Source: Helicobacter colisuis (GTDB taxonomy: Bacteria > Campylobacterota > Campylobacteria > Campylobacterales > Helicobacteraceae). From it: 64,000 bases of DNA. Within the stretch, counting starts at the first letter, position 1; each line of letters starts with the position of its first letter. The position numbers and the translations under genes were made by a program. Shown here one piece after another: positions 1-64,000 of this stretch. The notes beneath the pieces were generated by a model. It was not told where the DNA came from. It searched no databases and saw only the letters and a program-made list of their open reading frames with translations. Location: NCBI RefSeq assembly GCF_023646285.1, contig NZ_JAMOKX010000002.1, positions 1-64,000 on the forward strand. The letters are read 5' to 3'.

Positions 1-1473
1 TTTTGCACTTTCTCTTACATCTTTAAAGAAGTTTTTATTTGTGATTGCACCTATACCCACACTAGCATTAATATTAGAGTTAATCAAACTATCAAAGATA
101 CCTTGTGCTTCATTTAGGTTGCCGGAAGTTTGCATAGAATCTGCTGTTTTAGCAGTGTTTGTAGCACCACCCATAATGCCTGTTGTGAGGAGTGCGATGT
201 AGTTGTTCTTTTGTGCTCCATTAGAATTTTTTGTATTCTCAAAGATATATTTTGTGGTATCAGTAACCTCTATCCCTATCGCACCCATAGCCTCATCTGT
301 GCTTAAAGAACCTTCGCCACTGCTAGTAATTTTATCAATCATCTCTTGTTTGGCTTGTATTTGCTTATTGAAATCCTCTACAACTTTCTTTTCAATCTCT
401 GTTGCGTTTTCTTTTACTTGAAGTAGCCCATTTATACCATTAACATCTTGTACGATTTCAGATTCCTTAGCTGCCGCTTTTAGATAATCAATCTCAAATT
501 GCAACAATGCTTTCGTATCAGAAATCTTATCACTAAAGCCACCGCTAACAATTAAAGATTCTTTGCCATTGCTTTTATCTACACTTAGCTTATAATCTGT
601 AAAATCTTTCACATCCATAGGAGTAAAATAAGAATAATTTTGCTCTTTTATAAAATCATCTGCAAGATTTTTATCGCTAATCACTTCACTTGCATGTTTC
701 ATGACTGACCCACTTGCTACATTGCTTGTAGTTATATCACTATTAAATTTATCTGCACTTGCAAAAACGAATCTATCTAGCACAAGAGAGCTTAGGCTAG
801 TATTTCCTACAGAAATTACAGAATTTTTAATGTTTGCTTCGCCATTAATATTAAAATTTAAATAGTTTTTTCCAACATTAAAACCATTAAAATAAGTTTT
901 ATCTGCATTAAAATTTCCATTAATAGTTAAAGAACCATTGATTGTATCTAAATCGGGCATGTTTGTAGCTACAGTTACCACTGAACCAAATTCATCAGGG
1001 CTTCTATTGATTGTAATTTCACCATTACTATTAGTGAATACATCTGTCTTTCCACTTATAGTAGTATCGCCATTAATCACACTGCCTCCATAGATAGCTT
1101 GTAAGTGCATATCTTCTAGTGTGATAGTTTTAGCAGTGAAATTCACATTTCCGATATAATTGGAAAGTTGTGGATCAATAGTAGTAGCTTTAAAGATTAG
1201 ATTATTTTCCCCTAAATCAATGTTTAATTTAGTTTTATCTTCGTTTTCTTCACTTGCTACATCATTGTTTAAATCGCCATTATAAGCCATATTAATGGTT
1301 AAATCTCCATTTTTATAGCTATCTTTTATACTAAGATTTTCGTTTTGATCAATATCAAAATATGTGCGAATCTCTCCAGATGAATTAATTGTAATCTCCT
1401 GTGCGCAAATACTCACACTCCCTAACGCTCCTAAACCAAATATTGCTCTTGATGCAATAAGAGATAAATTCAT
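1..1473 (-). CDS. Autotransporter-like exported protein, N-terminal 491 residues (3' end beyond window)
   Basis: An open frame runs without a stop from an ATG at 1471-1473 to the left edge of the window, so only the N-terminal part is present. The start has a good Shine-Dalgarno (AAGGAGT). Residues 1-25 (MNLSLIASRAIFGLGALGSV, then SICAQ) look like a signal peptide. What follows is Asn/Ser/Thr/Gly-rich and repetitive (for example GDLTINMAYNGDLNND, NGEITINRS, LDTINGSLTINGNFNAD), the pattern of a beta-helical passenger domain. The last 100 residues turn helical, as in the linker ahead of a barrel. The C-terminal beta-barrel expected of a type V autotransporter is not in the window, so the assignment is inference from the passenger. 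I do not recognise a specific named family. Confidence 0.72.
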   Translation of the reverse strand, partial: MNLSLIASRAIFGLGALGSVSICAQEITINSSGEIRTYFDIDQNENLSIKDSYKNGDLTINMAYNGDLNNDVASEENEDKTKLNIDLGENNLIFKATTIDPQLSNYIGNVNFTAKTITLEDMHLQAIYGGSVINGDTTISGKTDVFTNSNGEITINRSPDEFGSVVTVATNMPDLDTINGSLTINGNFNADKTYFNGFNVGKNYLNFNINGEANIKNSVISVGNTSLSSLVLDRFVFASADKFNSDITTSNVASGSVMKHASEVISDKNLADDFIKEQNYSYFTPMDVKDFTDYKLSVDKSNGKESLIVSGGFSDKISDTKALLQFEIDYLKAAAKESEIVQDVNGINGLLQVKENATEIEKKVVEDFNKQIQAKQEMIDKITSSGEGSLSTDEAMGAIGIEVTDTTKYIFENTKNSNGAQKNNYIALLTTGIMGGATNTAKTADSMQTSGNLNEAQGIFDSLINSNINASVGIGAITNKNFFKDVRESAK

Positions 1474-1596
1474 TCTTACTCCTTAAAAATTAAATAAAGC
1501 ACTTATTCTATCCCCCTTTTTTTATTTTTTGCTTAAATATGATTTGCAAGTGGTTTTATTTTTTAAGTAAATTAGCAAAACAAAAAATTTTGCTAA

Positions 1597-2160
1597 TTAA
1601 TTTTTTAAGATTCTTGGGAGTGTAATTCCAGTTTGAGATTGATATTTGCCTTTTTTGTCTTTATAGCTTATTTCACAAGGTGCATCACCTTCCAAAAATA
1701 AAACTTGCGCAATTCCTTCATTGGCGTAAATTTTGGCGGGAAGTGGAGTGGTATTGCTAATTTCTATAGTAATATGTCCTTCAAATTCGGGTTCAAAAGG
1801 TGTTACATTGACAATGATACCACAACGCGCATAGGTGCTTTTGCCAAGGCAAATAGCTAGGACATTGCGAGGGATTTTGAAGTATTCTATGGTGCGTGCA
1901 AGCGCAAATGAATTTGGGGGGACAATACAGATATCACCTACAAAATCAACTACATTAGCAGAATCAAAATTCTTTGGATCGACTACCATTGCATTGATAT
2001 TGGTAAAAATTTTAAATTCATTGCTTACGCGTATGTCATAACCATAGCTTGATAGCCCATAGCTTACTACGCCTTTACCAACTTGATTTTCACAGAATGG
2101 TTCAATCATCTTGTGATCTATTGCCATTTTTCTAATCCAAGCATCTTCTTTTAATCCCAT
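1597..2160 (-). CDS. dcd: dCTP deaminase
   Basis: Converts dCTP to dUTP in the cytoplasm, feeding dTMP synthesis. The 187-residue length fits the trimeric Dcd family. The hallmark core KSTYARCGI and then [16 protein letters not shown] is present; the Glu of the second stretch corresponds to the catalytic glutamate of the family. The C-terminal segment with [11 protein letters not shown] matches the family tail that closes over the nucleotide. The ATG at 2158-2160 is preceded by AAGGAAT. The gene stands alone, divergent from accB. No dut fusion is visible. Confidence 0.95.
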
Positions 2161-2200
2161 TTTGTTATTCCTTTTAACTTTTTTTGCAAAGAAATGTGCT

Positions 2201-2206
2201 ATTATA
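2201..2206 (-). promoter_or_regulatory. Probable -10 box of dcd
   Basis: On the minus strand the sequence reads GTTATAATAG, a perfect TATAAT, about 40 bases upstream of the dcd start. Epsilonproteobacterial housekeeping promoters depend mainly on the -10 box, and I see no convincing -35. Inferred from sequence only. Confidence 0.5.
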
Positions 2207-2270
2207 ACAAATTAAGTTCAATTAGTCTAAACAAAGACTTTTGGGAAAATTTAATTAAAAAGGCTTAAAT

Positions 2271-2744
2271 ATGGATTTTAAGGAAATAAAAGAGCTGATT
2301 AAAATTTTTGATTCAAGTTCATTGAGTGCATTAAGCATTACTCAGGAGAATTCCAAAATTAAATTAGAAAAAGGCACCAAGAGCGCACAAATCGTAGAAT
2401 CTCAAAATATGCAGGTTTTATCTCCTATTCAAATCCCTCAAAACACACCTCAAGTGGAAGTAGCAGCCCCAACTTCTCCCGCTCAAAGCTCTAAAGGTGC
2501 TCAAGGAGAAACAATAAATTCCCCAATGGTTGGGACATTTTATCGTTGCCCTTCTCCAGATGCTCCTGCTTATGTTAATGTGGGTGATAAGGTTAAAAAG
2601 GGGCAAACTCTAGGAATCATTGAAGCAATGAAAATTATGAATGAAATTGAAGCAGAGTTTGATTGTGTGATTAAAGAGATTATCCCTAATGATGCACAAC
2701 CTGTGGAGTATAATTCTCCTTTATTTGTGGTGGAGAAAATCTAA
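2271..2744 (+). CDS. accB: Biotin carboxyl carrier protein of acetyl-CoA carboxylase
   Basis: Carries biotin between the carboxylase and carboxyltransferase of acetyl-CoA carboxylase in fatty acid synthesis. The 157-residue protein has an N-terminal helical part, a Pro/Ala/Gln-rich linker (about residues 50-80) and a C-terminal biotinyl domain. The biotin site EAMKIMN is at residues 118-124 with Lys121 the expected biotinylated residue. SPMVGTFYRCPSPDAPAYV includes the 'thumb' typical of BCCP. A clear Shine-Dalgarno (AAAAAGG) precedes the ATG. The stop overlaps the accC start (TAATG), so the two are translationally coupled. Confidence 0.96.
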   Translation: MDFKEIKELIKIFDSSSLSALSITQENSKIKLEKGTKSAQIVESQNMQVLSPIQIPQNTPQVEVAAPTSPAQSSKGAQGETINSPMVGTFYRCPSPDAPAYVNVGDKVKKGQTLGIIEAMKIMNEIEAEFDCVIKEIIPNDAQPVEYNSPLFVVEKI

Positions 2745-4111
2745 TGTCTCCAACCAAAGAAATTAATACGATTTTAATTGCTAATCGCGGAGAGATTGCA
2801 TTAAGAGCTATCCGCACCATTAAAGAAATGGGTAAAAGGGCGATTGCAGTGTATTCAACAGCTGATAAAGATGCTCATTATTTAGATCTTGCAGATGCAA
2901 AAATTTGTATTGGCGGGGATAAATCTAATGAAAGTTATTTGAATATTCCTGCTATTATTTCAGCTGCAGAGCTGTTTAATGCTGATGCAATTTTCCCAGG
3001 CTATGGTTTTTTAAGTGAGAATCAAAACTTTGTAGAAATTTGCAATTACCACAACATTGAATTTATTGGTCCAAATTCTGAAGTAATGGCATTAATGAGT
3101 GATAAAAGTAAAGCAAAAGAAGTTATGAAAAATGCTGGAGTGCCTGTAATACCAGGAAGCGACGGAGCGGTAAAATCCAAAGAAGAAGCTTTAGAACTTG
3201 CAAAAGAAATTGGCTATCCTGTAATTTTAAAAGCAGCAGCAGGTGGGGGCGGTCGCGGAATGCGGATTGTCCAAAATGAAGAAAATATGTTTAATGCTTA
3301 TTTAGCGGCAGAAAGTGAAGCAATTAGTGCTTTTGGAGATGGGACAATTTATATGGAGAAGTTCATTGATAAGCCAAAGCATATTGAAGTGCAGATATTA
3401 GCAGATAAATACGGTAATGTTTTGCATGTAGGGGAGAGAGATTGTTCTCTCCAAAGAAGACACCAAAAATTAATCGAAGAATCTCCAGCACCAACATTAG
3501 AGCCAGAAACGCGTAGAAAGCTTTTGGAAACCGCAATTACTGCGACAAAGGCTATTAGATATGTGGGAGCAGGAACTTATGAATTTTTGCTTGATAATAA
3601 TCAAAATTTTTATTTTATGGAGATGAATACGCGTTTGCAAGTTGAACACCCTGTGAGTGAGCTTGTAAGTGGATTAGATATTATTGAACTAATGATACAA
3701 ATTGCCGAGGGCAAAAAGCTTCCTAAACAAGAGGAAGTGAATTTTAAAGGTTGTGCGATTGAATGTCGAATCACAGCTGAAGATCCAGTAAAATTCTATC
3801 CATCTGCAGGAAAAATTACTAAATGGATTGCACCAGGTGGCAATAATGTGCGTATGGATACTCACGCGTATGCTGGGTATGTTGTTCCTATGTTTTATGA
3901 TTCGATGATTGGCAAATTAATTGTATGGGGTAAAACTCGTAATGAAGCTATTGCTAGAATGAGTAGAGCCTTAGATGAGTTTTGTGTGGAGGGTATTAAA
4001 ACAACGATTGACTTCCATAAAAAAATGATGCAAAATGACGATTTTAAAAGAGGCGTTATCCATACCAAATATTTGGAACAAAAAATGGAAAATGGAACGA
4101 AAAATGCTTGA
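2744..4111 (+). CDS. accC: Biotin carboxylase subunit of acetyl-CoA carboxylase
   Basis: ATP-dependent carboxylation of the biotin on AccB. The 455-residue length is normal for AccC. The N-terminal fold contains IANRGEIALRAIRT. The ATP-grasp domain has the glycine-rich loop KAAAGGGGRGMRIV (about residues 163-176), and the active-site stretch FYFMEMNTRLQVEHPVSE is intact. Its ATG shares one base with the accB stop. The carboxyltransferase genes accA and accD are not in this window. Cytoplasmic. Confidence 0.97.
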   Translation: MSPTKEINTILIANRGEIALRAIRTIKEMGKRAIAVYSTADKDAHYLDLADAKICIGGDKSNESYLNIPAIISAAELFNADAIFPGYGFLSENQNFVEICNYHNIEFIGPNSEVMALMSDKSKAKEVMKNAGVPVIPGSDGAVKSKEEALELAKEIGYPVILKAAAGGGGRGMRIVQNEENMFNAYLAAESEAISAFGDGTIYMEKFIDKPKHIEVQILADKYGNVLHVGERDCSLQRRHQKLIEESPAPTLEPETRRKLLETAITATKAIRYVGAGTYEFLLDNNQNFYFMEMNTRLQVEHPVSELVSGLDIIELMIQIAEGKKLPKQEEVNFKGCAIECRITAEDPVKFYPSAGKITKWIAPGGNNVRMDTHAYAGYVVPMFYDSMIGKLIVWGKTRNEAIARMSRALDEFCVEGIKTTIDFHKKMMQNDDFKRGVIHTKYLEQKMENGTKNA

Positions 4112-4160
4112 TAACTTAAAAATGCAAGGAAGCAATTTTAAGCATTAGAAAGGAGATACT

Positions 4161-4913
4161 ATGAAAATTGGAAATACACAAGCTAATGAAAGTCTAATTA
4201 ATCTTAACAAAGCAAAAGAAGATGAAGAGAAAGTACTAAAGAAAATCGCTTCACCTCGCCCTATTGAAGCTACTGATGGTGCGAGTTTGGCTATTGCTAA
4301 TGCGCTTTTAGCACAGGCAAATTCAATGTCTCAAGGGATTCGCAATGCTAATGATGCTATTGGTATGATGCAAATTGCAGATGGCACACTCTCTACTTTG
4401 AGTGATTCTGCTATTAGAATGAATGAACTCTCTGTAGCAATGGGGAATCCCGCGCTAAATAATTCTCAAAGAGCAATGATTGAGAGTGAAGCAGCAGCTT
4501 TAACACAATCAATGAATGATGCTGTGTCTCAAGCGACTTTTAATGGTAAAAATGTTTTTGGTGGGCAAATGGATTTTATGACAGGCAATGGATTAGAAAG
4601 CATTAACTTGCAATCTCCAAACACTGCTAATTTAAGTGTTAATAATCAGCAAAGCATTTTAAGTTTCATTGAGGATTTAGGAATGAGGCGTGCTGATATT
4701 GGTGCAGCAATGAATGGAATACAATCAGGTATTGATTCAAATATGCAAACAATTGTTAATCTTAAAGCAGCAGAGGGTAATTTACTAGATGATGATTTAG
4801 CGGAAAACTACAATGAATTAAATAATGCTAAATTAAGAGCTAATGCAGCTTTATACGCATCTTCATTTAATACACAATATTTGCAAAACCGATTAGACGC
4901 ACTTTTGGGCTAG
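4161..4913 (+). CDS. flaC: FlaC-like small flagellin homologue
   Basis: This 250-residue protein is a flagellin consisting only of the conserved N- and C-terminal helical domains (D0/D1). N-terminal similarity is seen in ASLAIANALLAQANSMSQGI, NDAIGMMQIADGTLSTLSD and MNELSVAMGNPALNNSQ; the C-terminal helix ends NAALYASSFNTQYLQNRLDALLG. The variable D2/D3 domains are absent. Length and pattern match Campylobacter jejuni FlaC (about 249 residues), which is exported by the flagellar secretion system but is not a main filament subunit. The Shine-Dalgarno is AAAGGAG. It lies 49 bases behind accC, with no sigma-28 or sigma-54 box that I can recognise, so it may be read from the acc transcript. The family is certain; equivalence to FlaC is inferred. 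Confidence 0.82.
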   Translation: MKIGNTQANESLINLNKAKEDEEKVLKKIASPRPIEATDGASLAIANALLAQANSMSQGIRNANDAIGMMQIADGTLSTLSDSAIRMNELSVAMGNPALNNSQRAMIESEAAALTQSMNDAVSQATFNGKNVFGGQMDFMTGNGLESINLQSPNTANLSVNNQQSILSFIEDLGMRRADIGAAMNGIQSGIDSNMQTIVNLKAAEGNLLDDDLAENYNELNNAKLRANAALYASSFNTQYLQNRLDALLG

Positions 4914-4958
4914 TTAGCCTTTGCATTGTTTTTAATCTTTCTAAAATTCTCCACTAAA

Positions 4959-4984
4959 GCAGAGAATTTACAAAATTTCTCTGC
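4959..4984. terminator. Hairpin between flaC and the kinase remnant
   Basis: GCAGAGAA and TTCTCTGC form a perfect 8-bp stem with a 10-base loop, 45 bases after the flaC stop and overlapping the 3' end of the convergent kinase remnant. The downstream T tract is poor (TGTTGTTTAATT), so intrinsic termination is plausible but unproven. Confidence 0.45.
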
Positions 4985-5243
4985 TGTTGTTTAATTAGCT
5001 CTTTAAGCAAAGTCCATATTTTAAAAGGATATTGGTTTTCAAACTCCCATTCATTAAAGCTTGGATTCTTGCTTGATTGTTATTTTCTCTTTTTTCTAAT
5101 CGCTTCAATCGCGTATTATCATCGCTTATAAGAAGAATTAAAATATCTGTAAAATCAATCCTTTGTAAGTTTGCAGAAATATAAAAGATAATTTTAACAT
5201 AAGGGGGAAGAAATTTTATAAAGGGCTTAAGATTGTCATTAGC

Positions 5244-5257
5244 GGGGGGGGGGGGGG
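5244..5257 (+). repeat. Homopolymer of 14 G (poly-C on the coding strand of the kinase remnant)
   Basis: Fourteen consecutive G lie inside the decayed kinase gene. With 12 or 15 residues the upstream frame (RYNAPPPP) would run into the downstream frame (ANDNLKPFIKF); with 14 it ends after LMTILSPL. Long G/C runs of this kind are contingency (phase-variation) tracts in Campylobacter and Helicobacter. Confidence 0.95.
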
Positions 5258-5498
5258 TGCATTATAGCGTATTTTTGGGCGTATTATAAATAAATTTAGA
5301 CTTATTACATTATCATCAAACAATTTGATAGGGTTTGAAATTGCCAAAGCCTTGTTTGCGGATGCACTTCCCTAAAGTGCTTTTTCCGCCCCCACATAAT
5401 CCACTTATGCTAATAATAATGCGAGATTTTTTTTAGTTCTCTAGTGCAGATTTCATCAAGATTACTTAGCAATTCCATTTGAGTTTGACAAAATATCA

Positions 5499-6689
5499 TT
5501 AAAAGTCCTTGAGGGAACGATTAATGCGTTCAAAACCTTCATCAATTTCTTCTTTGCTAATAGTTAAGGCAGGTAAGAATCGTGCCGTATTTTTACCACT
5601 TTTTAGCACTAAAACTCGATTCTCACAAGTTTTTTGCAAAAAGAGATTAAAGGATTCTGTATCTTTTAATCTAAGTCCGCGCATAAGCCCTAAGCCCACT
5701 TCTTGTGTGAAGATTTCTGGGTAAGATTTTTGTAAATTTTGGAGTTTTTGGGCGAAGTAAGAGATTGTTTGCTCTAATCTGCCACTTTGTTTCTCTTCTT
5801 TAAGAATCTCTAAAACTTCTAGTGCTGCTCTTGTAGAGAGGAAATTTCCCCCAAAGGTGCTTCCATGATCACCTGGAGAGAAAATATCTTTAAGGCTTGT
5901 CATGACTGCGCCAATTGGGACGCCACCAGCTAATCCTTTAGCGGTTGTGATGACATCAGGAGTGATTTCATAATAACTAGAAGCAAAAAGCTCTCCGCTA
6001 CGATAGATTCCTGTTTGCACTTCATCAATCATTAGCAAAATATTTTTTTCTTTTAAAAATTTAGCCAGTTTTTGAATTTCTGCTTTATCAAAAGGTGTAA
6101 TGCCCCCTTCGCCTTGAACAAGTTCCAAAAGCACTGCGCAAGTAACGGGGCTAATTTTGTTTGGAATATCTAGAATATCCTTGGCATACACAAAGCCATC
6201 TGGAAAAGGTCCAAAATAATGGTGCATTTTATCTTGAGCAGTGGCTTTTAGCGTGCTAATAGTGCGCCCATGAAATGAAGAATCTAAGGTAATTACTTGA
6301 TAACGCTTGGTCTCTCCATTGACTTCGCCAAATTTTCTAGCAATTTTTATAGCACCTTCATTTGCCTCTGCACCAGAATTTGCAAAAAATACACGCATAT
6401 CATAGCCACTTTGTTTTATAAGCTCTTTAGCTAGTTTAGCTTGGGGTTCAATTAAATAAAGATTGGAAGTGTGAATGAGTTCTCTTGCTTGCTGACAAAT
6501 AGCATTGGCTAATCGCTTGTTGCCATGACCTACGCTACAAACGGCGATTCCAGCACCAAAATCAATGTAATCTTTACCCTCACTATCAAACAGCCTTGAA
6601 CCCTCTCCCCTTACAAAATGTGTGTAATTGCGCGCATAAGTGTGTAGAGTATAATCTAAATCCATTTGTTTTAAGTCTTGTGTTGTCAT
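5499..6689 (-). CDS. argD: Acetylornithine/N-succinyldiaminopimelate-type aminotransferase
   Basis: PLP-dependent class III aminotransferase of arginine (and possibly lysine) biosynthesis. The 396-residue protein carries NSGAEANEGAIKIAR (residues 104-118), SSFHGRTISTLKAT, the PLP-binding Asp in MIDEVQTG (Asp222) and the Schiff-base lysine in TTAKGLAGGVPIGAV (Lys251). Two start codons are possible. The ATG at 6687-6689 (MTTQDL) lies 8 bases from the AAAGG Shine-Dalgarno; the upstream ATG at 6695 is only 2 bases from it, so I chose the inner one. The stop overlaps the ATG of a broken kinase gene. Divergent from ppc. Other ArgD-like aminotransferases (GabT) cannot be fully excluded from sequence. 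Confidence 0.9.
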   Translation of the reverse strand: MTTQDLKQMDLDYTLHTYARNYTHFVRGEGSRLFDSEGKDYIDFGAGIAVCSVGHGNKRLANAICQQARELIHTSNLYLIEPQAKLAKELIKQSGYDMRVFFANSGAEANEGAIKIARKFGEVNGETKRYQVITLDSSFHGRTISTLKATAQDKMHHYFGPFPDGFVYAKDILDIPNKISPVTCAVLLELVQGEGGITPFDKAEIQKLAKFLKEKNILLMIDEVQTGIYRSGELFASSYYEITPDVITTAKGLAGGVPIGAVMTSLKDIFSPGDHGSTFGGNFLSTRAALEVLEILKEEKQSGRLEQTISYFAQKLQNLQKSYPEIFTQEVGLGLMRGLRLKDTESFNLFLQKTCENRVLVLKSGKNTARFLPALTISKEEIDEGFERINRSLKDF

Positions 6690-6805
6690 TTGCATTGCCT
6701 TTTATAATTTTTGTGTGATTTTACAAAAAATAAATAAAAACAAGTTGATTAAAGGCATTTAAAATAAACATTATTCTTTTTTACATTATCTTTACAATAA
6801 AGCGT

Positions 6806-6811
6806 TATAAT
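6806..6811 (+). promoter_or_regulatory. Probable -10 box of ppc
   Basis: GCGTTATAATTTTG carries a perfect TATAAT 30 bases upstream of the ppc GTG start. Confidence 0.5.
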
Positions 6812-6841
6812 TTTGAAAAAATAGATTTAAGGAGTGCGAAA

Positions 6842-9493
6842 GTGAAAAGTAACCAAACTCAAGAAATAGAGTTTATTTTTTCATTAATGAGAGAGTTGTT
6901 AGAGGAAGTAGCACCAGAGATTAGAGAAATTTTTATCGCCCTAAAAGAAGATAAAACTGCAGATTATGCTGCTAAAAAGGAAGTGTTAAAAGAGCTAGAA
7001 TCTAAAGATATTTCAAAGCTTATTAAAGCCTTTACTTTGTATTATTTGTTGCTTAATATTGTGGATGAGCGACATTTATTGAGTTTTAATTCAAAGGAGC
7101 ATATTAGCTTAATGCTAGATGAACTAAAAGCCCAAAGCTACGATGAAGAAGACATTAAAAGTGTGCTTAAAAAAATCAGATTTTATCCCGTCTTTACTGC
7201 GCATCCAACAGAATCACTGCGACGAACTTTTTTAGAGAGTTATCATGAAATGTATGATGATTTAAATCTTTGGTTTGGATTTGGAGAGAGTGCAGCTAAA
7301 GAGCATTTAAAATATCGCCTTAATTTACTTTGGCATAGTCATATTGTAAGAAGTGAGAAGATTGAAGTGCTTTTTGAATTAGACAATCTTTTGTATTTTA
7401 TGGAAAGTTCAATTTTACAAAGTGGAACTAATATTTTAGAAGAAGTGCAAAATGCCTTGCAAACACCACTTAAAAAATCTCCCATTAGGCTTGGAAGCTG
7501 GATAGGTGGAGATAGAGATGGGAATCCTTATGTTACTAATGGAGTGATGCTAGAAGTGATGAAGCGACAGCATCAGACGATTATTGAGCATTATTTAAAA
7601 CAAATTGATAAACTAAGCCGAGAACTCTCCATTGCTCAAGAATACACTAATCCCACACAAGAATTGCTAGAGAGTTTGGAAAAAGAAAAAGATCATCTTG
7701 ATGAAATGGCAAAAAAACTTTTTTTGCAAGAACCTTTTAGGGCTAAATTAACTTGTATGCGACAAAAATTGCAGAATCGAATTATGGCTTTAAATCTCCC
7801 ACAATCTGCGCTTTATGAAAATAAGCCTTATATGTATGAAAGCCCAAAAGAGTTTATTAAAGATATTGATATGATGTTAGAATCGCTAGACAAAAGAAGT
7901 GGAATCTATCTTAAAAAGCTTAAAAATCTCGTGCTTTTAGCAGGATTTCATTTAATGCAATTAGATTTTAGGCAGCATCGTGATGTATTTTGGAGGGCGC
8001 TTGCTGAAATTTTTTCATTATTGGGCTATGTGCAAGGAGATTTGTTGTTATTATCCAAAAAAGAACAAGCAGAGATTCTTAACAATGCCCTTGCTGCGCC
8101 ACTTTTAGACCTTAATTCTTTATATGGGAAGCTAAGCAAAGAATCACAAGAAATGTTGATGGCATTTATGAACTTTAGGTGGGCAAAAGATCGCATTAGT
8201 GATAATATTATTGATTCGTGTATTATCTCTATGTGTCAAGGAGCAAATGATTTATTGTGTGTGCTTTGGTTTGCAAAGCAATCAGGGCTTTGGAAGCAGG
8301 GCAAGAAAACTCGTATTTGCATTGCGCCTTTATTTGAGACAATTGGGGATTTAGAAAACGCCCCAGTGATTTTGCGTGAATTATGCTCTAATCCACACTA
8401 TACAGAGTATTTGCAATCGCGCAAAAATCATCAAGAAATTATGATTGGTTATTCTGATTCAAGTAAAGATGGCGGTATTTTTACTAGCAATTATTCTTTG
8501 CGTAAAGCAATTAATAATTTAATTGTTTTAGAAGAAGAGTTAAAGATAAAATTTCGTCTTTTCCACGGGCGTGGAGGGAGTGTTAGCCGTGGAGGTGGAG
8601 CGCTAGAGGATGCCTTGCTTTCTGCGCCAGATAATAGTGTGGCAGGATTTTTGAAAACAACTGAACAAGGAGAAGTGATTAGTGAGAAATATTTAAATCC
8701 CAAAAAGGCGGAATTTAGTTTTGCAAGTGCTTTGGCAAATTTGTTAAAAAAATCGGTGTATGACAAATATGGAACAAATAAGCAAGTTTGCAATCGTGAT
8801 TTTGAGGGTATTATGCAAAAGATTAGCGAAGAATCATTTAAAGCTTATAGGAATCTTGTCTATGAAACAGAGGGGTTTATTGAGTATTTCAAATCTGCAA
8901 CGCCTATTGAGTTTATCCAGCAGCTAAATATTGGATCACGCCCATCAAAGCGCAAGAATACACAAAATGTAGAAGATTTACGAGCGATTCCTTGGGTGTT
9001 TGCTTGGACGCAAAATAGGGCAATTATTCCAGCGTGGTATGGGCTTGGAAGTGGGTTAGAGTTAGCTAGTGCAAGGTTTGATAAAGAAATTTTGAGAAAT
9101 TGTTATAAAGAAGATTTATTTTTTAAAACTACAATTGATAATATTTCACAAGCTTTTTTAAAAGTGGATTTAGAGATTGCAAAGTATTATAATAAGTTTG
9201 TGGAAAATAGTGAGCTTAGAGAGAAAATTTGGCAAAAGATTAAAAATGAATATCATTTAACGCTGAAGTGGTTGTTGTATGTGCGTGGAGAAGAAACATT
9301 GCTTGAAACACAAAAACATATTCAAAAGTCTATTTTATTGCGAAAATCTTTTTTAACAAGTCTTAATTTCTTTCAACTTTATTTAATGGAGCAATACAAA
9401 GATGCGACTTATGCAGAACAAAAACAAAGGATTGCTAAACAAATTATTACTACTATTGTAGGAATTGCACAAGGCATTAGAAATACAGGTTGA
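6842..9493 (+). CDS. ppc: Phosphoenolpyruvate carboxylase
   Basis: Anaplerotic carboxylation of PEP to oxaloacetate. The 883-residue length is normal. The catalytic motif FTAHPTES includes His121; other family blocks are GSWIGGDRDGNPYVT (about 217-231), GYSDSSKDGGIF, FHGRGGSVSRGGG (the glycine-rich PEP/bicarbonate loop) and EQGEVISEKY. The start is GTG with Shine-Dalgarno AAGGAGT. The enzyme is absent from H. pylori but present in Campylobacter, which helps place the host. Monocistronic, ending in a strong hairpin shared with the convergent gene. Confidence 0.97.
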   Translation: MKSNQTQEIEFIFSLMRELLEEVAPEIREIFIALKEDKTADYAAKKEVLKELESKDISKLIKAFTLYYLLLNIVDERHLLSFNSKEHISLMLDELKAQSYDEEDIKSVLKKIRFYPVFTAHPTESLRRTFLESYHEMYDDLNLWFGFGESAAKEHLKYRLNLLWHSHIVRSEKIEVLFELDNLLYFMESSILQSGTNILEEVQNALQTPLKKSPIRLGSWIGGDRDGNPYVTNGVMLEVMKRQHQTIIEHYLKQIDKLSRELSIAQEYTNPTQELLESLEKEKDHLDEMAKKLFLQEPFRAKLTCMRQKLQNRIMALNLPQSALYENKPYMYESPKEFIKDIDMMLESLDKRSGIYLKKLKNLVLLAGFHLMQLDFRQHRDVFWRALAEIFSLLGYVQGDLLLLSKKEQAEILNNALAAPLLDLNSLYGKLSKESQEMLMAFMNFRWAKDRISDNIIDSCIISMCQGANDLLCVLWFAKQSGLWKQGKKTRICIAPLFETIGDLENAPVILRELCSNPHYTEYLQSRKNHQEIMIGYSDSSKDGGIFTSNYSLRKAINNLIVLEEELKIKFRLFHGRGGSVSRGGGALEDALLSAPDNSVAGFLKTTEQGEVISEKYLNPKKAEFSFASALANLLKKSVYDKYGTNKQVCNRDFEGIMQKISEESFKAYRNLVYETEGFIEYFKSATPIEFIQQLNIGSRPSKRKNTQNVEDLRAIPWVFAWTQNRAIIPAWYGLGSGLELASARFDKEILRNCYKEDLFFKTTIDNISQAFLKVDLEIAKYYNKFVENSELREKIWQKIKNEYHLTLKWLLYVRGEETLLETQKHIQKSILLRKSFLTSLNFFQLYLMEQYKDATYAEQKQRIAKQIITTIVGIAQGIRNTG

Positions 9494-9502
9494 TTAAAAG
9501 TA

Positions 9503-9530
9503 GCTAAAATCTATTTTAATAGATTTTAGC
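9503..9530. terminator. Bidirectional hairpin between ppc and the convergent gene
   Basis: GCTAAAATCTATT, TT and AATAGATTTTAGC form a perfect 13-bp stem with a 2-base gap at the centre (the real loop will be larger). It is followed on the plus strand by CCTCTTTTATTTT. It lies 10 bases after the ppc stop and 7 bases from the stop of the opposite gene. Confidence 0.8.
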
Positions 9531-9536
9531 CCTCTT

Positions 9537-10451
9537 TTATTTTGCTATTTCATCAATGGCATTAAGGGCATTTAAGCTTTTTGGATAGCCTATGTATGGG
9601 ACTAAAGCAGTGACTACTGCGATGAGCTTTGTTTTGTCATTTCCCATATTTAAATTTCCTTGTATATGGGCTTTGACTTGAGGTTCTACTCCCCCCATAG
9701 AGATTAGATAAACAAAGGTTATAAGCTCTCTAAAAGCCAGATCCAATCCTTTTCGCGTGTAATAATCGCCAAAGCAATTTGCACTTAAAAATTCATTGAT
9801 ATGTTTTTTATGAACAGGTGTGGAATCATACCTTTTTTCTATGGCTGTACCAAAGATATTTTTTTGTATTTCAAAACCTTTTTCTCTGCGATTTTGTTGG
9901 TTAGTGGTGCTTTGAGATTCTAAAGGTAGTTTTACTCCTTGTTGTTTAAAGATTTTGTTTGTAATGACTAAAGCATCTGCTACCTTTGCTATCCCAACAT
10001 AGGGGGTGGCTTGGTAAATAATTTCTTTAATTGCTATGGGATTTATTTTACTCTTTAAAGTTGCCTTTAACATAATCTCAAATTCTTCTTTTGCAGATAG
10101 GGCTACTAGAGAAGCTAGAATAAGCAAAAGTCTTTCATTTTCTTTTAAATTTGACTTTTGCCAAACTTCATCAAAAGCAAAATTGGCATAATTGGTAAAA
10201 AATTCTAAATCCTCTTTTGGTAAGGCACTAGTGCCAAAAAGTTTTTGTAAATTTTCTTTAGCTTGTGGTGTTAGGGTATTCATATTCTCTCCTTTAGATA
10301 AATTTAAAGAATAATTTCTTTCTTCAATTTCTGTAGAAAAAAGATGTGTTCCTAAAGAACTCAATGTGGTTGCACCAAGTAAAATTTTACTTGAAGTCTT
10401 TAAAAAGTCTCTACGCGATTCTTTGTTGTCTTGTTTTGTTTGATTTGGCAT
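9537..10451 (-). CDS. Tat-exported carboxymuconolactone decarboxylase-family protein
   Basis: The 304-residue product starts with a twin-arginine signal: SRRDFLK at about residues 12-18 followed by a hydrophobic stretch (ILLGATTLSSLG), so it is predicted to be exported folded to the periplasm. Two carboxymuconolactone decarboxylase (CMD) repeats follow, about residues 75-165 and 215-300 (TPYVGIAKVADAL and LVPYIGYPKSLNAL). The CxxC pair of AhpD-type peroxidases is absent; the only cysteine in the second repeat is in SANCFGDYY. It is therefore unlikely to be an AhpD disulfide reductase, and its substrate is unknown. Shine-Dalgarno AAGGAA. The gene stands alone. Confidence 0.85.
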   Translation of the reverse strand: MPNQTKQDNKESRRDFLKTSSKILLGATTLSSLGTHLFSTEIEERNYSLNLSKGENMNTLTPQAKENLQKLFGTSALPKEDLEFFTNYANFAFDEVWQKSNLKENERLLLILASLVALSAKEEFEIMLKATLKSKINPIAIKEIIYQATPYVGIAKVADALVITNKIFKQQGVKLPLESQSTTNQQNRREKGFEIQKNIFGTAIEKRYDSTPVHKKHINEFLSANCFGDYYTRKGLDLAFRELITFVYLISMGGVEPQVKAHIQGNLNMGNDKTKLIAVVTALVPYIGYPKSLNALNAIDEIAK

Positions 10452-10571
10452 TGTTGTTTCCTTATTGTTGTTGTTTCTAAGAATCCTATTAAACTAGGAT
10501 TTTGTATTATAAAAGATGAGAGTTAGTCTAAGTCAAGAGAGAAAGAGTTTTTTTAATGGTTTTTTACAAAA

Positions 10572-11801
10572 TTATTTTAAACCCCATTGTCTTTTGTATT
10601 GCTTTATTCTTTTTGCGTTAAGAAGGAGATAGATTCTACAAGCAATGATGAGACATATTGTAATAATGAGTGCTAAAGGTAGTGGGCTATTTGCTTCTAA
10701 ATAACTTACAACAAAGGAAATTCCTCCAGCTAAAGTAAATTGAATCGCGCCAAGTATTGCAGAAGCACTACCGGAATTTTCTTTGAATCTAGCCATTGCT
10801 AAAGTGGTGGTATTAGGGATAATAAATCCAAGCATTCCAATCATAAAAAAGAGTAAAATCTCAAAAACCAAAAATCCTAAATCAAAAAAACCAGCAATGG
10901 TAAGTAAAAGTGCGATTCCAAACATTGTAGTAAAAGAAAATGGCAAGACATAATAAGGCGAATAGCGACGCACGATTCTAGCATTGATATTGGCAAATAT
11001 CATAAAGTTTGCTGCGTTGATACCAAAAAGAATCCCATAGCTTTTCTCACTCAAACCATAATAATCTATAAAAACATACGATGATCCAGTGATATAGGCA
11101 AATATTGTAGCCATAGCAAAGCTAGAGGAAAAAACATAGATTTTAAAGCGGCGATCTTTGAGTATTTTGATATAGTTGTTAAAAATTTCTTTAGAGTTAA
11201 ATTTAAGAGAAGCTGTATTTTCTTTTATGTTATTAAGTCCTAAAAAAATAAGAAGAAGCAAAAAGATTCCAAGCCCAAACAATACCGCAAAAATACTTTT
11301 CCACGAAAAATAATCTAGCAAAATACTTCCAAGTCCTGGTGAGAGCATTGGAACTAAAGAAGAAATAACCATCATAAGAGCAAAAACGCTTGCAGCTTCT
11401 TTAAGTTCGAAGTTATCATTCACAATTGCCCTTGCAATAACTACACCAGCGCAACCCCCTAGAGCTTCTAAAAAGCGAAAAAAGATAAAGGTGTAAATGG
11501 AATCAAAGCTAATACACGCAAGGCTTGAGAGTATAAAAAGTAAGATTCCCAAATAAAGTGGTTTTTTGCGCCCATAAATATCGCTAAGCGGTCCATAAAG
11601 TAATTGTCCTAGTGCAAAAGCAATGAAAAAACTTGCTAAAGAAAGCTGTGTATAAAAAGAGTTTGTAGAAAATGATTTTTGCACTTCTCCTAGGGCAGGC
11701 AAATACATATCTGTAGAAAGAGGTGCAAGAGATGACATAAATGCCAAAATAATAATAAGATTGAATTTCTTAAATCCTTTTAAGCTAGTTTGCTTTTGCA
11801 T
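10572..11801 (-). CDS. Bcr/CflA-family drug-resistance MFS transporter
   Basis: Inner-membrane major facilitator of 409 residues with 12 predicted helices. The N-terminus has MSSLAPLSTDMYLPALGEV, the family signature with the TDMYLPALP-like motif, and the loop 2-3 motif ALGQLLYGPLSDIYGRKKPLY is intact. GFIIPNTTTLAMARF in the second half is also typical of Bcr/CflA proteins. The likely role is proton-driven export of drugs or metabolites; the substrate cannot be told. The start at 11799-11801 has Shine-Dalgarno AAGGAT. Divergent from rmuC, sharing an AT-rich promoter region. Confidence 0.9.
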   Translation of the reverse strand: MQKQTSLKGFKKFNLIIILAFMSSLAPLSTDMYLPALGEVQKSFSTNSFYTQLSLASFFIAFALGQLLYGPLSDIYGRKKPLYLGILLFILSSLACISFDSIYTFIFFRFLEALGGCAGVVIARAIVNDNFELKEAASVFALMMVISSLVPMLSPGLGSILLDYFSWKSIFAVLFGLGIFLLLLIFLGLNNIKENTASLKFNSKEIFNNYIKILKDRRFKIYVFSSSFAMATIFAYITGSSYVFIDYYGLSEKSYGILFGINAANFMIFANINARIVRRYSPYYVLPFSFTTMFGIALLLTIAGFFDLGFLVFEILLFFMIGMLGFIIPNTTTLAMARFKENSGSASAILGAIQFTLAGGISFVVSYLEANSPLPLALIITICLIIACRIYLLLNAKRIKQYKRQWGLK

Positions 11802-11899
11802 AGTAATCCTTTTTGAAGTTTATAGGGTTTAAAAATGAGAAAATATAAAAATAGGGTTTATAAGAATAAGCTTCACAATTTTAGGTTAAATAATATAAA

Positions 11900-11907
11900 A
11901 TTATAAT
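11900..11907. promoter_or_regulatory. Overlapping -10 boxes in the MFS/rmuC divergent region
   Basis: AAAATTATAATTAAG contains TATAAT on the plus strand (11902-11907, towards rmuC) and on the minus strand (11900-11905, towards the MFS gene). In such AT-rich DNA this may be chance. Confidence 0.3.
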
Positions 11908-12009
11908 TAAGTTTGCTTTGCAAAAAATAAGTAAAATATCCATAAGTTTGGCGCTAGAGAAATTAGCATTAGCAAAAGCAATAATAAGAAAATAAAAGAG
12001 GATTAGCAG

Positions 12010-13353
12010 ATGGAGTATGTGGTTTTAATACTTGTTGTGACACTCGTTGCTTTGGTGGCGTGGGTTGTATTTCAAAAATATCATTTAGGTAAAGAGATTT
12101 GGAATCTAAAGACTCACTTAGAAGCTTTACAGAATCTTGAAGGGGAGCAAAGACAAAAGCTAGAAGCAATCACTCAAAGTTATTATGAATCTTTGCGAAA
12201 CAATACAAAACTTCAAGGGCAATTAGAGCGAATGGAAGATTTGCAAAAAATCAATGTAGAACAAAAAGAAAAAATAGAAGAAATGACAATCCTTTATCAA
12301 AATACACTCGCCAAAAAGGCAGAAGCACAAACTCAACTTGAATCTCAAACAAAGCTTTTAAATTCTCTTGAACAAAAATACGCACAAAGCCTTGCTACTC
12401 TTAAAGCCGAGTTTGAACAATCAATTCAGAATCAATCACAGCGAATGTTAGAACAAAATAAACTTCATCTTATGGAGGATTCTAAAAAGATACTTGATTC
12501 CATCTTTTCTCCCGTGCAAGAAAGTCTAAAAGAGTATAAAGAAAGTTTGGTAGCCAATGAAATAAAACTAGAGACAAATATTAAAAATATGTTTGCTTAT
12601 AGTCAAGAAATAGGGCAAAATGCTGATAAACTCGCGCAGATTCTAAAAGGAGATAAAAAAATCCGCGGAAATTTTGCAGAGATTCAACTTAAAAATGTGC
12701 TAGAGCATAGTGGATTAATAGAAGGGGAGCAATATAAACTTGAAGCACATTTTGTGCATGAGGGAAGTGGGTATCGTCCTGATGCGGTGGTATATTTGGA
12801 TAAACAAAAGAGTATTATTATTGATTCTAAGTTTCCTTTGCCTAATGACTTTAGCTTTGAATTGCTAGATAGGAGTGTGTGTCAAGAGATTGCCCAAAAT
12901 CTTAAAAATCGAATTGATGAACTTGCTAAAAAACCTTATGCTAATTTTGAGACTTACACTTATGAATTTGTGCTACTTTTTATCCCTTATCAAAATATCC
13001 TTGATCTTGCACTAAGCGTGGATAATGGAATTTATCAATATGCTTATTCAAAAAAGGTTTATCTCACTACTCCACATACGCTTTTTATGGCATTAAAGAC
13101 CATTGAAGTTAGCTGGACTTACATTGAAAGTGATGAAAAAGTCATGAAGGCTTTGGGGGATATTAGAAACTTCTATGGGAAATTTGAAGGGATTGTGGAG
13201 GATTTTGAAAAGCTAAAAGCGCTCATTGGAAAACTGGGAAAACAAAGTGATGAAATGGAGGCTAAAATGATAAGTGGGCGAGGCAGTCTTGCATCAAGAT
13301 TTCAAAAGCTTGGGGAAGTGGAAAAAAAGATTGGCAAAAAATTATTGGAATAG
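12010..13353 (+). CDS. rmuC: RmuC-family DNA recombination protein
   Basis: Predicted nuclease-fold protein that limits inversions between short repeats in E. coli. The 447-residue product has an N-terminal membrane helix (about residues 3-20, VLILVVTLVALVAWVVF), a long coiled coil (about 25-165, Glu/Gln/Lys-rich) and the RmuC domain from about 180 on. That domain includes GNFAEIQLKNVLEHSGL, SGYRPDAVVYL, IIIDSKFPL (restriction-endonuclease-like Asp-x-Lys) and the C-terminal ISGRGSLASRFQKLGE. Shine-Dalgarno GAGGA. The 3' end overlaps the convergent fliR by 12 bases. Confidence 0.93.
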   Translation: MEYVVLILVVTLVALVAWVVFQKYHLGKEIWNLKTHLEALQNLEGEQRQKLEAITQSYYESLRNNTKLQGQLERMEDLQKINVEQKEKIEEMTILYQNTLAKKAEAQTQLESQTKLLNSLEQKYAQSLATLKAEFEQSIQNQSQRMLEQNKLHLMEDSKKILDSIFSPVQESLKEYKESLVANEIKLETNIKNMFAYSQEIGQNADKLAQILKGDKKIRGNFAEIQLKNVLEHSGLIEGEQYKLEAHFVHEGSGYRPDAVVYLDKQKSIIIDSKFPLPNDFSFELLDRSVCQEIAQNLKNRIDELAKKPYANFETYTYEFVLLFIPYQNILDLALSVDNGIYQYAYSKKVYLTTPHTLFMALKTIEVSWTYIESDEKVMKALGDIRNFYGKFEGIVEDFEKLKALIGKLGKQSDEMEAKMISGRGSLASRFQKLGEVEKKIGKKLLE

Positions 13354-14112
13354 AATCGTAAGTGCATCAATGGCGCTTAAGAATTCTTTCTTAAAGTGAA
13401 TCATAATGGCAGGAACAATAACAATTAAAACAGCAAAGGCAACAGCGATTTTTACAGGAAAACCGATGGCAAGAAGGTTAAATTGAGGGTGAGCTTTCAT
13501 AATCATTCCAAAAATAATATCAGAAAGTAAAATGAGGGCAATAATAGGAAAAGACATAGTTAGTCCGATGACAAAAAGATTAGAAAAAGCTTTTATGATA
13601 TAAGAAATATAATTATGAGAATATAAAAAGCCACCCAATGGAATCTCTTTAATGCTTTCTCCTACAAAATACAAAAATAAATGATGATAATCAAGTGCTA
13701 GAACAACCATCAAAGCAAGAAGTGTGAGAAGTTGCCCCACAATTGGTTTTTGTGCGCCTGTTACGGGATCATAGGCATTAGCAATGGTTAATCCCATAGC
13801 AAAAGAAATCACTTCTCCGCCAAAAGAAATCATTCCAAAAACAATTTGTAAGGCAAAGGAAGCCAAAAAACCTAGCATAATTTCGGTGATTCCTGCGATA
13901 ATAAATTCTAAAATAGATAGATTGCTTGGTGGCATTGTTGTTACTAGTGGAAGAAACAAAATAGTTAGCCAAAAAATAAAAATACCTTTGATTTGTGTGC
14001 TAATGAGTTGATTTTCAAAAAAAGGAAAAAAGGCGATGATACCAGCAAATCGCAAAAGAAGCAAAAGGAAGTTGATAACATTCCCTTCAGTAAGATAGGC
14101 TAAAAACTCCAT
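13342..14112 (-). CDS. fliR: Flagellar type III export protein FliR
   Basis: Integral membrane component of the flagellar export gate (FliPQR). The 256-residue protein has several strongly hydrophobic helices. Family-typical stretches include LLLLLRFAGIIAFFPFF near the N-terminus, ILEFIIAGITEIMLGFLASFALQIVFGMISFGGEVIS with the conserved GE pair, and GLTIANAYDPVTGAQKPIVGQLL. Downstream of the LolD-like gene by 8 bases, in a tsf-distal operon. A flagellated organism is implied, consistent with the FlaC-like gene. Confidence 0.93.
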   Translation of the reverse strand: MEFLAYLTEGNVINFLLLLLRFAGIIAFFPFFENQLISTQIKGIFIFWLTILFLPLVTTMPPSNLSILEFIIAGITEIMLGFLASFALQIVFGMISFGGEVISFAMGLTIANAYDPVTGAQKPIVGQLLTLLALMVVLALDYHHLFLYFVGESIKEIPLGGFLYSHNYISYIIKAFSNLFVIGLTMSFPIIALILLSDIIFGMIMKAHPQFNLLAIGFPVKIAVAFAVLIVIVPAIMIHFKKEFLSAIDALTILFQ

Positions 14113-14119
14113 AATTGGA

Positions 14120-14761
14120 TTATTCCAAAGTTTTTAGAGTTGCATTTTCTAGTTTATAGGAACGGGAGGCTTTATGCGCCAAAAGGGGATCGTGGGTAAC
14201 AAAAATTAAGAGTGAATGATTGGAGCGCACATAAGCAAAAAGTGATTCCATTACATTCATAGCTGTTTCTCTATCAAGATTGCCTGTAGGCTCATCAGCA
14301 AAAATAATTTGTGGCTTTTTAGTTAGGATTCTAGCAATGGACAATCTCTGCTGTTGTCCGCCACTCAAAGCGCCGATATTGTGATCTAAAACCTGTTCAA
14401 TCCCAAAGAGTTTAAGTAGGGATTTATCAATTTTTTCTCCACTTAAAAGCGACGCAACTTGCAGATTCTCATAAGCACTAAAGCCTAAAAAAAGATAGTG
14501 GGATTGAAAAATAATACCAATTTTTTTACGCCTTAGGGCTAAAAGTTCTTTTTGTGGGAGAGAATAAATGTTTAAATCAAAGAGAGAGACTTCACCATTT
14601 TGAGGCTTTAAAAATGAAGAAAGTAAGTGCAAAAGAGTGCTTTTTCCACTCCCACTTACACCCATTATGGAGATAATCTCACCTTCTTTAGCTCGGAAGT
14701 TAAGATTCTCTATAATTGGCTTTTCATAGCCAAAAGAAAGATTTTTGGCTTCTAACAACAT
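14120..14761 (-). CDS. ABC transporter ATP-binding protein, LolD/FtsE type
   Basis: A 213-residue cytoplasmic ATPase with Walker A GVSGSGKST (about residues 35-43), signature LSGGQQQRLSIAR, Walker B IIFADEPTGNLD and switch His in VTHD. The wording DEPTGNLD with the short length puts it in the LolD/FtsE/MacB branch, which works with a separate membrane subunit. No permease gene lies beside it, so lipoprotein release versus another envelope role is open. The Shine-Dalgarno is poor. It begins 8 bases after the tsf stop, suggesting translational coupling. Confidence 0.88.
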   Translation of the reverse strand: MLLEAKNLSFGYEKPIIENLNFRAKEGEIISIMGVSGSGKSTLLHLLSSFLKPQNGEVSLFDLNIYSLPQKELLALRRKKIGIIFQSHYLFLGFSAYENLQVASLLSGEKIDKSLLKLFGIEQVLDHNIGALSGGQQQRLSIARILTKKPQIIFADEPTGNLDRETAMNVMESLFAYVRSNHSLLIFVTHDPLLAHKASRSYKLENATLKTLE

Positions 14762-14769
14762 TGTAAAGA

Positions 14770-15837
14770 TTAACCAAGCTGTGCAGCTACTTCATCAGCA
14801 AAGTTGCATTCTTGCTTTTCGATTCCCTCACCCAATTCAAATCGCACATATTCAACTACTTCAATAGAGTCGCCAAGTTCTTTACCTTTTTCTGCTAAAA
14901 CTTGCGCGATTGTTTTTTTGTCATCCATTACAAAGAATTGTCCAAGTAAAGTTAATCTTTGATCAAGTAAAGTTGAATCAGCTTTAAAGCGTTCAATTTG
15001 TCCAGGAAGGATTTTATCCCAAATAGCTTCAGGCTTACCTTGTGCTTTTAAGTCTGCCTTGAGTGCTTCTTCTTGCTTTGCGATAATTTCATCAGTAAGT
15101 TCTAGCTGACTAATGTATTGTGGGATTTTGTGAAGCGGCTTTCCTAAGCGTTTTAATTCTTCGTTTTCTTTTTCAAGTTCTGCAATGAGAGCGGTTTTTT
15201 CTCTCTTGATAAAATCCATATCAAAAGAATGGTAGCTAATTACTTGTGGCTTCATTGCCGCAGCGTGCATACAAAGATTTTTAGTTAGATCTGCTAGTTT
15301 AGCTACATTATCTTCTTTTTGGCATTTAAGAGCAATGATAACGCCAACACGACCATTGGAATGCACATAAGCATTGACAATTCCACTGCCTTTGGCTTCT
15401 ACTTTTGCAATTCTTCTAACAACGATATTTTCACCGATTTTTGCAATTTGCGTCTTAAGATATTCTTCAAATTTTGTGCCATCTAGATTTAGAGTGTGTA
15501 ATTCCTCAGCGCTAGAAACACTAGAATCTTGAATTATAGCAATAGTTTTTGCACTTAGCTCTTTAAAGCCTTCGTTTTTAGCCACAAAATCGGTTTCAGA
15601 GTTAATTTCTACCATACTTGCTTTTTTGAAATCAGGTGAAACTTGAATGCTAATACTCCCCTCAGCGGCTACTCTATCTGCCTTTTTAGCGGCTTTGCTT
15701 AAGCCTTTTTCGCGTAGGTATTCTACAGCTTTTTCTAAGTCTCCATTGGTTTCAACTAGGGCTTTTTTGCAGTCCATCATTCCTGCATCAGTCATTTCTC
15801 TTAGTTGTTTAACGAGTTGGGCACTAATTTCTGCCAT
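14770..15837 (-). CDS. tsf: Translation elongation factor Ts
   Basis: Nucleotide exchange factor for EF-Tu. The UBA-like N-terminus is textbook: LVKQLREMTDAGMMDCKKAL and NGDLEKAVEYLREKGLSKAAKKADRVAAEG. The core contains SETDFVAKNEGFKEL, which contacts EF-Tu. At 355 residues it is longer than E. coli EF-Ts but normal for epsilonproteobacteria, which carry an extended C-terminal domain. It follows rpsB after 3 bases, the universal rpsB-tsf arrangement. Confidence 0.97.
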   Translation of the reverse strand: MAEISAQLVKQLREMTDAGMMDCKKALVETNGDLEKAVEYLREKGLSKAAKKADRVAAEGSISIQVSPDFKKASMVEINSETDFVAKNEGFKELSAKTIAIIQDSSVSSAEELHTLNLDGTKFEEYLKTQIAKIGENIVVRRIAKVEAKGSGIVNAYVHSNGRVGVIIALKCQKEDNVAKLADLTKNLCMHAAAMKPQVISYHSFDMDFIKREKTALIAELEKENEELKRLGKPLHKIPQYISQLELTDEIIAKQEEALKADLKAQGKPEAIWDKILPGQIERFKADSTLLDQRLTLLGQFFVMDDKKTIAQVLAEKGKELGDSIEVVEYVRFELGEGIEKQECNFADEVAAQLG

Positions 15838-15840
15838 TTT

Positions 15841-16641
15841 TTACTCCTTATTTTCAGTGTTTTCTGTGAAATCTTCTTCTTTCATTGCTTCTTCAATTAC
15901 TTCTTGTTTTTCTTTTTCGCTTGCAGGTTCAGAAACTTCATTGTTTTCTGGAATCTCTCCACCCGCGATAGCTCTTCCTTCAGTAATTGCTTCTGCAATT
16001 TCTTTACAGAAAAGTTGAATAGAGCGAATTGCATCATCATTTCCAGGAATTGGGTAATCTACCATATCAGGATCGCAGTTTGTATCAAGTGGTGCTACTA
16101 CAGGAATCCCAAGTCTTCTAGCTTCTGCAACAGCAATTTTTTCTTTAGCCGCATCAATTACAAAAATCATATCAGGTGCTTTTTTAAGTTGTCTTACTCC
16201 GCCAAGGTATTGAGTTAATTTCTCTTTTTTTCTTTGAATCATTAACTTTTCTTTCTTGGTTAGCAAATCAATTTGTCCGCTTGATTCCATTTCTTCAATG
16301 ATTTCAAGTTTGCGAATAGATTTTCTAATAGTAGAGAAGTTAGTGAGCATACCACCAAGCCAACGATAATTAACATAAGGTGCATTTACGCTTTCTGCAT
16401 ATTGTTTAAGTGTTTCACTTGCTTGTTTTTTAGTTCCAACAAACATAATAGTTTTGCCTTCAGCTGCAGCATCTCTTACGATATTGTAAGTGTAGCGAAA
16501 ATAACGCAAAGTCTTTTGCAAGTCAATAATGTGAATATTTTTTCTTACACCAAAAATAAATTTTTTCATTTTTGGATTCCAGCGTCTTGTTTGGTGCCCA
16601 AAATGCACACCACATTCTAAAAGATCTTTCATTGTTACCAT
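15841..16641 (-). CDS. rpsB: 30S ribosomal protein S2
   Basis: Small-subunit protein of 266 residues. Family blocks: [28 protein letters not shown] at the start, [29 protein letters not shown] and [17 protein letters not shown]. The C-terminus is an acidic Glu-rich tail (about residues 240-266), somewhat longer than the E. coli protein. It is the first gene of the rpsB-tsf-lolD-like-fliR run, all on the minus strand. Confidence 0.98.
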
Positions 16642-16765
16642 ATTTTTCTCCTATTTAATGTTTTTGGTTTTCCCTCCACGCCCCTTAACAAAGTCCAAAA
16701 ATATAAGGAATTTGCAACCTCACTTAGGATTAGCGTGTGTGAGTTGATAAAAATAAAAGCCTAAA

Positions 16766-16771
16766 ATTATA
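16766..16771 (-). promoter_or_regulatory. Probable extended -10 promoter of rpsB-tsf
   Basis: On the minus strand the sequence reads TGCTATAATTTTAGG, an extended -10 (TGnTATAAT), about 125 bases upstream of the rpsB ATG. The long leader could hold the S2 autoregulatory site known in other bacteria, but I see no diagnostic structure. Confidence 0.55.
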
Positions 16772-16841
16772 GCAGAAAAATTTTAAAAAGAGAATAATGA
16801 AAAAATATAAATTTGAATTTAAAAATTAGCAGACAATAGCC

Positions 16842-16861
16842 CTAGATTCAAGAGAATCTAG
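16842..16861 (-). terminator. Hairpin after the PhnD-like gene
   Basis: CTAGATTC and GAATCTAG form an 8-bp stem with a 4-base loop, directly after the stop of the minus-strand PhnD-like gene. The following T tract is weak and lies about 15 bases farther on. Confidence 0.4.
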
Positions 16862-16868
16862 AGTGATT

Positions 16869-17735
16869 TTAGAGATTGATGAGATTTTGTTCTTGCATAG
16901 CTTGAATAATATGATCATATCCACTTAAAATTTGTTGATCACACACCACCCATTGATTAAGCCCTTCAAGCTTCATCATTTGTGAGATTTGTGGATCATT
17001 TTTGAGAGTGTTTTGCGAGAGCATCATTGATACAAAAGTATTTTTTAAATCTTCATCAAAGCCCTTAAGGGTAGTGAAATTACAATGGCAGTAATCTTCA
17101 CTAGCATAAAAGCTTGAAATTTCTGGATAAGTCCCTTCTTGTAAGATTCTAGCCCAAGTCGTTGATCCAATTGCACCTGCATCAAGGATTCCTGCTTTAA
17201 TGGCTTCTAATACATCAAATTCGCTTCTACCTGTATCTCCATGCTTGCCAACATCGCTATTATAACGAATAACAGACACAGCTTCATTGGAAGTTTGCAG
17301 GGTTGATAAATTTTGCGCTAGTGATTCTTGAATCTTTAAGCCCTCTTTTTGCAAATAAAAAAGAGGCATAATAGCAGCTTGTGCAGAATCTAAGCTTCCA
17401 AGTCCAAACTTTTTGCCTTTTAGGGAATGTAGATTGGATATTTTTTCTTGGCTAACAAAAATACTTTTAAATCCGATATCTGTATCGCGCATTAAAATGG
17501 CTTCAACATTATCTTTTGTGGCAAATTTAGAGCGTATGTAAGCAACATTGGTATTCCAAGCAATATCAATTTTTTTATTAATAAGCCATTCCACTTGTCT
17601 TTCATAATTGCTAAAAAGCACATAATCAAGGCGAATCTTCCCTCCAAAGTAATTATTTGCATAATCTCTAATGGTATCCCAAATAGGCACAATTTGGGGC
17701 GCATAGGCTACAGCGCCAACCAAAATATTTTTCAT
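16869..17735 (-). CDS. PhnD/SsuA-type periplasmic-binding-fold protein without a signal peptide
   Basis: A 288-residue protein with the type 2 periplasmic-binding fold of the PhnD family: LVGAVAYAPQIVPIWDTIRDYANNYFGG at the N-terminus, VEWLINKKIDIAWNTNVAYI in the ligand-cleft region, LHSLKGKKFGLGSLDSAQAAIMPLFYL and later DAGAIGSTTWARIL. Transport proteins of this family have a signal peptide, but this one starts straight into the first beta strand (MKNILVGAVAYAP), so it is predicted to be cytoplasmic. No ABC permease or ATPase is adjacent. It is the last gene of a three-gene operon, 3 bases behind the flavoprotein gene, so a role as an enzyme or ligand carrier with those partners is inferred. 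Substrate unknown. Confidence 0.8.
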   Translation of the reverse strand: MKNILVGAVAYAPQIVPIWDTIRDYANNYFGGKIRLDYVLFSNYERQVEWLINKKIDIAWNTNVAYIRSKFATKDNVEAILMRDTDIGFKSIFVSQEKISNLHSLKGKKFGLGSLDSAQAAIMPLFYLQKEGLKIQESLAQNLSTLQTSNEAVSVIRYNSDVGKHGDTGRSEFDVLEAIKAGILDAGAIGSTTWARILQEGTYPEISSFYASEDYCHCNFTTLKGFDEDLKNTFVSMMLSQNTLKNDPQISQMMKLEGLNQWVVCDQQILSGYDHIIQAMQEQNLINL

Positions 17736-17738
17736 TTT

Positions 17739-18872
17739 TTATCCTTTATTTGTGATAGCATTGCCAAGCCAAATTTTTAAGACATCTAAGCTTGGTGCCA
17801 TAACTTGACTAGCCATTGCATCTCTTAAGTATTGTTCTAATGGCAAATGTTTGCTATAAGCCTTACCCCCACCAAGTCGCATTGCAAGTTCGCAAATTTC
17901 CATAACAAGGTGAGTAGCATTGATTCTGCAAGCAAATACTTTCATAGGAGCATCACTTGCCCCACTATCAAATGCTCTTGCGGCTTCTCTAACAAGTGCA
18001 ATTTGGCTTTGTGTTTTAGTATAGAGTTCTGCTAAATGTATGCGAACTAATTCATTATCAGCTAAATCTTTACCATCAGAATATTTTCTTGTTAAACAAT
18101 GTTGTAGAACGCATTCATAGGCTGCCATTCCTACTCCACTATAAACTGCTCCTAAACCAGTTACGAAATACATTGCTACAAGATTGATTTGATTTTCTCC
18201 ATCGCCCTCAGATCCAAGGAGACAATCTGCCACTTCTAGTTCCACTTGTTTGTATTGCACGGGCTTTGAGACATTTCCTCGCATTCCAAATCCATTCCAT
18301 ACGCCTTCTTCATGTGTTAAAGAAGGATGATTGCTAGGGACAATCCAATTGTTTTTCTTGCCTTGTAATTTACAAGAATTTGTGTAGGTGAGATAATAAT
18401 TGGCTTGTTGTGCAGAAGTTACAAAGCTTTTTCTGCCTTCTAAAATGCGCTTTTCTCCTTTTTGTGATTCTGTAATGTCGGGATTCACAAAGTGTGTCCC
18501 AGAACCACTTTCGCTATAAGCTAACGCAAAGGTTGCTTCACCTTTTGCAATTTTTGGTAAATACAGAGATTTTTGATGTGCGGTGCCATAGTGAGATACA
18601 CAGGCAGTAGCAACATTGTGCATCATATAACAAAGTGCAGTTGAGGCATTAAATCGTGCTAAGTTGTAACATACTTCAACATGATCTAGATTGCCACCTT
18701 GCAAACCACCATATTCTTTAGGCACAAGCAGCCCCATAAAACCTTGCTGTTTAAGCGCTTCATAGGCTTCTTTAGGGAATCTCGCTTCTTGATCAATTTC
18801 CTTTGTGTAGGGCAATATAAATTGCTCACCTAATTTTTGTATTTTTTCTTCTAAATTTTGTAAAGTTGGCAT
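17739..18872 (-). CDS. Acyl-CoA dehydrogenase-fold flavoprotein, catalytic Glu apparently missing
   Basis: A 377-residue protein of the acyl-CoA dehydrogenase superfamily. The N-terminal helical domain includes GFMGLLVPKEYGGLQGG. The flavin/substrate strand region has ATFALAYSESGSGTHF, and the C-terminal helical bundle has RLGGGKAYSKHLPLEQYLRDA. Standard dehydrogenases have a Glu in a Y-E-G context shortly after the RDA motif; here the sequence is MASQVMAPSLDVLKIWLGNAI with no Glu. This resembles superfamily members recruited as flavin monooxygenases or desulfurases (DszC/SfnB-like) more than beta-oxidation enzymes, but that is inference. It sits between the diiron gene (14 bases upstream) and the PhnD-like gene (3 bases downstream). 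Confidence 0.85.
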   Translation of the reverse strand: MPTLQNLEEKIQKLGEQFILPYTKEIDQEARFPKEAYEALKQQGFMGLLVPKEYGGLQGGNLDHVEVCYNLARFNASTALCYMMHNVATACVSHYGTAHQKSLYLPKIAKGEATFALAYSESGSGTHFVNPDITESQKGEKRILEGRKSFVTSAQQANYYLTYTNSCKLQGKKNNWIVPSNHPSLTHEEGVWNGFGMRGNVSKPVQYKQVELEVADCLLGSEGDGENQINLVAMYFVTGLGAVYSGVGMAAYECVLQHCLTRKYSDGKDLADNELVRIHLAELYTKTQSQIALVREAARAFDSGASDAPMKVFACRINATHLVMEICELAMRLGGGKAYSKHLPLEQYLRDAMASQVMAPSLDVLKIWLGNAITNKG

Positions 18873-18886
18873 TATTTTCCTTTTAA

Positions 18887-20074
18887 TTACATAAAATTTG
18901 GTGTGTGAGAGCGACTAAGTTCTCTTGCTAATTCCTCATCAATCCCACATTCCATTAATCTTTTGGTTCGGTTTTTTTCCATTTTTTGTTTTAGATTGAC
19001 TACTGCTTCAAATCCGTGCGAAATTTTTTTCTCTTCTTTAGCGTAGAGTATGGCTAATGATTCAAGCAATAAAGAGGATTCATCACTTTGATTATCGAGA
19101 TAATTTTTTCTTCTAAAGACTGCTTCTTTGAGAATCTCTATTTTGGTAGGATTTTGAGCAATAGCACTTCTAATGTGATTCATTCCATAAGCAACATGTC
19201 TAATTTCATCTCGTCTAGCTAGATTTAAGAGTTTGGCACTTTGTAAATCCCCTAAGCTTTCAAAGCAATTTTCAAGGAATTTTAAAAGATCGATAAAAGT
19301 CCCTTCTCCCATAATGTGGAGTAAAAAGCTTGATTTAAAATAGTCTTTTTCTTCCCATAGGCTATAGAGACTTTGCTGTGTCGTTAGAGTTGAATATTGC
19401 ACTCCAAGTCCTGTGGCATTTGCTCTTTTAATAAAAGATTCAATATGTCTTCCTTCATCGCCTATAATGCTTGAAAGCACCAAAGGCACAGCCGTGAAAA
19501 AAGGAGAAATTTGCGCTAAAAAGCGGCTGGGGATATAGAGTGCTGAGAACTCATTTTCAGTTAAATAAGTCATGATTTGCGCGATTGCAAATTCTAATTT
19601 TGGTTCAAATGCTGGAATTTCACTCCAATTAATATCAGTTGTGGCATTCCATTGTGCTTTTTTTGCTTCTTCATAAAGTTGCTCCATATTGCCCGCATAA
19701 ATTTCATTTTTATTATTTAATGGAAAATGATATTGTGGGCTTGCTAATTCTATGGATACTCCTTTTGGAGCGAGTCCTTGATGAGGTGGAGAAAGCAAAG
19801 AATTAGGATCAAATGTTGCAAATTTAGTTGGAGATTCTTTTTGCATGATATAAGCAAAGCTTGAATCATTCTTGTTATGGAGAGGAATCTTTTTTAAAAA
19901 CAATTCTCCTTTGAAGCGACACCAAGCAATTAAGTCATTTTCTAAATTATCATATTCACTGATTACTTCTATGATATCGCCATTTTGAGAAAGCAAAAAA
20001 GCATTTTCAAGCCGCATAAAAAAGAGCTGTCCTGTCTGGATGTTGCCCATAAAAACACACGATTTTTGTTGCAT
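18887..20074 (-). CDS. Fusion of a TusA/SirA-like segment and a ferritin-like diiron domain
   Basis: A 395-residue protein not matching any named gene I know. Residues about 22-63 (NGDIIEVISEYDNLENDLIA followed by WCRFKGELFL) resemble the C-terminal half of TusA/SirA sulfur-carrier domains, but the catalytic CPxP of TusA is absent. Residues 131-300 form a ferritin-like four-helix domain starting YEEAKKAQWNATTDINW. A full set of six candidate iron ligands is present: Glu173 or Glu175, Glu207 and His210 (GDEGRH), Glu257 (GEGTF), Glu290 and His293 (DEIRH). I use the ATG at 20072-20074 (MQQKSC) with a weak AGG 7 bases upstream; a TTG at 20092 lacks any Shine-Dalgarno. First gene of the three-gene operon. 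Likely an O2-using diiron oxidase or oxygenase; substrate unknown. Confidence 0.8.
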   Translation of the reverse strand: MQQKSCVFMGNIQTGQLFFMRLENAFLLSQNGDIIEVISEYDNLENDLIAWCRFKGELFLKKIPLHNKNDSSFAYIMQKESPTKFATFDPNSLLSPPHQGLAPKGVSIELASPQYHFPLNNKNEIYAGNMEQLYEEAKKAQWNATTDINWSEIPAFEPKLEFAIAQIMTYLTENEFSALYIPSRFLAQISPFFTAVPLVLSSIIGDEGRHIESFIKRANATGLGVQYSTLTTQQSLYSLWEEKDYFKSSFLLHIMGEGTFIDLLKFLENCFESLGDLQSAKLLNLARRDEIRHVAYGMNHIRSAIAQNPTKIEILKEAVFRRKNYLDNQSDESSLLLESLAILYAKEEKKISHGFEAVVNLKQKMEKNRTKRLMECGIDEELARELSRSHTPNFM

Positions 20075-20107
20075 TAGATAACCTAAAATCAATTAAGTTA
20101 CACCAAG

Positions 20108-20113
20108 ATTATA
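20108..20113 (-). promoter_or_regulatory. Probable -10 box of the diiron/flavoprotein/PhnD-like operon
   Basis: The minus strand reads TTCTATAATCTTGG, a perfect TATAAT 34 bases upstream of the ATG of the diiron gene. It implies that the operon has its own promoter although panC lies upstream on the same strand. Confidence 0.5.
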
Positions 20114-20206
20114 GAAGACTTGTTGCCTTTCACACGGAAAGCTTTATGAAAGAGGTATGTTATAGCGACTTTGCTTAAAATTTAGTTAATCTAAACTTTG
20201 GGGAAC

Positions 20207-21052
20207 CTATAGCCATAAATTGTCTAATAATCGCACACCTTCTACTTTTGCTACTACTAGAATTAATGTGGAATCTTTTTGGATTCTTGGAATTTCTTGA
20301 AGATTTTTATCAACAATGACAAAATATTCCACTTCTAAGTCTTGCAAGATTTCTAAAGCGGCTTGTTTGATTTTTGTTGATTCTATCTCTCCAAGCATAA
20401 TCATTTTTGTTACCATATTTAAAGATTGAGAGATTTTTAGAGCCTTTTTCTTGCCTTCTTCACTTAAATAAGCGTTGCGGGAGCTAAGTGCTAATCCTTC
20501 TTGAGTGCGGATAATTGGACAGGGTATAATTTCTATAGGCAAAAATAAATCTTCTACCATTTTTTGGATAATGAGCAGTTGTTGGGCATCTTTTTTGCCA
20601 AAAAAGGCTTTATTAGCTTGTGTGAGATTAAAAAGCTTATGCACGACTTGTAAGACACCATTGAAGTGATTAGGGCGTGTTTTTCCCTCTAGTGTGTTTG
20701 CCATTGCACTTGGTGCATTAAAGGTGGTTTGAAAATTTTTATCTAAAGGGTAGATTTCCTCAATCTCAGGCATAAAAACAACATCTACTTTGGCTTTTTG
20801 GCAAATGCTTAAATCGGCTTCCTTTTTGCGCGGATATTTATCAAAATCTTCATTAGCACCAAATTGCGTTGGATTAACAAAGATAGAAACAAGGGTGCAA
20901 TCACAAGATTCTTGACTAGCTTCTATTAATGATAAATGCCCGTTGTGCAAAGCGCCCATTGTGGGAACTAGCCCAAGAGTATGATGTGGATTTTGTTGTT
21001 TATGATAGCGAATAAAATCGCGTAATTCTTTTGTTGTTGTAAAAATTTCCAT
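20207..21052 (-). CDS. panC: Pantothenate synthetase
   Basis: Condenses pantoate with beta-alanine using ATP in coenzyme A biosynthesis. The 281-residue length is normal. The nucleotidyltransferase HIGH-type motif is in LGLVPTMGALHNGHLSLIEA (about residues 23-42), and the other signature stretches are VSIFVNPTQFGANEDFDKYPR, FFGKKDAQQLLIIQKM and LALSSRNAYLS (KMSKS-like position). No panB or panD is adjacent. Cytoplasmic. Confidence 0.97.
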   Translation of the reverse strand: MEIFTTTKELRDFIRYHKQQNPHHTLGLVPTMGALHNGHLSLIEASQESCDCTLVSIFVNPTQFGANEDFDKYPRKKEADLSICQKAKVDVVFMPEIEEIYPLDKNFQTTFNAPSAMANTLEGKTRPNHFNGVLQVVHKLFNLTQANKAFFGKKDAQQLLIIQKMVEDLFLPIEIIPCPIIRTQEGLALSSRNAYLSEEGKKKALKISQSLNMVTKMIMLGEIESTKIKQAALEILQDLEVEYFVIVDKNLQEIPRIQKDSTLILVVAKVEGVRLLDNLWL

Positions 21053-21083
21053 TTGGGTAGTCTTTATAATGAGGTAAAGCGGA

Positions 21084-21089
21084 ATTATA
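21084..21089 (-). promoter_or_regulatory. Probable -10 box of panC
   Basis: The minus strand reads AGTATAATTCC, a perfect TATAAT about 32 bases upstream of the panC ATG. Confidence 0.5.
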
Positions 21090-21337
21090 CTACAAAGTTT
21101 TCTTGATTGACTTAAGATTGTGTAAAAAGAAAGCAGTAAGAATGATTCTGGAATCTCGCTTGGCTTTTGTGCTAAAAATACTCAATACAAAGATTTATGT
21201 GTAAATTTTTTTACAAATACTTTAATTAATGGGACATATTATTTTTTTGGAGAGATGAATTTAAATGTAAGTTTTATAATTTTTTTATTAATGTATTTAT
21301 GCAATTATGTAAATAAAAATATTGCTCAGGAGTAAAT

Positions 21338-24300
21338 ATGCGTTTTTATCTAATGCTTCCAGCTTTAATTATAAGTGCAAATTTAGCCAGTGCTTATGAT
21401 ACTACCATTATTTATAATGGAGATAAACCTATTTTCAAACTTGATTTTTACAATAAAGGAGAAAGTGTAACCTTTTTTGGGGAAACCCAAACCTCTCCTT
21501 ATACTTTAAGCGAAGTCCAAAAAATGAGATCATTCGTGCAACTCAATTTTGGGCTAATATTATAGGTTCTCATGCAATTAACTCCGAGCCTATTCCTATA
21601 AGTGTAAGCACTGATAATATTGCTAATGCATCTTCTTATGATTTCTTTCCCAATCCTATATTTAATAGAGTGTTGCAAGGAGAAAGCATAGATGCTATCA
21701 GACAAGAGCTATTAGATGGTGGATTCTCTAAGGATGATGTAGAATATATAGGACATATCAATATGGGAACACTTGATTGGTATATAGCTTCACATCCTAC
21801 TACTCTACCTAAAAATGGAGATCAATTTGAAACTTTCTCAACTTTTACTCACGAGCTTTTCCATGCCTTGGGTGTGTTATCCTTGACTTATGATGAAGAG
21901 ACTTCAGAAACCTTTTTTCAAGATTCTTTAAATAGTTTTAGTAGTCACTTATAAGAATTCTAGAATTCCCTAAAAGCTGGTGATTTTAGAAAATTATATC
22001 TTAATGCTATTTGCCATATCTTGATTTTGATGAAGGACGCTAGCTTGTTTTTTGGCTTTGATTAGTTTAAATGCCACCCAGACAATCTGAATAGGCAAGA
22101 AAAGACCCCAAAAAATACCAAGAACCGCAAGCTTGATGATTTTTATAAGCCACCAGCCACCAGCATTTGTGTGTAGCATAAGGGCATCATGCGTCTCTCC
22201 AGCCAAGCTAGTAAAAGTACCTACAAAGATTTTTAGTATATTTGCCACACACCAAGTGCCTATCATAGCTAGCCCTGCTGTGTCTCTATTTTCTGCCGTG
22301 TAATATACATAAAGCCCCACCACAAAGAAAACAGCCAAATAAACAAGCTGTATGCTAAGCCACCTGACCTCGCCTTTTGCGTTGCTTGCTTGCGCGCTTG
22401 CTTCTTTTTTAGAGCAGTTTAGACAAATAGCTTTATTATCTCTTGTATAAAGTGCGTTTTGAACGCAGTCTTTACAAAGTCCTACCCCGCAATCAACGCA
22501 AGTCGCCACAGCACCTATATTTTCGTGATAAAAACAATTCATTGTTTTCTCCTTTTAACTAAAAATTAGGTGCTATTTTAGAAAAAAAGTCAAGAGTTTT
22601 TTAAAAGATATTTTGAATAATTAAATAAAAAAGCCTATGATATTAATGGAGTAAAGGCTCAAGAAGAGATGCGAATAGTTCAAACACAAGAAGAGGTAGA
22701 GGAAGCTGGCAAAAAAGAGAGATAGTTTTCTTGGTTGATGGAAACTCTGTTAATAATGATAGCCTTAGCAATGCTTCGGGTCATGCTTATTTTAAAGGAG
22801 AAAATATCGCAGAAGTTATTAAAGCTGCTAAGCTAGGTTATGATAAAGTAAATGGCATACCCATTAATGGATGGGAGGCAGATGATTTAGATATGAGTCA
22901 TATCGAACTTGATAATTCTTTGATGAGTCATCAAAATTGGCGCAATTACCTTTTTTATATGGAAGCAGAATTAGCCTTGCTTCAAGACTTAGGCTATGAA
23001 TTTGATAGAAAGCTTTACTATGGAGATTCTATTTATGAAAGCAATCTAAATTGGCAAAGCGATCATGGTTATTATGCTAGACAAGATGGCAAGTGGCTTG
23101 TAGGGGAATATAATCCAACAGAATATGGAGTGGGTTTGCATATTTATGGTAAAAATAATGCAGCCACTCAAAGCCATGATATCCTATCTAATGGTATAGC
23201 TGCAAGTGGTATTCGCATAGATGGAGCTAATAATGCATTGACTATAGCCAGTGGCACTAAGGTTCATGCTTTGGGCGATTATTCTAATGCTTTGTTAGTT
23301 GCCTATGGTAAAAACCATATTATTAATCATAATGGGGAATTAAAAGCCACAGGTAAAGAGGGTATGGCTATCAATATAGATTTTGGGGGTAACATTTTGG
23401 GTAATGTTCAAGAATACCGTGGTTCTTATATGCATCAAATATCTGGTAGTAATCAAGACAATCTTGCGCGTTACAATCCAGATGGAGCCATGGTTAAAAG
23501 CTTAAATCTTAGCTCTAATAGCTTTACCATAGGCTCTTTAGCTTCCATTTATATAGCTGATAATGCTTATGTAGAAAACATTAATATGAGTCAAGGAGCT
23601 AAAGTAGAAGGGGATATTATTTCTAATTGGAATCCTAATAATGATTAAGTTATCAAACGACAATAAAGGTAAGTATTATACAAATCTTAATTTTGGTTCC
23701 ACTAACTTATCAAGAGCTACTTTCAATGCCTTAGATAATGCTTGGAATATTAAAGCCAATATTTTAGGCTATGATAGCTTTAAAATGAATGTTAATGAGA
23801 ATGTTAATCTACAGGGTAGTGCCTTTGTTTATGATTTAACAAATAAAGCCCATTTCGCTCTGTTAAGCAAAGATAATGTTAATCCTTCTGTGTTGTATAT
23901 TAAAAATGATTTTACACAAAATCAAAATGCCGCTCTAACCGCAGGTATTAATGCTAAGGGGCAAAGCCAAGTATATGTGGGAGGTAATGCTAATTTAGAA
24001 AGAATTAGCAGTAATTCAAAACTACACTCCTTATGCTAAAAATTCAGGCGATATTTCTTTAGGCTATGCTTTGAATTCTTTAGTGCAAAATGGAAAAGAT
24101 GAAGATACTGCCTTGCTTTTTGAAGAACTAGATTTTGCTAGAGATACGCAAATTATTTCCCAAGGTTTAAATAATCTGAACGCTAATGTTTATTTAGATA
24201 GCGCCAAAATTTCTCTAGATTTCCAAGAAGAACTTAATAAAGAAATTTTAGGTGATATAAGAAGGGAATACTCCAATGAATGGCAAAGCTTGGTAAGCCC

Positions 24301-25107
24301 ATTTGGAAGCTATCAAAGCTCAAGGGCTAATGGGGATTTTATGCTTATAAGGGCTATGGAAGTGGAGTAAAAATTAAAGCTATAAAAGAATTTGATCAAT
24401 CTATTTTAGGGTTTAATGTAGTGTTAAATAATAATGATATAGATATAGATATAGATGATACTTTGGCTAATACAAAAACCGCAGGGGTTTATGCAGGTGT
24501 TTTTTCTAAATATGATTTAGAGGATTTTTATCTTTTGGGAAGTTTTAGAGTGGGTTATGAACATACTAAGCTTAACAGAAATGTAAATATCGGAGCTTTT
24601 AATGCAAGTTATGCTTCTAAGTTTAATTCTTATCTTACTGGCGAAATGTTAGGCGTAGGTAAAAGTTTCAATTATCAAGGAATAAGCTATGGACCTTTGG
24701 CATATATAGAACATAGTTTTTTGCATCACTTAACTATTGATGAAGAAAATCAAAGTTCTACGGCTTTAAATATTGATTCTAAAAACTTCAATACTTTAAA
24801 TTCCTTTATAGGGTTTGATGTAAATTATGAAAAAATTATCAGCAATAAAGCCATTATGAATCTTTCTTTCTTGGGTGGTTGGAATCATTATTTCTTGGAT
24901 TATTTAAAAAATAATGCTAGTTTCAAAGGTGCAAGTTCAAATAAATTCTATGCTAAAAGCAAACTAAGCAATCAAGATTCTCTATACTTGCAAGGAGGAG
25001 CTGATTTTACTTATAATCAATTTTTCTTTACAAGATTGATGCTTTCAAGTGATATTAAAGATAATACAGACTTTAACACCAAGCTTGAAATAGGGGTTAA
25101 ATTTTAA
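21338..25107 (+). pseudogene. Metalloprotease autotransporter gene, frameshifted and interrupted
   Basis: Successive fragments in different frames rebuild one type V autotransporter. A signal peptide (MRFYLMLPALIISANLASAY, Shine-Dalgarno AGGAG) is followed by a protease passenger with THELFHALG (HExxHxxG zinc site, about 21850) and, farther on, a Met-turn-like NSLMSHQNW (about 22920). Then comes an Asn/Gly-rich beta-helix, a helical linker (about 24070-24300) and a C-terminal barrel of about 230 residues ending in Phe (LEIGVKF). Frame breaks are near 21522 (A6 run), 22716 (A6 run), 23640, 24010 and 24340. Between the codons SSHL (21954) and YDING (about 22636) about 680 bases carrying an opposite-strand gene have been inserted. 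The gene is very unlikely to yield a surface protein as it stands. The protease class (metzincin-like) is inferred from the two motifs. Confidence 0.85.
21994..22542 (-). CDS. B-box-type zinc-finger membrane protein inserted in the autotransporter gene
   Basis: A 182-residue protein with Shine-Dalgarno AAGGAG. The N-terminus is a zinc-binding module with Cys/His pairs (CFYHENIGAVATCVDCGVG, then LCKDC and ICLNC) like bacterial B-box zinc fingers. Three or so hydrophobic helices follow (about residues 62-80, 88-108 and 132-160). Function unknown; such proteins occur as orphan membrane proteins in many bacteria. Its DNA is visibly richer in G+C than the flanking autotransporter DNA (29 of 60 bases in 22141-22200), which suggests horizontal arrival. 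It interrupts the autotransporter between its protease motif and the rest of the passenger. No transposase or clear terminal inverted repeats are seen at its borders. Confidence 0.75.
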   Translation of the reverse strand: MNCFYHENIGAVATCVDCGVGLCKDCVQNALYTRDNKAICLNCSKKEASAQASNAKGEVRWLSIQLVYLAVFFVVGLYVYYTAENRDTAGLAMIGTWCVANILKIFVGTFTSLAGETHDALMLHTNAGGWWLIKIIKLAVLGIFWGLFLPIQIVWVAFKLIKAKKQASVLHQNQDMANSIKI

Positions 25108-25473
25108 AATATAAGAAAATAAAGCCTTATAATATGGCATTATTGGACTTTATTTATGTCTTTAAAGCTCAAATGAATATTGGAATATTTGGAAAAATAA
25201 GAGAGAATCCAAATATAATGGCTCTCTACAAGTTAGGATGCAATTTATTAGTCAGACTCTCAAACTCCGACACTTTAAGGTTAAATATCCAAATAACACA
25301 AAAAATTTATTGATTGATATATAGGTATTTTAATTATTTTTGATGCATGACATAAAAGCAATACGATAAAATGAATAATGACTAAATAATTAATAAAATT
25401 CGCAATACCTTGCTAACTATTAATTTATTTCATAAGCTCTGATTATGGGATTTTATTTGTTGAAATTAAGTAG
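25108..25473. other. Gap between the autotransporter remnant and tRNA-Arg
   Basis: AT-rich stretch of 366 bases. A 59-codon open frame at 25134-25313 lacks a Shine-Dalgarno and resembles nothing I recognise. I see no RNA gene, clear terminator or repeat here. Confidence 0.5.
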
Positions 25474-25550
25474 TGGTACGCCCAAGAGGATTCGAACCTC
25501 TGACCTACGGCTTAGAAGGCCGTTGCTCTATCCAGCTGAGCTATGAGCGC
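25474..25550 (-). tRNA. tRNA-Arg (anticodon TCT)
   Basis: The minus strand folds into a full cloverleaf: acceptor GCGCTCA with TGGGCGT, D arm AGCTCAGCTGGATAGAGC, anticodon stem ACGGC/GCCGT with loop CTTCTAA (anticodon TCT), T arm with GGTTCGAATCC, and an encoded CCA. It reads AGA codons, frequent in this genome. Confidence 0.97.
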
Positions 25551-25553
25551 ATT

Positions 25554-25631
25554 TGGTACCAAAGGGGGGACTCGAACCCCCGACCTCCGGCTTATGAGAC
25601 CAGCGCTCTAAACCAGCTGAGCTACCTTGGC
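25554..25631 (-). tRNA. tRNA-Met (anticodon CAT)
   Basis: Minus-strand cloverleaf with acceptor GCCAAGG with CTTTGGT, D arm AGCTCAGCTGGTTTAGAGC, anticodon stem CTGGT/GCCGG with loop CTCATAA (anticodon CAT), T arm GGGGGTTCGAGTCCCCC, and an encoded CCA. Three bases separate it from tRNA-Arg. A CAT anticodon could also mark lysidine-modified tRNA-Ile; an initiator is unlikely because the anticodon stem lacks the three G-C pairs. Confidence 0.9.
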
Positions 25632-25807
25632 ATACCAAATAAAAAAGAGATGCAATTATACTCTTTTAATTTTAAAAAAAAATTAATTTTTAAATTTAAC
25701 AAGAGTATTTTTTGGATTTTTTATAATGATGGTTTTAGTTATTTAAGGTTTGGGGGTGGGGGATATTTTTTGAAGTTTGTGGTGTAAATTTTGTAGAATC
25801 AGTAATA

Positions 25808-26401
25808 CTAACTCATTGTATCAATTTGAAGATTCCCTAGATGAATGGCGTGAGAAAACTCTCGCAAGATTCTTTGGGTTTTGGCATCTTGATTTTTTTG
25901 CATAATATCATTGTAGTTGGAGGAGAGATTCTTATTGTAACTTTTTGTGTAGATTCCATCGAGATGATTGAGATTGTTTTGGAATTCTTGTGCGATTTCC
26001 CCCCATCCCTCTTGTGTAATTCCTAAAAACCATTGAATTTGATTTGATTCTTGGGAGTTTTGTAGAGTCTTTTCTCTTTGTTCCACTCGCTCTACACTTG
26101 CACTTAGATTCCCCGCTCTTGTTAGGATTTGTGCTACAGAGATTTTTTCATTAGGGGACATTCCCGCAGTTACTCTCTCAAAGGCTAAATATTGCTCATC
26201 ACTCATTAACTCTAAGCTTATCATTCCGTAAGTAACACGCTCTTTTTGTAATAATTCCTCATTGTTGTTTTGAAAATCGCTTTCTCTAGATTGTATTTTT
26301 TGAGTAGCACCTATGGTGTTAGAATCGCTAAGTAAGCGATTAGCCTCATTAATAATTCCTCCTAAATTTCCTAGATTCCCTAAACCTTGATTGATTATCA
26401 C
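25808..26401 (-). CDS. Hypothetical protein, helical and soluble
   Basis: I do not recognise this 197-residue protein. It starts at GTG (26399-26401) with Shine-Dalgarno AAGGA 8 bases upstream. It has no signal peptide, membrane helix or cysteine. A glycine/asparagine-rich N-terminus (GLGNLGNLGGIINEANRLL) is followed by predicted helices rich in Gln, Glu and Asn. The rest is hydrophilic with conserved-looking aromatic patches (QIQWFLGITQEGWGEIAQEF). It stands alone, divergent from nusA. The N-terminus resembles proteins exported by flagellar-type secretion only in composition, so no function is proposed. Confidence 0.65.
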   Translation of the reverse strand: MIINQGLGNLGNLGGIINEANRLLSDSNTIGATQKIQSRESDFQNNNEELLQKERVTYGMISLELMSDEQYLAFERVTAGMSPNEKISVAQILTRAGNLSASVERVEQREKTLQNSQESNQIQWFLGITQEGWGEIAQEFQNNLNHLDGIYTKSYNKNLSSNYNDIMQKNQDAKTQRILREFSHAIHLGNLQIDTMS

Positions 26402-26594
26402 TCACAAAATCCTTACAATTTTTTTTGTAAGCAATTCAAGCAAAAATGATTCCAAAAGTTATTTTTAGGCATTCAAAAAAGAAGTTTTTTAAAATTTATT
26501 TTTAGTAAAGCACCTATAAAGGAATTTTAATTTATTATTGCAAATAAAATTTAAGCTTTTGAAATTCTTTCAGGACATTTTTAAGGATAAGGTT

Positions 26595-27707
26595 TTGGAA
26601 AAAATACTAGATATTATTGAGGGAATTTCCTATGAAAAAGGACTCCCTATTGAAAGTGTTATGGAGGTTGTCAAAGAATCGGTTATAAAAGTCGCACAGC
26701 AGACTTTAGATTCAAAGATTCTCTATGATGCAGAAATTAATAAAAAAAATAAAACTTTGCATTTATACCAAGTTATTAGTGTTTGTGGCGATGATGATGA
26801 AACAAAAGAAGACAAAGAACATTACATTCCACTCTCAGAAGCTAGGAAGCATGATGGTGAGATTAAGGTGGGCGATGAATTGCGTTATGAGTTGAGTTTG
26901 GAAAATATGAATCGCAGTGCTGTTAATACGCTATTTAGGGAGCTAGAATTTAGAATCCAAAGATTAGTTGAGACACAATTATTTGACAAATACAAAGCAC
27001 AAATTGGCAAAATTGTCAGTGGAAATGTGGTTAGAATTGATGATCTTGGAAATACTTTTGTGGAGATTGATGAGATTCGGGCTGTTTTGCCTAAAAAGAA
27101 TCGGATTAAAGGTGAGGAGTTTAGAGTTGGTCAAGTTATAGGTGCGGTTTTGAAATATGTGGGGATTGATAAGCAAAATGGTATTAGCATTGAACTTAGT
27201 CGCACCACACCCAAAATGCTTGAAGAGCTTTTAAGGCTAGAAGTTCCAGAAATCAAAGATGGTGAAGTGGAAATTGTGGCTTGTGCGAGAATCCCTGGAG
27301 AGAGAGCAAAAGTTGCTTTAAAAACTGATTCAATGAAAGTTGATCCTGTTGGGGCGACTGTTGGTGTGAAAGGTGTGCGTATCAATGCAGTCTCCAAAGA
27401 GCTAAAAAATGAAAGCATTGATTGTATTGAATTTTCAAACCAACCTGAAATTTATATCGCAAGAGCGCTCTCACCTGCTTTGATTGTGAGCGTTGTAGTG
27501 GAGGATAAAAAGGCTGTTGTAAGTATTTCTAGCGAGCAAAAACCAAAGGCTATTGGTAAAAATGGAATTAATGTGCGTTTGGCTTCTATGCTGACGGGCT
27601 ATGAGATTGAATTAAAAGAAATTGATCATGGCACTTTGGCTGATGGGCAAACAAAAGAGCCTGAAAAAAGTAATTTGGATATTCTTTCTTCTTTATTTAA
27701 AGAATAA
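26595..27707 (+). CDS. nusA: Transcription termination/antitermination factor NusA
   Basis: RNA polymerase-binding factor for pausing, termination and antitermination. The 370-residue protein has the N-terminal RNAP-binding domain (LDIIEGISYEKGLPIESVM), an S1 domain (GKIVSGNVVRIDDLGNTFVE, about residues 135-200) and two KH domains (IPGERAKVALKT, VDPVGATVGVKGVRINAVSKEL and KAIGKNGINVRLASMLTGYEIEL). I chose the TTG at 26595 because AAGGATAAGG lies just upstream and the product then begins like other NusA proteins (MEKILDIIEGI). An in-frame TTG at 26538 would add 19 residues but has no Shine-Dalgarno. No rimP, rbfA or infB lies beside it. Confidence 0.94.
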   Translation: MEKILDIIEGISYEKGLPIESVMEVVKESVIKVAQQTLDSKILYDAEINKKNKTLHLYQVISVCGDDDETKEDKEHYIPLSEARKHDGEIKVGDELRYELSLENMNRSAVNTLFRELEFRIQRLVETQLFDKYKAQIGKIVSGNVVRIDDLGNTFVEIDEIRAVLPKKNRIKGEEFRVGQVIGAVLKYVGIDKQNGISIELSRTTPKMLEELLRLEVPEIKDGEVEIVACARIPGERAKVALKTDSMKVDPVGATVGVKGVRINAVSKELKNESIDCIEFSNQPEIYIARALSPALIVSVVVEDKKAVVSISSEQKPKAIGKNGINVRLASMLTGYEIELKEIDHGTLADGQTKEPEKSNLDILSSLFKE

Positions 27708-27781
27708 GTTTTTACATTATTTTTAAAGGTTTTATGCGCTAGAATCGCATACTAAGACAAAGTATTTTAAGGTTTTTTTAA

Positions 27782-29251
27782 ATGATTAGTTTTATGCAAA
27801 AACACAAAAAGTATCTGGTGATAACTATTTGGGTAAGCACGATTGCTTTTGTTGGTGCTGGTTTTGTGGGTTGGGGGAGTTATGATTTTTCTTCTACAAG
27901 CAATGCCGTAGCAGTTGTAGGGGAGAGTAAAGTTTCTATCAATGAAATGCAACGCGAATATTCTAGACTTTATGGTATTTATAATCAGCTAGTAGGTGGC
28001 ACACTAGATGAAGAACAAGCCAAAAAAATGGGGATTGAAGAACAAGCCCTAAATAATCTAATCGTCAAAGCTTTAATGTTGAATTATGCCTATGATTTGG
28101 GACTAAGAGCAAGTAAAGAAGAGATTATACAAGAAATCACTTCTGCAGAAGCATTTCAAAATAATGGGCAATTTGATGAGCAAGTTTATAAGAAAATCTT
28201 ACAGGAAAATCAGCTTAAACCAAAGGATTTTGAACAGAGCATTAAAGAAAACTTAATCCTAAAAAAACTTGATGCACTTTTAGATATACCACTTACACCC
28301 CTTGAGATAGAGACATTAGGTGCAGTGTATTCTATGGAAGATTTGGTGCATATTCAAGTGATTGATAAAAAAACTATTAATGTTAATCCAAACAATGAAG
28401 AGATTAAACGATACTGGGAAGAAAATAAAGATATTTACCAAACAGAGCGAGGATATGAGATTTCTAGTGTGTTTATTCCTTTAGATTCAGTTAAGATTCA
28501 AGAGAGTAATTTAAAAAGTTATTATGAAGATTTTAAGAATCAATTTTTGGATTCTGAGGGGCAAATAATCCCTTATGAGAAAGCTAGAGAGCAAGTGAGT
28601 GAGAAATATAAAGATGCTCAAGCCCAAAAAGAAGCTCTAAAAGAATATATTGCTTTGCGAAAAAATGAAAATCCTAAGGCAGAAAATTTGATTATTTATG
28701 AAGGAAATGGAGATTATGGTGCGGAGTTTATCAATCTTTTAAGTCAAGCTAAAGATCAAGAAACGCTAAAACCTATTAAAATCACTAAGGATAAGAAAAG
28801 TGGCTATATTACTGCTAAGATAACTAAAATTATACCTAGCAAACCCAAGCCTTATGAAGCAGCACAAGCTAATGCTAGAGAGGATTTTGTTAATGCTGAA
28901 AAAGTGCGCCTTTTAGAAGAGAAAGCTACTCAAAGTCTAGAGTCTTTTAAGGGTGTTGATGTGGGTTATGTTGGTTATGGAGAAACAAAAGCTTTAAAAG
29001 GTTTAACCAAAGAAGAATCGCAGGAATTCATTCAAGAGCTTATGAATAGAAAGGAAGAAAAAGGCTATATTTTGCTAGGAAATAAAGCAATTTTATATAA
29101 AATCTTTGATCAAAGGGTGAAAAATTCTGCTATAATTAGCCAAAATTTAGACTTTCTAATACAAAATGGGGTACAAATTAAAGCAAGAATGGTCGAAAAA
29201 GAATTCTTGGATTATTTATCAAAAACTTATAAAATAGTTAGAAAAATCTAA
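27782..29251 (+). CDS. Membrane-anchored SurA_N/PpiD-like periplasmic chaperone
   Basis: A 489-residue protein with a single N-terminal membrane helix (about residues 13-33, VITIWVSTIAFVGAGFVGW) and a large periplasmic part. The N-terminal domain (VVGESKVSINEMQREYSRLY and EEQALNNLIVKALMLNYA) is typical of SurA/PpiD-like chaperones. I do not see a clear parvulin isomerase motif, so chaperone activity is more likely than catalysis. H. pylori has a similar secreted protein (HP0977) directly before ftsA, the same position as here. It is 8 bases ahead of ftsA. Confidence 0.85.
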   Translation: MISFMQKHKKYLVITIWVSTIAFVGAGFVGWGSYDFSSTSNAVAVVGESKVSINEMQREYSRLYGIYNQLVGGTLDEEQAKKMGIEEQALNNLIVKALMLNYAYDLGLRASKEEIIQEITSAEAFQNNGQFDEQVYKKILQENQLKPKDFEQSIKENLILKKLDALLDIPLTPLEIETLGAVYSMEDLVHIQVIDKKTINVNPNNEEIKRYWEENKDIYQTERGYEISSVFIPLDSVKIQESNLKSYYEDFKNQFLDSEGQIIPYEKAREQVSEKYKDAQAQKEALKEYIALRKNENPKAENLIIYEGNGDYGAEFINLLSQAKDQETLKPIKITKDKKSGYITAKITKIIPSKPKPYEAAQANAREDFVNAEKVRLLEEKATQSLESFKGVDVGYVGYGETKALKGLTKEESQEFIQELMNRKEEKGYILLGNKAILYKIFDQRVKNSAIISQNLDFLIQNGVQIKARMVEKEFLDYLSKTYKIVRKI

Positions 29252-29259
29252 GGAAAATA

Positions 29260-30693
29260 ATGGAGACGAATTATAAAGGAAGCGAATTGGAGCAGGTCAT
29301 ACTAGGAATCGACATAGGTTCTACTAAGATTTGTGCTGTAATTGCAAATTGTAGGGAAGGGATTCCGCATATTATAGGGACTGGATTTCATAAATCGCAA
29401 GGCTTAAAAAAAGGGACAATTACTAATATTGAACAAGCGAGCCGAGCGATTAAAGAGGCCGTCAATGATGCAAAGCGAGTTGCAGGAACAACTAATAACA
29501 AAGCAATTGTTTCAATTTCAGGTGCTTATACCAAAAGCACAGATAATTCTGGAGTTGTGAATATACCTAATAACGAAATTGGAATTAAAGAGATTAATCG
29601 CGCTATTCAAACGGCTCTCTATAATGCAACGATTCCTAATGAATATGAAGTGATTCATATCCTGCCTTATAATTTTAAGCTTGATGATCAAGATTTTATT
29701 GATGATCCTATGGGAATGACAGGAAGCCGATTGGAAGTTTCTGTGCGAATCATTACCGCACAAAAATCTAGTCTAGGAAATCTTAAAAAAGCTATTAAGG
29801 CAGCAGGAATTGAGATACAAAATATTGTGCTTGCTTCTTATGCTTCTTCTATTGCTGTTTTAAGCGAGGATGAGAAAAATCTTGGTGTAGCATGTATTGA
29901 TATGGGTGGAAGCACTTGTGAAATGATGATACATGTTGGAAATTCATTACGCTACAATGACTTTTTGGGGGTAGGTTCTAATCATATTACTAATGATTTG
30001 GCAATGGCATTGCACACACCACAAAGTATTGCAGAACGCGTTAAGATAGAGTATGGCGGATTGTTGAGGGCAGAAGAAGAATCGGGAAATCTAATTGAAA
30101 TACCAAGCATTGGTGGAGATGACAACTCAAAACATCAAGTTTCTCTATCAACTGTGTATAATGTAGTTTATGCGCGAGTGGAAGAAACGCTAATGATTCT
30201 TGAAAAATCATTAGAAAAAAGTAATCTTAAAGAACAGCTTGGAAGTGGGGTTGTCTTAACAGGTGGTATGGTGCAGTTAGAGGGCTTAAGAGAGCTTGCA
30301 TCAGCTTTGTTTGGAATGCCAACAAGGATTGCCAAGCCAGTTGAGATAGATGGACTTTTTACGGATTTAAGGGGTCCGGAGTGTTCTACAGCCATTGGAC
30401 TTATTTTATATGCCTCGGGAAAATATACAAACTATGAAATTGATTCAGAGAAAAGAATCCGTTATTGTAATGAAAAGCTAGAAGAGGGTGTAGGGCATTT
30501 TCACGATGGTATTAATTTGATGAATCCTCTAAGGGATAAAGCACATACGCCTAGCAGTCCTGTTAATAGTATTCCTAAGAGTGCTGCGGACATTAAGCAA
30601 GATCTTTCAGGAATCACAGAGATTAGAAAAATCACTACAAAAAATAACAATATTTTTGTGCAAATTTGGCAAAAACTAACACAAATGTTTTAA
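29260..30693 (+). CDS. ftsA: Cell division protein FtsA
   Basis: Actin-like protein that tethers FtsZ to the membrane. The 477-residue product has phosphate 1 VILGIDIGSTKICAVIA (about residues 13-29), the FtsA-specific subdomain (ISGAYTKSTDNSGVV), phosphate 2 GVACIDMGGSTCEMMIH and the adenosine motif GVVLTGGMVQLEGL. The C-terminal amphipathic helix (NNNIFVQIWQKLTQMF) is the expected membrane target sequence. It is 22 bases from ftsZ. Confidence 0.96.
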   Translation: METNYKGSELEQVILGIDIGSTKICAVIANCREGIPHIIGTGFHKSQGLKKGTITNIEQASRAIKEAVNDAKRVAGTTNNKAIVSISGAYTKSTDNSGVVNIPNNEIGIKEINRAIQTALYNATIPNEYEVIHILPYNFKLDDQDFIDDPMGMTGSRLEVSVRIITAQKSSLGNLKKAIKAAGIEIQNIVLASYASSIAVLSEDEKNLGVACIDMGGSTCEMMIHVGNSLRYNDFLGVGSNHITNDLAMALHTPQSIAERVKIEYGGLLRAEEESGNLIEIPSIGGDDNSKHQVSLSTVYNVVYARVEETLMILEKSLEKSNLKEQLGSGVVLTGGMVQLEGLRELASALFGMPTRIAKPVEIDGLFTDLRGPECSTAIGLILYASGKYTNYEIDSEKRIRYCNEKLEEGVGHFHDGINLMNPLRDKAHTPSSPVNSIPKSAADIKQDLSGITEIRKITTKNNNIFVQIWQKLTQMF

Positions 30694-30715
30694 TTTTGGG
30701 AAGGAGTAGATAAAG

Positions 30716-31876
30716 ATGGTTGATGTTCAAGAAGTAAAACACGATTTTAATGCAAATATCAAGGTAATAGGTGTTGGCGGAGGTGGAAGCAATATGATTG
30801 GGCACCTTATTGCAACAGGCACTTATGATGGGATTGAACTTGCTGTAGCAAATACTGATGCTCAAGCAATTAGCACTTCTTTAGCGCCTGTAAGAATTCA
30901 GCTAGGTGCAAAACTCACCAAAGGTTTAGGAGCAGGCATGAAGCCACAAGTTGGTGAAGATGCAGCTTTAGAGAGTTATGAAGAGTTAAAAAAATTTTTA
31001 GAGGGCACGGATATTGTCTTTATCTCTGCTGGACTTGGTGGAGGAACAGGAACAGGAGCGGCACCTGTAATTGCAAAAGCCGCAAAAGAGGTGGGAGCTT
31101 TAACTGTTTCTATTGTGACTAAACCTTTTAGATGGGAGGGGCGCAAACGATCTGAATTAGCAGAAGAGGGTTATCGGAAGTTAAGAGCAGAGAGTGATTC
31201 TATTGTGGTGATTCCAAATGACAAACTTCTGTCTATTATTGACAAGAATCTTGGTTTAAAAGATAGTTTTAGAATTGTTGATGATGTTCTTGTAAGAGCG
31301 GTTAATGGTGTGAGTGGGGTGATTTTATCACATAGTGCAGGGGATATTAATGTGGATTTTGCTGATGTAAGAACCGTGATGAATCACAAAGGACTTGCCT
31401 TAATGGGTATTGGAGAAGCAAGCGGTGCAGATGCTGCTAAAGAAGCAGTAAAAATTGCCATTGAATCTCCTTTGTTTGATAATATGTCTATTAGTGGTGC
31501 AAAAGGCGTTTTGGTGCTTTTCTATCTTAATCCAGACTATCCAATGACAGAAATTTCTAATGCAATGGATGTGGTTTATGATAGCACTGATCCAGAAGCA
31601 GAAGTTATTTTTGGAACAACTACAGATGCAGCGGTGGAAAGAGATAAAGTAAGAATTACCATTGTGGCAACAGGCTTTGAAAAGGAAACTTCTCAAGCAC
31701 AGACTACAAACAATGATGATAGCTCAACTTTAAAATTGGTAAATCCCAAGGATTTAAGTCAAAAAATCAATCAACAAACTTCGTTGGTGAATGCTAAAAA
31801 GAAAGTAAGTGGTGATGACTTTGCTAATGAAGAATATCTAGAAGTTCCTGCCTTCTTAAGAAGACAAATGGATTAA
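30716..31876 (+). CDS. ftsZ: Cell division GTPase FtsZ
   Basis: Tubulin homologue forming the Z ring. The 386-residue product contains KVIGVGGGGSNMIGHL at the N-terminus, the tubulin signature SAGLGGGTGTGAAPVIAKAAKE (about residues 105-126), VIPNDKLL and GVSGVILSHSAGDINVDFADVRTVM (T7 loop with the catalytic Asp). The C-terminal peptide (EEYLEVPAFLRRQMD) is the FtsA-binding tail. Shine-Dalgarno AAGGAG. It is the last gene of the PpiD-like-ftsA-ftsZ unit. Confidence 0.98.
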   Translation: MVDVQEVKHDFNANIKVIGVGGGGSNMIGHLIATGTYDGIELAVANTDAQAISTSLAPVRIQLGAKLTKGLGAGMKPQVGEDAALESYEELKKFLEGTDIVFISAGLGGGTGTGAAPVIAKAAKEVGALTVSIVTKPFRWEGRKRSELAEEGYRKLRAESDSIVVIPNDKLLSIIDKNLGLKDSFRIVDDVLVRAVNGVSGVILSHSAGDINVDFADVRTVMNHKGLALMGIGEASGADAAKEAVKIAIESPLFDNMSISGAKGVLVLFYLNPDYPMTEISNAMDVVYDSTDPEAEVIFGTTTDAAVERDKVRITIVATGFEKETSQAQTTNNDDSSTLKLVNPKDLSQKINQQTSLVNAKKKVSGDDFANEEYLEVPAFLRRQMD

Positions 31877-31894
31877 AGGAAGTTTTTTCCTTTA
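31874..31894. terminator. Bidirectional hairpin between ftsZ and glmS
   Basis: TAAAGGAA and TTCCTTTA form an 8-bp stem with a GTTTT loop. It overlaps the ftsZ stop codon and the glmS stop codon of the convergent gene, so both genes may use it. Confidence 0.6.
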
Positions 31895-33682
31895 TTCCAC
31901 TGTTACGCTTTTTGCCAAGTTTCTTGGCATATCCACATCATTTCCTAATCTTACAGAAATTTCAAGTGCAAAAATTTGAAGCGCGACCATCATTTCAAAG
32001 AATTCTTCCATATAATGGTGAGATTTGGAAATTTTAATCCAATCATCGCAACCCTCATAATATTCTGCGCTTAATGCGCAAATCATCGCATCTCTAGCGC
32101 TTAATTCTTCAATATTGCTTTTGATTTTGTCATAAAGTAAGTTTTTTGGCATTAATGCAACACAGAATAATCCACTATCGGCTAAAGCAATAGGACCATG
32201 TTTCATCTCTCCACTAGGATAACCTTCTGCATGAAGGTAGCTAATTTCTTTGAGTTTGAGAGCCCCTTCAAGCGCAAGAGGATAAAAAATATCTCTCCCA
32301 ATAAAAAAGAATCCATGCCCATGTAAATAGCGCCTGGCAAGTCTTTTGATGCGTTCGTGCATTTTTTTATTAACTTCAGTTAAGCGAGTAGCGTTAATCA
32401 TTGTTTGGGTTTGTTGTTTGCATTCTTCTTTAGAGAGTAGATTTTTGGATTGCGCCAAATAACAAGATAAAATCCACAAAACCATTACTTGTGTAGCAAA
32501 AGCTTTGGTGCTTGCTACCCCTTTTTCGATTCCTGCTCTTGTAAGCAAACAAGCATCACTCTCCCTTACCATACTGCTATTATCAACATTGCAAATACTT
32601 ATGGTTTTTAAATGGTTGTTTTTTGCTAGTTTTAGGGCTTCAAGTGTATCTGCAGTTTCACCACTTTGTGAAATAACAATAAATAGCTCATCTTTGTATA
32701 AAATAGGATTTTTATATCTGAATTCACTTGCAATTTCAACTTTGGTTTTGATTTTTGCTATTCGCTCTAGCAGATAGCTTCCCACAATAGCAGCGTGGTA
32801 GCTTGTCCCACAAGCACAAAGTGTGATGGAAGAAATATTATTGAAATCAAATTGATTAAGTTCTTCAAGGCTAAAGCTATCTTCACTAACTCTCCCCATC
32901 ATAGTTTCTAATAAAACTTTATGTTGCTCATAGATTTCTTTTTCCATAAAGAAAGTAAATCCATCTTTTTGAGCAGAAAGTTTGTCTCCAGTTAGCTTTT
33001 TAATATTATGAAGCATTGAGAAGTTGTGAATATCCATTACACCTAAAGTGTTATCTTCAAGATAGCACACCTCTTTTGCAAGTCCTATTAGTGGAGCATC
33101 TGAGGAGGCAAAAAAGATTTCATCTTTTTCTCCCTTTCCTATGATAAGTGGCGATCCATTTTTGGCGTAAAAAACTTTATCGGGTGCCTTTTTTGTAATC
33201 AATAAGATAGCATAGGCTCCTTTTAAGTTAGCAATGGTTTGTTTAAAAGATTCTAGTGGATCGTCATTTTTTTCTAAGTAGGATTCAAATAAATGCACGA
33301 TGACTTCGGTGTCAGTTTGTGAAATAAAATGATGCCCTTCTTTTTGAAGTATTTCTTTGATGCTTTGGTAATTTTCAATGATTCCATTATGCACAACATT
33401 ACTAAATTTTCCAAAATGAGGGTGCGCATTGGCTTCTGTGGGTTTGCCATGAGTAGCCCAGCGTGTGTGTCCAATGCCCACTCCAAAACCTGTTGAAGTG
33501 AAATTTTCACATTTTCTTTCTAAATTAATGATTTTGCCTACAGTCTTAAAAGTATGTAAAACTCCTTGTGAAAGCACAGAGATTCCAGCAGAATCATAGC
33601 CTCTATATTCTAATTCTTTTAAGCCATTTAGTAAAAGTGATTTTTTTTCATTATTGCCAATGTATCCAACGATTCCACACAT
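31892..33682 (-). CDS. glmS: Glutamine-fructose-6-phosphate aminotransferase
   Basis: Makes glucosamine-6-phosphate for peptidoglycan and lipopolysaccharide. The 596-residue product begins MCGIVGYIG with the Cys2 nucleophile of the class II glutaminase domain, followed by RWATHGKPTEANAHPH and HNGIIENY. Two SIS sugar-isomerase domains follow (CACGTSYHAAIVGSYLLE, ISQSGETADTLEALK and GRDIFYPLALEGALKLKEISY), and the C-terminus is the usual PRNLAKSVTVE. No glmS ribozyme is expected or seen in this phylum. Convergent with ftsZ and 92 bases downstream of porB. Confidence 0.97.
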   Translation of the reverse strand: MCGIVGYIGNNEKKSLLLNGLKELEYRGYDSAGISVLSQGVLHTFKTVGKIINLERKCENFTSTGFGVGIGHTRWATHGKPTEANAHPHFGKFSNVVHNGIIENYQSIKEILQKEGHHFISQTDTEVIVHLFESYLEKNDDPLESFKQTIANLKGAYAILLITKKAPDKVFYAKNGSPLIIGKGEKDEIFFASSDAPLIGLAKEVCYLEDNTLGVMDIHNFSMLHNIKKLTGDKLSAQKDGFTFFMEKEIYEQHKVLLETMMGRVSEDSFSLEELNQFDFNNISSITLCACGTSYHAAIVGSYLLERIAKIKTKVEIASEFRYKNPILYKDELFIVISQSGETADTLEALKLAKNNHLKTISICNVDNSSMVRESDACLLTRAGIEKGVASTKAFATQVMVLWILSCYLAQSKNLLSKEECKQQTQTMINATRLTEVNKKMHERIKRLARRYLHGHGFFFIGRDIFYPLALEGALKLKEISYLHAEGYPSGEMKHGPIALADSGLFCVALMPKNLLYDKIKSNIEELSARDAMICALSAEYYEGCDDWIKISKSHHYMEEFFEMMVALQIFALEISVRLGNDVDMPRNLAKSVTVE

Positions 33683-33774
33683 AATTATTCGCTCCCAAAA
33701 TTAAGTATTTTATTGTGCCATAAAATGTGTAAATATAAGATAAAGAGAGGAAAGACAAGAAAGGGGAAGAGAGG

Positions 33775-34719
33775 CTAAATTTTTGCCTCTTCTCTTCTTT
33801 GAAGGTATTCCCAGCGTTCATTAACATCTTTTTGCCACTGCTCGATAATATGCTCATTTTCAGGTTTAAAAAGATGCTTGAATCTTGCTTGAGCACCAAG
33901 GTAATCACGCACAGGAACGATATTTTTAGGGCGGTAAGTGATTCTTAATTCGCGTCCATTGATGATTTCATAGAGGGGAAAAACTAAAGAATCGGTGGCT
34001 AAATCGCTCATTTCAATGGTTTGATTTGAAGGGAATCTCCATTCTGTGGTGCAGGCACTCATAGCATTGATAAAAGTTGGTCCTTCTGTCTCAATGGCAG
34101 TTTTGATTTTTTTGCTCATATCTTTCCATTTATTAGGGGCGACTTGCGCAACATAAGGAGATCCGTGTGCTGCCATAATAGAAAGTAGATCTTTTTTCTT
34201 GTCTTTTTTTCCGTAGCTAACGCGCCCTGCTGGAGTTGTTGTTGTAGAGGCACCAAGAGGTGTTGATCCACTGCGTTGTCCGCCTGTGTTGGCATACACT
34301 TCATTATCTAGGCAGATATAAGTAAAATCATGCCCTCTCTCAAAACAGCCGCTAATGAATTGAAAACCAATATCATAAGTTGAACCATCTCCCCCAAATG
34401 CTACGAATTTTGGTTCTTTATCGCTATAAAGACGATTTTTTCGCTTTAGGGCTTTATACATTGCCTCTGCACCCGCAATGGCAGTGGAGCTATTTTCAAA
34501 ACCAATGTGAATCCAAGGAACATCCCAAGAAGTGTAAGGATAAACAGCTGTGCTAACCTCTAGACAGCCTGTTGAAGTTGCAATTAATAAAGGATAGTTA
34601 GTAGCATTTAAAACTTCTCGAACAATGATTCCGTGTGCACAGCCCGGACAGAGTAAATTAGCACCTTCAAATCTTTCAGCTGCTTTTGAAAATTGTTTTA
34701 AATTTTTAATCTCACTCAT
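33775..34719 (-). CDS. porB: Pyruvate:ferredoxin/flavodoxin oxidoreductase beta subunit
   Basis: Thiamine pyrophosphate-binding subunit of the four-subunit oxidoreductase that converts pyruvate to acetyl-CoA. The TPP/Mg motif is in FVAFGGDGSTYDIGFQFISG, and cysteines for a [4Fe-4S] cluster are in LLCPGCAHG and further on. The ATG at 34717-34719 (MSEIKNL) has Shine-Dalgarno AAGGAG and gives 314 residues, the size of H. pylori PorB; an upstream in-frame start would overlap porA and lacks a ribosome site. Last gene of porC-porD-porA-porB. Confidence 0.95.
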   Translation of the reverse strand: MSEIKNLKQFSKAAERFEGANLLCPGCAHGIIVREVLNATNYPLLIATSTGCLEVSTAVYPYTSWDVPWIHIGFENSSTAIAGAEAMYKALKRKNRLYSDKEPKFVAFGGDGSTYDIGFQFISGCFERGHDFTYICLDNEVYANTGGQRSGSTPLGASTTTTPAGRVSYGKKDKKKDLLSIMAAHGSPYVAQVAPNKWKDMSKKIKTAIETEGPTFINAMSACTTEWRFPSNQTIEMSDLATDSLVFPLYEIINGRELRITYRPKNIVPVRDYLGAQARFKHLFKPENEHIIEQWQKDVNERWEYLQRREEAKI

Positions 34720-34729
34720 AGTATTCTCC

Positions 34730-35947
34730 TTAGTTATAGCCCAATTTAGGACCTCTAAGTCCAATAAATTGTTGTGTTTTGTGGGTCAATTTTCCTGCTT
34801 TAGCATCACAATCAAGCTCTTTAAAAATCTCTTCTAAATGATTTTGTGTCAAATCTCTACCCCCAAGTCCGTAAATATAATTGCTTACAATTGGCTTTTT
34901 ATCCATTGCATAAAGTGCTGCTACACCTTCATTAAAAAGCATTCCCATAGCACCAGCAGGCAAACTTCTATCTAAAAATGCAACAGCCTTGCAGTTTTGA
35001 AGAGCCTTGCTGAGTTGTTCATAGGGGAATGGTCGTAAAACACGAATACTAACAACACCTGCTTTGATGCCTTGTTCTCTTGCTTTTTGTGCAGCGATTC
35101 TTGCTGATTCCACGGTGGTTCCAAGAGCAACAATGATAACTTCTGCATCATCGGTTTGGTATTGTTCTACGACATTGTATTTCCTGCCTGTTAAAGCTTC
35201 AAATTCCTTGAAAGTTTTCTCGATAATAGGCATAGAATTCATAATGGCATTATGAAGTTGAGCTTTGTGTTCAAAATGCCAATCTTCTTCTGTTTGCGAC
35301 CCATAAGTTGCGGGTTTGCTAAAGTCTAGCATCGCATTTTTTGGTTTATAATCCCCAATAAAACGATAAGCTTCCTCATCTTTAAGTGGGCGCACACTTT
35401 GAGCAGTGTGAGAGCAGATAAAACCATCTTGATGCACCATTACAGGTAGTCTCACTTCATAATCTTCAGCAATTTTAAAAGCCATAAGGTTGAAGTCATA
35501 AGCTTCTTGTGGATTGTAAGTGCAGAGATTAACCCAACCTGCATCACGCCCTAGATACATATCAGAGTGATCACCATTAACATTCAATGGGCTTGCTAGG
35601 GCTCGATTGACAACATTTAAGACAATGGGCAATCGCATACCAGCGGCTTGATAAAGTACTTCAACCATTAGCGCAAAACCTTGAGAGCTTGTTGCAGTTG
35701 CTACTCTGCCTCCTGCAGCTGCAGCACCAACACAGCCACTCATTGCAGCATGTTCTGATTCGACCATTACAAATTCGCCATCAATATAACCATTTGCAAG
35801 GAAACTTGCATAATTTTGAACAATAGGGGTTGATGGAGTGATAGGATAAGCAGAAACTACATCAATTTGTGCTTGGCGCATTGCGTGGCTTGCAGCCATA
35901 TTCCCATCCCATACTTCAATTGTTTGTAATTCATAAACTGCTGCCAT
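34730..35947 (-). CDS. porA: Pyruvate:ferredoxin/flavodoxin oxidoreductase alpha subunit
   Basis: Pyrimidine-binding and CoA-side subunit of the oxidoreductase. The product has SHAMRQAQIDVVSAYPITPSTPIVQ near the N-terminus, VESEHAAMSGCVGAAAAGGRVATATSSQGFALM and LNVNGDHSDMYLGRDAGW. The start is the ATG at 35945-35947 (MAAVYELQ) with AAGGATT 5 bases upstream, giving 405 residues. A longer frame that begins within porD is rejected. It follows porD after 2 bases. Confidence 0.95.
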   Translation of the reverse strand: MAAVYELQTIEVWDGNMAASHAMRQAQIDVVSAYPITPSTPIVQNYASFLANGYIDGEFVMVESEHAAMSGCVGAAAAGGRVATATSSQGFALMVEVLYQAAGMRLPIVLNVVNRALASPLNVNGDHSDMYLGRDAGWVNLCTYNPQEAYDFNLMAFKIAEDYEVRLPVMVHQDGFICSHTAQSVRPLKDEEAYRFIGDYKPKNAMLDFSKPATYGSQTEEDWHFEHKAQLHNAIMNSMPIIEKTFKEFEALTGRKYNVVEQYQTDDAEVIIVALGTTVESARIAAQKAREQGIKAGVVSIRVLRPFPYEQLSKALQNCKAVAFLDRSLPAGAMGMLFNEGVAALYAMDKKPIVSNYIYGLGGRDLTQNHLEEIFKELDCDAKAGKLTHKTQQFIGLRGPKLGYN

Positions 35948-35949
35948 AA

Positions 35950-36348
35950 TTAATCCTTTTTCTTTTCTTCTTTTGCAGGCCATTTTGCCAATGCCGCTTC
36001 GTTAGTTTCATAGTCGTTAAACATTAAAAGCGATTTTGGATTGGTGGGGCAGACATCAACGCACACGCCACAGCCTTTGCAATGGACATAATCCACTCCT
36101 GTCATTTTTTCATCACGAACTAAAATGGAAGAATCGGGGCAATAAACCCAACAAAAATAGCAGTTGATACAATGTTCGTTATTATAAACGGGCTTTTCAA
36201 CTCTCCAATGAGCCACACTTGCCTTATAAGAGCTATCGGGGCGATAATCTCTTTTGTCTGCGTGTTCTTGGACGATTTCATCACCTTTTGTTTCAAAAGG
36301 GAATAACACAGAGCCAATTTCAAATTCATTCCAGCCTTTATATTCCAT
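35950..36348 (-). CDS. porD: Pyruvate:ferredoxin/flavodoxin oxidoreductase delta subunit
   Basis: A 132-residue ferredoxin-like subunit with two [4Fe-4S] motifs, CINCYFCWVYCPDSS and CKGCGVCVDVCP, that carry electrons from the TPP site to the external acceptor. The N-terminal 60 residues (EIGSVLFPFETKGDEIVQE) are typical of the PorD of Campylobacter and Helicobacter. It lies 9 bases after porC. Confidence 0.95.
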   Translation of the reverse strand: MEYKGWNEFEIGSVLFPFETKGDEIVQEHADKRDYRPDSSYKASVAHWRVEKPVYNNEHCINCYFCWVYCPDSSILVRDEKMTGVDYVHCKGCGVCVDVCPTNPKSLLMFNDYETNEAALAKWPAKEEKKKD

Positions 36349-36357
36349 AGTTTCCTC

Positions 36358-36918
36358 CTATTTCACTTCGTTGTAGGCTTTTTTGATGACTTCCATATTT
36401 GCATCAATAATTTTTTGAGGAAGTTTTTTGCCTAAGACTTTTTTAAATGATTCTAAGAAAAATTCTAACTCTAAAGTTTTAGAGACTTTGAGAAATGCCC
36501 CAAGCATTGGCGCATTTGGAATAGATTTACCAAATGCTTCTAGGGATAATCCAATACAATCTAGCGTATAGATTTCTTTTCCATTTAACTCAGGTTTGGT
36601 TTTAAGAAATTCTTCTTTGCTTAAATGAGTTGTGATGATATATTTAGTATTTGCTTTTTCATTGGCGCAAATATCAGTGATATAAACTAATCCTGGGTCA
36701 ATCACTAAAACATAATCGGGATTCATAAATTTTTCGTGATTCAAGATAGGTTGATCATCGATGCGGTTGTATGCAGTCATTGCTGCACCTCTTTTTGCAG
36801 ATCCATAAAAGGCAAATGCTTGAACTTCTTTTCCTGTTCCTGCAACTACATCGGCTAAACCTTTAGCGCCCGTTACCGCACCTTGCCCTGCACGACTATG
36901 CCATCTAATCTCTAGCAT
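36358..36918 (-). CDS. porC: Pyruvate:ferredoxin/flavodoxin oxidoreductase gamma subunit
   Basis: First gene of the porCDAB operon. The 186-residue product has IRWHSRAGQGAVTGAKGLAD at the start and FAFYGSAKRGAAMTAYNRI, typical of the gamma subunit. I use the ATG at 36916-36918 (MLEIRW) with Shine-Dalgarno TTAGGAG. The longer in-frame extension has no ribosome site. In H. pylori this enzyme passes electrons to flavodoxin and is essential. Confidence 0.94.
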   Translation of the reverse strand: MLEIRWHSRAGQGAVTGAKGLADVVAGTGKEVQAFAFYGSAKRGAAMTAYNRIDDQPILNHEKFMNPDYVLVIDPGLVYITDICANEKANTKYIITTHLSKEEFLKTKPELNGKEIYTLDCIGLSLEAFGKSIPNAPMLGAFLKVSKTLELEFFLESFKKVLGKKLPQKIIDANMEVIKKAYNEVK

Positions 36919-36948
36919 GCTATCTCCTAAAATTTTATTACACCTTAA

Positions 36949-36954
36949 ATTATA
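36949..36954 (-). promoter_or_regulatory. Probable -10 box of porCDAB
   Basis: The minus strand reads CTTATAATTTAAGG, a perfect TATAAT about 31 bases upstream of the porC ATG. Confidence 0.5.
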
Positions 36955-37085
36955 AGGGAAGCGCACTTAAAATGACTTTTAAAATTTTGGCTTAGTAAAA
37001 GAAAGATTATCTTTTTGGAAAATGATATTGAATCTTGGGCGGAGAAATTGAGTGAAAAATTTAAAAATTTCATTCCCAAACATCC

Positions 37086-37733
37086 TTAAATACTTTGTAT
37101 AATGGAAATTGCCTCCAAAGAATCACGAGCAATCTTATCTGTATATTTTTGTAACACGCTTAAGGAAGCATAGCCACTTAATACCCCAAAAGATTGAATA
37201 TTTGCTTCTTTGGCTGCTAGGATATCTAAAGGCGTGTCTCCAATCATATAAATATGAGAATTTGAAATCCCTTTTGGTAGAGCTTCTAGCGCCTTTAAAA
37301 TAGGTTCTTTATTGGGTTTTGGTTTGGTTACATTTTCTCTTCCAATGATGCAGTGGAAATATTGTAACACATTGAAGTGTTGAAGTAAGTCTTTGGAATA
37401 CAATCCAGTCTTGGTGGTTACAATTCCCAAATAAGCAAATTCATAAGCCTTTAGAATTGATTCTTTTGCATTTTCTAATAGAATCGTTTTTTTATTGCAG
37501 ATTTGTCTGTAATGCTCTTTGTAAGCTGTGATATATTGTGGGCATTCTTTTTCTTCTATTCCAAGGGCAATGAAAATGTCTTCTAAGGTGTAGCCAATGA
37601 GTTTTTTGATGCTTTCTATATTGGGAGTATCTTTGTTAAAAGCTTTAAAAGCGGTGCAAAAGGATTCGTAAATGGCTTGAGTAGAATCAATAAGTGTCCC
37701 ATCTAAATCAAACAAAACAATTTTATTTTTCAT
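37086..37733 (-). CDS. HAD-family phosphatase, phosphoglycolate phosphatase-like
   Basis: A 215-residue haloacid dehalogenase-superfamily hydrolase. Motif 1 is VLFDLDGTLIDST with the nucleophile and acid Asp, motif 2 is GIVTTKT, motif 3 includes KPKPNKEPI, and motif 4 is IYMIGDTPLDILAAKEA. The cap domain is the small helical type 1 of Gph/PGMB-like enzymes. The substrate (phosphoglycolate, pyrophosphate or a sugar phosphate) cannot be told. It stands alone on the minus strand, divergent from the exonuclease gene. Confidence 0.88.
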   Translation of the reverse strand: MKNKIVLFDLDGTLIDSTQAIYESFCTAFKAFNKDTPNIESIKKLIGYTLEDIFIALGIEEKECPQYITAYKEHYRQICNKKTILLENAKESILKAYEFAYLGIVTTKTGLYSKDLLQHFNVLQYFHCIIGRENVTKPKPNKEPILKALEALPKGISNSHIYMIGDTPLDILAAKEANIQSFGVLSGYASLSVLQKYTDKIARDSLEAISIIQSI

Positions 37734-37847
37734 TATTTTAAGCCTTTGTTATTTTGCTGTAAAGTGGATAAATGGAATTTTATCTGTAATTACTTTAAGA
37801 TACAAAAAGCTAAGATTCTAATTTTAATTTAATATTTTTGGAGTTTA

Positions 37848-38630
37848 ATGCCTCATCGTTATGACAGAATCATCACTAAGCTTACAAGGCGTCCTTTAAG
37901 TCAAAATGAATTTTTACTCCTACTTGATGAGGTTGGTGGGCTTTTTAGTGAGAGAGAAAGTGAGTTAGAAATTATTAAAGGTTCTGGGATACCTTTGGTT
38001 TTTGCGCATGATAAAGTCTATCTTAAAACAACTTTAACTCCTATTTGCGAAGAAAGATTTTGCATTGTGGATATTGAAACTAATGGGCATAATCCTTTTG
38101 TGCATCAGCCCATTGAGATTGGGGCGATTGTGTATCAAGGAGGAAAAATTTGTGGAACTTTTCATTCTTTTGTATTTTGCGAGGAAATCCCTGAATATAT
38201 CACAAAACTAACAGGAATCACATCCCCTATGCTAGAAAAAGCACCTAAGATTCATCAAGTTTTAGAAACTTTTAAATTATTTTTGGGGGATTGTGTTTTT
38301 GTGGCGCATAATGTTAGTTTTGATTACCAATTTCTAAGTAATGCACTTTATCGTTATGGTTTTGGGTATCTTTATAATCCACGACTTTGCACGATTAAAC
38401 TTGCCAAAAAAACATTCACTTCCCCACGCTATTCTCTAGAATTTTTAAATGAATTTTTAGAAATTAGACATTCACCCTTACATCGCGCATTAGAAGATTC
38501 TAAAGTAGCTTTAGAAGTATTTAAAAAGTCACTTGAAAGTTTGGATAAAAAGATTTACACAAGTCATGATTTGATAAAATTTACAGAACATATAGATGGA
38601 GGAAATAATGCAAACCCAAAATTATCCTAA
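37848..38630 (+). CDS. DEDDh 3'-5' exonuclease, DnaQ-like
   Basis: A 260-residue protein with the DnaQ/RNase T exonuclease fold. ExoI is FCIVDIETNGHNPF (about residues 73-86, Asp and Glu metal ligands), ExoII is FVAHNVSFDYQFL, and ExoIIIe is HRALEDSKVALEVF with the catalytic His. The N-terminal 70 residues form a separate helical extension (RRPLSQNEFLLLLDEVGGLF). It may be the proofreading epsilon subunit or a stand-alone exonuclease; the extension is seen in epsilonproteobacterial homologues, so the gene symbol is withheld. Its 3' end overlaps nspC by 23 bases. Confidence 0.85.
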   Translation: MPHRYDRIITKLTRRPLSQNEFLLLLDEVGGLFSERESELEIIKGSGIPLVFAHDKVYLKTTLTPICEERFCIVDIETNGHNPFVHQPIEIGAIVYQGGKICGTFHSFVFCEEIPEYITKLTGITSPMLEKAPKIHQVLETFKLFLGDCVFVAHNVSFDYQFLSNALYRYGFGYLYNPRLCTIKLAKKTFTSPRYSLEFLNEFLEIRHSPLHRALEDSKVALEVFKKSLESLDKKIYTSHDLIKFTEHIDGGNNANPKLS

Positions 38631-39819
38631 GAATTTTGAAGCAATTCCAAGCCCTTGTTATGTGCTAGAAGAGGGCAAGTTTATTAAGAATCTGGAAATT
38701 TTAGATTCTATTCAAAAAGAAAGTGGAGCAAAGATTCTTTTGGCTCTTAAAGGTTATGCGCTTTGGAGAAGTTTTGATATTGCCAAAAAATACTTGAGTG
38801 GAATCACTGCAAGTGGGCTTTATGAAGCTAGGCTTGGTTATGAGACTTTTGGTGGTGAGATTACAACCTTTAGCCCAGCTTATAAATATGAGGAGATGCA
38901 AGAATTAGTTAAAATCTCTGATCATATTATTTTTAACTCTTTTTTGCAATGGCAGACTTTTAAGCCTCTGATTGATGAAGCAAATCAATGGCGTGAAAAT
39001 AAAATACAAGTTGGTTTGCGAGTTAATCCTCAATATAGCGAAGTTACTCCTGCAATCTATAATCCTTGCATTAAAGGATCTAGGCTTGGGATTACACCTA
39101 AAGAATTTAAAAAAGGAGTAAAAAAATATGGTTTAGAAGGTATTAGTGGATTGCATTTTCATACACATTGCGAACAAAATAGTGATGCGTTAAGAAGAAC
39201 TTTGAAGTATTTCATTCAATATTTTGGGCGATATATTCCACAAATGCAGTGGATAAATTTTGGTGGAGGGCACCACATTACACGCAAAGATTACGATAGA
39301 GAATTGTTAGTTAAGATTATTAAAAAGTTTAAAAAACGATTTGAAGTGGAAGTGTATTTGGAACCTGGAGAAGCGGTGGGTTGGCAATGTGGATTCTTAA
39401 TTGGTAGTGTGATAGATATTGTGCATAATGGTGTTGATATTGCTATTTTAGATGTGAGTGCTACTGCACATATGCCTGATTGTCTTGAAATGCCCTATCG
39501 CCCTATGGTAAGAAATAGCTATCTAGCTAAGGCTATTTCTAAAAATGGTCATTTAAAGCTTAAAGGAGAGCAAAAATATGCCTATCGCTTTGGTGGTCCA
39601 ACTTGCTTAGCAGGGGATATTATTGGGGATTATAGTTTTAAAGAGCCACTAAAGCTAGGCGATAGAATCATCTTTGAAGATATGGTGCATTATACTATTG
39701 TAAAAAATAATACTTTCAATGGTGTTCCTTTGCCAAGTATTGGTATGATTGATAAAGAAGGGCGATTTAAACTTTTTAAATCTTATTCTTATGAGAATTA
39801 CAAAGAAAGAAATAGCTAA
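38608..39819 (+). CDS. nspC: Carboxynorspermidine decarboxylase
   Basis: PLP-dependent alanine-racemase-fold decarboxylase that makes (nor)spermidine in the alternative polyamine pathway of Campylobacter, Helicobacter and Vibrio. The N-terminal FEAIPSPCYVLEEGKF and LALKGYALWRSF (PLP lysine) are present, as are SGLHFHTHCEQNS, WINFGGGHHITR, LEPGEAVGWQCGF and RFGGPTCLAGDIIGDY (active-site Cys). The start is the ATG at 38608 with GGAGG 5 bases upstream; the in-frame ATG at 38596 overlaps that Shine-Dalgarno. That gives 403 residues, close to the H. pylori protein. The partner carboxynorspermidine dehydrogenase is not in the window. Confidence 0.94.
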   Translation: MQTQNYPKNFEAIPSPCYVLEEGKFIKNLEILDSIQKESGAKILLALKGYALWRSFDIAKKYLSGITASGLYEARLGYETFGGEITTFSPAYKYEEMQELVKISDHIIFNSFLQWQTFKPLIDEANQWRENKIQVGLRVNPQYSEVTPAIYNPCIKGSRLGITPKEFKKGVKKYGLEGISGLHFHTHCEQNSDALRRTLKYFIQYFGRYIPQMQWINFGGGHHITRKDYDRELLVKIIKKFKKRFEVEVYLEPGEAVGWQCGFLIGSVIDIVHNGVDIAILDVSATAHMPDCLEMPYRPMVRNSYLAKAISKNGHLKLKGEQKYAYRFGGPTCLAGDIIGDYSFKEPLKLGDRIIFEDMVHYTIVKNNTFNGVPLPSIGMIDKEGRFKLFKSYSYENYKERNS

Positions 39820-39883
39820 AAGCCATAAATAATAAAGACTAGAGTAGAATCTGCCTTTTAGATTTTTTTAAAACAAAAAAGAT

Positions 39884-39889
39884 TATAAT
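39884..39889 (+). promoter_or_regulatory. Probable -10 box of the cmeABC-like operon
   Basis: GATTATAATGAAG holds a perfect TATAAT, 17 bases ahead of the palindromic operator, so the start of transcription would fall about 10 bases before or at the operator. Confidence 0.55.
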
Positions 39890-39905
39890 GAAGCCTTTTT
39901 AAAGT

Positions 39906-39927
39906 TTGTGTAATTTAAATTACACAA
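39906..39927. promoter_or_regulatory. CmeR-like palindromic operator
   Basis: A perfect 22-base palindrome whose 16-bp core is TGTAATTTAAATTACA. It lies between the -10 box and the start of the efflux operon. The C. jejuni CmeR operator at the same place in the cmeABC promoter is TGTAATAAATATTACA (known from the literature, recalled), sharing both 6-bp half-sites. A TetR-family repressor site is inferred; no regulator gene is adjacent. Confidence 0.75.
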
Positions 39928-40011
39928 TGAGAAGCTTAACAATGAGTTTGTATTTAAAGTCAATATTAATGCTTCTCGAGTGAATTTAGTAAATTGCAAG
40001 GAAGTTTAACA

Positions 40012-41124
40012 ATGAAAGGTTATGGCAAAATATTATTGGGAGCATTTTGTAGTTTGGTAATGTTTTCTGGTTGCTTTGGCGAAAAAGATTCTAAAGCACA
40101 GCAACAAACTATGGTTATTCCTGTCAATATTTATAAAGTTGCTTCAAAAGACATTCCTATTTCTTTTGAATACCCAACGCAACTTACAAGTCCCCAGAAA
40201 GTAGAAATCTATGCTAGAGTGGAGGGGACACTTTTGGAGCAGAATTTTGTAGAGGGAAATGTGGTAAAAGAAGGGCAGAAGCTTTTTAAAATTGATCCTG
40301 CAAAATATCAAGCCAATGTCAATGTTGCTAAAGCACAATTGCTTTCAGCTCAAGCAACTTTTAAAGAGGCTTCAAGAGATTGGGAGCGTTCTAAAAAACT
40401 TTTTGAGCAAAAAGCACTCAGCCCAAAAGAGCGTGATCAATCTTTATCGACTTATGAGAGCGCACAAGCAGGAGTTGCTAATGCAAAGGCAAACTTAGAT
40501 AATGCGATGATTGATTTAGGCTATACTGATGTTGTTGCAACCACAACAGGAAAGACAAGTTTGACAAACTATGATTTGGGAAATCTTGTTGGATCAGCCT
40601 CAAGTAATAACGCACTTGTTACGATTACTCAGCTTGATCCTATTAATGCAGAATTTTCAATTCCAAGCAAGGATTATTATTTTTTAAGAACGCTTAGTCG
40701 TAATAATTTAAAAGTTTCTTATATCCTACCAAGTGGAAATGCTTATAGCAAGGAAGGGAAAATAGATTTTATTGATAGTGTAGTGGATTCAAGCACGGCG
40801 ACAATCAAGGCAAGAGCGGTTGTAGAAAATAAAGATTTTCTTTTGATACCTGGAGAATTTTCACGAATCAAATTAGAAGGATTGGTTGCCAAGGATACCA
40901 TTGCGATTCCGCAAAATACATTACTTCAAGATTCTCAAGGAAGTTATGTTTATAAAGTGGTTGATGGCAAGGCGATTCAAACAAGAGTAGTTTTGGGACA
41001 GAGTGTGGGCAATAGTTTTTTAATTCAATCAGGATTACAAGAAGGCGATATAATTATTACTGATCAGCTTATTAAACTTCGCCCAAATGCACCTGTTAAT
41101 ATTATCAATAGCCAAGCACAATAA
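40012..41124 (+). CDS. cmeA: RND efflux periplasmic adaptor lipoprotein, CmeA/HefB type
   Basis: Membrane-fusion protein of a tripartite multidrug pump. The 370-residue product has a lipoprotein signal (SLVMFSGC, Cys at about residue 19). The barrel-sandwich half-motif VEIYARVEGTLLEQNFVEGNVVKEGQKLFKID comes next, then a hairpin of about 80 residues (VAKAQLLSAQATFKEASRDW), the second half-motif and a C-terminal proximal domain (GDIIITDQLIKLRPNAPV). The ATG at 40012 is favoured by AAGGAAG upstream; a TTG at 39994 precedes that site. First gene of the operon behind the palindromic operator. The name reflects operon similarity to cmeABC. Confidence 0.9.
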   Translation: MKGYGKILLGAFCSLVMFSGCFGEKDSKAQQQTMVIPVNIYKVASKDIPISFEYPTQLTSPQKVEIYARVEGTLLEQNFVEGNVVKEGQKLFKIDPAKYQANVNVAKAQLLSAQATFKEASRDWERSKKLFEQKALSPKERDQSLSTYESAQAGVANAKANLDNAMIDLGYTDVVATTTGKTSLTNYDLGNLVGSASSNNALVTITQLDPINAEFSIPSKDYYFLRTLSRNNLKVSYILPSGNAYSKEGKIDFIDSVVDSSTATIKARAVVENKDFLLIPGEFSRIKLEGLVAKDTIAIPQNTLLQDSQGSYVYKVVDGKAIQTRVVLGQSVGNSFLIQSGLQEGDIIITDQLIKLRPNAPVNIINSQAQ

Positions 41125-41136
41125 AAGGGAAAATCA

Positions 41137-44100
41137 ATGTTTTCTAAATTTTTTATCAATCGCCCAGTTTTAGCGATGGTAATGTCTATTATTATTGTCA
41201 TTGCGGGAGGATTATCTATTGCTTCGCTTGCAGTTGAGGAGTATCCGCAAGTTACACCACCGCAAGTTGTGGTTCAAGCAACTTATCCTGGTGCGAGTGC
41301 GGAAGTGATTTCTTCTAGTGTGGCTAGTATTTTAGAAAATAGTATCAATGGGGTAGAGGGAATGATTTACATGCAGTCTTCTTCTACTTCAAGTGGTAGT
41401 TTAAGCATTAATATTTATTTTACAAATGAGACAGATCCTGATCAAGCAACTATTAATGTTAATAATCGCGTCCAAGCTGTTATGAGTTCTCTACCTCAAG
41501 AAGTGCAAAGACAAGGAGTAACGGTAGATAAACGATCTTCTACTATTTTGGCAGTCTATTCACTTTTTTCTGATTCTCCTGCTCATGATACCACTTTTAT
41601 TGCTAACTATGCTGCGATTAACATTTTAGAGGAATTAAAAAGGGTTCCAGGAGTGGGCGATGCAACACTTTTTAGTCGTCAAGAATATTCTATGCGGATT
41701 TGGCTCTCCCCTGATAAACTCACTAAATACAATCTAACTCCAGCAGAAGTTATTGCTCTTGTGCAAGAGCAAAATTCACAATTTGCCGCAGGATTTTTTG
41801 GTCAAGAACCTGTTAGAAAAGATTTGGATTTTACTTACACGGTAACAACTCAAGGAAGATTCACAACTCCTGAAGAATTTGGAAATATTCTAGTGCGCAC
41901 AAATCCTGATGGATCTTCGCTATTGCTTAAAGATCTAGCAAGAATAGAGTTAGGAGCAGAAGATTATAGTGTGAATGCGTTTTATAATGGGCGTCCTGCT
42001 GTTGCCTTTGGATTGTTTTTGCAGCCTGGAGCAAATGCTTTGAGTGTTGCTGAGGGAGTAGCAAAAAAAATAAAAGAACTCTCTCAATCTTTTCCAGAAG
42101 GGTTGCAATATGCAATTCCTTATGACACGACTTCTTTTGTTGATGTTTCGGTAAAGGAAGTAATTAAAACCTTTATTGAAGCCATAATTTTGGTTATTAT
42201 TGTTATTTACTTCTTTCTGCAAAATTTTAGGGCAACTATTATCCCTGTGCTTGCGATTCCAGTCTCAATTATTGGGACTTTTGCAGGAATGTATTTGCTT
42301 GGATTTTCAATTAACCTTTTGACACTTTTTGGCTTAATTTTGGCTATTGGGATTGTGGTAGATGATGCGATTATTGTAATTGAAAATGTTGAGAGGCTTA
42401 TTTCTGAAGAGAATCTTTCAGTAAAAGATGCCACCATTAAAGCAATGGAAGAAATAGCAAGTCCTGTTGTGGCAATTGTTTTGGTTTTATCAGCAGTTTT
42501 TATTCCTATTGCTTTTATTGGGGGGTTTAGTGGAGAGATTTATAAGCAGTTTGCTATTACCATTGTTATTTCTGTGGTTATTTCTGGATTTGTAGCTTTA
42601 ACTCTTACTCCTGCTCTTTGTGTTTCTATTTTAAAAAAGATTGAACCTAAGCCATTTTGGATTGTAAAGAAATTTAATGATTTCTTTACTTGGCTTACGC
42701 ATCAATTCACTGATAAGGTTGCCCATGCTATTAGGCGTGGAGTATTTTATGTGATTTTGTTTGTAGGATTGCTTGCGGTAACTTATGGTTTATTTACAAG
42801 AGTGCCAACTGGACTTGTTCCAGCTGAAGATAAGGGAATGCTTATTGTCTCTATGAAACTCCCACCTGCAACTGCTCTAAGCAAAACGTCAGATACAGCT
42901 TCTTTTATGGAAAGCACCATTCGAAACAATCCTAATGTAGAGGGAGTTATGGCATTGGCAGGTTATGATATGCTTTCAAGTGCGGTGAGAACCTTTGGAG
43001 GAACTGCTTTTGTAAAGCTTAAAGATTGGGATTTGCGAAAAGAAGAAAGTCAAAAATCTCAAGTATTAGCACAGAGTTTAACAGGGCAGTTAATGCAGAA
43101 TCCTAATGCGGTTATTTTTGCTTTAAATCCACCTCCAATTATGGGGCTTAGCTTGACAGATGGTTTTGAGATATATATTCAAAACCGCACGGGAGGCTCA
43201 ATTCAAGATTTGCAAAAATACACGCAAATGGTTTTGCAAGAAGCACAAAAGCGCCCTGAATTAACCGGAGTAAGAACGACTTTGAGCGTGGATATTCCAC
43301 AATACAATGTTAAGCTTGATAGGCAAAAAGCCAAATCACTTGGTGTGAATATTGATGATGTATTCTCTACGCTTCAAGCGACTTTTGGCTCTTATTATGT
43401 GAATGATTTTAATCTTTATGGTCGAACTTTTAAGGTAAGTATGCAATCTGAAAGTGCCTTTAGAGAATCACCAGATAATTTGCGTGATGTTTTTGTTCGA
43501 TCTAATAATGGTGATTTGATACCCATTAGCTCGTTAGTTACTTTTGAGAGGATTATTGGAGCTGATGTGCTAGAGCGCTTTAATCTTTTCCCAGCAGCAA
43601 TGCTTATGGGAGATGCAGCGCAGGGTTATTCCTCAGGGGATGCGCTAAAGGCAATTGAAGAAGTTGCTAATCAAGTTTTACCCCAAGGGTATTCTATAGC
43701 GTTTTCAGGTAGCTCTTATCAGGAGAAAAATGCAGGTGGTACAGGTGCAATTGCATTTATTTTTGGATTGATTTTTGTTTTCTTGATTCTTGCAGCACAA
43801 TATGAGCGGTGGTTGATGCCATTAGCAGTTTTAACAGCTGTACCTTTTGCTGTTTTTGGTGCGATTTTGGCTACTTGGTTAAGAGGATTAAATAATGACA
43901 TTTACTTTCAAATTGGACTTGTAATGCTTATTGCACTATCAGCTAAAAATGCAATTTTGATCATTGAGTTTGCAATGGAAGCAAGAGAGAAGCATGGCAA
44001 AAATATCTATGATTCTGCAGTGGAGGCAGCAAGATTGCGATTCCGTCCTATTGTGATGACTTCTTTGGCTTTCACCATAGGTGTTTTGCCGCTTGTTATA

Positions 44101-44262
44101 AGTAGTGGTGCAGGAGCTGCTAGTCGTCATGCTATTGGAACAGGGGTTCTTGGTGGAATGTTGGCGGCGACTTTCATTGCTACTTTTTTTATTCCTCTTT
44201 TTTATACTTATTTTGCGAGATTTGGAGAATTTCTTGGTAGTTTAAGGAAAAAGCATGAATAA
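41137..44262 (+). CDS. cmeB: RND multidrug efflux inner-membrane transporter, CmeB/AcrB type
   Basis: Proton-driven trimeric pump of the HAE1 family, 1041 residues with 12 helices and two large periplasmic loops. The N-terminus is FFINRPVLAMVMSIIIVIAGG. Family blocks are QVTPPQVVVQATYPGASAEV, IGIVVDDAIIVIENVERLI with the proton-relay Asp-Asp pair in helix 4, and PTGLVPAEDKGMLIV. In the second half it has AKNAILIIEFAMEA (helix 10 Lys region) and RFRPIVMTSLAFTIGVLPL. It lies 12 bases after cmeA, and its 3' end overlaps the outer-membrane gene by 8 bases. Confidence 0.95.
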   Translation: MFSKFFINRPVLAMVMSIIIVIAGGLSIASLAVEEYPQVTPPQVVVQATYPGASAEVISSSVASILENSINGVEGMIYMQSSSTSSGSLSINIYFTNETDPDQATINVNNRVQAVMSSLPQEVQRQGVTVDKRSSTILAVYSLFSDSPAHDTTFIANYAAINILEELKRVPGVGDATLFSRQEYSMRIWLSPDKLTKYNLTPAEVIALVQEQNSQFAAGFFGQEPVRKDLDFTYTVTTQGRFTTPEEFGNILVRTNPDGSSLLLKDLARIELGAEDYSVNAFYNGRPAVAFGLFLQPGANALSVAEGVAKKIKELSQSFPEGLQYAIPYDTTSFVDVSVKEVIKTFIEAIILVIIVIYFFLQNFRATIIPVLAIPVSIIGTFAGMYLLGFSINLLTLFGLILAIGIVVDDAIIVIENVERLISEENLSVKDATIKAMEEIASPVVAIVLVLSAVFIPIAFIGGFSGEIYKQFAITIVISVVISGFVALTLTPALCVSILKKIEPKPFWIVKKFNDFFTWLTHQFTDKVAHAIRRGVFYVILFVGLLAVTYGLFTRVPTGLVPAEDKGMLIVSMKLPPATALSKTSDTASFMESTIRNNPNVEGVMALAGYDMLSSAVRTFGGTAFVKLKDWDLRKEESQKSQVLAQSLTGQLMQNPNAVIFALNPPPIMGLSLTDGFEIYIQNRTGGSIQDLQKYTQMVLQEAQKRPELTGVRTTLSVDIPQYNVKLDRQKAKSLGVNIDDVFSTLQATFGSYYVNDFNLYGRTFKVSMQSESAFRESPDNLRDVFVRSNNGDLIPISSLVTFERIIGADVLERFNLFPAAMLMGDAAQGYSSGDALKAIEEVANQVLPQGYSIAFSGSSYQEKNAGGTGAIAFIFGLIFVFLILAAQYERWLMPLAVLTAVPFAVFGAILATWLRGLNNDIYFQIGLVMLIALSAKNAILIIEFAMEAREKHGKNIYDSAVEAARLRFRPIVMTSLAFTIGVLPLVISSGAGAASRHAIGTGVLGGMLAATFIATFFIPLFYTYFARFGEFLGSLRKKHE

Positions 44263-45655
44263 GACAATATTAGTTTGGATTGGTTTGGGACTTTTGATTG
44301 GTGGTTGTTCTTTGTCTCCTAAATATGAACAACCAAAAGCAAATTTACCACAAGATTTTGGCGTGGAATATTCTAACGAAACCATTAGTCAAACTTGGTG
44401 GAAAGACTTTGGCGATGAATATCTTAATGGTATTGTTGAAGAAGCCTTAAAGAATAATTATGATCTTGCCGTTGCAATGGAAAGAGTTTCTCAAGCAAGA
44501 AGTTCATGGGGATATGCAAGAAGTGATAGATACCCTTCTTTATCTGCTCAAGGTGAAGCAACAAGAAATAAGAAAAATCCAAAACAAGGAGAGTTTGACA
44601 ATTATAATAATTTTTCCTTGAGCGGTATTTTGAGCTTTGAGTTAGACTTGTGGGGTAGGGCTAGAGATGCTGATAGAAGCGCTTATGCGACTTTGTTAGC
44701 TAGTAAGGCTAATCGCGATACGATTCGATTGAGTTTGATTGCTAATGTGGTAGAGAGTTATTTTGGAGTATTGACTTTAAATAATCAAGTGCAAATCTCT
44801 CAAAATACGCTTTTAAGCCGAGAAGAGAGCTATCAATATCGCAAAAAAGAATTTGAAGCTGGAAAAATTTCAGAAATTGATATGCAGCAGGCAAGATCAG
44901 AAATGGCGTCGGTTAGGGCACAACTTCAAAGTTTGCTAATGGAGAGAAATGCTGCGCAAACAGCTTTGATGATTTTGCTTGGTAGAGATCCACAAGGAAT
45001 TTTTAATGTGGCACTTCCTATGGAATCGCAAATGCTTCCTAAAGCCCCTAAAGTGCCAGTTGGATTACCTTCGACGCTTTTAGAGAAAAGACCAGATATT
45101 GAAGCAGCAGAGCAGAATCTCAAAGCGGCTAATTTTTCTATTGGTGTAGCAAGGGCAGCGTATTTTCCAACCATTTCTTTAACGGGGCTTATTGGCTATG
45201 CTAGTCCAGAATTAAACGAATTATTTAGCAATTCTACTTCAACTTGGAATTATGGTGGAAATTTTGTGAGTAATGTGATTGATTTTGGGAGAACTAGCTC
45301 TAATGTAGAGCTGACAAAATCGCAATATAGAGAAATGCTACTTAATTATGGTCAGACACTTAGACAAGCTTTTGGTGAGGTAAGAGATTCGTTGTATAAT
45401 CATAGTATGAGTTTTGAGCGTTTAAATAGCCTAAATGAACAAGTTGAAGCATTAAGGAGAACATTAGTGTTAGCAGAGTTGCGTTATAGGGAAGGTTATA
45501 CTAATTACCTTGAGGTTTTAACAACACAAAGCAATCTTTTTGCAGCAGAGCTAACTCAGCAAAGCGCGAATCTTGAAAATCTTTCTTCAGTGATTAATAT
45601 TTATAAAGCTTTTGGCGGTGGCTGGGATAAAATCAAATATGCAGAAGAGGAATAA
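44255..45655 (+). CDS. cmeC: RND efflux outer-membrane lipoprotein, CmeC/OprM type
   Basis: A 466-residue TolC-like channel of the NodT lipoprotein subfamily. The lipobox is GLLIGGC (Cys at about residue 18), followed by SLSPKYEQPKANLPQDF. Two repeats of the outer-membrane efflux domain follow, with the NodT signatures GILSFELDLWGRARDADRSAY and, in the second half, LEKRPDIEAAEQNLKAANFSIGVARAAYFPTISL. It completes the tripartite pump. A hairpin follows its stop. Confidence 0.93.
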   Translation: MNKTILVWIGLGLLIGGCSLSPKYEQPKANLPQDFGVEYSNETISQTWWKDFGDEYLNGIVEEALKNNYDLAVAMERVSQARSSWGYARSDRYPSLSAQGEATRNKKNPKQGEFDNYNNFSLSGILSFELDLWGRARDADRSAYATLLASKANRDTIRLSLIANVVESYFGVLTLNNQVQISQNTLLSREESYQYRKKEFEAGKISEIDMQQARSEMASVRAQLQSLLMERNAAQTALMILLGRDPQGIFNVALPMESQMLPKAPKVPVGLPSTLLEKRPDIEAAEQNLKAANFSIGVARAAYFPTISLTGLIGYASPELNELFSNSTSTWNYGGNFVSNVIDFGRTSSNVELTKSQYREMLLNYGQTLRQAFGEVRDSLYNHSMSFERLNSLNEQVEALRRTLVLAELRYREGYTNYLEVLTTQSNLFAAELTQQSANLENLSSVINIYKAFGGGWDKIKYAEEE

Positions 45656-45688
45656 TCAAAATCTTTTTTATGGATTTTGATTTATTTG
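45655..45688 (+). terminator. Rho-independent terminator of the efflux operon
   Basis: ATCAAAATC and GATTTTGAT form a 9-bp stem with a 9-base T-rich loop, followed by TTATTTGC. It begins at the cmeC stop, and may also serve the convergent SIMPL-domain gene. Confidence 0.55.
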
Positions 45689-46404
45689 CAACTAAAAATA
45701 ACTTTTCCCCTAGCCATTTTTTCTACTTCTTTACCTGTTGGCATGACAATATCTTCTAGGCTATTAGAATCTGATTTTGCAAGAATTGCAGTGCTATGAA
45801 GTGGCATATTCTCCATTTCCGAAATTAATCCTAAAGAAATTTCTTTAATTGTGCATTGTTTGTCTAGATTTTTAGAATAATCTTGAGCAATTGTGTTGGC
45901 TTTATCAAGCAGGGCTTGGTTAAGTTTTCTGTCTATTTTTTCTAAATCATCTTTTTGAATGATTTTGGTGATTTTTGGAATGGGCAAAAGCAAATAATCA
46001 TTGGAAGCAACCTGTTTTTGAATAAAGTCTAGGATTTTATTAAAATCTTGAGACTTTTCATCTTTAAATTCACAATTTAAGCTATAACTACTCTCAAAAC
46101 CTTTTTGCTCTCTTGTATTGTTTTGATATTCATAAAAAGGGCTAATATCAAAACTTCCACCTTTACAAATCGAATTATTTTTTAAAAAAGTGTTAATGGA
46201 GTTATAGGTTTGGATGATTTTATTTTTATTTTCTAGCGAGAGATTTTTCTCCTTATGGAGTTTCTCACTTCCAATGATTTGAATAACAGAAGAATAAGTT
46301 GTGGGAGATATTTTTGTGTGAATAGAGAGATCTTGCTTAATAAGCATTTCATTTGCATTTAAAGAGAGAGTGGTAAAAACTAAAAGTAAAACCTTTTTAT
46401 ACAT
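45682..46404 (-). CDS. SIMPL-domain (DUF541) periplasmic protein
   Basis: A 240-residue exported protein with a short signal peptide (about residues 1-18, KKVLLLVFTTLSLNANEM). The SIMPL domain is recognisable from the pattern SSVIQIIGSEKLHKEKNLSLENKNKIIQTYNSINTFLKNN, then YEYQ with SYSLNCEFKD, then LDKANTIAQDYSKNLDKQCTIKEISLG. The family is periplasmic and linked to oxidative stress or assembly roles, without a defined reaction. The Shine-Dalgarno AAGGA, 5 bases from the ATG, lies inside the long hairpin immediately upstream, so translation may be controlled by RNA structure. It lies downstream of rplT on the same strand. Confidence 0.82.
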   Translation of the reverse strand: MYKKVLLLVFTTLSLNANEMLIKQDLSIHTKISPTTYSSVIQIIGSEKLHKEKNLSLENKNKIIQTYNSINTFLKNNSICKGGSFDISPFYEYQNNTREQKGFESSYSLNCEFKDEKSQDFNKILDFIQKQVASNDYLLLPIPKITKIIQKDDLEKIDRKLNQALLDKANTIAQDYSKNLDKQCTIKEISLGLISEMENMPLHSTAILAKSDSNSLEDIVMPTGKEVEKMARGKVIFSCK

Positions 46405-46406
46405 GG

Positions 46407-46457
46407 GAATCCTTGTAATTTAAGATATTGGTATTATATCTTAAATTACAAGGATTC
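46407..46457 (-). promoter_or_regulatory. 22-bp perfect hairpin containing the SIMPL gene Shine-Dalgarno and a -10 box
   Basis: On the minus strand a perfect 22-bp stem (46436-46457 with 46407-46428) with a 7-base loop lies 2 bases before the SIMPL gene ATG. The 3' arm contains the Shine-Dalgarno (AAGGATTCCCATG). A perfect TATAAT on the minus strand occupies 46433-46438 at the loop. A transcript from that promoter would start near 46426 and lack the 5' arm, whereas readthrough from rplT would carry both arms. Confidence 0.7.
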
Positions 46458-46470
46458 AAAAAGAATCCTT
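46450..46470 (-). terminator. Alternative hairpin after rplT, mutually exclusive with the long hairpin
   Basis: On the minus strand AAGGATTC, TTTTT and GAATCCTT form a perfect 8-bp stem, 7 bases after the rplT stop. Its second arm is also the first eight bases of the 22-bp hairpin, so only one of the two can form at a time. It has no T tail, so simple termination is doubtful. Confidence 0.55.
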
Positions 46471-46476
46471 GCCTAC

Positions 46477-46830
46477 TTATAACGCTTTTTTGGCGCTTTC
46501 TACAATTTTTGTAAAACTTTGTGGCTCATTCATAGCTATATCTGCTAGAATCTTACGATCTAGTGTTATCCCTGCCTTTTTTAGACCAAACATAAATCTA
46601 GAATAACTGATCGCATTGATTCTGCAAGCTGCATTAATCCTTACAATCCAAAGTTTTCTAAAGTCTCTTTTCTTTTGTTTTCTATCGCGGAAAGCATAAC
46701 ATAAACTTCTTTCTAATTGCTCTTTTGCTTTTCTGAAATGCTTATGTCTTGCACTATAAAATCCGCGTGCTAATTTTAAAACTTTTTTGTGGCGTCTTCT
46801 TCTAACGACACCTGTTTTTACTCTTGCCAT
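46477..46830 (-). CDS. rplT: 50S ribosomal protein L20
   Basis: Large-subunit assembly protein of 117 residues. The strongly basic N-terminus ([20 protein letters not shown]) and [18 protein letters not shown] are hallmarks, as is [40 protein letters not shown]. In other bacteria L20 binds its own messenger to repress rpmI-rplT. The leader before it (46831-46923) has small inverted repeats, but no recognisable L20 site. Last gene of thrS-infC-rpmI-rplT. Confidence 0.98.
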
Positions 46831-46923
46831 TTTTTATTCCTTTACCATAATGTGGTGTGGTATTTCTACCAAACTTGCCCTAATTTAGGGGAATGACATA
46901 CTAATGTATGAAACTTTAAATTT

Positions 46924-47118
46924 TTACGCCATGCAAAGCATTTTTTTAACTGATTCGCTATTGGCGCTATGAACATATTTGGGTGCATTAAGATTTGCAA
47001 TTTTTCTTGGGCGCTTTTTAGTTAAGATGTGACTTTTAAAAGCTGAACCACGCTTGATAAGATTTTTTTTGAGTTTAAATCTTTTTGCGGCACCACGATT
47101 TGTTTTCATCTTTGGCAT
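46924..47118 (-). CDS. rpmI: 50S ribosomal protein L35
   Basis: A 64-residue basic protein with the family start [18 protein letters not shown] and [15 protein letters not shown]. It lies 25 bases after infC with Shine-Dalgarno AAAGGAG. 93 bases separate it from rplT. Confidence 0.98.
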
Positions 47119-47143
47119 TGTTTTACTCCTTTCATAAGATAAA

Positions 47144-47659
47144 TTATTTTTTTGGTGTTACTAACATATTAACATACCGACCTTCAATTTTATAGTCTTG
47201 GTCAATATTAGCAACATCTTCTAGCATTGCTGCAACTTTATTAAGCACTTCAAAGCCAACTTGAGGCTCACTCACTTCTCTTCCACGCAAAAATACACGG
47301 AATCGAACATGTTTATTTTCTTTCAAAAATTCTTTGGCGTGTTTAACTTTATAGTTAATATCGTTAATTGCAATTTTTACAGAAAGTTTGATTTCTTTGA
47401 TTTCAATTTGTTTTTGTTTCTTTTTTGCTTCTTTTTGTCTTTTTTCTTGCTGATAACGGAATTTTCCATAATCCATAATCTTGCATACAGGAGGCTTAGC
47501 ATCAGGTGCGATTAACACCAAATCCAAACCTTTGCTTTCTGCAATTTTTAATGCTTCATCAGAGCTAATTAAGCCATATTGCTCACCATCATCGCCTACA
47601 CAGCGAATCTCTGGAAAATCAATTTCCTCATTGAGGACTACATCAACATTTTTACTCAA
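47144..47659 (-). CDS. infC: Translation initiation factor IF-3
   Basis: A 171-residue factor that checks start codons and keeps ribosomal subunits apart. The N-domain ([57 protein letters not shown]) and C-domain ([25 protein letters not shown]) are complete. The start codon is UUG at 47657-47659, overlapping the thrS stop (UUGA), with GAGG 7 bases upstream. IF-3 discriminates against non-AUG starts, so a non-AUG start on its own gene is the classic autoregulation, done with AUU in E. coli. Confidence 0.97.
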
Positions 47660-49473
47660 AAGCTAACCTCACGCATTTTCTCCTTTGAAAATTTAATAAA
47701 TTCATCAAATCCCATTGTGGATTGTTTTTTCTCCCTTCTGTCTCTGATAGCTATTATTCTTTCTTTTTCTTCCTTTTCTCCTAGTACGACAATCATAGGC
47801 ACTCTTTGCTTCTCGGCATTCCTAATGCGCTTGTTGAGAGTTTCATTTTTGCTATCAATCTCTGCATATACATTGATATTTAAGAGTTGGTTGCGCAACT
47901 CTTTAGCATAAGATTCTTGAGCTTCTCCAAGTGGAATAATAATAATCTGCGTAGGTGCGATAAAAAAGGGAAACTCACCTCCAAAATGTTCAGTTAAAAT
48001 AGCAATGAATCGTTCAAAGCTCCCTAAAATAGCTCTATGAATCATCACAGGTTGTTTTGAAGAATTACTCTCATCAGTGTATTCTAGTTTGAATCGTTCT
48101 GGCAAATTCATATCAATTTGGATAGTTCCGCATTGCCATTTTCTGCCAATTGCATCGGTGATTTTAATATCAATTTTAGGTCCATAAAATGCACCACCAC
48201 CCTCATCAATTTTATAAGGAATATTGCAAGTCTCTAAGGCATTTTTTAGAGCTTGTGTGGCTTCTTCCCAAACTTCATCGCTACCAATAGATTTTTCAGG
48301 TCGTGTGGAAATCTCCATTTCATAGCTGAAATTAAAAGAATCCATAATTTTTTTAGTAAAATCAATAATATTTTCTACTTCTGTTGCAATTTGGCTAGGG
48401 CGACAGAAAATATGAGCGTCATCTTGCGTAAATTCTCTTACGCGCAAAAGTCCATGCAAAACTCCACTTTTTTCATGTCGATGCACAACTCCATATTCAT
48501 AAAAACGCAAAGGTAAATCCCTATAACTGCGTAAAGCACTTTGATAAACTTTGATATGTCCAACACAATTCATTGGTTTAATTCCGTATTCCACTCCATC
48601 AATTGTCGTAAAATACATATTTTCGCCATAATTACTATAGTGCCCACTCGTTTTCCATACAGCACTTTTTAGAATCTCTGGTCCCCTTACAGGCTCATAG
48701 CCTCTTTGAATCAAAGCTTTGGTTAAAAGCTTCTCAAGATTTCTGCGGAGACGCGCACCTTTGGGTAGCCAAATAGGTAATCCTGCACCAATTTCTTCAT
48801 CAAAAGTAAAAAGCTCCATTTCAGTGCCCACTTTTCTATGGTCGCGCTTTTTGGCTTCTTCCATTTGTCGTAAATACTGATTAAGACTTTCCTTATCAGC
48901 AAAAGCGATACCATAGATTCTAACAAGCATTTCTGCTTTTTCATCACCGCCCAAATAAGCTCCAGCAATTTTAGTGAGTTTAAAGGCATTTAAGAGCTTT
49001 AAAGTAGGTAAATGAGGACCACGACAGAGATCTTCAAAGTCACCTTGTGAATAAATGCTTAATGTTCCATCACCTTGGGGGATTCTGCTAATAACGGCTT
49101 GTTTTAAATCATCACCCTTAAATTTTTCAATAGCTTCTTGGCGTGGCAAGTGGTATTTGGTGATTTGCTCACCTTTTTTAGCAATTTCTTTCATTTTAGA
49201 TTCAATTTTAGCCAAATCCTCTTCGCCAATTTTGTGATTTACTCTAAAATCATAGTAAAATCCCTCTTCTACAACTGGACCTACAAAAAATTGGGCTTCT
49301 GGATAGAGAGATTTGATCGCTTCTGCCATTAAATGTGCGCAAGTGTGACGCATAATGGCAAGTGAATCAGGGGAATTATCAAAATAAATTGGTTCGCCTT
49401 CTATTTTTAATTCAGAAGCAGTTTGTGTATCATAGATAGTATCGCTTGTTTTAAACCCAATAATTTGAGACAT
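47656..49473 (-). CDS. thrS: Threonyl-tRNA synthetase
   Basis: Charges tRNA-Thr, class II synthetase of 605 residues. The N2 editing domain has [36 protein letters not shown] (HxxxH zinc-like motif), the catalytic core has motif 2 RYEYGVVHR-like [34 protein letters not shown], and motif 3 and the anticodon-binding domain follow. The N-terminal TGS domain of E. coli ThrRS is missing: the protein starts about 60 residues in, as in H. pylori and C. jejuni. First gene of the operon. Confidence 0.97.
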
Positions 49474-49504
49474 TATAGTTTGCCCTTTTAAAAAATTGGC
49501 TAGG

Positions 49505-49510
49505 ATTATA
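49505..49510 (-). promoter_or_regulatory. Probable extended -10 promoter of thrS-infC-rpmI-rplT
   Basis: The minus strand reads TGCTATAATCC, an extended -10 box, about 32 bases upstream of the thrS ATG. The short leader leaves little room for a tRNA-mimic operator like that of E. coli thrS. Confidence 0.55.
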
Positions 49511-49577
49511 GCAGAAAAAATAGAAAATATGGCTTAATCTATCCCAAAAAATAAAAAGCTTTTTGGGATATGAAAGT

Positions 49578-52370
49578 TTAGAAATTTAATTTTGGCGAAT
49601 CTAAGTCGCTTTTTCTAGCAGCGAGTAAAATTAAAAGGAAAGTTGCAGCAACAAAATAGTATAAAAATGCGGGGACAGGAATTGGATCTCCAGTAGCATA
49701 AGAATGCAATCCCGAAAGATAGAAATTAACCCCAAAATAAGTCATTAAAATTGAATAAAATGCCACAACAGATAAAGAGGCAAAAATGTAGGGATTATCG
49801 CCCTTTGGTAAGAATCGTGTGTGCAAAACTATAATATACACAACAATAGAAATTAATGCCCAAGTTTCTTTGGGATCCCAACCCCAATATCTTCCCCATG
49901 ATTCATTTGCCCAAACTCCACCCAAGAAGTTTCCAATCGTTAGCATTGCAAGACCCAGAATCATCGCCATTTCATTGATGGTATGTAAGGTCAGAATAGT
50001 TTTGTCTATTTGGGGATATTTTTTGCTCCTAAAGATAAAAAGCCCCAAAGTGATTGCGCCAAGCATAAAGCAAAGCCCTAGGAATCCATAGCTTGCTGTG
50101 ATGATAGAGACATGGATATTAAGCCAATAGGATTTTAAGACAGGGACTAGGTTACTAATTTGTGGATTCATAAAACCTAAATGTGCCACAAAAAGTGAGA
50201 TTCCTGCTAAAAAGCTTGAAGTAGCTAGGGCTAGATAACTTCGTTTAAAGAAAAATACTCCAGCAAATCCTGCTGCCCAAGCGATATAAATCATTGATTC
50301 ATAGGCATTACTCCAAGGTGCGTGTCCGCCCACATACCAGCGAAGTGCAAGTCCAATGGTGTGGCATAAAACTAAAAGCGCAATAAACAAATGGAGCATT
50401 TTTGTTGTTAAGATATCAGAGTTTTTATTTCTAAAGATTTGCACCAAAACAATGATAAATAAAATGATTCCTGCCAAGATATATAAAAGCGTGAGATTAT
50501 CAAAGATATTATAGTGATTTAGAAAAATTTCTAAGTCAATTTTACTAGGACTTGGGAGCAAGTCAGCACCAAATTTTTGCTGCATGTGGTCTAAAGCCTC
50601 AATAGCTAAATTAGCATTTTCCCAATTATTTTCAACTAAACCTTGATGAAAGCTTGCAAAATAGGCTCTAAAGAGTTTATGAATTTGTTCTCTATCTGTT
50701 TCACTAAATCCCACCATAGCTTCTGTAGGTGCATACCAAGTAGAAGTTTCTTGGCTTAAATCAGGAATAATTCTTAAAGATTGTGCAGTGTAGATGAGAT
50801 AGGCAGCATTGATTCGTTCATCAACTTCAATAATATCCTTATCAAACTGATCTCTCAGAGCAGGTTTTTTGCGATTGGCTTCTTCAAGCAGGTTGAGAAG
50901 TTTGTATTGGTCTTTGTGGAATGCATCATCAAAGGCAATATATTTTTGATTCTCATCTACTCCAACAAGCTTTTTAAGCTTAGGAGTTTTAATTGCAATC
51001 ATTTTAACTTTTTTAAACTCATTGGGATACATCATCATTCCTAGGAATAACTGCATATTGCTAAGCCCCAAGAAATTGTCTTTTTTGGTTATTTTATGGA
51101 TATATTCCATAGCAAGTGTGTCTATGGGTTTGACCCTGCCACCAAAATCTTGCACAAGAAGTTTTCCAAAGATTTTAGAATGTTGATTGGAGTTTTGCTT
51201 AAGAGTAGAAATCAAATCCAAAATACTCTCTTGTGTAATAGGGGATAAATCTTGTTCTTGTGTGGCATTAGCATCGTTAGCATAAAGTGGTGTTTGGAGA
51301 CTAAGAGCACCAAGTGCTAAAGAAGCAATAAGGGCTAGATTTTGAGCTTTGAGATAGCGACTAAGTTTATAGAAGCGACCATTTTTAGCAAAAAATGACC
51401 ACAAAAGCCCTAAAGTTAGCATTGCATAGCCGATGTAAGTGGGGATTTTACCTGGGTCTCGATTCACTGATAGAATTGTTCCTTGCTCATCTTGGTCATA
51501 AGAAGACTGAAAGAATCTAAAATTACCATAATCTAAAACATTATTCATAAAGATTCTATAAGGAGTTTCAGTTTTATTGGCTTCATCAATTACGGCTATC
51601 TCTGAAGCATAAGAAGAAGGACTCATAGAGCCTGCGTATCGTTCTAATTGAAAATCTTTTAATTCAATACTAAAAGGCAAAGTAATAGGGCGTGTTCCCC
51701 ATTCTAATGCAAATTTAGCATCGCCTAAATCAAAGGGAATAGGAGTGTGATCCATAACATTTTTGACTACTTCAATAACTTCTTTGTTGTCTTGATAGCT
51801 CATTTCAACCTTTAAAATTTCTGGGCTTATTTTATCCTGCGCAGGAATGTATTCTAAGAATTTAATTTCCAAATTATCATTTCCAAAAGGCAGTTTATAA
51901 TCAAATTTTTGTTGCACTAAGGGGCTGATAGTGGTTGGGAAAAAAGCGCGGTAGAATTTATCATCCATTTTAGCTAGGATAGTTAAAAATTCCTCTCGGG
52001 ATTGTATAATATTGCTTTTCTCACCTTCGCGAATATGCATAACGCCCTCAAAGCCATAATAGCGAGTGATTGCAGCGCCGATAAAAATTACTACTAAAGA
52101 GGAGTGAAAAAGGAAACTCGCATATTTTTTTCGTTGCCAAGCTTTTGAAAGAATGAGTAATCCAACTAGATTTAAAACTAAAAGTAAATGCAATAAATCA
52201 AACCATTGTGTGTCATAGATTAGTGCTCTTGCAGAAGGTGTTCCATAGTCATTTTCTATGAAAGTTGCTACTGCACAAGCAGTGCCATAGCTGATTAACA
52301 AAATAAATGTAACCCAAAAATTACAAAATCCATGAATAACGCTATTAAGGAGTGTTTTTATTTGATTCAT
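49578..52370 (-). CDS. ccsBA: Fused ResB-CcsA system II cytochrome c synthase
   Basis: A 930-residue membrane protein that exports heme and attaches it to apocytochrome c. The N-terminal third is ResB/CcsB-like (about residues 15-110 membrane helices, then FEGVMHIREGEKSNI and a periplasmic domain). The C-terminal third is CcsA with conserved histidines in LLVLCHTIGLALRWYVGGHAPWSN and LHTINEMAMILGLA, and the WWD heme-handling motif SWGRYWGWDPKETWALIS. Fused ResB-CcsA proteins are typical of Helicobacter, Campylobacter and Bacteroides. The gene order with the thiol-disulfide gene and hemH is that of H. pylori HP0378-HP0376. Confidence 0.95.
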   Translation of the reverse strand: MNQIKTLLNSVIHGFCNFWVTFILLISYGTACAVATFIENDYGTPSARALIYDTQWFDLLHLLLVLNLVGLLILSKAWQRKKYASFLFHSSLVVIFIGAAITRYYGFEGVMHIREGEKSNIIQSREEFLTILAKMDDKFYRAFFPTTISPLVQQKFDYKLPFGNDNLEIKFLEYIPAQDKISPEILKVEMSYQDNKEVIEVVKNVMDHTPIPFDLGDAKFALEWGTRPITLPFSIELKDFQLERYAGSMSPSSYASEIAVIDEANKTETPYRIFMNNVLDYGNFRFFQSSYDQDEQGTILSVNRDPGKIPTYIGYAMLTLGLLWSFFAKNGRFYKLSRYLKAQNLALIASLALGALSLQTPLYANDANATQEQDLSPITQESILDLISTLKQNSNQHSKIFGKLLVQDFGGRVKPIDTLAMEYIHKITKKDNFLGLSNMQLFLGMMMYPNEFKKVKMIAIKTPKLKKLVGVDENQKYIAFDDAFHKDQYKLLNLLEEANRKKPALRDQFDKDIIEVDERINAAYLIYTAQSLRIIPDLSQETSTWYAPTEAMVGFSETDREQIHKLFRAYFASFHQGLVENNWENANLAIEALDHMQQKFGADLLPSPSKIDLEIFLNHYNIFDNLTLLYILAGIILFIIVLVQIFRNKNSDILTTKMLHLFIALLVLCHTIGLALRWYVGGHAPWSNAYESMIYIAWAAGFAGVFFFKRSYLALATSSFLAGISLFVAHLGFMNPQISNLVPVLKSYWLNIHVSIITASYGFLGLCFMLGAITLGLFIFRSKKYPQIDKTILTLHTINEMAMILGLAMLTIGNFLGGVWANESWGRYWGWDPKETWALISIVVYIIVLHTRFLPKGDNPYIFASLSVVAFYSILMTYFGVNFYLSGLHSYATGDPIPVPAFLYYFVAATFLLILLAARKSDLDSPKLNF

Positions 52371-52434
52371 ATTTGCCTTTCTGTGGAGTAAATTTGTAAT
52401 TTTACTTTATTTTTAAATAACCATTGGTAAATCA

Positions 52435-53031
52435 TTAGATATTTTGAGTTTGAAATAACTCTTGCAATTCTTTAGCAATCTCCTTCTCATCTTTGTTATC
52501 AGAGTTTTGAGATTTGATAAATTCTAATGTCGCTAAAAATCGCTCTTTTGGCATATAGCCTGGATAAACAAAGAGAGTTTTTCCGTGAGGAGAAACAAAA
52601 ACAAGTGTTGGAGTTGGCTTAATGTTGTAAAGGCGCGCTAGTTCGGAGGTTTCTTGGGCATCTTTTAGGAAATCTACAGAGTGAGATTTTGAATAACTTA
52701 AGTTGATATAATAAGGCGAGTAGCTATTTTGCAAGATAGTTTTAACCTTACTATCATCGCGAATAAGTTCTTTAAGCTTATCACAATATATACAACCATT
52801 AGCAGCAAAAACTAAAAAATAGGGCTTGTTGTCTTTAGTTGTGATTTTTTGTGTTTCAAAAAATACATCAGCTACTTCTTTATAAGAATTTTTATCAACA
52901 TTTTGCAAAGCATCAAGTTGTTCTTGTGTGTTTTTTGCACCACTTGAAATAATATTTGAATCAAGCTTTTCTTCACAGCCAATCATTAAAAATGCTAAGA
53001 CTAAAATAGAGAGTAAATTTTTGATTTTCAT
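52435..53031 (-). CDS. Thioredoxin-fold thiol:disulfide lipoprotein, CcmG/DsbC-like
   Basis: A 198-residue exported protein with a lipobox-like signal (LAFLMIGC, Cys19). The thioredoxin fold has the active site FAANGCIYCDKLKELI with Cys80 and Cys83, and the cis-Pro stretch NIKPTPTLVFVS. It lies between hemH and ccsBA, which fits keeping apocytochrome CxxCH cysteines reduced for heme attachment, the role proposed for H. pylori HP0377. That identity is inferred from position and fold. Confidence 0.88.
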   Translation of the reverse strand: MKIKNLLSILVLAFLMIGCEEKLDSNIISSGAKNTQEQLDALQNVDKNSYKEVADVFFETQKITTKDNKPYFLVFAANGCIYCDKLKELIRDDSKVKTILQNSYSPYYINLSYSKSHSVDFLKDAQETSELARLYNIKPTPTLVFVSPHGKTLFVYPGYMPKERFLATLEFIKSQNSDNKDEKEIAKELQELFQTQNI

Positions 53032-53092
53032 TTTTTTCCTTTCAAGTTATTTTGAAGCTTACTTTTTATTTTACATATTTCTTAATTTTGAT

Positions 53093-54061
53093 TTATGTAT
53101 TTTTCTTTAAGATCCCTTTTGTTTGTTCTAAGATAAATTTTGCAAAATCCTCACTATCATTGAGACATTTGGAGACTCGGTAGTCTAAAATGCCTATTTT
53201 CTCTGCTTCTTGTTTGTGTTGAATAGAGAGTTCAAAATCTGTCTCTGAATTATCAAGGCTAAAAGCAATAGGATAGATGATGAGTTTTTTCCCTTTGTAA
53301 TTTTTCAAGCAATCTCCCAAGCTTGGCTCTAGCCATTTAACAGGTCCTAATTTAGATTGATAGGCAACTTGGACACTTGCAAACTCTAATCCTACTTTAG
53401 GTAGCATTTCTTTTAGTGTATCCACATTAGCTAGAATCTCTTTTTGATAAGGGTCGCCATTATCAATATTTTTTTGCGGAAGTGAGTGAGCAGAAAAAAT
53501 AAGATGAAATGCTTTGGAATCTTCATCACCTAGAGTCTCTTTAATGCGATTTAAAATAGCTTTGTTATAGCTTTGATTATCAAAATAGTGCTTAATAAAA
53601 TGCACTTTGGGCTGGTAATTAAGAGCTTTAAGAGCTTTTAGAAAATCATCATAAGAGCTTTGCGCGGTAGTATAACTAAAATGTGGATAAAGGCTAAAAA
53701 GCACCACTTCTTGTATATTTTTGCTTTGTAATTCTTTGGCAACAAGATTGGCAAAGGGTGGTGTGTAGCGCATTGCATAAGTGTAAAAGTAGCTATTATC
53801 TAGGATTTCTAGCTTTTGACAGAGTTTGAAAGTGTGCTCGACTAAAGGAGATTTATTGCCAATTTTTCTGTAGTTGTTTTTGGATTCTTCAAGGCGCCTA
53901 TAGGTAATAAAACTCGCTACCATAGAGCGAAAAAAATTGCTTTTAATAGGTAAAATATAAGGATCATTAAACATATTTTTTAGAAAAACTTCAACTTCAC
54001 CTAAAGAATTAGGACCGCCCATATTAAGAAGCACAACGGCTATATTTTTTGCATTTTGCAT
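53093..54061 (-). CDS. hemH: Ferrochelatase
   Basis: Inserts iron into protoporphyrin IX, last step of heme synthesis, 322 residues. The N-terminus is VVLLNMGGPNSLGEVEVFLKNMFNDPYI; the catalytic His is in LIFSAHSLPQKNIDNGDPY; VQVAYQSKLGPVKWLEP and the C-terminal PIAFSLDNSETDFELSIQH are all typical of the family. Its stop codon region overlaps the next gene's start by one base (54061). Heme made here would supply the ccsBA system two genes away. Confidence 0.96.
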   Translation of the reverse strand: MQNAKNIAVVLLNMGGPNSLGEVEVFLKNMFNDPYILPIKSNFFRSMVASFITYRRLEESKNNYRKIGNKSPLVEHTFKLCQKLEILDNSYFYTYAMRYTPPFANLVAKELQSKNIQEVVLFSLYPHFSYTTAQSSYDDFLKALKALNYQPKVHFIKHYFDNQSYNKAILNRIKETLGDEDSKAFHLIFSAHSLPQKNIDNGDPYQKEILANVDTLKEMLPKVGLEFASVQVAYQSKLGPVKWLEPSLGDCLKNYKGKKLIIYPIAFSLDNSETDFELSIQHKQEAEKIGILDYRVSKCLNDSEDFAKFILEQTKGILKKNT

Positions 54062-55368
54062 TAATTTACCTTTTTTGCATTAATCATTCCGCAGAAATTT
54101 TTACCTTCATAAATCTCGATTCTATAGACTTTACCTTTTTTATCTAGTGAGAAGTTTTGATTTATATCTGTGGAGGTTAAAAATATTTCTTCTTCGCTTA
54201 CCACACCATTTTTGGAATAACCAATCACATTAACTCTAGCTTTTGGGTTTTTTTTGATTAAAAATCCCTCTTGGAATTCTAGAGTTTTTCCAAAATTGAC
54301 TTTTTTGGTAATACTTTTATCAATCTCTATTTCCATACTTTCAATGCTACATTGCATAGAAAAATACTCAGGCTTTAAAAAAGAGATTTTTTGGTGTCCG
54401 ATATAGACTTCATAGCCATTTTTGACTTTTTTAATTCTCCCTAGTGGATGAGTAAAAGTGAATTGATTATCTTTTTTAAGTAAGGGGATAAAATTAAGTG
54501 TGTTTTTGATTTCGCTTAATTCAAGGGTGATATTGTTATTAATATTAAGAGTCTTGTAGTCTTTTACTTTATTTTCCACACCCTTTAGATCTAGAGTAAA
54601 ATTGCGTGTATATTCTATGCCTAAGATTTGCATTAAAGCTTCAATGGAGTTTAATTGATAAAGGGTTTTGAGTGGAAGTTCTTTGATATTTTTGCTAGTT
54701 TCTATGGCAAGAGCAGGTTTTAAGTGAGTAATGGCATAATAAGTTAGAGAGTTTTGCTGTTCTTCATCTTTGAAGCGAGTTTCAGTGTTTCTTACTCCAA
54801 AAGTGTGAAAATCATAATGTAATTCTTTGTTGAGTTTGGTTTCAATTTCTTTGGCTATTTCATCAAGATTTCCAAAAGGAATATTATCAAGCATCTTTTG
54901 ATCGATAACATAAGTTTGTCCCCACGCCTTTGGATTAAAGATTGAATTTTCCCATTTTTCTCGGTAAAATCCGTGTCCATCGTGAAGGTTAATTACAAAA
55001 TTTACTTTAGGACTAGTGATAATCTCTTTGATACTAGCAACATTGTCAAAATCAGGATCATTAGGTGCAATATGGGCAAATTTACGATTCATATCCTTGT
55101 AGATTCCGCGCTTAAAGGCTAAAATACTATCAGGATTGAGATTGGGCACAACCAAAACATTGCCTTTTAGAATATGATAAGAATCTGCCAAAATACTAGG
55201 CGCAAAATATCCGCCAGGCTCATCCCCATGAATACCGCCAATGACAAGCAAAGTTGATCCATCGTTATCGCCTTTGAGTTCATAGAGATTAAAAGGAGTA
55301 TTTTTGGCGTTTATAAAATTTAAGCCAAAAAGAAAAAGGATAAAGATTTTAAAGAAAAATAATTTCAC
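54061..55368 (-). CDS. csd4: Peptidoglycan DL-carboxypeptidase, Csd4/Pgp1-like
   Basis: A 435-residue periplasmic M14-type carboxypeptidase; the family trims muropeptide tripeptides to dipeptides and is required for helical cell shape. The signal peptide spans about residues 1-21. Zinc ligands are His47 and Glu50 (GGIHGDEPGG) and His129 (NLHDGHGF), and the catalytic Glu is Glu223 (LAIETSKN). The numbering matches H. pylori Csd4 shifted by one, but Csd4 uses an atypical Gln where this protein has the classical His. Two C-terminal beta domains follow. The gene overlaps hemH by one base, unlike in H. pylori as I recall. Helical or curved cells are implied. Confidence 0.88.
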   Translation of the reverse strand: MKLFFFKIFILFLFGLNFINAKNTPFNLYELKGDNDGSTLLVIGGIHGDEPGGYFAPSILADSYHILKGNVLVVPNLNPDSILAFKRGIYKDMNRKFAHIAPNDPDFDNVASIKEIITSPKVNFVINLHDGHGFYREKWENSIFNPKAWGQTYVIDQKMLDNIPFGNLDEIAKEIETKLNKELHYDFHTFGVRNTETRFKDEEQQNSLTYYAITHLKPALAIETSKNIKELPLKTLYQLNSIEALMQILGIEYTRNFTLDLKGVENKVKDYKTLNINNNITLELSEIKNTLNFIPLLKKDNQFTFTHPLGRIKKVKNGYEVYIGHQKISFLKPEYFSMQCSIESMEIEIDKSITKKVNFGKTLEFQEGFLIKKNPKARVNVIGYSKNGVVSEEEIFLTSTDINQNFSLDKKGKVYRIEIYEGKNFCGMINAKKVN

Positions 55369-55384
55369 AAAATTCCCTTCAGTG

Positions 55385-56392
55385 TCATCTTAATATAAAG
55401 TAAGCCATTTCTAAAATACGATGAGAATATCCCCACTCATTATCATACCAAACCATAACCTTTGCCATATCCTCTAGAACAAAAGTTAAATCCAAAGCCA
55501 CAACTCCACTTAAGGGGCAATTGACAAAATCTTGAGAAACACCATAAGATTCATCAACGCCCAAGATTCCCCTTAAATGACCAAGTGCAGCTTGTTTAAA
55601 AAGAGTGTTAATGGATTCTTGAGTGGCATTTTTTAGGAGATTAACATTGAGATCAACCATAGAAACATCAGCTACAGGGACACGCACACTATGTCCGTGG
55701 AGCTTATTTTTCATCTGGGGCAAGACTAAATGCAAGGCTTTTGCTGCTCCAGTTGTCGTGGGTATGATGTTAATTCCAGCAGCTCTTGATCGCCTAAAAT
55801 CACCCTTTCTATGCACAGAATCAATGAGATTTTGATCATTTGTGTAGCTGTGAATGGTGGTTAAAATTCCATTTTTAACGCCAAAGTTTTCATCTAATAG
55901 TTTGATAACAGGGGCTAATGCGTTAGTTGTGCAGCTTGCATTAGAGATAATTTTTTCTCCCTTATAATCTTGATGATTGACACCAAGAACAAAAGTTTTT
56001 GTAGAATCTTTTGCAGGAGCTGATAAAATCACGCGTTTAGCTCCCTTTTGCAAATGGCATTCAACAAGGTCGCTTTCTAAAAATAATCCACTTGCTTCAA
56101 TAACAATATCAGCTCCGCAAATATCAATTTCTTGCGGAGTTTTTGCATTGCTAAAGGGGATTTCTATACCATTAAAAACAAAACGATTAGTTTGTGAATT
56201 ATAAGAATCTAAAGTGATGGTGTGAGTTTGATGGACAGAATCATGCACAAAAAGATAAGCAAGCATTTGAGAATCAGCAAGATCATTAATGCCAACAATT
56301 TCAATTTTATCCTGCATTTCGCATAGCGCAACGCGTGCAATGCAGCGTCCGATTCTGCCAAATCCGTTTAAAAAAACTTTAACTTTTTCCAT
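55385..56392 (-). CDS. gapA: Glyceraldehyde-3-phosphate dehydrogenase, type I
   Basis: A 335-residue NAD(P)-dependent enzyme. The Rossmann motif is VFLNGFGRIGRCIAR, the active-site Cys is in KIISNASCTTNALAPVIKLLD and the phosphate-binding part is RAAGINIIPTTTGAAKALHLVLP. The C-terminal VWYDNEWGYSHRI is intact. The ATG at 56390-56392 (MEKVKV) has GGTGG 5 bases upstream. An in-frame TTG at 56407 would add 5 residues and overlaps that site. It may serve gluconeogenesis, as Helicobacter and Campylobacter glycolysis is incomplete. Confidence 0.96.
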   Translation of the reverse strand: MEKVKVFLNGFGRIGRCIARVALCEMQDKIEIVGINDLADSQMLAYLFVHDSVHQTHTITLDSYNSQTNRFVFNGIEIPFSNAKTPQEIDICGADIVIEASGLFLESDLVECHLQKGAKRVILSAPAKDSTKTFVLGVNHQDYKGEKIISNASCTTNALAPVIKLLDENFGVKNGILTTIHSYTNDQNLIDSVHRKGDFRRSRAAGINIIPTTTGAAKALHLVLPQMKNKLHGHSVRVPVADVSMVDLNVNLLKNATQESINTLFKQAALGHLRGILGVDESYGVSQDFVNCPLSGVVALDLTFVLEDMAKVMVWYDNEWGYSHRILEMAYFILR

Positions 56393-56476
56393 TAATTCCA
56401 CCAACAAGCGCTTTTAAAAGCGCAATTGTAACATAAAAAAATAAAGAATTAAGATTTATTTTTCGCTAAATTAGGG

Positions 56477-56482
56477 TATAAT
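56477..56482 (+). promoter_or_regulatory. Probable -10 box of the BI-1/ThiD2-like pair
   Basis: GGGTATAATGTG holds a perfect TATAAT 41 bases before the ATG of the BI-1 family gene. Confidence 0.5.
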
Positions 56483-56522
56483 GTGATTTCTAAAATATTT
56501 ATAAAAAAATAAAGGAAATGAA

Positions 56523-57230
56523 ATGTCATTGTATGATAGAAAGCCAATGAATAACTATGGGCAGTATACAGAAAGTAGCTTTGCGCAAAGTGATATGGCA
56601 TTGGTTAGCTTTGTAAAACAGACTTATCAGCTTTTTGCAGGTTCGCTTTTAGCAGCAACTATTGGTGCTTATATTGGTATTAGCACTTTAGGTGGTGTGG
56701 TAGCGCAGTATTACATTGGATTTGTAATTTTAGAGCTTGCATTGCTTGTTGGATTGTTTTTTACCAAAGCAAAACCGGGCATTAATCTTTTGATGCTTTT
56801 TGCTTTTACTTTCGTGAGTGGTTTGACATTAACTCCAATTCTTAGCAGAGTGCTTGGAATGCCTGGTGGAGCTTCTATTGTAGCACAGGCGTTTTTATTG
56901 ACAACAGCGATTTTTGGCGTAATGAGTATTTTTGCACTTCGCACTAAAAAAGATTTAGCGAGTATGGGCAAGATTCTGTTTATTGCTTTGATTGTTGTTG
57001 TGATTGGCTCACTTATCAATCTTTTTTTGGGAAGTCCGATTTTGCAAGTTGCAATTGCAGGGGTAAGCGCAATTTTATTTAGTATTTTCATTGCCTATGA
57101 TACACAAAATATCGTAAGAGGACTTTATGATAGCCCCGTTACGGCAGCAGTAAGCCTTTATTTAGATTTTTTAAATCTCTTTGTGTCCTTGTTGCAATTG
57201 CTTGGAATCTTTGGATCTAGAGAGGAATAA
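56523..57230 (+). CDS. Bax inhibitor-1/YccA family membrane protein
   Basis: A 235-residue inner-membrane protein with about seven helices. The N-terminal cytoplasmic part (residues 1-30) is hydrophilic, then FVKQTYQLFAGSLLAATIGAYIG, FVSGLTLTPI (family loop) and FIAYDTQNIVRG (the conserved Asp cluster near the last helix) are seen. The family comprises pH-sensing calcium-leak channels and modulators of FtsH (YccA). The exact role is unknown. It is 5 bases ahead of the ThiD2-like gene. Confidence 0.9.
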   Translation: MSLYDRKPMNNYGQYTESSFAQSDMALVSFVKQTYQLFAGSLLAATIGAYIGISTLGGVVAQYYIGFVILELALLVGLFFTKAKPGINLLMLFAFTFVSGLTLTPILSRVLGMPGGASIVAQAFLLTTAIFGVMSIFALRTKKDLASMGKILFIALIVVVIGSLINLFLGSPILQVAIAGVSAILFSIFIAYDTQNIVRGLYDSPVTAAVSLYLDFLNLFVSLLQLLGIFGSREE

Positions 57231-57235
57231 GAGCT

Positions 57236-57646
57236 TTGAATCAACTCTCTGATTCAGAGTTAAGAATACTTGATGCCAATCTTAATCGTTTAAGAGAAGG
57301 TATTAGAGTAGTTGAAGACATTTTGCGCTATAGCTTTAATGAAAAAGCTTTGGCGCTCAAACTAAAAGATCTTCGCCATTCTTGCAGATTAAAAAATTTT
57401 CATTCTTTGTTGAATTCAAGAGATTCTCAAAATGATGTTTTAAAAACTTCTATACCACAAGAACAAATACGAAAAGGTTTGAAAGATATTGTGATTGCTA
57501 ATTTTAAGCGCACTCAAGAATCAGCGCGAGTTTTAGAAGAGATTCTTAAGCTTCAAAAAATTGAAGAAAGTGAGCAATTTAAAAATATCCGTTACGCTCT
57601 TTATGTTTTGGAAAAAGAAATCTTTAATGCTTTGTTTATGAATTAG
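57236..57646 (+). CDS. Free-standing ThiD2-like domain protein
   Basis: A 136-residue helical protein resembling the N-terminal domain found fused to some bacterial thiamine-phosphate synthases: RILDANLNRLREGIRVVEDILRYSFN, LKDLRHSCRLKN and ANFKRTQESARVLEEILKL are the characteristic blocks. In fused proteins this domain is thought to act on the pyrimidine phosphate before ThiE. Here it is not attached to a ThiE domain and no thi gene is nearby. The start is TTG at 57236 with AGAGGA 9 bases upstream. Its 3' end overlaps the convergent EamA gene by 11 bases. Confidence 0.78.
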   Translation: MNQLSDSELRILDANLNRLREGIRVVEDILRYSFNEKALALKLKDLRHSCRLKNFHSLLNSRDSQNDVLKTSIPQEQIRKGLKDIVIANFKRTQESARVLEEILKLQKIEESEQFKNIRYALYVLEKEIFNALFMN

Positions 57647-58565
57647 ATTTCTTTCTTTTATTGCTTAAAGCAGCCAAGATTCCACCACAAGCAATTAATG
57701 CCATTCCTGAAATAACAAGGGCATTAGGAATCTGATCGCCCAAAATGATCCCCGCTAAAGTCGCCATAAAAATCGTAACATAGCTAATTGCTCCAATAAT
57801 GGGTGGATTTCCTAGCATATAGGCTTTTGTAAGGTAGATTTGCGCATAAGTTGAGACAACTCCAAGTCCAAGGACTAAAATCCATTCATAAAAAGTAGGC
57901 ATAACAAAAGGCATAAATAAAGAGATAGGGTAGTTTTCATAAGGAACAAGCTGTGTTAAAAGGGGAAGAAGTGAGCCAAAAAATCCTAATGAACCAATAA
58001 TGATTCTAGGATCATAATTTTTGGCTAACTCTGCCACTGAGAGATAGGCTAAAGCAGCGGCTACCCCACTATAGATTCCTATGCTTAATCCCCAAAAGCT
58101 TAAATGGAGATTTTGAGGATTGGAGATGAGTAAGATTCCACTAAAGCCAAGAAAAATAGCAATCCAGACTTTAAAAGAGACTTTTTGGCGGATAAAAAAT
58201 ACACTAAAAAGAGCCAAAAAGATAGGCGAGGTGTAAGAAAAGGCAAAGGCGATTCCAAGGGGCATCACAGACATATTATAAAAATATGCTATCATCGCAC
58301 TTCCACCAGCAAAACCACGAAAAATCAAAATAAATGGTCTGCCACCTTGTGGCGTTTTTGGGGGTTTGAGTGCTAGAGCAATGAGAACCCAAACAAGCCC
58401 AAAGAAATTTCTAGCAAAAGCAACTTCAATGGCAGGTAGATTTGGCGTTAAGACTTTAACAAACATTCCCATAAAAGTAAAAAGCAAGGCAGCAATAAGC
58501 ATAGCTATAATAGCTTGTTTGTTTTGATACATTTTTATTCTTTTTTTGAAGTTTTGCTGAATCAT
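57636..58565 (-). CDS. EamA/DMT-family transporter
   Basis: A 309-residue inner-membrane protein with ten predicted helices in two EamA repeats (for example LLFTFMGMFVKVL and AAALAYLSVAELAKNYDP; the second ends LVISGMALIACGGILAAL). The family carries amino acids, nucleosides and other metabolites. The substrate is unknown. The ATG at 58563-58565 is used, but an inner ATG at 58530-58532 (MYQNKQ) directly before the first helix is equally plausible; both ribosome sites are weak. Confidence 0.88.
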   Translation of the reverse strand: MIQQNFKKRIKMYQNKQAIIAMLIAALLFTFMGMFVKVLTPNLPAIEVAFARNFFGLVWVLIALALKPPKTPQGGRPFILIFRGFAGGSAMIAYFYNMSVMPLGIAFAFSYTSPIFLALFSVFFIRQKVSFKVWIAIFLGFSGILLISNPQNLHLSFWGLSIGIYSGVAAALAYLSVAELAKNYDPRIIIGSLGFFGSLLPLLTQLVPYENYPISLFMPFVMPTFYEWILVLGLGVVSTYAQIYLTKAYMLGNPPIIGAISYVTIFMATLAGIILGDQIPNALVISGMALIACGGILAALSNKRKKSNS

Positions 58566-58590
58566 ACTCTTTTTAGTCTTATGGTTTAAT

Positions 58591-58620
58591 TTGACAAAAG
58601 AGGCGCTTAATAGGTAAAAT
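58591..58620 (+). promoter_or_regulatory. Probable sigma-70 promoter of der
   Basis: TTGACA (58591-58596) and TAAAAT (58615-58620), 18 bases apart, precede the der ATG by 21 bases. A clear -35 box is unusual for this group. Confidence 0.55.
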
Positions 58621-58641
58621 TTGCTTTTTTAAAGGGCTTTT

Positions 58642-60039
58642 ATGGATAAAATTTATGGAACTATTGCGATTATGGGGCGACCTAATGCGGGGAAAAGCTC
58701 ACTTTTTAATCGTTTTTGTAAATCAAGAATTGCTATTACCTCTGAGATTGCTGGGACAACAAGAGATGTAAAAAAGGCTAATGTTACTTTAAAGGACACT
58801 CCCTTTTTGCTACTAGATACAGGTGGGCTTGATGAGAGTGATTCTTTGTTTGTGCAGGTTACAAAACATTCGCATAGCGCTGGAGAGAGTGCGGATTTGA
58901 TTTTGTATGTTGTTGATGGCAAAATGCCCCCAAATCCTTTGGATAAAAAAATCTTTTATGCCTTGCAAAAGAAAAATTCCAATATTTTTTTGGTGGTCAA
59001 TAAAATCGACAATGACAAGGAGCAAAGTAACGCTTGGGAATTTAGTGAATTTGGTGCTTGTCATACATTTTTTGTGTCAGTATCCCACAATCGTGGAATT
59101 GGAAAATTAGAAGATAGTATTGTTAGGTTGCTAAAAAAAGATTCGCTCACACAGCTTTTTAATGTAGATGAAGAAGAAACATTGGAAGAGTTTTTGGAAG
59201 CTTCTGTGGCACAGGAAACAGAAGAAGTTATTAATATAGGGATTATAGGCAGAGTAAATGTGGGCAAAAGCTCACTTTTGAATGCACTTTTAGGGCAAGA
59301 GCGATCGGTGGTTTCTAGTAAGGCAGGGACAACGATTGATCCTGTTGATGAAATGGGTGAGATTGAAGGCAGAAAAGTAAATTTTGTGGATACAGCGGGT
59401 ATTAGACGCCGAGGAAAAATTGAAGGATTGGAGAAATTTGCGCTTAATCGCACTAGAGAAATTTTAAAAAGATCAGATATTGCAGTTTTAGTTTTAGATG
59501 CTTCAAGTCCTTTTGTGGAGTTAGATGAAAAAATTGCTGGTTTGATTGATGAATTTAAGCTTGGCGTTATTGTGGTATTAAATAAATGGGACATTGCTCA
59601 CAAAGACTACAAGGGGATTATGGAAGATTTTAGATTGCGCTTTAAGTTTTTGGATTATGCGCCTATTTTAACCATTTCAGCAAAAAATGGACGCCATATT
59701 CAAAAATTAGAGCAAGAGATTTTGAAGGTTTATGAGCATTTTTCTTATCGTATCCCGACGGCTAAGCTTAATGAAATAATTAAGGAAGCCACGATGCGAC
59801 ATCCTATTCCAAGTGATAGGGGTAAGATTGTCAAGGTTTATTATGTGACACAATTTGAGACAAAGCCACCTCAAATTGCCTTGATTATGAATCGCCCTAA
59901 TAGTTTGCATTTTAGCTACAAGCGTTATTTGGTTAATTTTTTGCAAGAAAGGTTTGATTTTAGCGGAATACGCATTATTTTTATTGCGAGAGGAAAAAAT
60001 GCTTTTGAGGAAACAAAACAAAAGAATTTTGAGGAATAA
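58642..60039 (+). CDS. der: Ribosome biogenesis GTPase Der (EngA)
   Basis: Double-GTPase for assembly of the 50S subunit, 465 residues. The first G domain has GRPNAGKSSLFNR (about residues 12-24), DTGGL and NKID. The second has GRVNVGKSSLLNALLG (about 202-217), DTAGIRRRGKI and NKWD. The C-terminal KH-like domain contains RIPTAKLNEIIKEATMRHPIPSDRGKIVKVYYVTQ. Complete and apparently monocistronic. Confidence 0.97.
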   Translation: MDKIYGTIAIMGRPNAGKSSLFNRFCKSRIAITSEIAGTTRDVKKANVTLKDTPFLLLDTGGLDESDSLFVQVTKHSHSAGESADLILYVVDGKMPPNPLDKKIFYALQKKNSNIFLVVNKIDNDKEQSNAWEFSEFGACHTFFVSVSHNRGIGKLEDSIVRLLKKDSLTQLFNVDEEETLEEFLEASVAQETEEVINIGIIGRVNVGKSSLLNALLGQERSVVSSKAGTTIDPVDEMGEIEGRKVNFVDTAGIRRRGKIEGLEKFALNRTREILKRSDIAVLVLDASSPFVELDEKIAGLIDEFKLGVIVVLNKWDIAHKDYKGIMEDFRLRFKFLDYAPILTISAKNGRHIQKLEQEILKVYEHFSYRIPTAKLNEIIKEATMRHPIPSDRGKIVKVYYVTQFETKPPQIALIMNRPNSLHFSYKRYLVNFLQERFDFSGIRIIFIARGKNAFEETKQKNFEE

Positions 60040-60087
60040 TTTATAGGTTTAGAATCTAAAAATGGAACGACTGAGTTTTAACTAATA

Positions 60088-60124
60088 TCTATAAACACTT
60101 ATTTTAAGTATTTATAGATTTTTT
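60088..60124 (+). terminator. Rho-independent terminator of der
   Basis: TCTATAAACACTT pairs with AAGTATTTATAGA (13 positions, one mismatch) around an ATTTT loop and is followed by six T. It lies 49 bases after the der stop. Confidence 0.8.
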
Positions 60125-60245
60125 AAAGAAACTTAAAAGAATCCTATTTATAAAAACAAAATTTCATCAATGCTAATCAAGGTTATAAAAAATTCTTTTT
60201 ATATTTGTTTGTATAAATCAAAATTAATTGCTTTGCGAGAGAGAT

Positions 60246-60569
60246 TCACCACCAAACACCTTCATTTCGTGCTTTACTTTTGGCAATTAAATCAATATCC
60301 CCTTCTCTCTCACTAAGCCAAGTCCATTCCTTTACATTAAGAGTGAACCAATCACATTCAAGTAAATTACAATGAGTAAACATTCCCAAACAACCCAAAT
60401 CATACTTATTTCCCTTGCAATGATAAGTTTCTTTGTCGATTTTTATCATTCCTGATTCTTTGGCATATTCATCTATCCTTTTATACATATCTTCTAAATT
60501 ATATTTGCCTTCTTTTAAAATCTTTTCTTCATCTAAAACTATTCTTGTGCCTAAAAGTGGGTATGCCAT
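60246..60569 (-). CDS. Hypothetical cysteine-containing protein of 107 residues
   Basis: I do not recognise a function. The ATG at 60567-60569 (MAYPLL) has AAAGGAT 4 bases upstream; an in-frame extension to 60599 would swallow that site. The protein is soluble, acidic, with four or five cysteines in YHCKGNKYDLGCLGMFTHCN and LLECDWF, and an aromatic C-terminus ending RNEGVWW. It lies at the left border of the mobile-element remnants and may be cargo of that element. Confidence 0.6.
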   Translation of the reverse strand: MAYPLLGTRIVLDEEKILKEGKYNLEDMYKRIDEYAKESGMIKIDKETYHCKGNKYDLGCLGMFTHCNLLECDWFTLNVKEWTWLSEREGDIDLIAKSKARNEGVWW

Positions 60570-60599
60570 TTTTATCCTTTCATGCATTATTAATTCCAA

Positions 60600-60896
60600 T
60601 TATAGAAAATAAAATCTATTTTTCTAATATAATTTAAGTGATAGGTAGGATTGAATTTGCAAAAATTAAAAATTTGGTATTTAGCTTTTTATATTTTTCT
60701 TTCTTTTTTAAATTTATTTTATAGTATAATATTTTTGTTGTGATGATAAGAAATTAAGTTTTATATATTGCTTACGGAATTAGTTGGAGAATTTAGTAAA
60801 AAATTCGGTATTAATTCTTATGAAAATAATGCGGTTAATAAAAGGTAAGTATTATTTTGAAATCTGATTTTAGCCTAGGAATACAAAGGGTTTAAA
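60600..60896. other. AT-rich gap with a possible 30-codon hydrophobic ORF
   Basis: No certain gene. TATAAT at 60628-60633 is followed by a TTG at 60651 opening a 30-codon frame ending at 60743 that encodes almost only one hydrophobic helix (KIWYLAFYIFLSFLNLFYSI). At 60750-60850 a second open stretch (LVGEFSKKFGINSYENNAVN) looks like the 3' end of a lost gene. Confidence 0.35.
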
Positions 60897-61070
60897 ATGG
60901 ACAAGGGAATGAAGATTCTTGAACTTTATGGTGAGTTAGCAAAACTCTTACAAGATGAAGAATTAGTGAAAAATTTAAAAGAGCTTTATAAAAAACATCC
61001 TGAAAAATTTGATAATTTCAAAAAGGTTTCTGATTTTATAAAAGTTTTTGACACGCAAAATAAAAGGTAA
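60897..61070 (+). CDS. Small helical hypothetical protein, 57 residues
   Basis: ATG at 60897 with AAAGGG 6 bases upstream, stop TAA at 61068-61070. The product (MDKGMKILELYGELAKLLQD at the start, KHPEKFDNFKKVSDFIKVF later) is charged and predicted all-helical. No known family. It lies 52 bases before the dual-frame region of the element. Confidence 0.55.
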   Translation: MDKGMKILELYGELAKLLQDEELVKNLKELYKKHPEKFDNFKKVSDFIKVFDTQNKR

Positions 61071-61081
61071 AATTTTTTTGA

Positions 61082-61750
61082 GATTATAAATGCAAAGTTA
61101 AGATTTCACAAGGAGAAGAAAATGAGCAACAAAATAGAGAATTATCCAAACATAGAGAAGTTACAGACAATATTAAACGAATTAGCATTTCATCAAATAC
61201 ACCAAGCGTGGATAGACAAGAAAATTCCACAACACAGCTTGATAATACTAGAGAGATGGGCAGAGTTTTATCCAAATACAATCAAGAATCTAGGAATGTC
61301 AGATCTAATGACACTAGCATTACCACAAGCACAAATGGAGCTAGAAATCTTGGAGAGCAAAGAAGCGGACAAGAAGAGAGAACAGGGGCTAACAGATATG
61401 GAAATACTAGCAGAAGAGCAAATCAATCTCAATCAATACATAGCAATAGAACCCCAAATTTATTCTCCTTTGTTTCAAGAAATGATGATGAAAGACAAGG
61501 AACAGATGCAAGAAGAAACAATCAACGATCAGTATTGGAAACTCCAACAAGAATTAATGGATATGAGAGAAAAAATCTTAAATCTGGACGAAAATTAGAT
61601 TTTGTAAGCGATGATGAAGTCTATCTTGGCTCTTTAAAAGATAGATTTCAAAAAAACCTTCAAGCCATTAAGCTTTCAAAAATTATTGAACAAGAAAACC
61701 GCTATGCCACTAAACAAGAACAAGAAATTCTAAATAAATTTTTAGGATAG
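61082..61750 (+). pseudogene. Remnant of a giant helicase/methylase gene of a mobile element
   Basis: One frame is open from 61082 to 61750 without an upstream ATG. Its first 150 codons are a polar linker (QLDNTREMGRVLSKYN, NGARNLGEQRSGQEERTGAN). The last 50 residues (YLGSLKDRFQKNLQAIKLSK and IEQENRYATKQEQEILNKFLG) match the conserved block at the beginning of the catalytic part of the very large helicase/methyltransferase proteins of integrative elements, which continue with WGG. Here a TAG follows KFLG at once. The gene lacks its start and its whole catalytic body, so it is a deletion remnant. Family recognition is from memory of the sequence pattern. Confidence 0.65.
61122..61598 (+). CDS. 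Open frame overlapping the helicase remnant, 158 residues
   Basis: A second frame over the same DNA as the helicase linker starts at ATG 61122 with a strong Shine-Dalgarno (AAGGAGAAGAAAATG). The product (LNELAFHQIHQAWIDKK, HSLIILERWAEFYPNTIKNL, then Met/Gln/Glu-rich helices to LNLDEN) has the amphipathic pattern of a folded helical protein. Codon use is shifted (many ATA and CTA, few ATT), as expected for a frame forced by another. It may be an overprinted gene or an accident of a T-poor linker. I know no homologue. Confidence 0.45.
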   Translation: MSNKIENYPNIEKLQTILNELAFHQIHQAWIDKKIPQHSLIILERWAEFYPNTIKNLGMSDLMTLALPQAQMELEILESKEADKKREQGLTDMEILAEEQINLNQYIAIEPQIYSPLFQEMMMKDKEQMQEETINDQYWKLQQELMDMREKILNLDEN

Positions 61751-61815
61751 AGTGAATATTTTCTCTATCTCAATACCAAGATTATATAGCAAATTTAAAT
61801 TTTAGAAAGACATAA

Positions 61816-62007
61816 ATTGATGACTACTCAGGCAAAGTAGAAATTAATGAAAGACAAGCGGAAGTGGGTGGGCGTAGTCATCCCCACCATCCCATATTTA
61901 ATGACTTCAATTTTCGTAAATCCGCAAAGGATTTTAAAGCAAAATTAGAAGAATTTAGCAACAAAAATAAGAACCATACTCAAACCAAAGAAAAGGAGTT
62001 AAAATGA
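61816..62007 (+). pseudogene. 3' fragment of an unidentified gene
   Basis: After a stop at 61813 the frame is open to the TGA at 62005-62007 with no start codon near its beginning. The peptide (DYSGKVEINERQAEVGGRSH, then IFNDFNFRKSAKDFKAKLEE) reads like the C-terminal end of a larger protein. The stop overlaps the rha start. Probably another deletion remnant of the element. Confidence 0.45.
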
Positions 62008-62564
62008 TGAGTAAGCTCATAGTTATTAATAATCAACAAGTGCAATTTAACTTCAAAGATAATCAAATATTTTGCACTAGCCTAGATGTAGCTAAGGTTT
62101 TTGGGAAACAACATAAAAATGTTTTAAGAGATATCGAAAACATTTTAAATGATTTGCGAGAAATAGGGACTTCTAATGATCTACTCAATTTTGAGCTTTC
62201 ATTCAAAGTCCATAAAATACAAGGCTTTAAAGGTAGAGAAAGAAAATGCCCATATTATAATCTAACTCGCGATGGTTTCTCTCTTTTAGCAATGGGCTTT
62301 ACAGGCAAAAAAGCTTTACAATTCAAAATCGCTTTCATCAATGCTTTTAATGAAATGGAAAAACTTTTACAAAAAGAAATTAAAAGCCTCAATAAATACT
62401 TAACAGATTTAATGGAACTCATTTATCCAAATTTACCACAAAGTGATTACAAAGTTAGTGTGGTTATCACAGATAACCCTTATTCCAAAGAAGCTAAAAA
62501 TGTATTTTCTTTAAATTATCTTGTCGATAATCGCACACCAAAAGATCCAAAGAAGTTGCAATGA
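62004..62564 (+). CDS. Rha-family phage regulatory protein
   Basis: A 186-residue protein with a Rha domain: IFCTSLDVAKVFGKQHKNVLRDIENI, FELSFKVHKIQGFKGRERKCPYYNLTRDGFSLLAMGFTGKKALQFKIAFINAFNEME. In phage P22-like systems Rha proteins affect lysogen growth and phage development. The C-terminal 50 residues are a separate extension. Shine-Dalgarno AAAAGGAG. It overlaps the next gene by 4 bases. It marks this stretch as prophage or integrative-element DNA. Confidence 0.88.
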   Translation: MMSKLIVINNQQVQFNFKDNQIFCTSLDVAKVFGKQHKNVLRDIENILNDLREIGTSNDLLNFELSFKVHKIQGFKGRERKCPYYNLTRDGFSLLAMGFTGKKALQFKIAFINAFNEMEKLLQKEIKSLNKYLTDLMELIYPNLPQSDYKVSVVITDNPYSKEAKNVFSLNYLVDNRTPKDPKKLQ

Positions 62565-62800
62565 GTGATAAAGAATTACAAAAAGAAATATTAGCCTTAG
62601 AAAACGATGTTAAGCAACTAGAAGCAACTATTAATGCAATCAAGAAAAGAATTACTCATCTTAAAGACATTGCTTGGGATAGACAAAGCAAAAAAGAAAG
62701 CTCTCAAATGTATAAAGTATTAAAAGATACTAAAGAGCATACAAGAGTTAAAAGCAATGTAGGAGATATAAAAGTAGATAAAGACTTTATGGAAAAATAA
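62561..62800 (+). CDS. Small coiled-coil protein of 79 residues
   Basis: ATG overlaps the rha stop by 4 bases. Residues 1-40 (LQKEILALENDVKQLEATIN) form a coiled coil, and the rest is Lys-rich. It stops at a TAA at 62798-62800, but the same frame stays open up to 63136, so this may be the 5' part of a longer gene cut by a nonsense codon. Confidence 0.6.
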   Translation: MSDKELQKEILALENDVKQLEATINAIKKRITHLKDIAWDRQSKKESSQMYKVLKDTKEHTRVKSNVGDIKVDKDFMEK

Positions 62801-63136
62801 ATTAAAAAGTATTTAGATAATCCAAATTCAAGAGGAATGGTTACTACACAAGAAATGCTTTCATTCCCTAAGGTGGCTAAAGGTGTGGAAGCAGAGTATG
62901 ATGAAAGATATCAGGGGTATAGTTGGAAAACCAAAGCAAATGATGGAAGTATTTTAAACTATGGTGAAAGAGATTTTGGAAAAGGACATAGATTATTAAC
63001 TGCTCACAGCAAAACAGAGAGGGACGAACGGGGTCAGCTTCGCCAAGAGTTTAACGACCTCGATTTTCACAACTCTGTTGGAAATATTATACCACAACAA
63101 AACCAATCTGTGAATGATTTTAAACAAAGTGGTTGA
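62801..63136 (+). pseudogene. Open continuation after the stop: possible nuclease-toxin-like fragment
   Basis: The frame of the coiled-coil gene continues after the TAA with IKKYLDNPNSRGMVTTQEML, then YQGYSWKTKANDGSILNYGE and FGKGHRLLTAHSKTERDERG. The only ATG (62837) has its GAGGA directly against it, too close for good initiation. The pattern 'promoter-like helix, FPK, beta strands, LLTAHS' recalls small phage-borne BECR-fold (barnase/EndoU/RelE-like) nuclease domains, but this is a weak resemblance. Either a split gene or a degraded toxin. Confidence 0.4.
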
Positions 63137-63385
63137 TTTTATAAGGGAGTACAAAAGTATTTAACGAGCTATATCAAAGATAGTAATAATACTAGAATTT
63201 GCGACTAAGAAAGCAATAGTGGCATTTTTAGAATAGCAACAGATAAAATCAAGGGGAGGGTCTCATCCCGCCACTATCCCCCTCTGATGGGATCAGTATA
63301 ACATTCTATTCTGATAGAAATCTTAATAAACAAATGGAATTTAAAATATAAACGTTACGGATGCAAGGGTTAATAAAATACAATA
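63137..63385. other. Gap at the tRNA-Val end of the element, with a GC-richer islet
   Basis: No gene seen. At 63252-63300 a GC-richer islet with G and C runs (AAGGGGAGGG, ATCCCCCTCTGATGGGATCAG) can form short hairpins such as CTGAT-GGG-ATCAG. It contrasts with the AT-rich surroundings and may be the end of the integrated element. Confidence 0.35.
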
Positions 63386-63461
63386 TGGTGGCCACGACTG
63401 GACTTGAACCAGCGACCACTACCATGTCAAGGTAGTGCTCTACCAACTGAGCTACGCGACC
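63386..63461 (-). tRNA. tRNA-Val (anticodon GAC)
   Basis: Minus-strand cloverleaf: acceptor GGTCGCG with CGTGGCC, D arm AGCTCAGTTGGTAGAGC, anticodon stem CTACC/GGTAG with loop TTGACAT (anticodon GAC), T loop TTCAAGT and an encoded CCA. Its 3' end faces the element remnants, the usual orientation for tRNA-directed integration. Confidence 0.97.
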
Positions 63462-63514
63462 TTTAAAACAAGAAGCATTGATAAAAGAGAGTGAAATTCT
63501 ATCAAACCGCTCTT

Positions 63515-63961
63515 TTATTTTTTCTTAAAAAAGGTTTGAAGAATGATGAGAAATACTCCAAGATTAATCATCATATCTGCAAAATTGAAAATTGCAAATT
63601 CAAATTTATAATGCCAATAAATATAATCTACAACGCCAATATGCAAGAATCGATCAAGAATATTTGAAATGCCACCACCAAAGATAATGCCAATAGGTAA
63701 AGAATGGGCTTGAAAAATTTCTTTATGTTTCCAAAGATAAGCAAAGATTCCAATAAGCAAAAGAATTTGAAGATATTTTAACCATTCTTTTAAGAAATCA
63801 AAGAGAGAAAATGCAACCCCTTGATTATAAGCAAGCACCAAAGAAATAATATTTCCTTGATATTCAAAGTTATTCTGCACAAACCACCACTTGATGGCTT
63901 GATCAATTAATAAAACAAAAAATAAGGCTAGAGAAAAACTAACTAAGGATTTTTTTGTCAT
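63515..63961 (-). CDS. lspA: Lipoprotein signal peptidase (signal peptidase II)
   Basis: Inner-membrane aspartyl protease that cleaves prolipoprotein signals; relevant here to the CmeA, CmeC and CcmG-like lipoproteins. The 148-residue protein has four helices. The conserved stretches are DQAIKWW, YNQGVAFSLF, GGGISNILDRFLHIGVVDYI with the first catalytic Asp, and FNFADMMINLGVF with the second. The ATG at 63959-63961 overlaps the stop of the preceding gene (TGATG); a TTG one codon upstream is possible. Confidence 0.96.
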   Translation of the reverse strand: MTKKSLVSFSLALFFVLLIDQAIKWWFVQNNFEYQGNIISLVLAYNQGVAFSLFDFLKEWLKYLQILLLIGIFAYLWKHKEIFQAHSLPIGIIFGGGISNILDRFLHIGVVDYIYWHYKFEFAIFNFADMMINLGVFLIILQTFFKKK

Positions 63962-64000
63962 CAATAAAGCTTTCCTTTAAAGAATGTTTCGCACTCGCGC
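63961..64000 (-). CDS. Last codons of the gene upstream of lspA (possibly glmM)
   Basis: The frame ending in the TGA that overlaps the lspA ATG encodes RECETFFKGKLY, reading in from the right edge. In H. pylori glmM (phosphoglucosamine mutase) directly precedes lspA, and its C-terminus is of this kind, but 12 residues are too few to identify it. Confidence 0.4.
   Translation of the reverse strand, partial: RECETFFKGKLY

Follow-up and report, generated by a model that had tools for sequence, protein, structure and literature searches.

Three adjoining minus-strand genes, hereafter A, B, and C, occupy the locus within the window analyzed, a 64,000-nucleotide stretch of Helicobacter colisuis DNA. 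ORF calling placed them with intergenic gaps of 14 and 3 bases, the tight spacing described in the initial annotation. The region contains the following features:

18887..20074, minus strand: gene A, a Cys-less TusA-like domain plus R2lox/AurF-type diiron domain, 395 aa, likely ATG start at 20074
18887-20092, minus strand: longest ORF of gene A, TTG start at 20092
17739..18872, minus strand: gene B, an acyl-CoA-dehydrogenase-fold flavoprotein, 377 aa, Rv1679/FadE16-family relative, catalytic Glu replaced (QVMAPS)
16869..17735, minus strand: gene C, a leaderless PhnD-fold protein, 288 aa, Rv1680 "SBP-like" family relative, with invariant residues
20108..20113, minus strand: TATAAT hexamer 5′ of gene A, possible −10 element by sequence (scan not above chance)
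16840..16863, minus strand: terminator-like hairpin directly 3′ of gene C (scan matches at chance level)

The ATG at 20074 is a likelier start for A than the TTG at 20092, and it fits both the residue numbering used previously and the homolog L004. The hexamer assigned to the genes as their own TATAAT is indeed present at 20113-20108, but its status as the promoter of A is unproven because sigma-70-like matches in the region did not exceed those in shuffled sequences (7 observed versus 12.9). Terminator-like hairpins likewise occurred at chance level (3 observed versus 2.6 in shuffles), and no relevant Rfam elements or riboswitches were found near the operons at 20 loci.

A, B, and C form a conserved unit

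We surveyed 298 whole Campylobacterota genomes for the three proteins. A was present in 34, each of which also encodes C, and the order A-B-C was collinear in 33 of the 33 intact loci examined, spanning 11 genera and 4 families; the co-conservation on which the initial annotation had staked its interpretation therefore extends well outside this strain. Surrounding genes change from locus to locus. Only A, B, and C recur widely across unrelated lineages, and the flanks yielded no further partner gene common to lineages. We found no relatives of A on plasmids. The distribution is patchy, with decaying copies in two genomes (G241 and G088), and B and C are also adjacent in actinobacteria. Tree-distance correlations were 0.93 for A-B, 0.90 for A-C, and 0.77 for B-C, values that in part reflect species phylogeny. 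Conservation of gene order amid such changing flanks is far beyond chance, and A, B, and C are a real, self-contained unit that has been kept together across many related bacteria.

Protein A retains the diiron ligands and lacks the TusA cysteine

The diiron ligands of A, numbered from the ATG, are E173/E175, E207, H210, E257, E290, and H293. This complete site, first recognized in the single sequence, holds up across the family: the set Glu, ExxH, Glu, ExxH is invariant in an alignment of 11 of 11 divergent homologs, and the three His are kept in 33 of 33. A profile of A matched R2lox chains (4hr0, E about 1e-4) and, at E 0.024, the VlmB homolog 6d9f. All 11 members matched the broad Pfam family DUF455, the only model to pass its cut-off for the diiron domain, and 8 of the 11 matched AurF weakly.

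The TusA/SirA-like similarity, originally described as a C-terminal-half segment, is real but spans a whole domain, and Pfam TusA scored above its cut-off in the homolog L048. The domain is without the CPxP motif, whose sulfur-carrying Cys is absent from all 33 A proteins, and the proposal that A transfers persulfide in the manner of TusA is refuted on this ground. A structure prediction for A with four close homologs reached a mean pLDDT of 37 and was not used.

Protein B is not an ordinary acyl-CoA dehydrogenase

As noted at the outset, B lacks the catalytic Glu of the Y-E-G position; in all 14 aligned homologs, the motif MAPS/T (VMAPS/T) stands in its place, and inspection of the alignment revealed no Glu at the IVD-type position. 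ETF alpha (PF00766) was found in none of 25 carrier genomes. Having neither the catalytic Glu nor an ETF, B cannot be an ordinary ETF-linked acyl-CoA dehydrogenase. Loss of this Glu is typical of enzymes of the DszC type, which B resembles in this respect. SfnB and DszC are among the models that match B, though others score higher. A PF01613-type flavin reductase, the one reductase family searched, is absent in 12 of the 25 carrier genomes, that of H. colisuis included, so a two-component monooxygenase there would need another reductase.

Protein C is a leaderless PhnD-fold protein

Phosphonate-bd was the sole Pfam family passed by C (7.7e-20), and the phosphite/phosphonate binders 5lq5 and 7s6g in the PDB match it by sequence. 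Neither C nor its aligned homologs carry an export leader. Nor do C loci share a permease or other transporter, their annotated neighbors being unrelated apart from A and B, which bears out the initial description of C as lacking both a signal peptide and transporter partners.

Residues D116, D167, E172, and H217-C218 of C are invariant (true numbering; residue numbers in alignment A1 run one lower). With the motifs HGD, E, and HC, C has gained an invariant Asp/His/Glu/His-Cys pocket. The Ser-Thr-Ser oxyanion motif of PhnD proteins is replaced by Asp-Ser-Ala/Pro-Gln/His, and the PhnD His by Glu; both motif and His are retained in the transporter homolog L059. Judged from these alignments, the C family signature is distinct from that of transport proteins. 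C matched none of the THI5/NMT1 or MqnA/MqnD Pfam families (NMT1_3 reached E 0.053), and its alignment contains no invariant Lys for PLP. A prediction for C alone (mean pLDDT 33) was not used.

B and C have mycobacterial relatives and exchangeable partners

The closest NCBIfam relatives of B and C lie in an uncharacterized gene set of Mycobacterium tuberculosis. B matched the Rv1679 (FadE16) model NF049984 with 234.8 bits (E 1.7e-69), below the curated cut-off of 600 bits, and the actinobacterial homolog L055 matched it with 631 bits. C matched the Rv1680 SBP-like model NF049985 with 271.3 bits (E 1e-80), below the curated cut-off of 400 bits, versus 2.4e-17 for the next-best family, and its sequence signature is common to homologs L055-L057. 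No paper describing the A-B-C unit emerged from the literature on Rv1678-Rv1680 or on the combination of DUF455 and TusA. One paper (PMC8562490) assigns Rv1680, on fold similarity alone, as a putative component of a phosphonate transporter.

What accompanies B-C depends on the lineage. A is the partner in most Campylobacterota, whereas actinobacterial B-C genes are accompanied by an Rv1681-family radical-SAM protein and the DoxX-like membrane protein Rv1678. In five genomes that lack A, B-C is followed by a MetE-core-like protein and a Cys-less OsmC-like protein. The former keeps the zinc ligands His-x-Cys, Glu, and Cys together with the homocysteine-contact residues. The laboratory strain Wolinella succinogenes DSM 1740 carries such a B-C-MetE-OsmC operon. 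This variant and A are mutually exclusive (5 and 34 genomes, zero overlap). Searching 25 carrier genomes for an Rv1681-type radical SAM at E 1e-20 gave no match, and a trans-encoded protein of this kind serving the carriers is thereby rejected. The exchangeable third module and the link to Rv1678-Rv1681 go beyond the initial annotation, which as a whole is partly supported. The diiron, MetE-like, and radical SAM partners share no single obvious reaction, which counts against the core-and-module reading favored below.

Interpretation

A-B-C probably encodes a cytoplasmic oxidation pathway. Tentatively, and short of an even chance, we favor a self-contained cytoplasmic enzyme unit in which a flavin-based B+C core, joined by exchangeable third modules, acts on a thiol- or selenium-linked small metabolite. 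For the catalytic roles, complex formation, and substrate class, we infer the following. C, a binding-protein fold turned cytoplasmic, would hold or help convert a small polar metabolite in its Asp/His/Glu/His/Cys pocket. B would perform the flavin step, either monooxygenation of the DszC/SfnB kind or a redox-neutral cleavage, and A an O2-dependent step at its R2lox/AurF-type diiron site, with the Cys-less TusA-like domain serving for docking or ligand binding and not for carrying sulfur. Elsewhere, the B+C core would work with the MetE-core-like thiol methyltransferase and Cys-less OsmC-like protein, or with the radical-SAM protein. A thiol- or selenium-linked small molecule is the most likely substrate, since thiol and sulfur (selenium) chemistry is the recurrent theme of the partners and of the family resemblances. 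This sulfur association partly rests on domains whose catalytic Cys is lost, a point against it. Rather unlikely, in our estimate, is a bolder version: that B+C is a previously unrecognized catalytic core common to Campylobacterota and mycobacteria. Here a flavoenzyme would have recruited a binding-protein fold as its cytoplasmic subunit, either presenting the substrate or taking part in catalysis, and the core would plug into a diiron oxygenase, a zinc thiol methyltransferase, or a radical SAM protein, in every case for the conversion of a single sulfur- or selenium-linked metabolite yet to be discovered.

Several other functions could be envisaged. The unit might make, salvage, or detoxify a selenium compound through the cell's selenophosphate or selenoproteins. 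In one genome (G132), the gene immediately 5′ of A is a co-oriented selD, and that contig also carries selA/selB; Miltoncostaea has selA and selD near B-C; in M. vanbaalenii, many of the neighboring genes come from families that include (seleno)proteins; and strong SelD occurs in 39 of 39 carriers versus 223 of 298 genomes overall (Fisher p 6e-6, the genomes not being independent). However, every one of the 60 SelD-positive genomes tested, carrier or non-carrier, also encodes SelA, so selenocysteine explains the SelD, and an orphan selenophosphate synthetase is rejected as proof of a selenium role. SelU is patchily distributed, sel genes are absent nearby at most loci, and M. tuberculosis, which typifies the Rv1679/Rv1680 families, is not known to have selenium genes. 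We regard this reading as unlikely. Phosphonate or sulfonate breakdown, in which C would bind the oxyanion in the cytoplasm for oxidation by B and A, draws on the PhnD fold of C and the SfnB and DszC scores of B. Those scores are exceeded by other models, the loci share no transporter, and replacement of the oxyanion-binding Ser-Thr-Ser and His by an Asp/Ser/Gln plus Glu set, with an added invariant His-Cys, disfavors such a ligand for C, which the initial annotation had suggested; we consider this quite unlikely.

A similarly low estimate attaches to folate-free methyl or one-carbon supply for methionine, with B+C making the methyl donor. O2-dependent, folate-free methyl supply of this sort exists in MesD/MesX (PMC7857596), and the intact MetE-core-like protein lies 3′ of B-C in the five variant genomes, but A-B-C itself is accompanied by no methyltransferase, and full-length MetE in nearly all A-B-C genomes rejects methionine synthesis as the general role. 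Less probable again is that an SBP-fold protein, as a suicide or a true enzyme, carries out a step of cofactor biosynthesis, in the way of THI5 or MqnA/MqnD. Like C, THI5 combines a cytoplasmic SBP fold with His and Cys that are invariant, and the unit is small and self-contained; yet C lacks the corresponding Pfam matches and the PLP Lys, and patchy, decaying copies ill suit an essential cofactor. That the genes are chance or lineage-local neighbors of unrelated function is highly improbable, being contradicted by a block whose order persists in 33 loci despite differing flanks and by the actinobacterial B-C pairs.

Significance and relation to known systems

Through A-B-C, and via family models, the Rv1678-Rv1681 set is connected with a compact gene cassette that Helicobacter, Arcobacter-like bacteria, and others carry. 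The swapping of third modules offers a handle on the common function of the B+C core, and a fold known for nutrient capture outside the cell is found here inside it, with an enzyme-like pocket. Should the substrate be found, a piece of metabolism common to several host-associated bacteria would become testable in harmless relatives.

Each component has better-known counterparts. R2lox and the AurF-type N-oxygenases have the same ferritin-like diiron ligand pattern as A, which differs from them in the N-terminal TusA-like fusion and its own conserved C-terminal HTPNFM tail; TusA/SirA resembles that fusion over the whole domain but depends on the Cys that A lacks. Glu-less enzymes such as DszC, SfnB, and HsaA share with B the fold and three Pfam acyl-CoA dehydrogenase domains, whereas B falls in a distinct Rv1679-like family marked by its invariant motif; 3-sulfinopropanoyl-CoA desulfinase offers a redox-neutral comparison. 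PhnD/PtxB binders and the putative selenate binding protein TIGR04553 are similar to C in fold and overall sequence, but C has no leader or ABC partner and has exchanged the oxyanion motif for HGD/E/HC. MesD/MesX likewise sets a MetE-core protein beside redox partners in an operon, as in the five-genome variant only, where acyl-CoA-dehydrogenase- and SBP-fold partners were seen instead of a MesX-like gene. The closest parallel is Rv1678-Rv1679-Rv1680-Rv1681 (NF049986, NF049984, NF049985, and NF049973), in which the homologs of B and C are adjacent and in the same order, and where the radical SAM and DoxX-like proteins accompany them in place of the diiron fusion of Campylobacterota.

The unit and its conservation in Campylobacterota

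Three minus-strand genes, separated by gaps of 14 and 3 bases, encode a protein with TusA-like and diiron domains (A), an acyl-CoA-dehydrogenase-fold flavoprotein (B), and a leaderless PhnD-fold protein (C).

20113-20108, minus strand: TATAAT sequence
18887-20074, minus strand: gene A, from an ATG start (longest ORF begins at TTG 20092)
17739-18872, minus strand: gene B
16869-17735, minus strand: gene C

Reading of the translations places panC upstream and rpsB-tsf downstream, and a terminator-like hairpin lies directly 3' of C. The initial annotation gave the unit its own TATAAT; the hexamer is present, but promoter-like matches in the region are no commoner than in shuffled sequence, leaving the promoter unproven. 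Separately, several plus-strand ORFs in succession at 21670-24039 read like fragments of a single large protein, secreted or autotransporter-like, and may represent a broken gene; one of them bears a zinc-protease-like motif (THELFHALG).

The locus is 99-100% identical in Helicobacter sp. 11-8110 (L002), and the anticipated co-conservation outside the strain is borne out. Among 298 Campylobacterota genomes, A occurs in 34, every one of which also encodes C; C occurs in 46, some of these being weak matches to ordinary binding proteins. All 33 loci examined with the three genes intact keep the order A-B-C on one strand, while flanks vary between lineages, their annotated genes having unrelated functions (e.g., ilvD, obg, and tryptophan synthase alpha), and no genes other than A, B, and C are widely shared. 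Distance correlations among the proteins are 0.93, 0.90, and 0.77, to which species history contributes in part. Decaying copies in two genomes (G241, locus L077, with C in two pieces and only a fragment of A; G088, with short C fragments only) are as expected of an accessory function. A literature search returned no paper describing the unit.

Features of the three proteins

A matches Pfam DUF455 (1.3e-10). Searched as an 11-homologue profile, it also hits a VlmB homologue (0.024), and weak AurF matches appear in 8 of the 11 alignment members. The diiron ligands proposed initially are all invariant among homologues. The proposed TusA similarity is likewise real, comprising a whole domain that exceeds the Pfam cut-off in homologues; the suggested persulfide role is not sustained, as CPxP is absent from 33/33 homologues and the domain therefore cannot carry persulfide on that cysteine. 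Near-invariance of the C-terminal HTPNFM (one Pro change among 11) suggests a functional tail.

The closest curated family to B is Rv1679/FadE16 (1.7e-69, under that family's cut-off); the models for acryloyl-CoA reductase and 3-sulfinopropanoyl-CoA desulfinase rank below it. The YEG glutamate, already noted as missing, is replaced by MAPS/T in 14/14 aligned homologues, and ETF alpha is absent from all 25 carrier genomes; B is therefore not an ordinary dehydrogenase. As a monooxygenase it would need another reductase, since PF01613 flavin reductase is absent from 12/25 carriers, including the window's genome. A redox-neutral reaction is possible.

C begins straight at its first strand, in agreement with the reported lack of a signal peptide. 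Its closest family is the NCBIfam Rv1680 SBP-like model, at 1e-80 (under that model's cut-off) as against 2.4e-17 for the second-best family. Invariant residues particular to this family (D116, S117, D167, E172, H217, and C218; A1 alignment numbers plus one), with His217 and Cys218 conserved in 40/40, make the pocket look specialized, perhaps catalytic or metal-binding.

Partners, neighborhoods, and proposed function

In five genomes that lack A (G062, G140, G166, G256, and G289), B-C is followed by a cobalamin-independent methionine synthase catalytic-family protein and an OsmC-like protein; the G256 copy reads in pieces, its C interrupted by an in-frame stop. In an alignment to the window genome's own full MetE, the MetE-family protein keeps the zinc ligands (His-x-Cys, Glu, Cys) and homocysteine-contact residues. 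The OsmC-like proteins had no PDB match and, by reading, apparently lack the two OsmC cysteines. Full-length MetE in nearly all A-B-C genomes argues against methionine synthesis as the unit's general function. Together, partners and resemblances (TusA, OsmC, MetE, DoxX, and SfnB/DszC) point to thiol or sulfur chemistry.

Selenium genes neighbor two of the loci, and strong SelD occurs in 39/39 carriers versus 223/298 genomes overall. Because these genomes are not independent and SelA is present in 60/60 SelD-positive genomes tested, carriers and non-carriers alike, a selenium role is at most suggested.

In L049 (genome G132; 22-3134, 8376-12732), A-B-C shares a contig stretch with selA-selB, and selD immediately precedes A in the same orientation. 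B-C of M. vanbaalenii (L055, 3330-14847) is surrounded by deiodinase-like, AhpD-like, mycoredoxin, CcdA, thiol-disulfide oxidoreductase, TrsS-like radical SAM, and DVU_1556-like methyltransferase genes, many from families with selenocysteine members. An FMN riboswitch (L045, 1266-1410, minus strand) in an Arcobacter-like genome is ~7 kb from the unit, not adjacent, and absent from other loci.

We tentatively propose, at slightly less than even confidence, that B and C would form a cytoplasmic, flavin-based, ETF-independent core to which A would add an O2-dependent diiron step. More doubtful is the substrate class, for which a small thiol- or selenium-linked metabolite is our candidate target.

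Comparison with known systems

The A profile resembles R2lox structures (~1e-4), the TusA-like fusion being A's own feature. C is by fold near ABC-type phosphonate/phosphite binding proteins; whereas the transport homologue L059 has a leader, ABC partners, a Ser-Thr-Ser motif, and an oxyanion-holding His, C lacks all of these and has its own invariant set. NCBIfam holds models, without function, for four mycobacterial proteins, Rv1678-Rv1681, and at the level of these family models B is nearest to Rv1679 and C to Rv1680. In phyla other than Campylobacterota, sampled via plasmid records, actinobacterial B-C (Mycolicibacterium, Rhodococcus, and Miltoncostaea plasmids) sits beside a radical SAM protein of Rv1681 type, a membrane protein of Rv1678 type, or both; the Rv1681 type was found in 0/25 Campylobacterota carriers.
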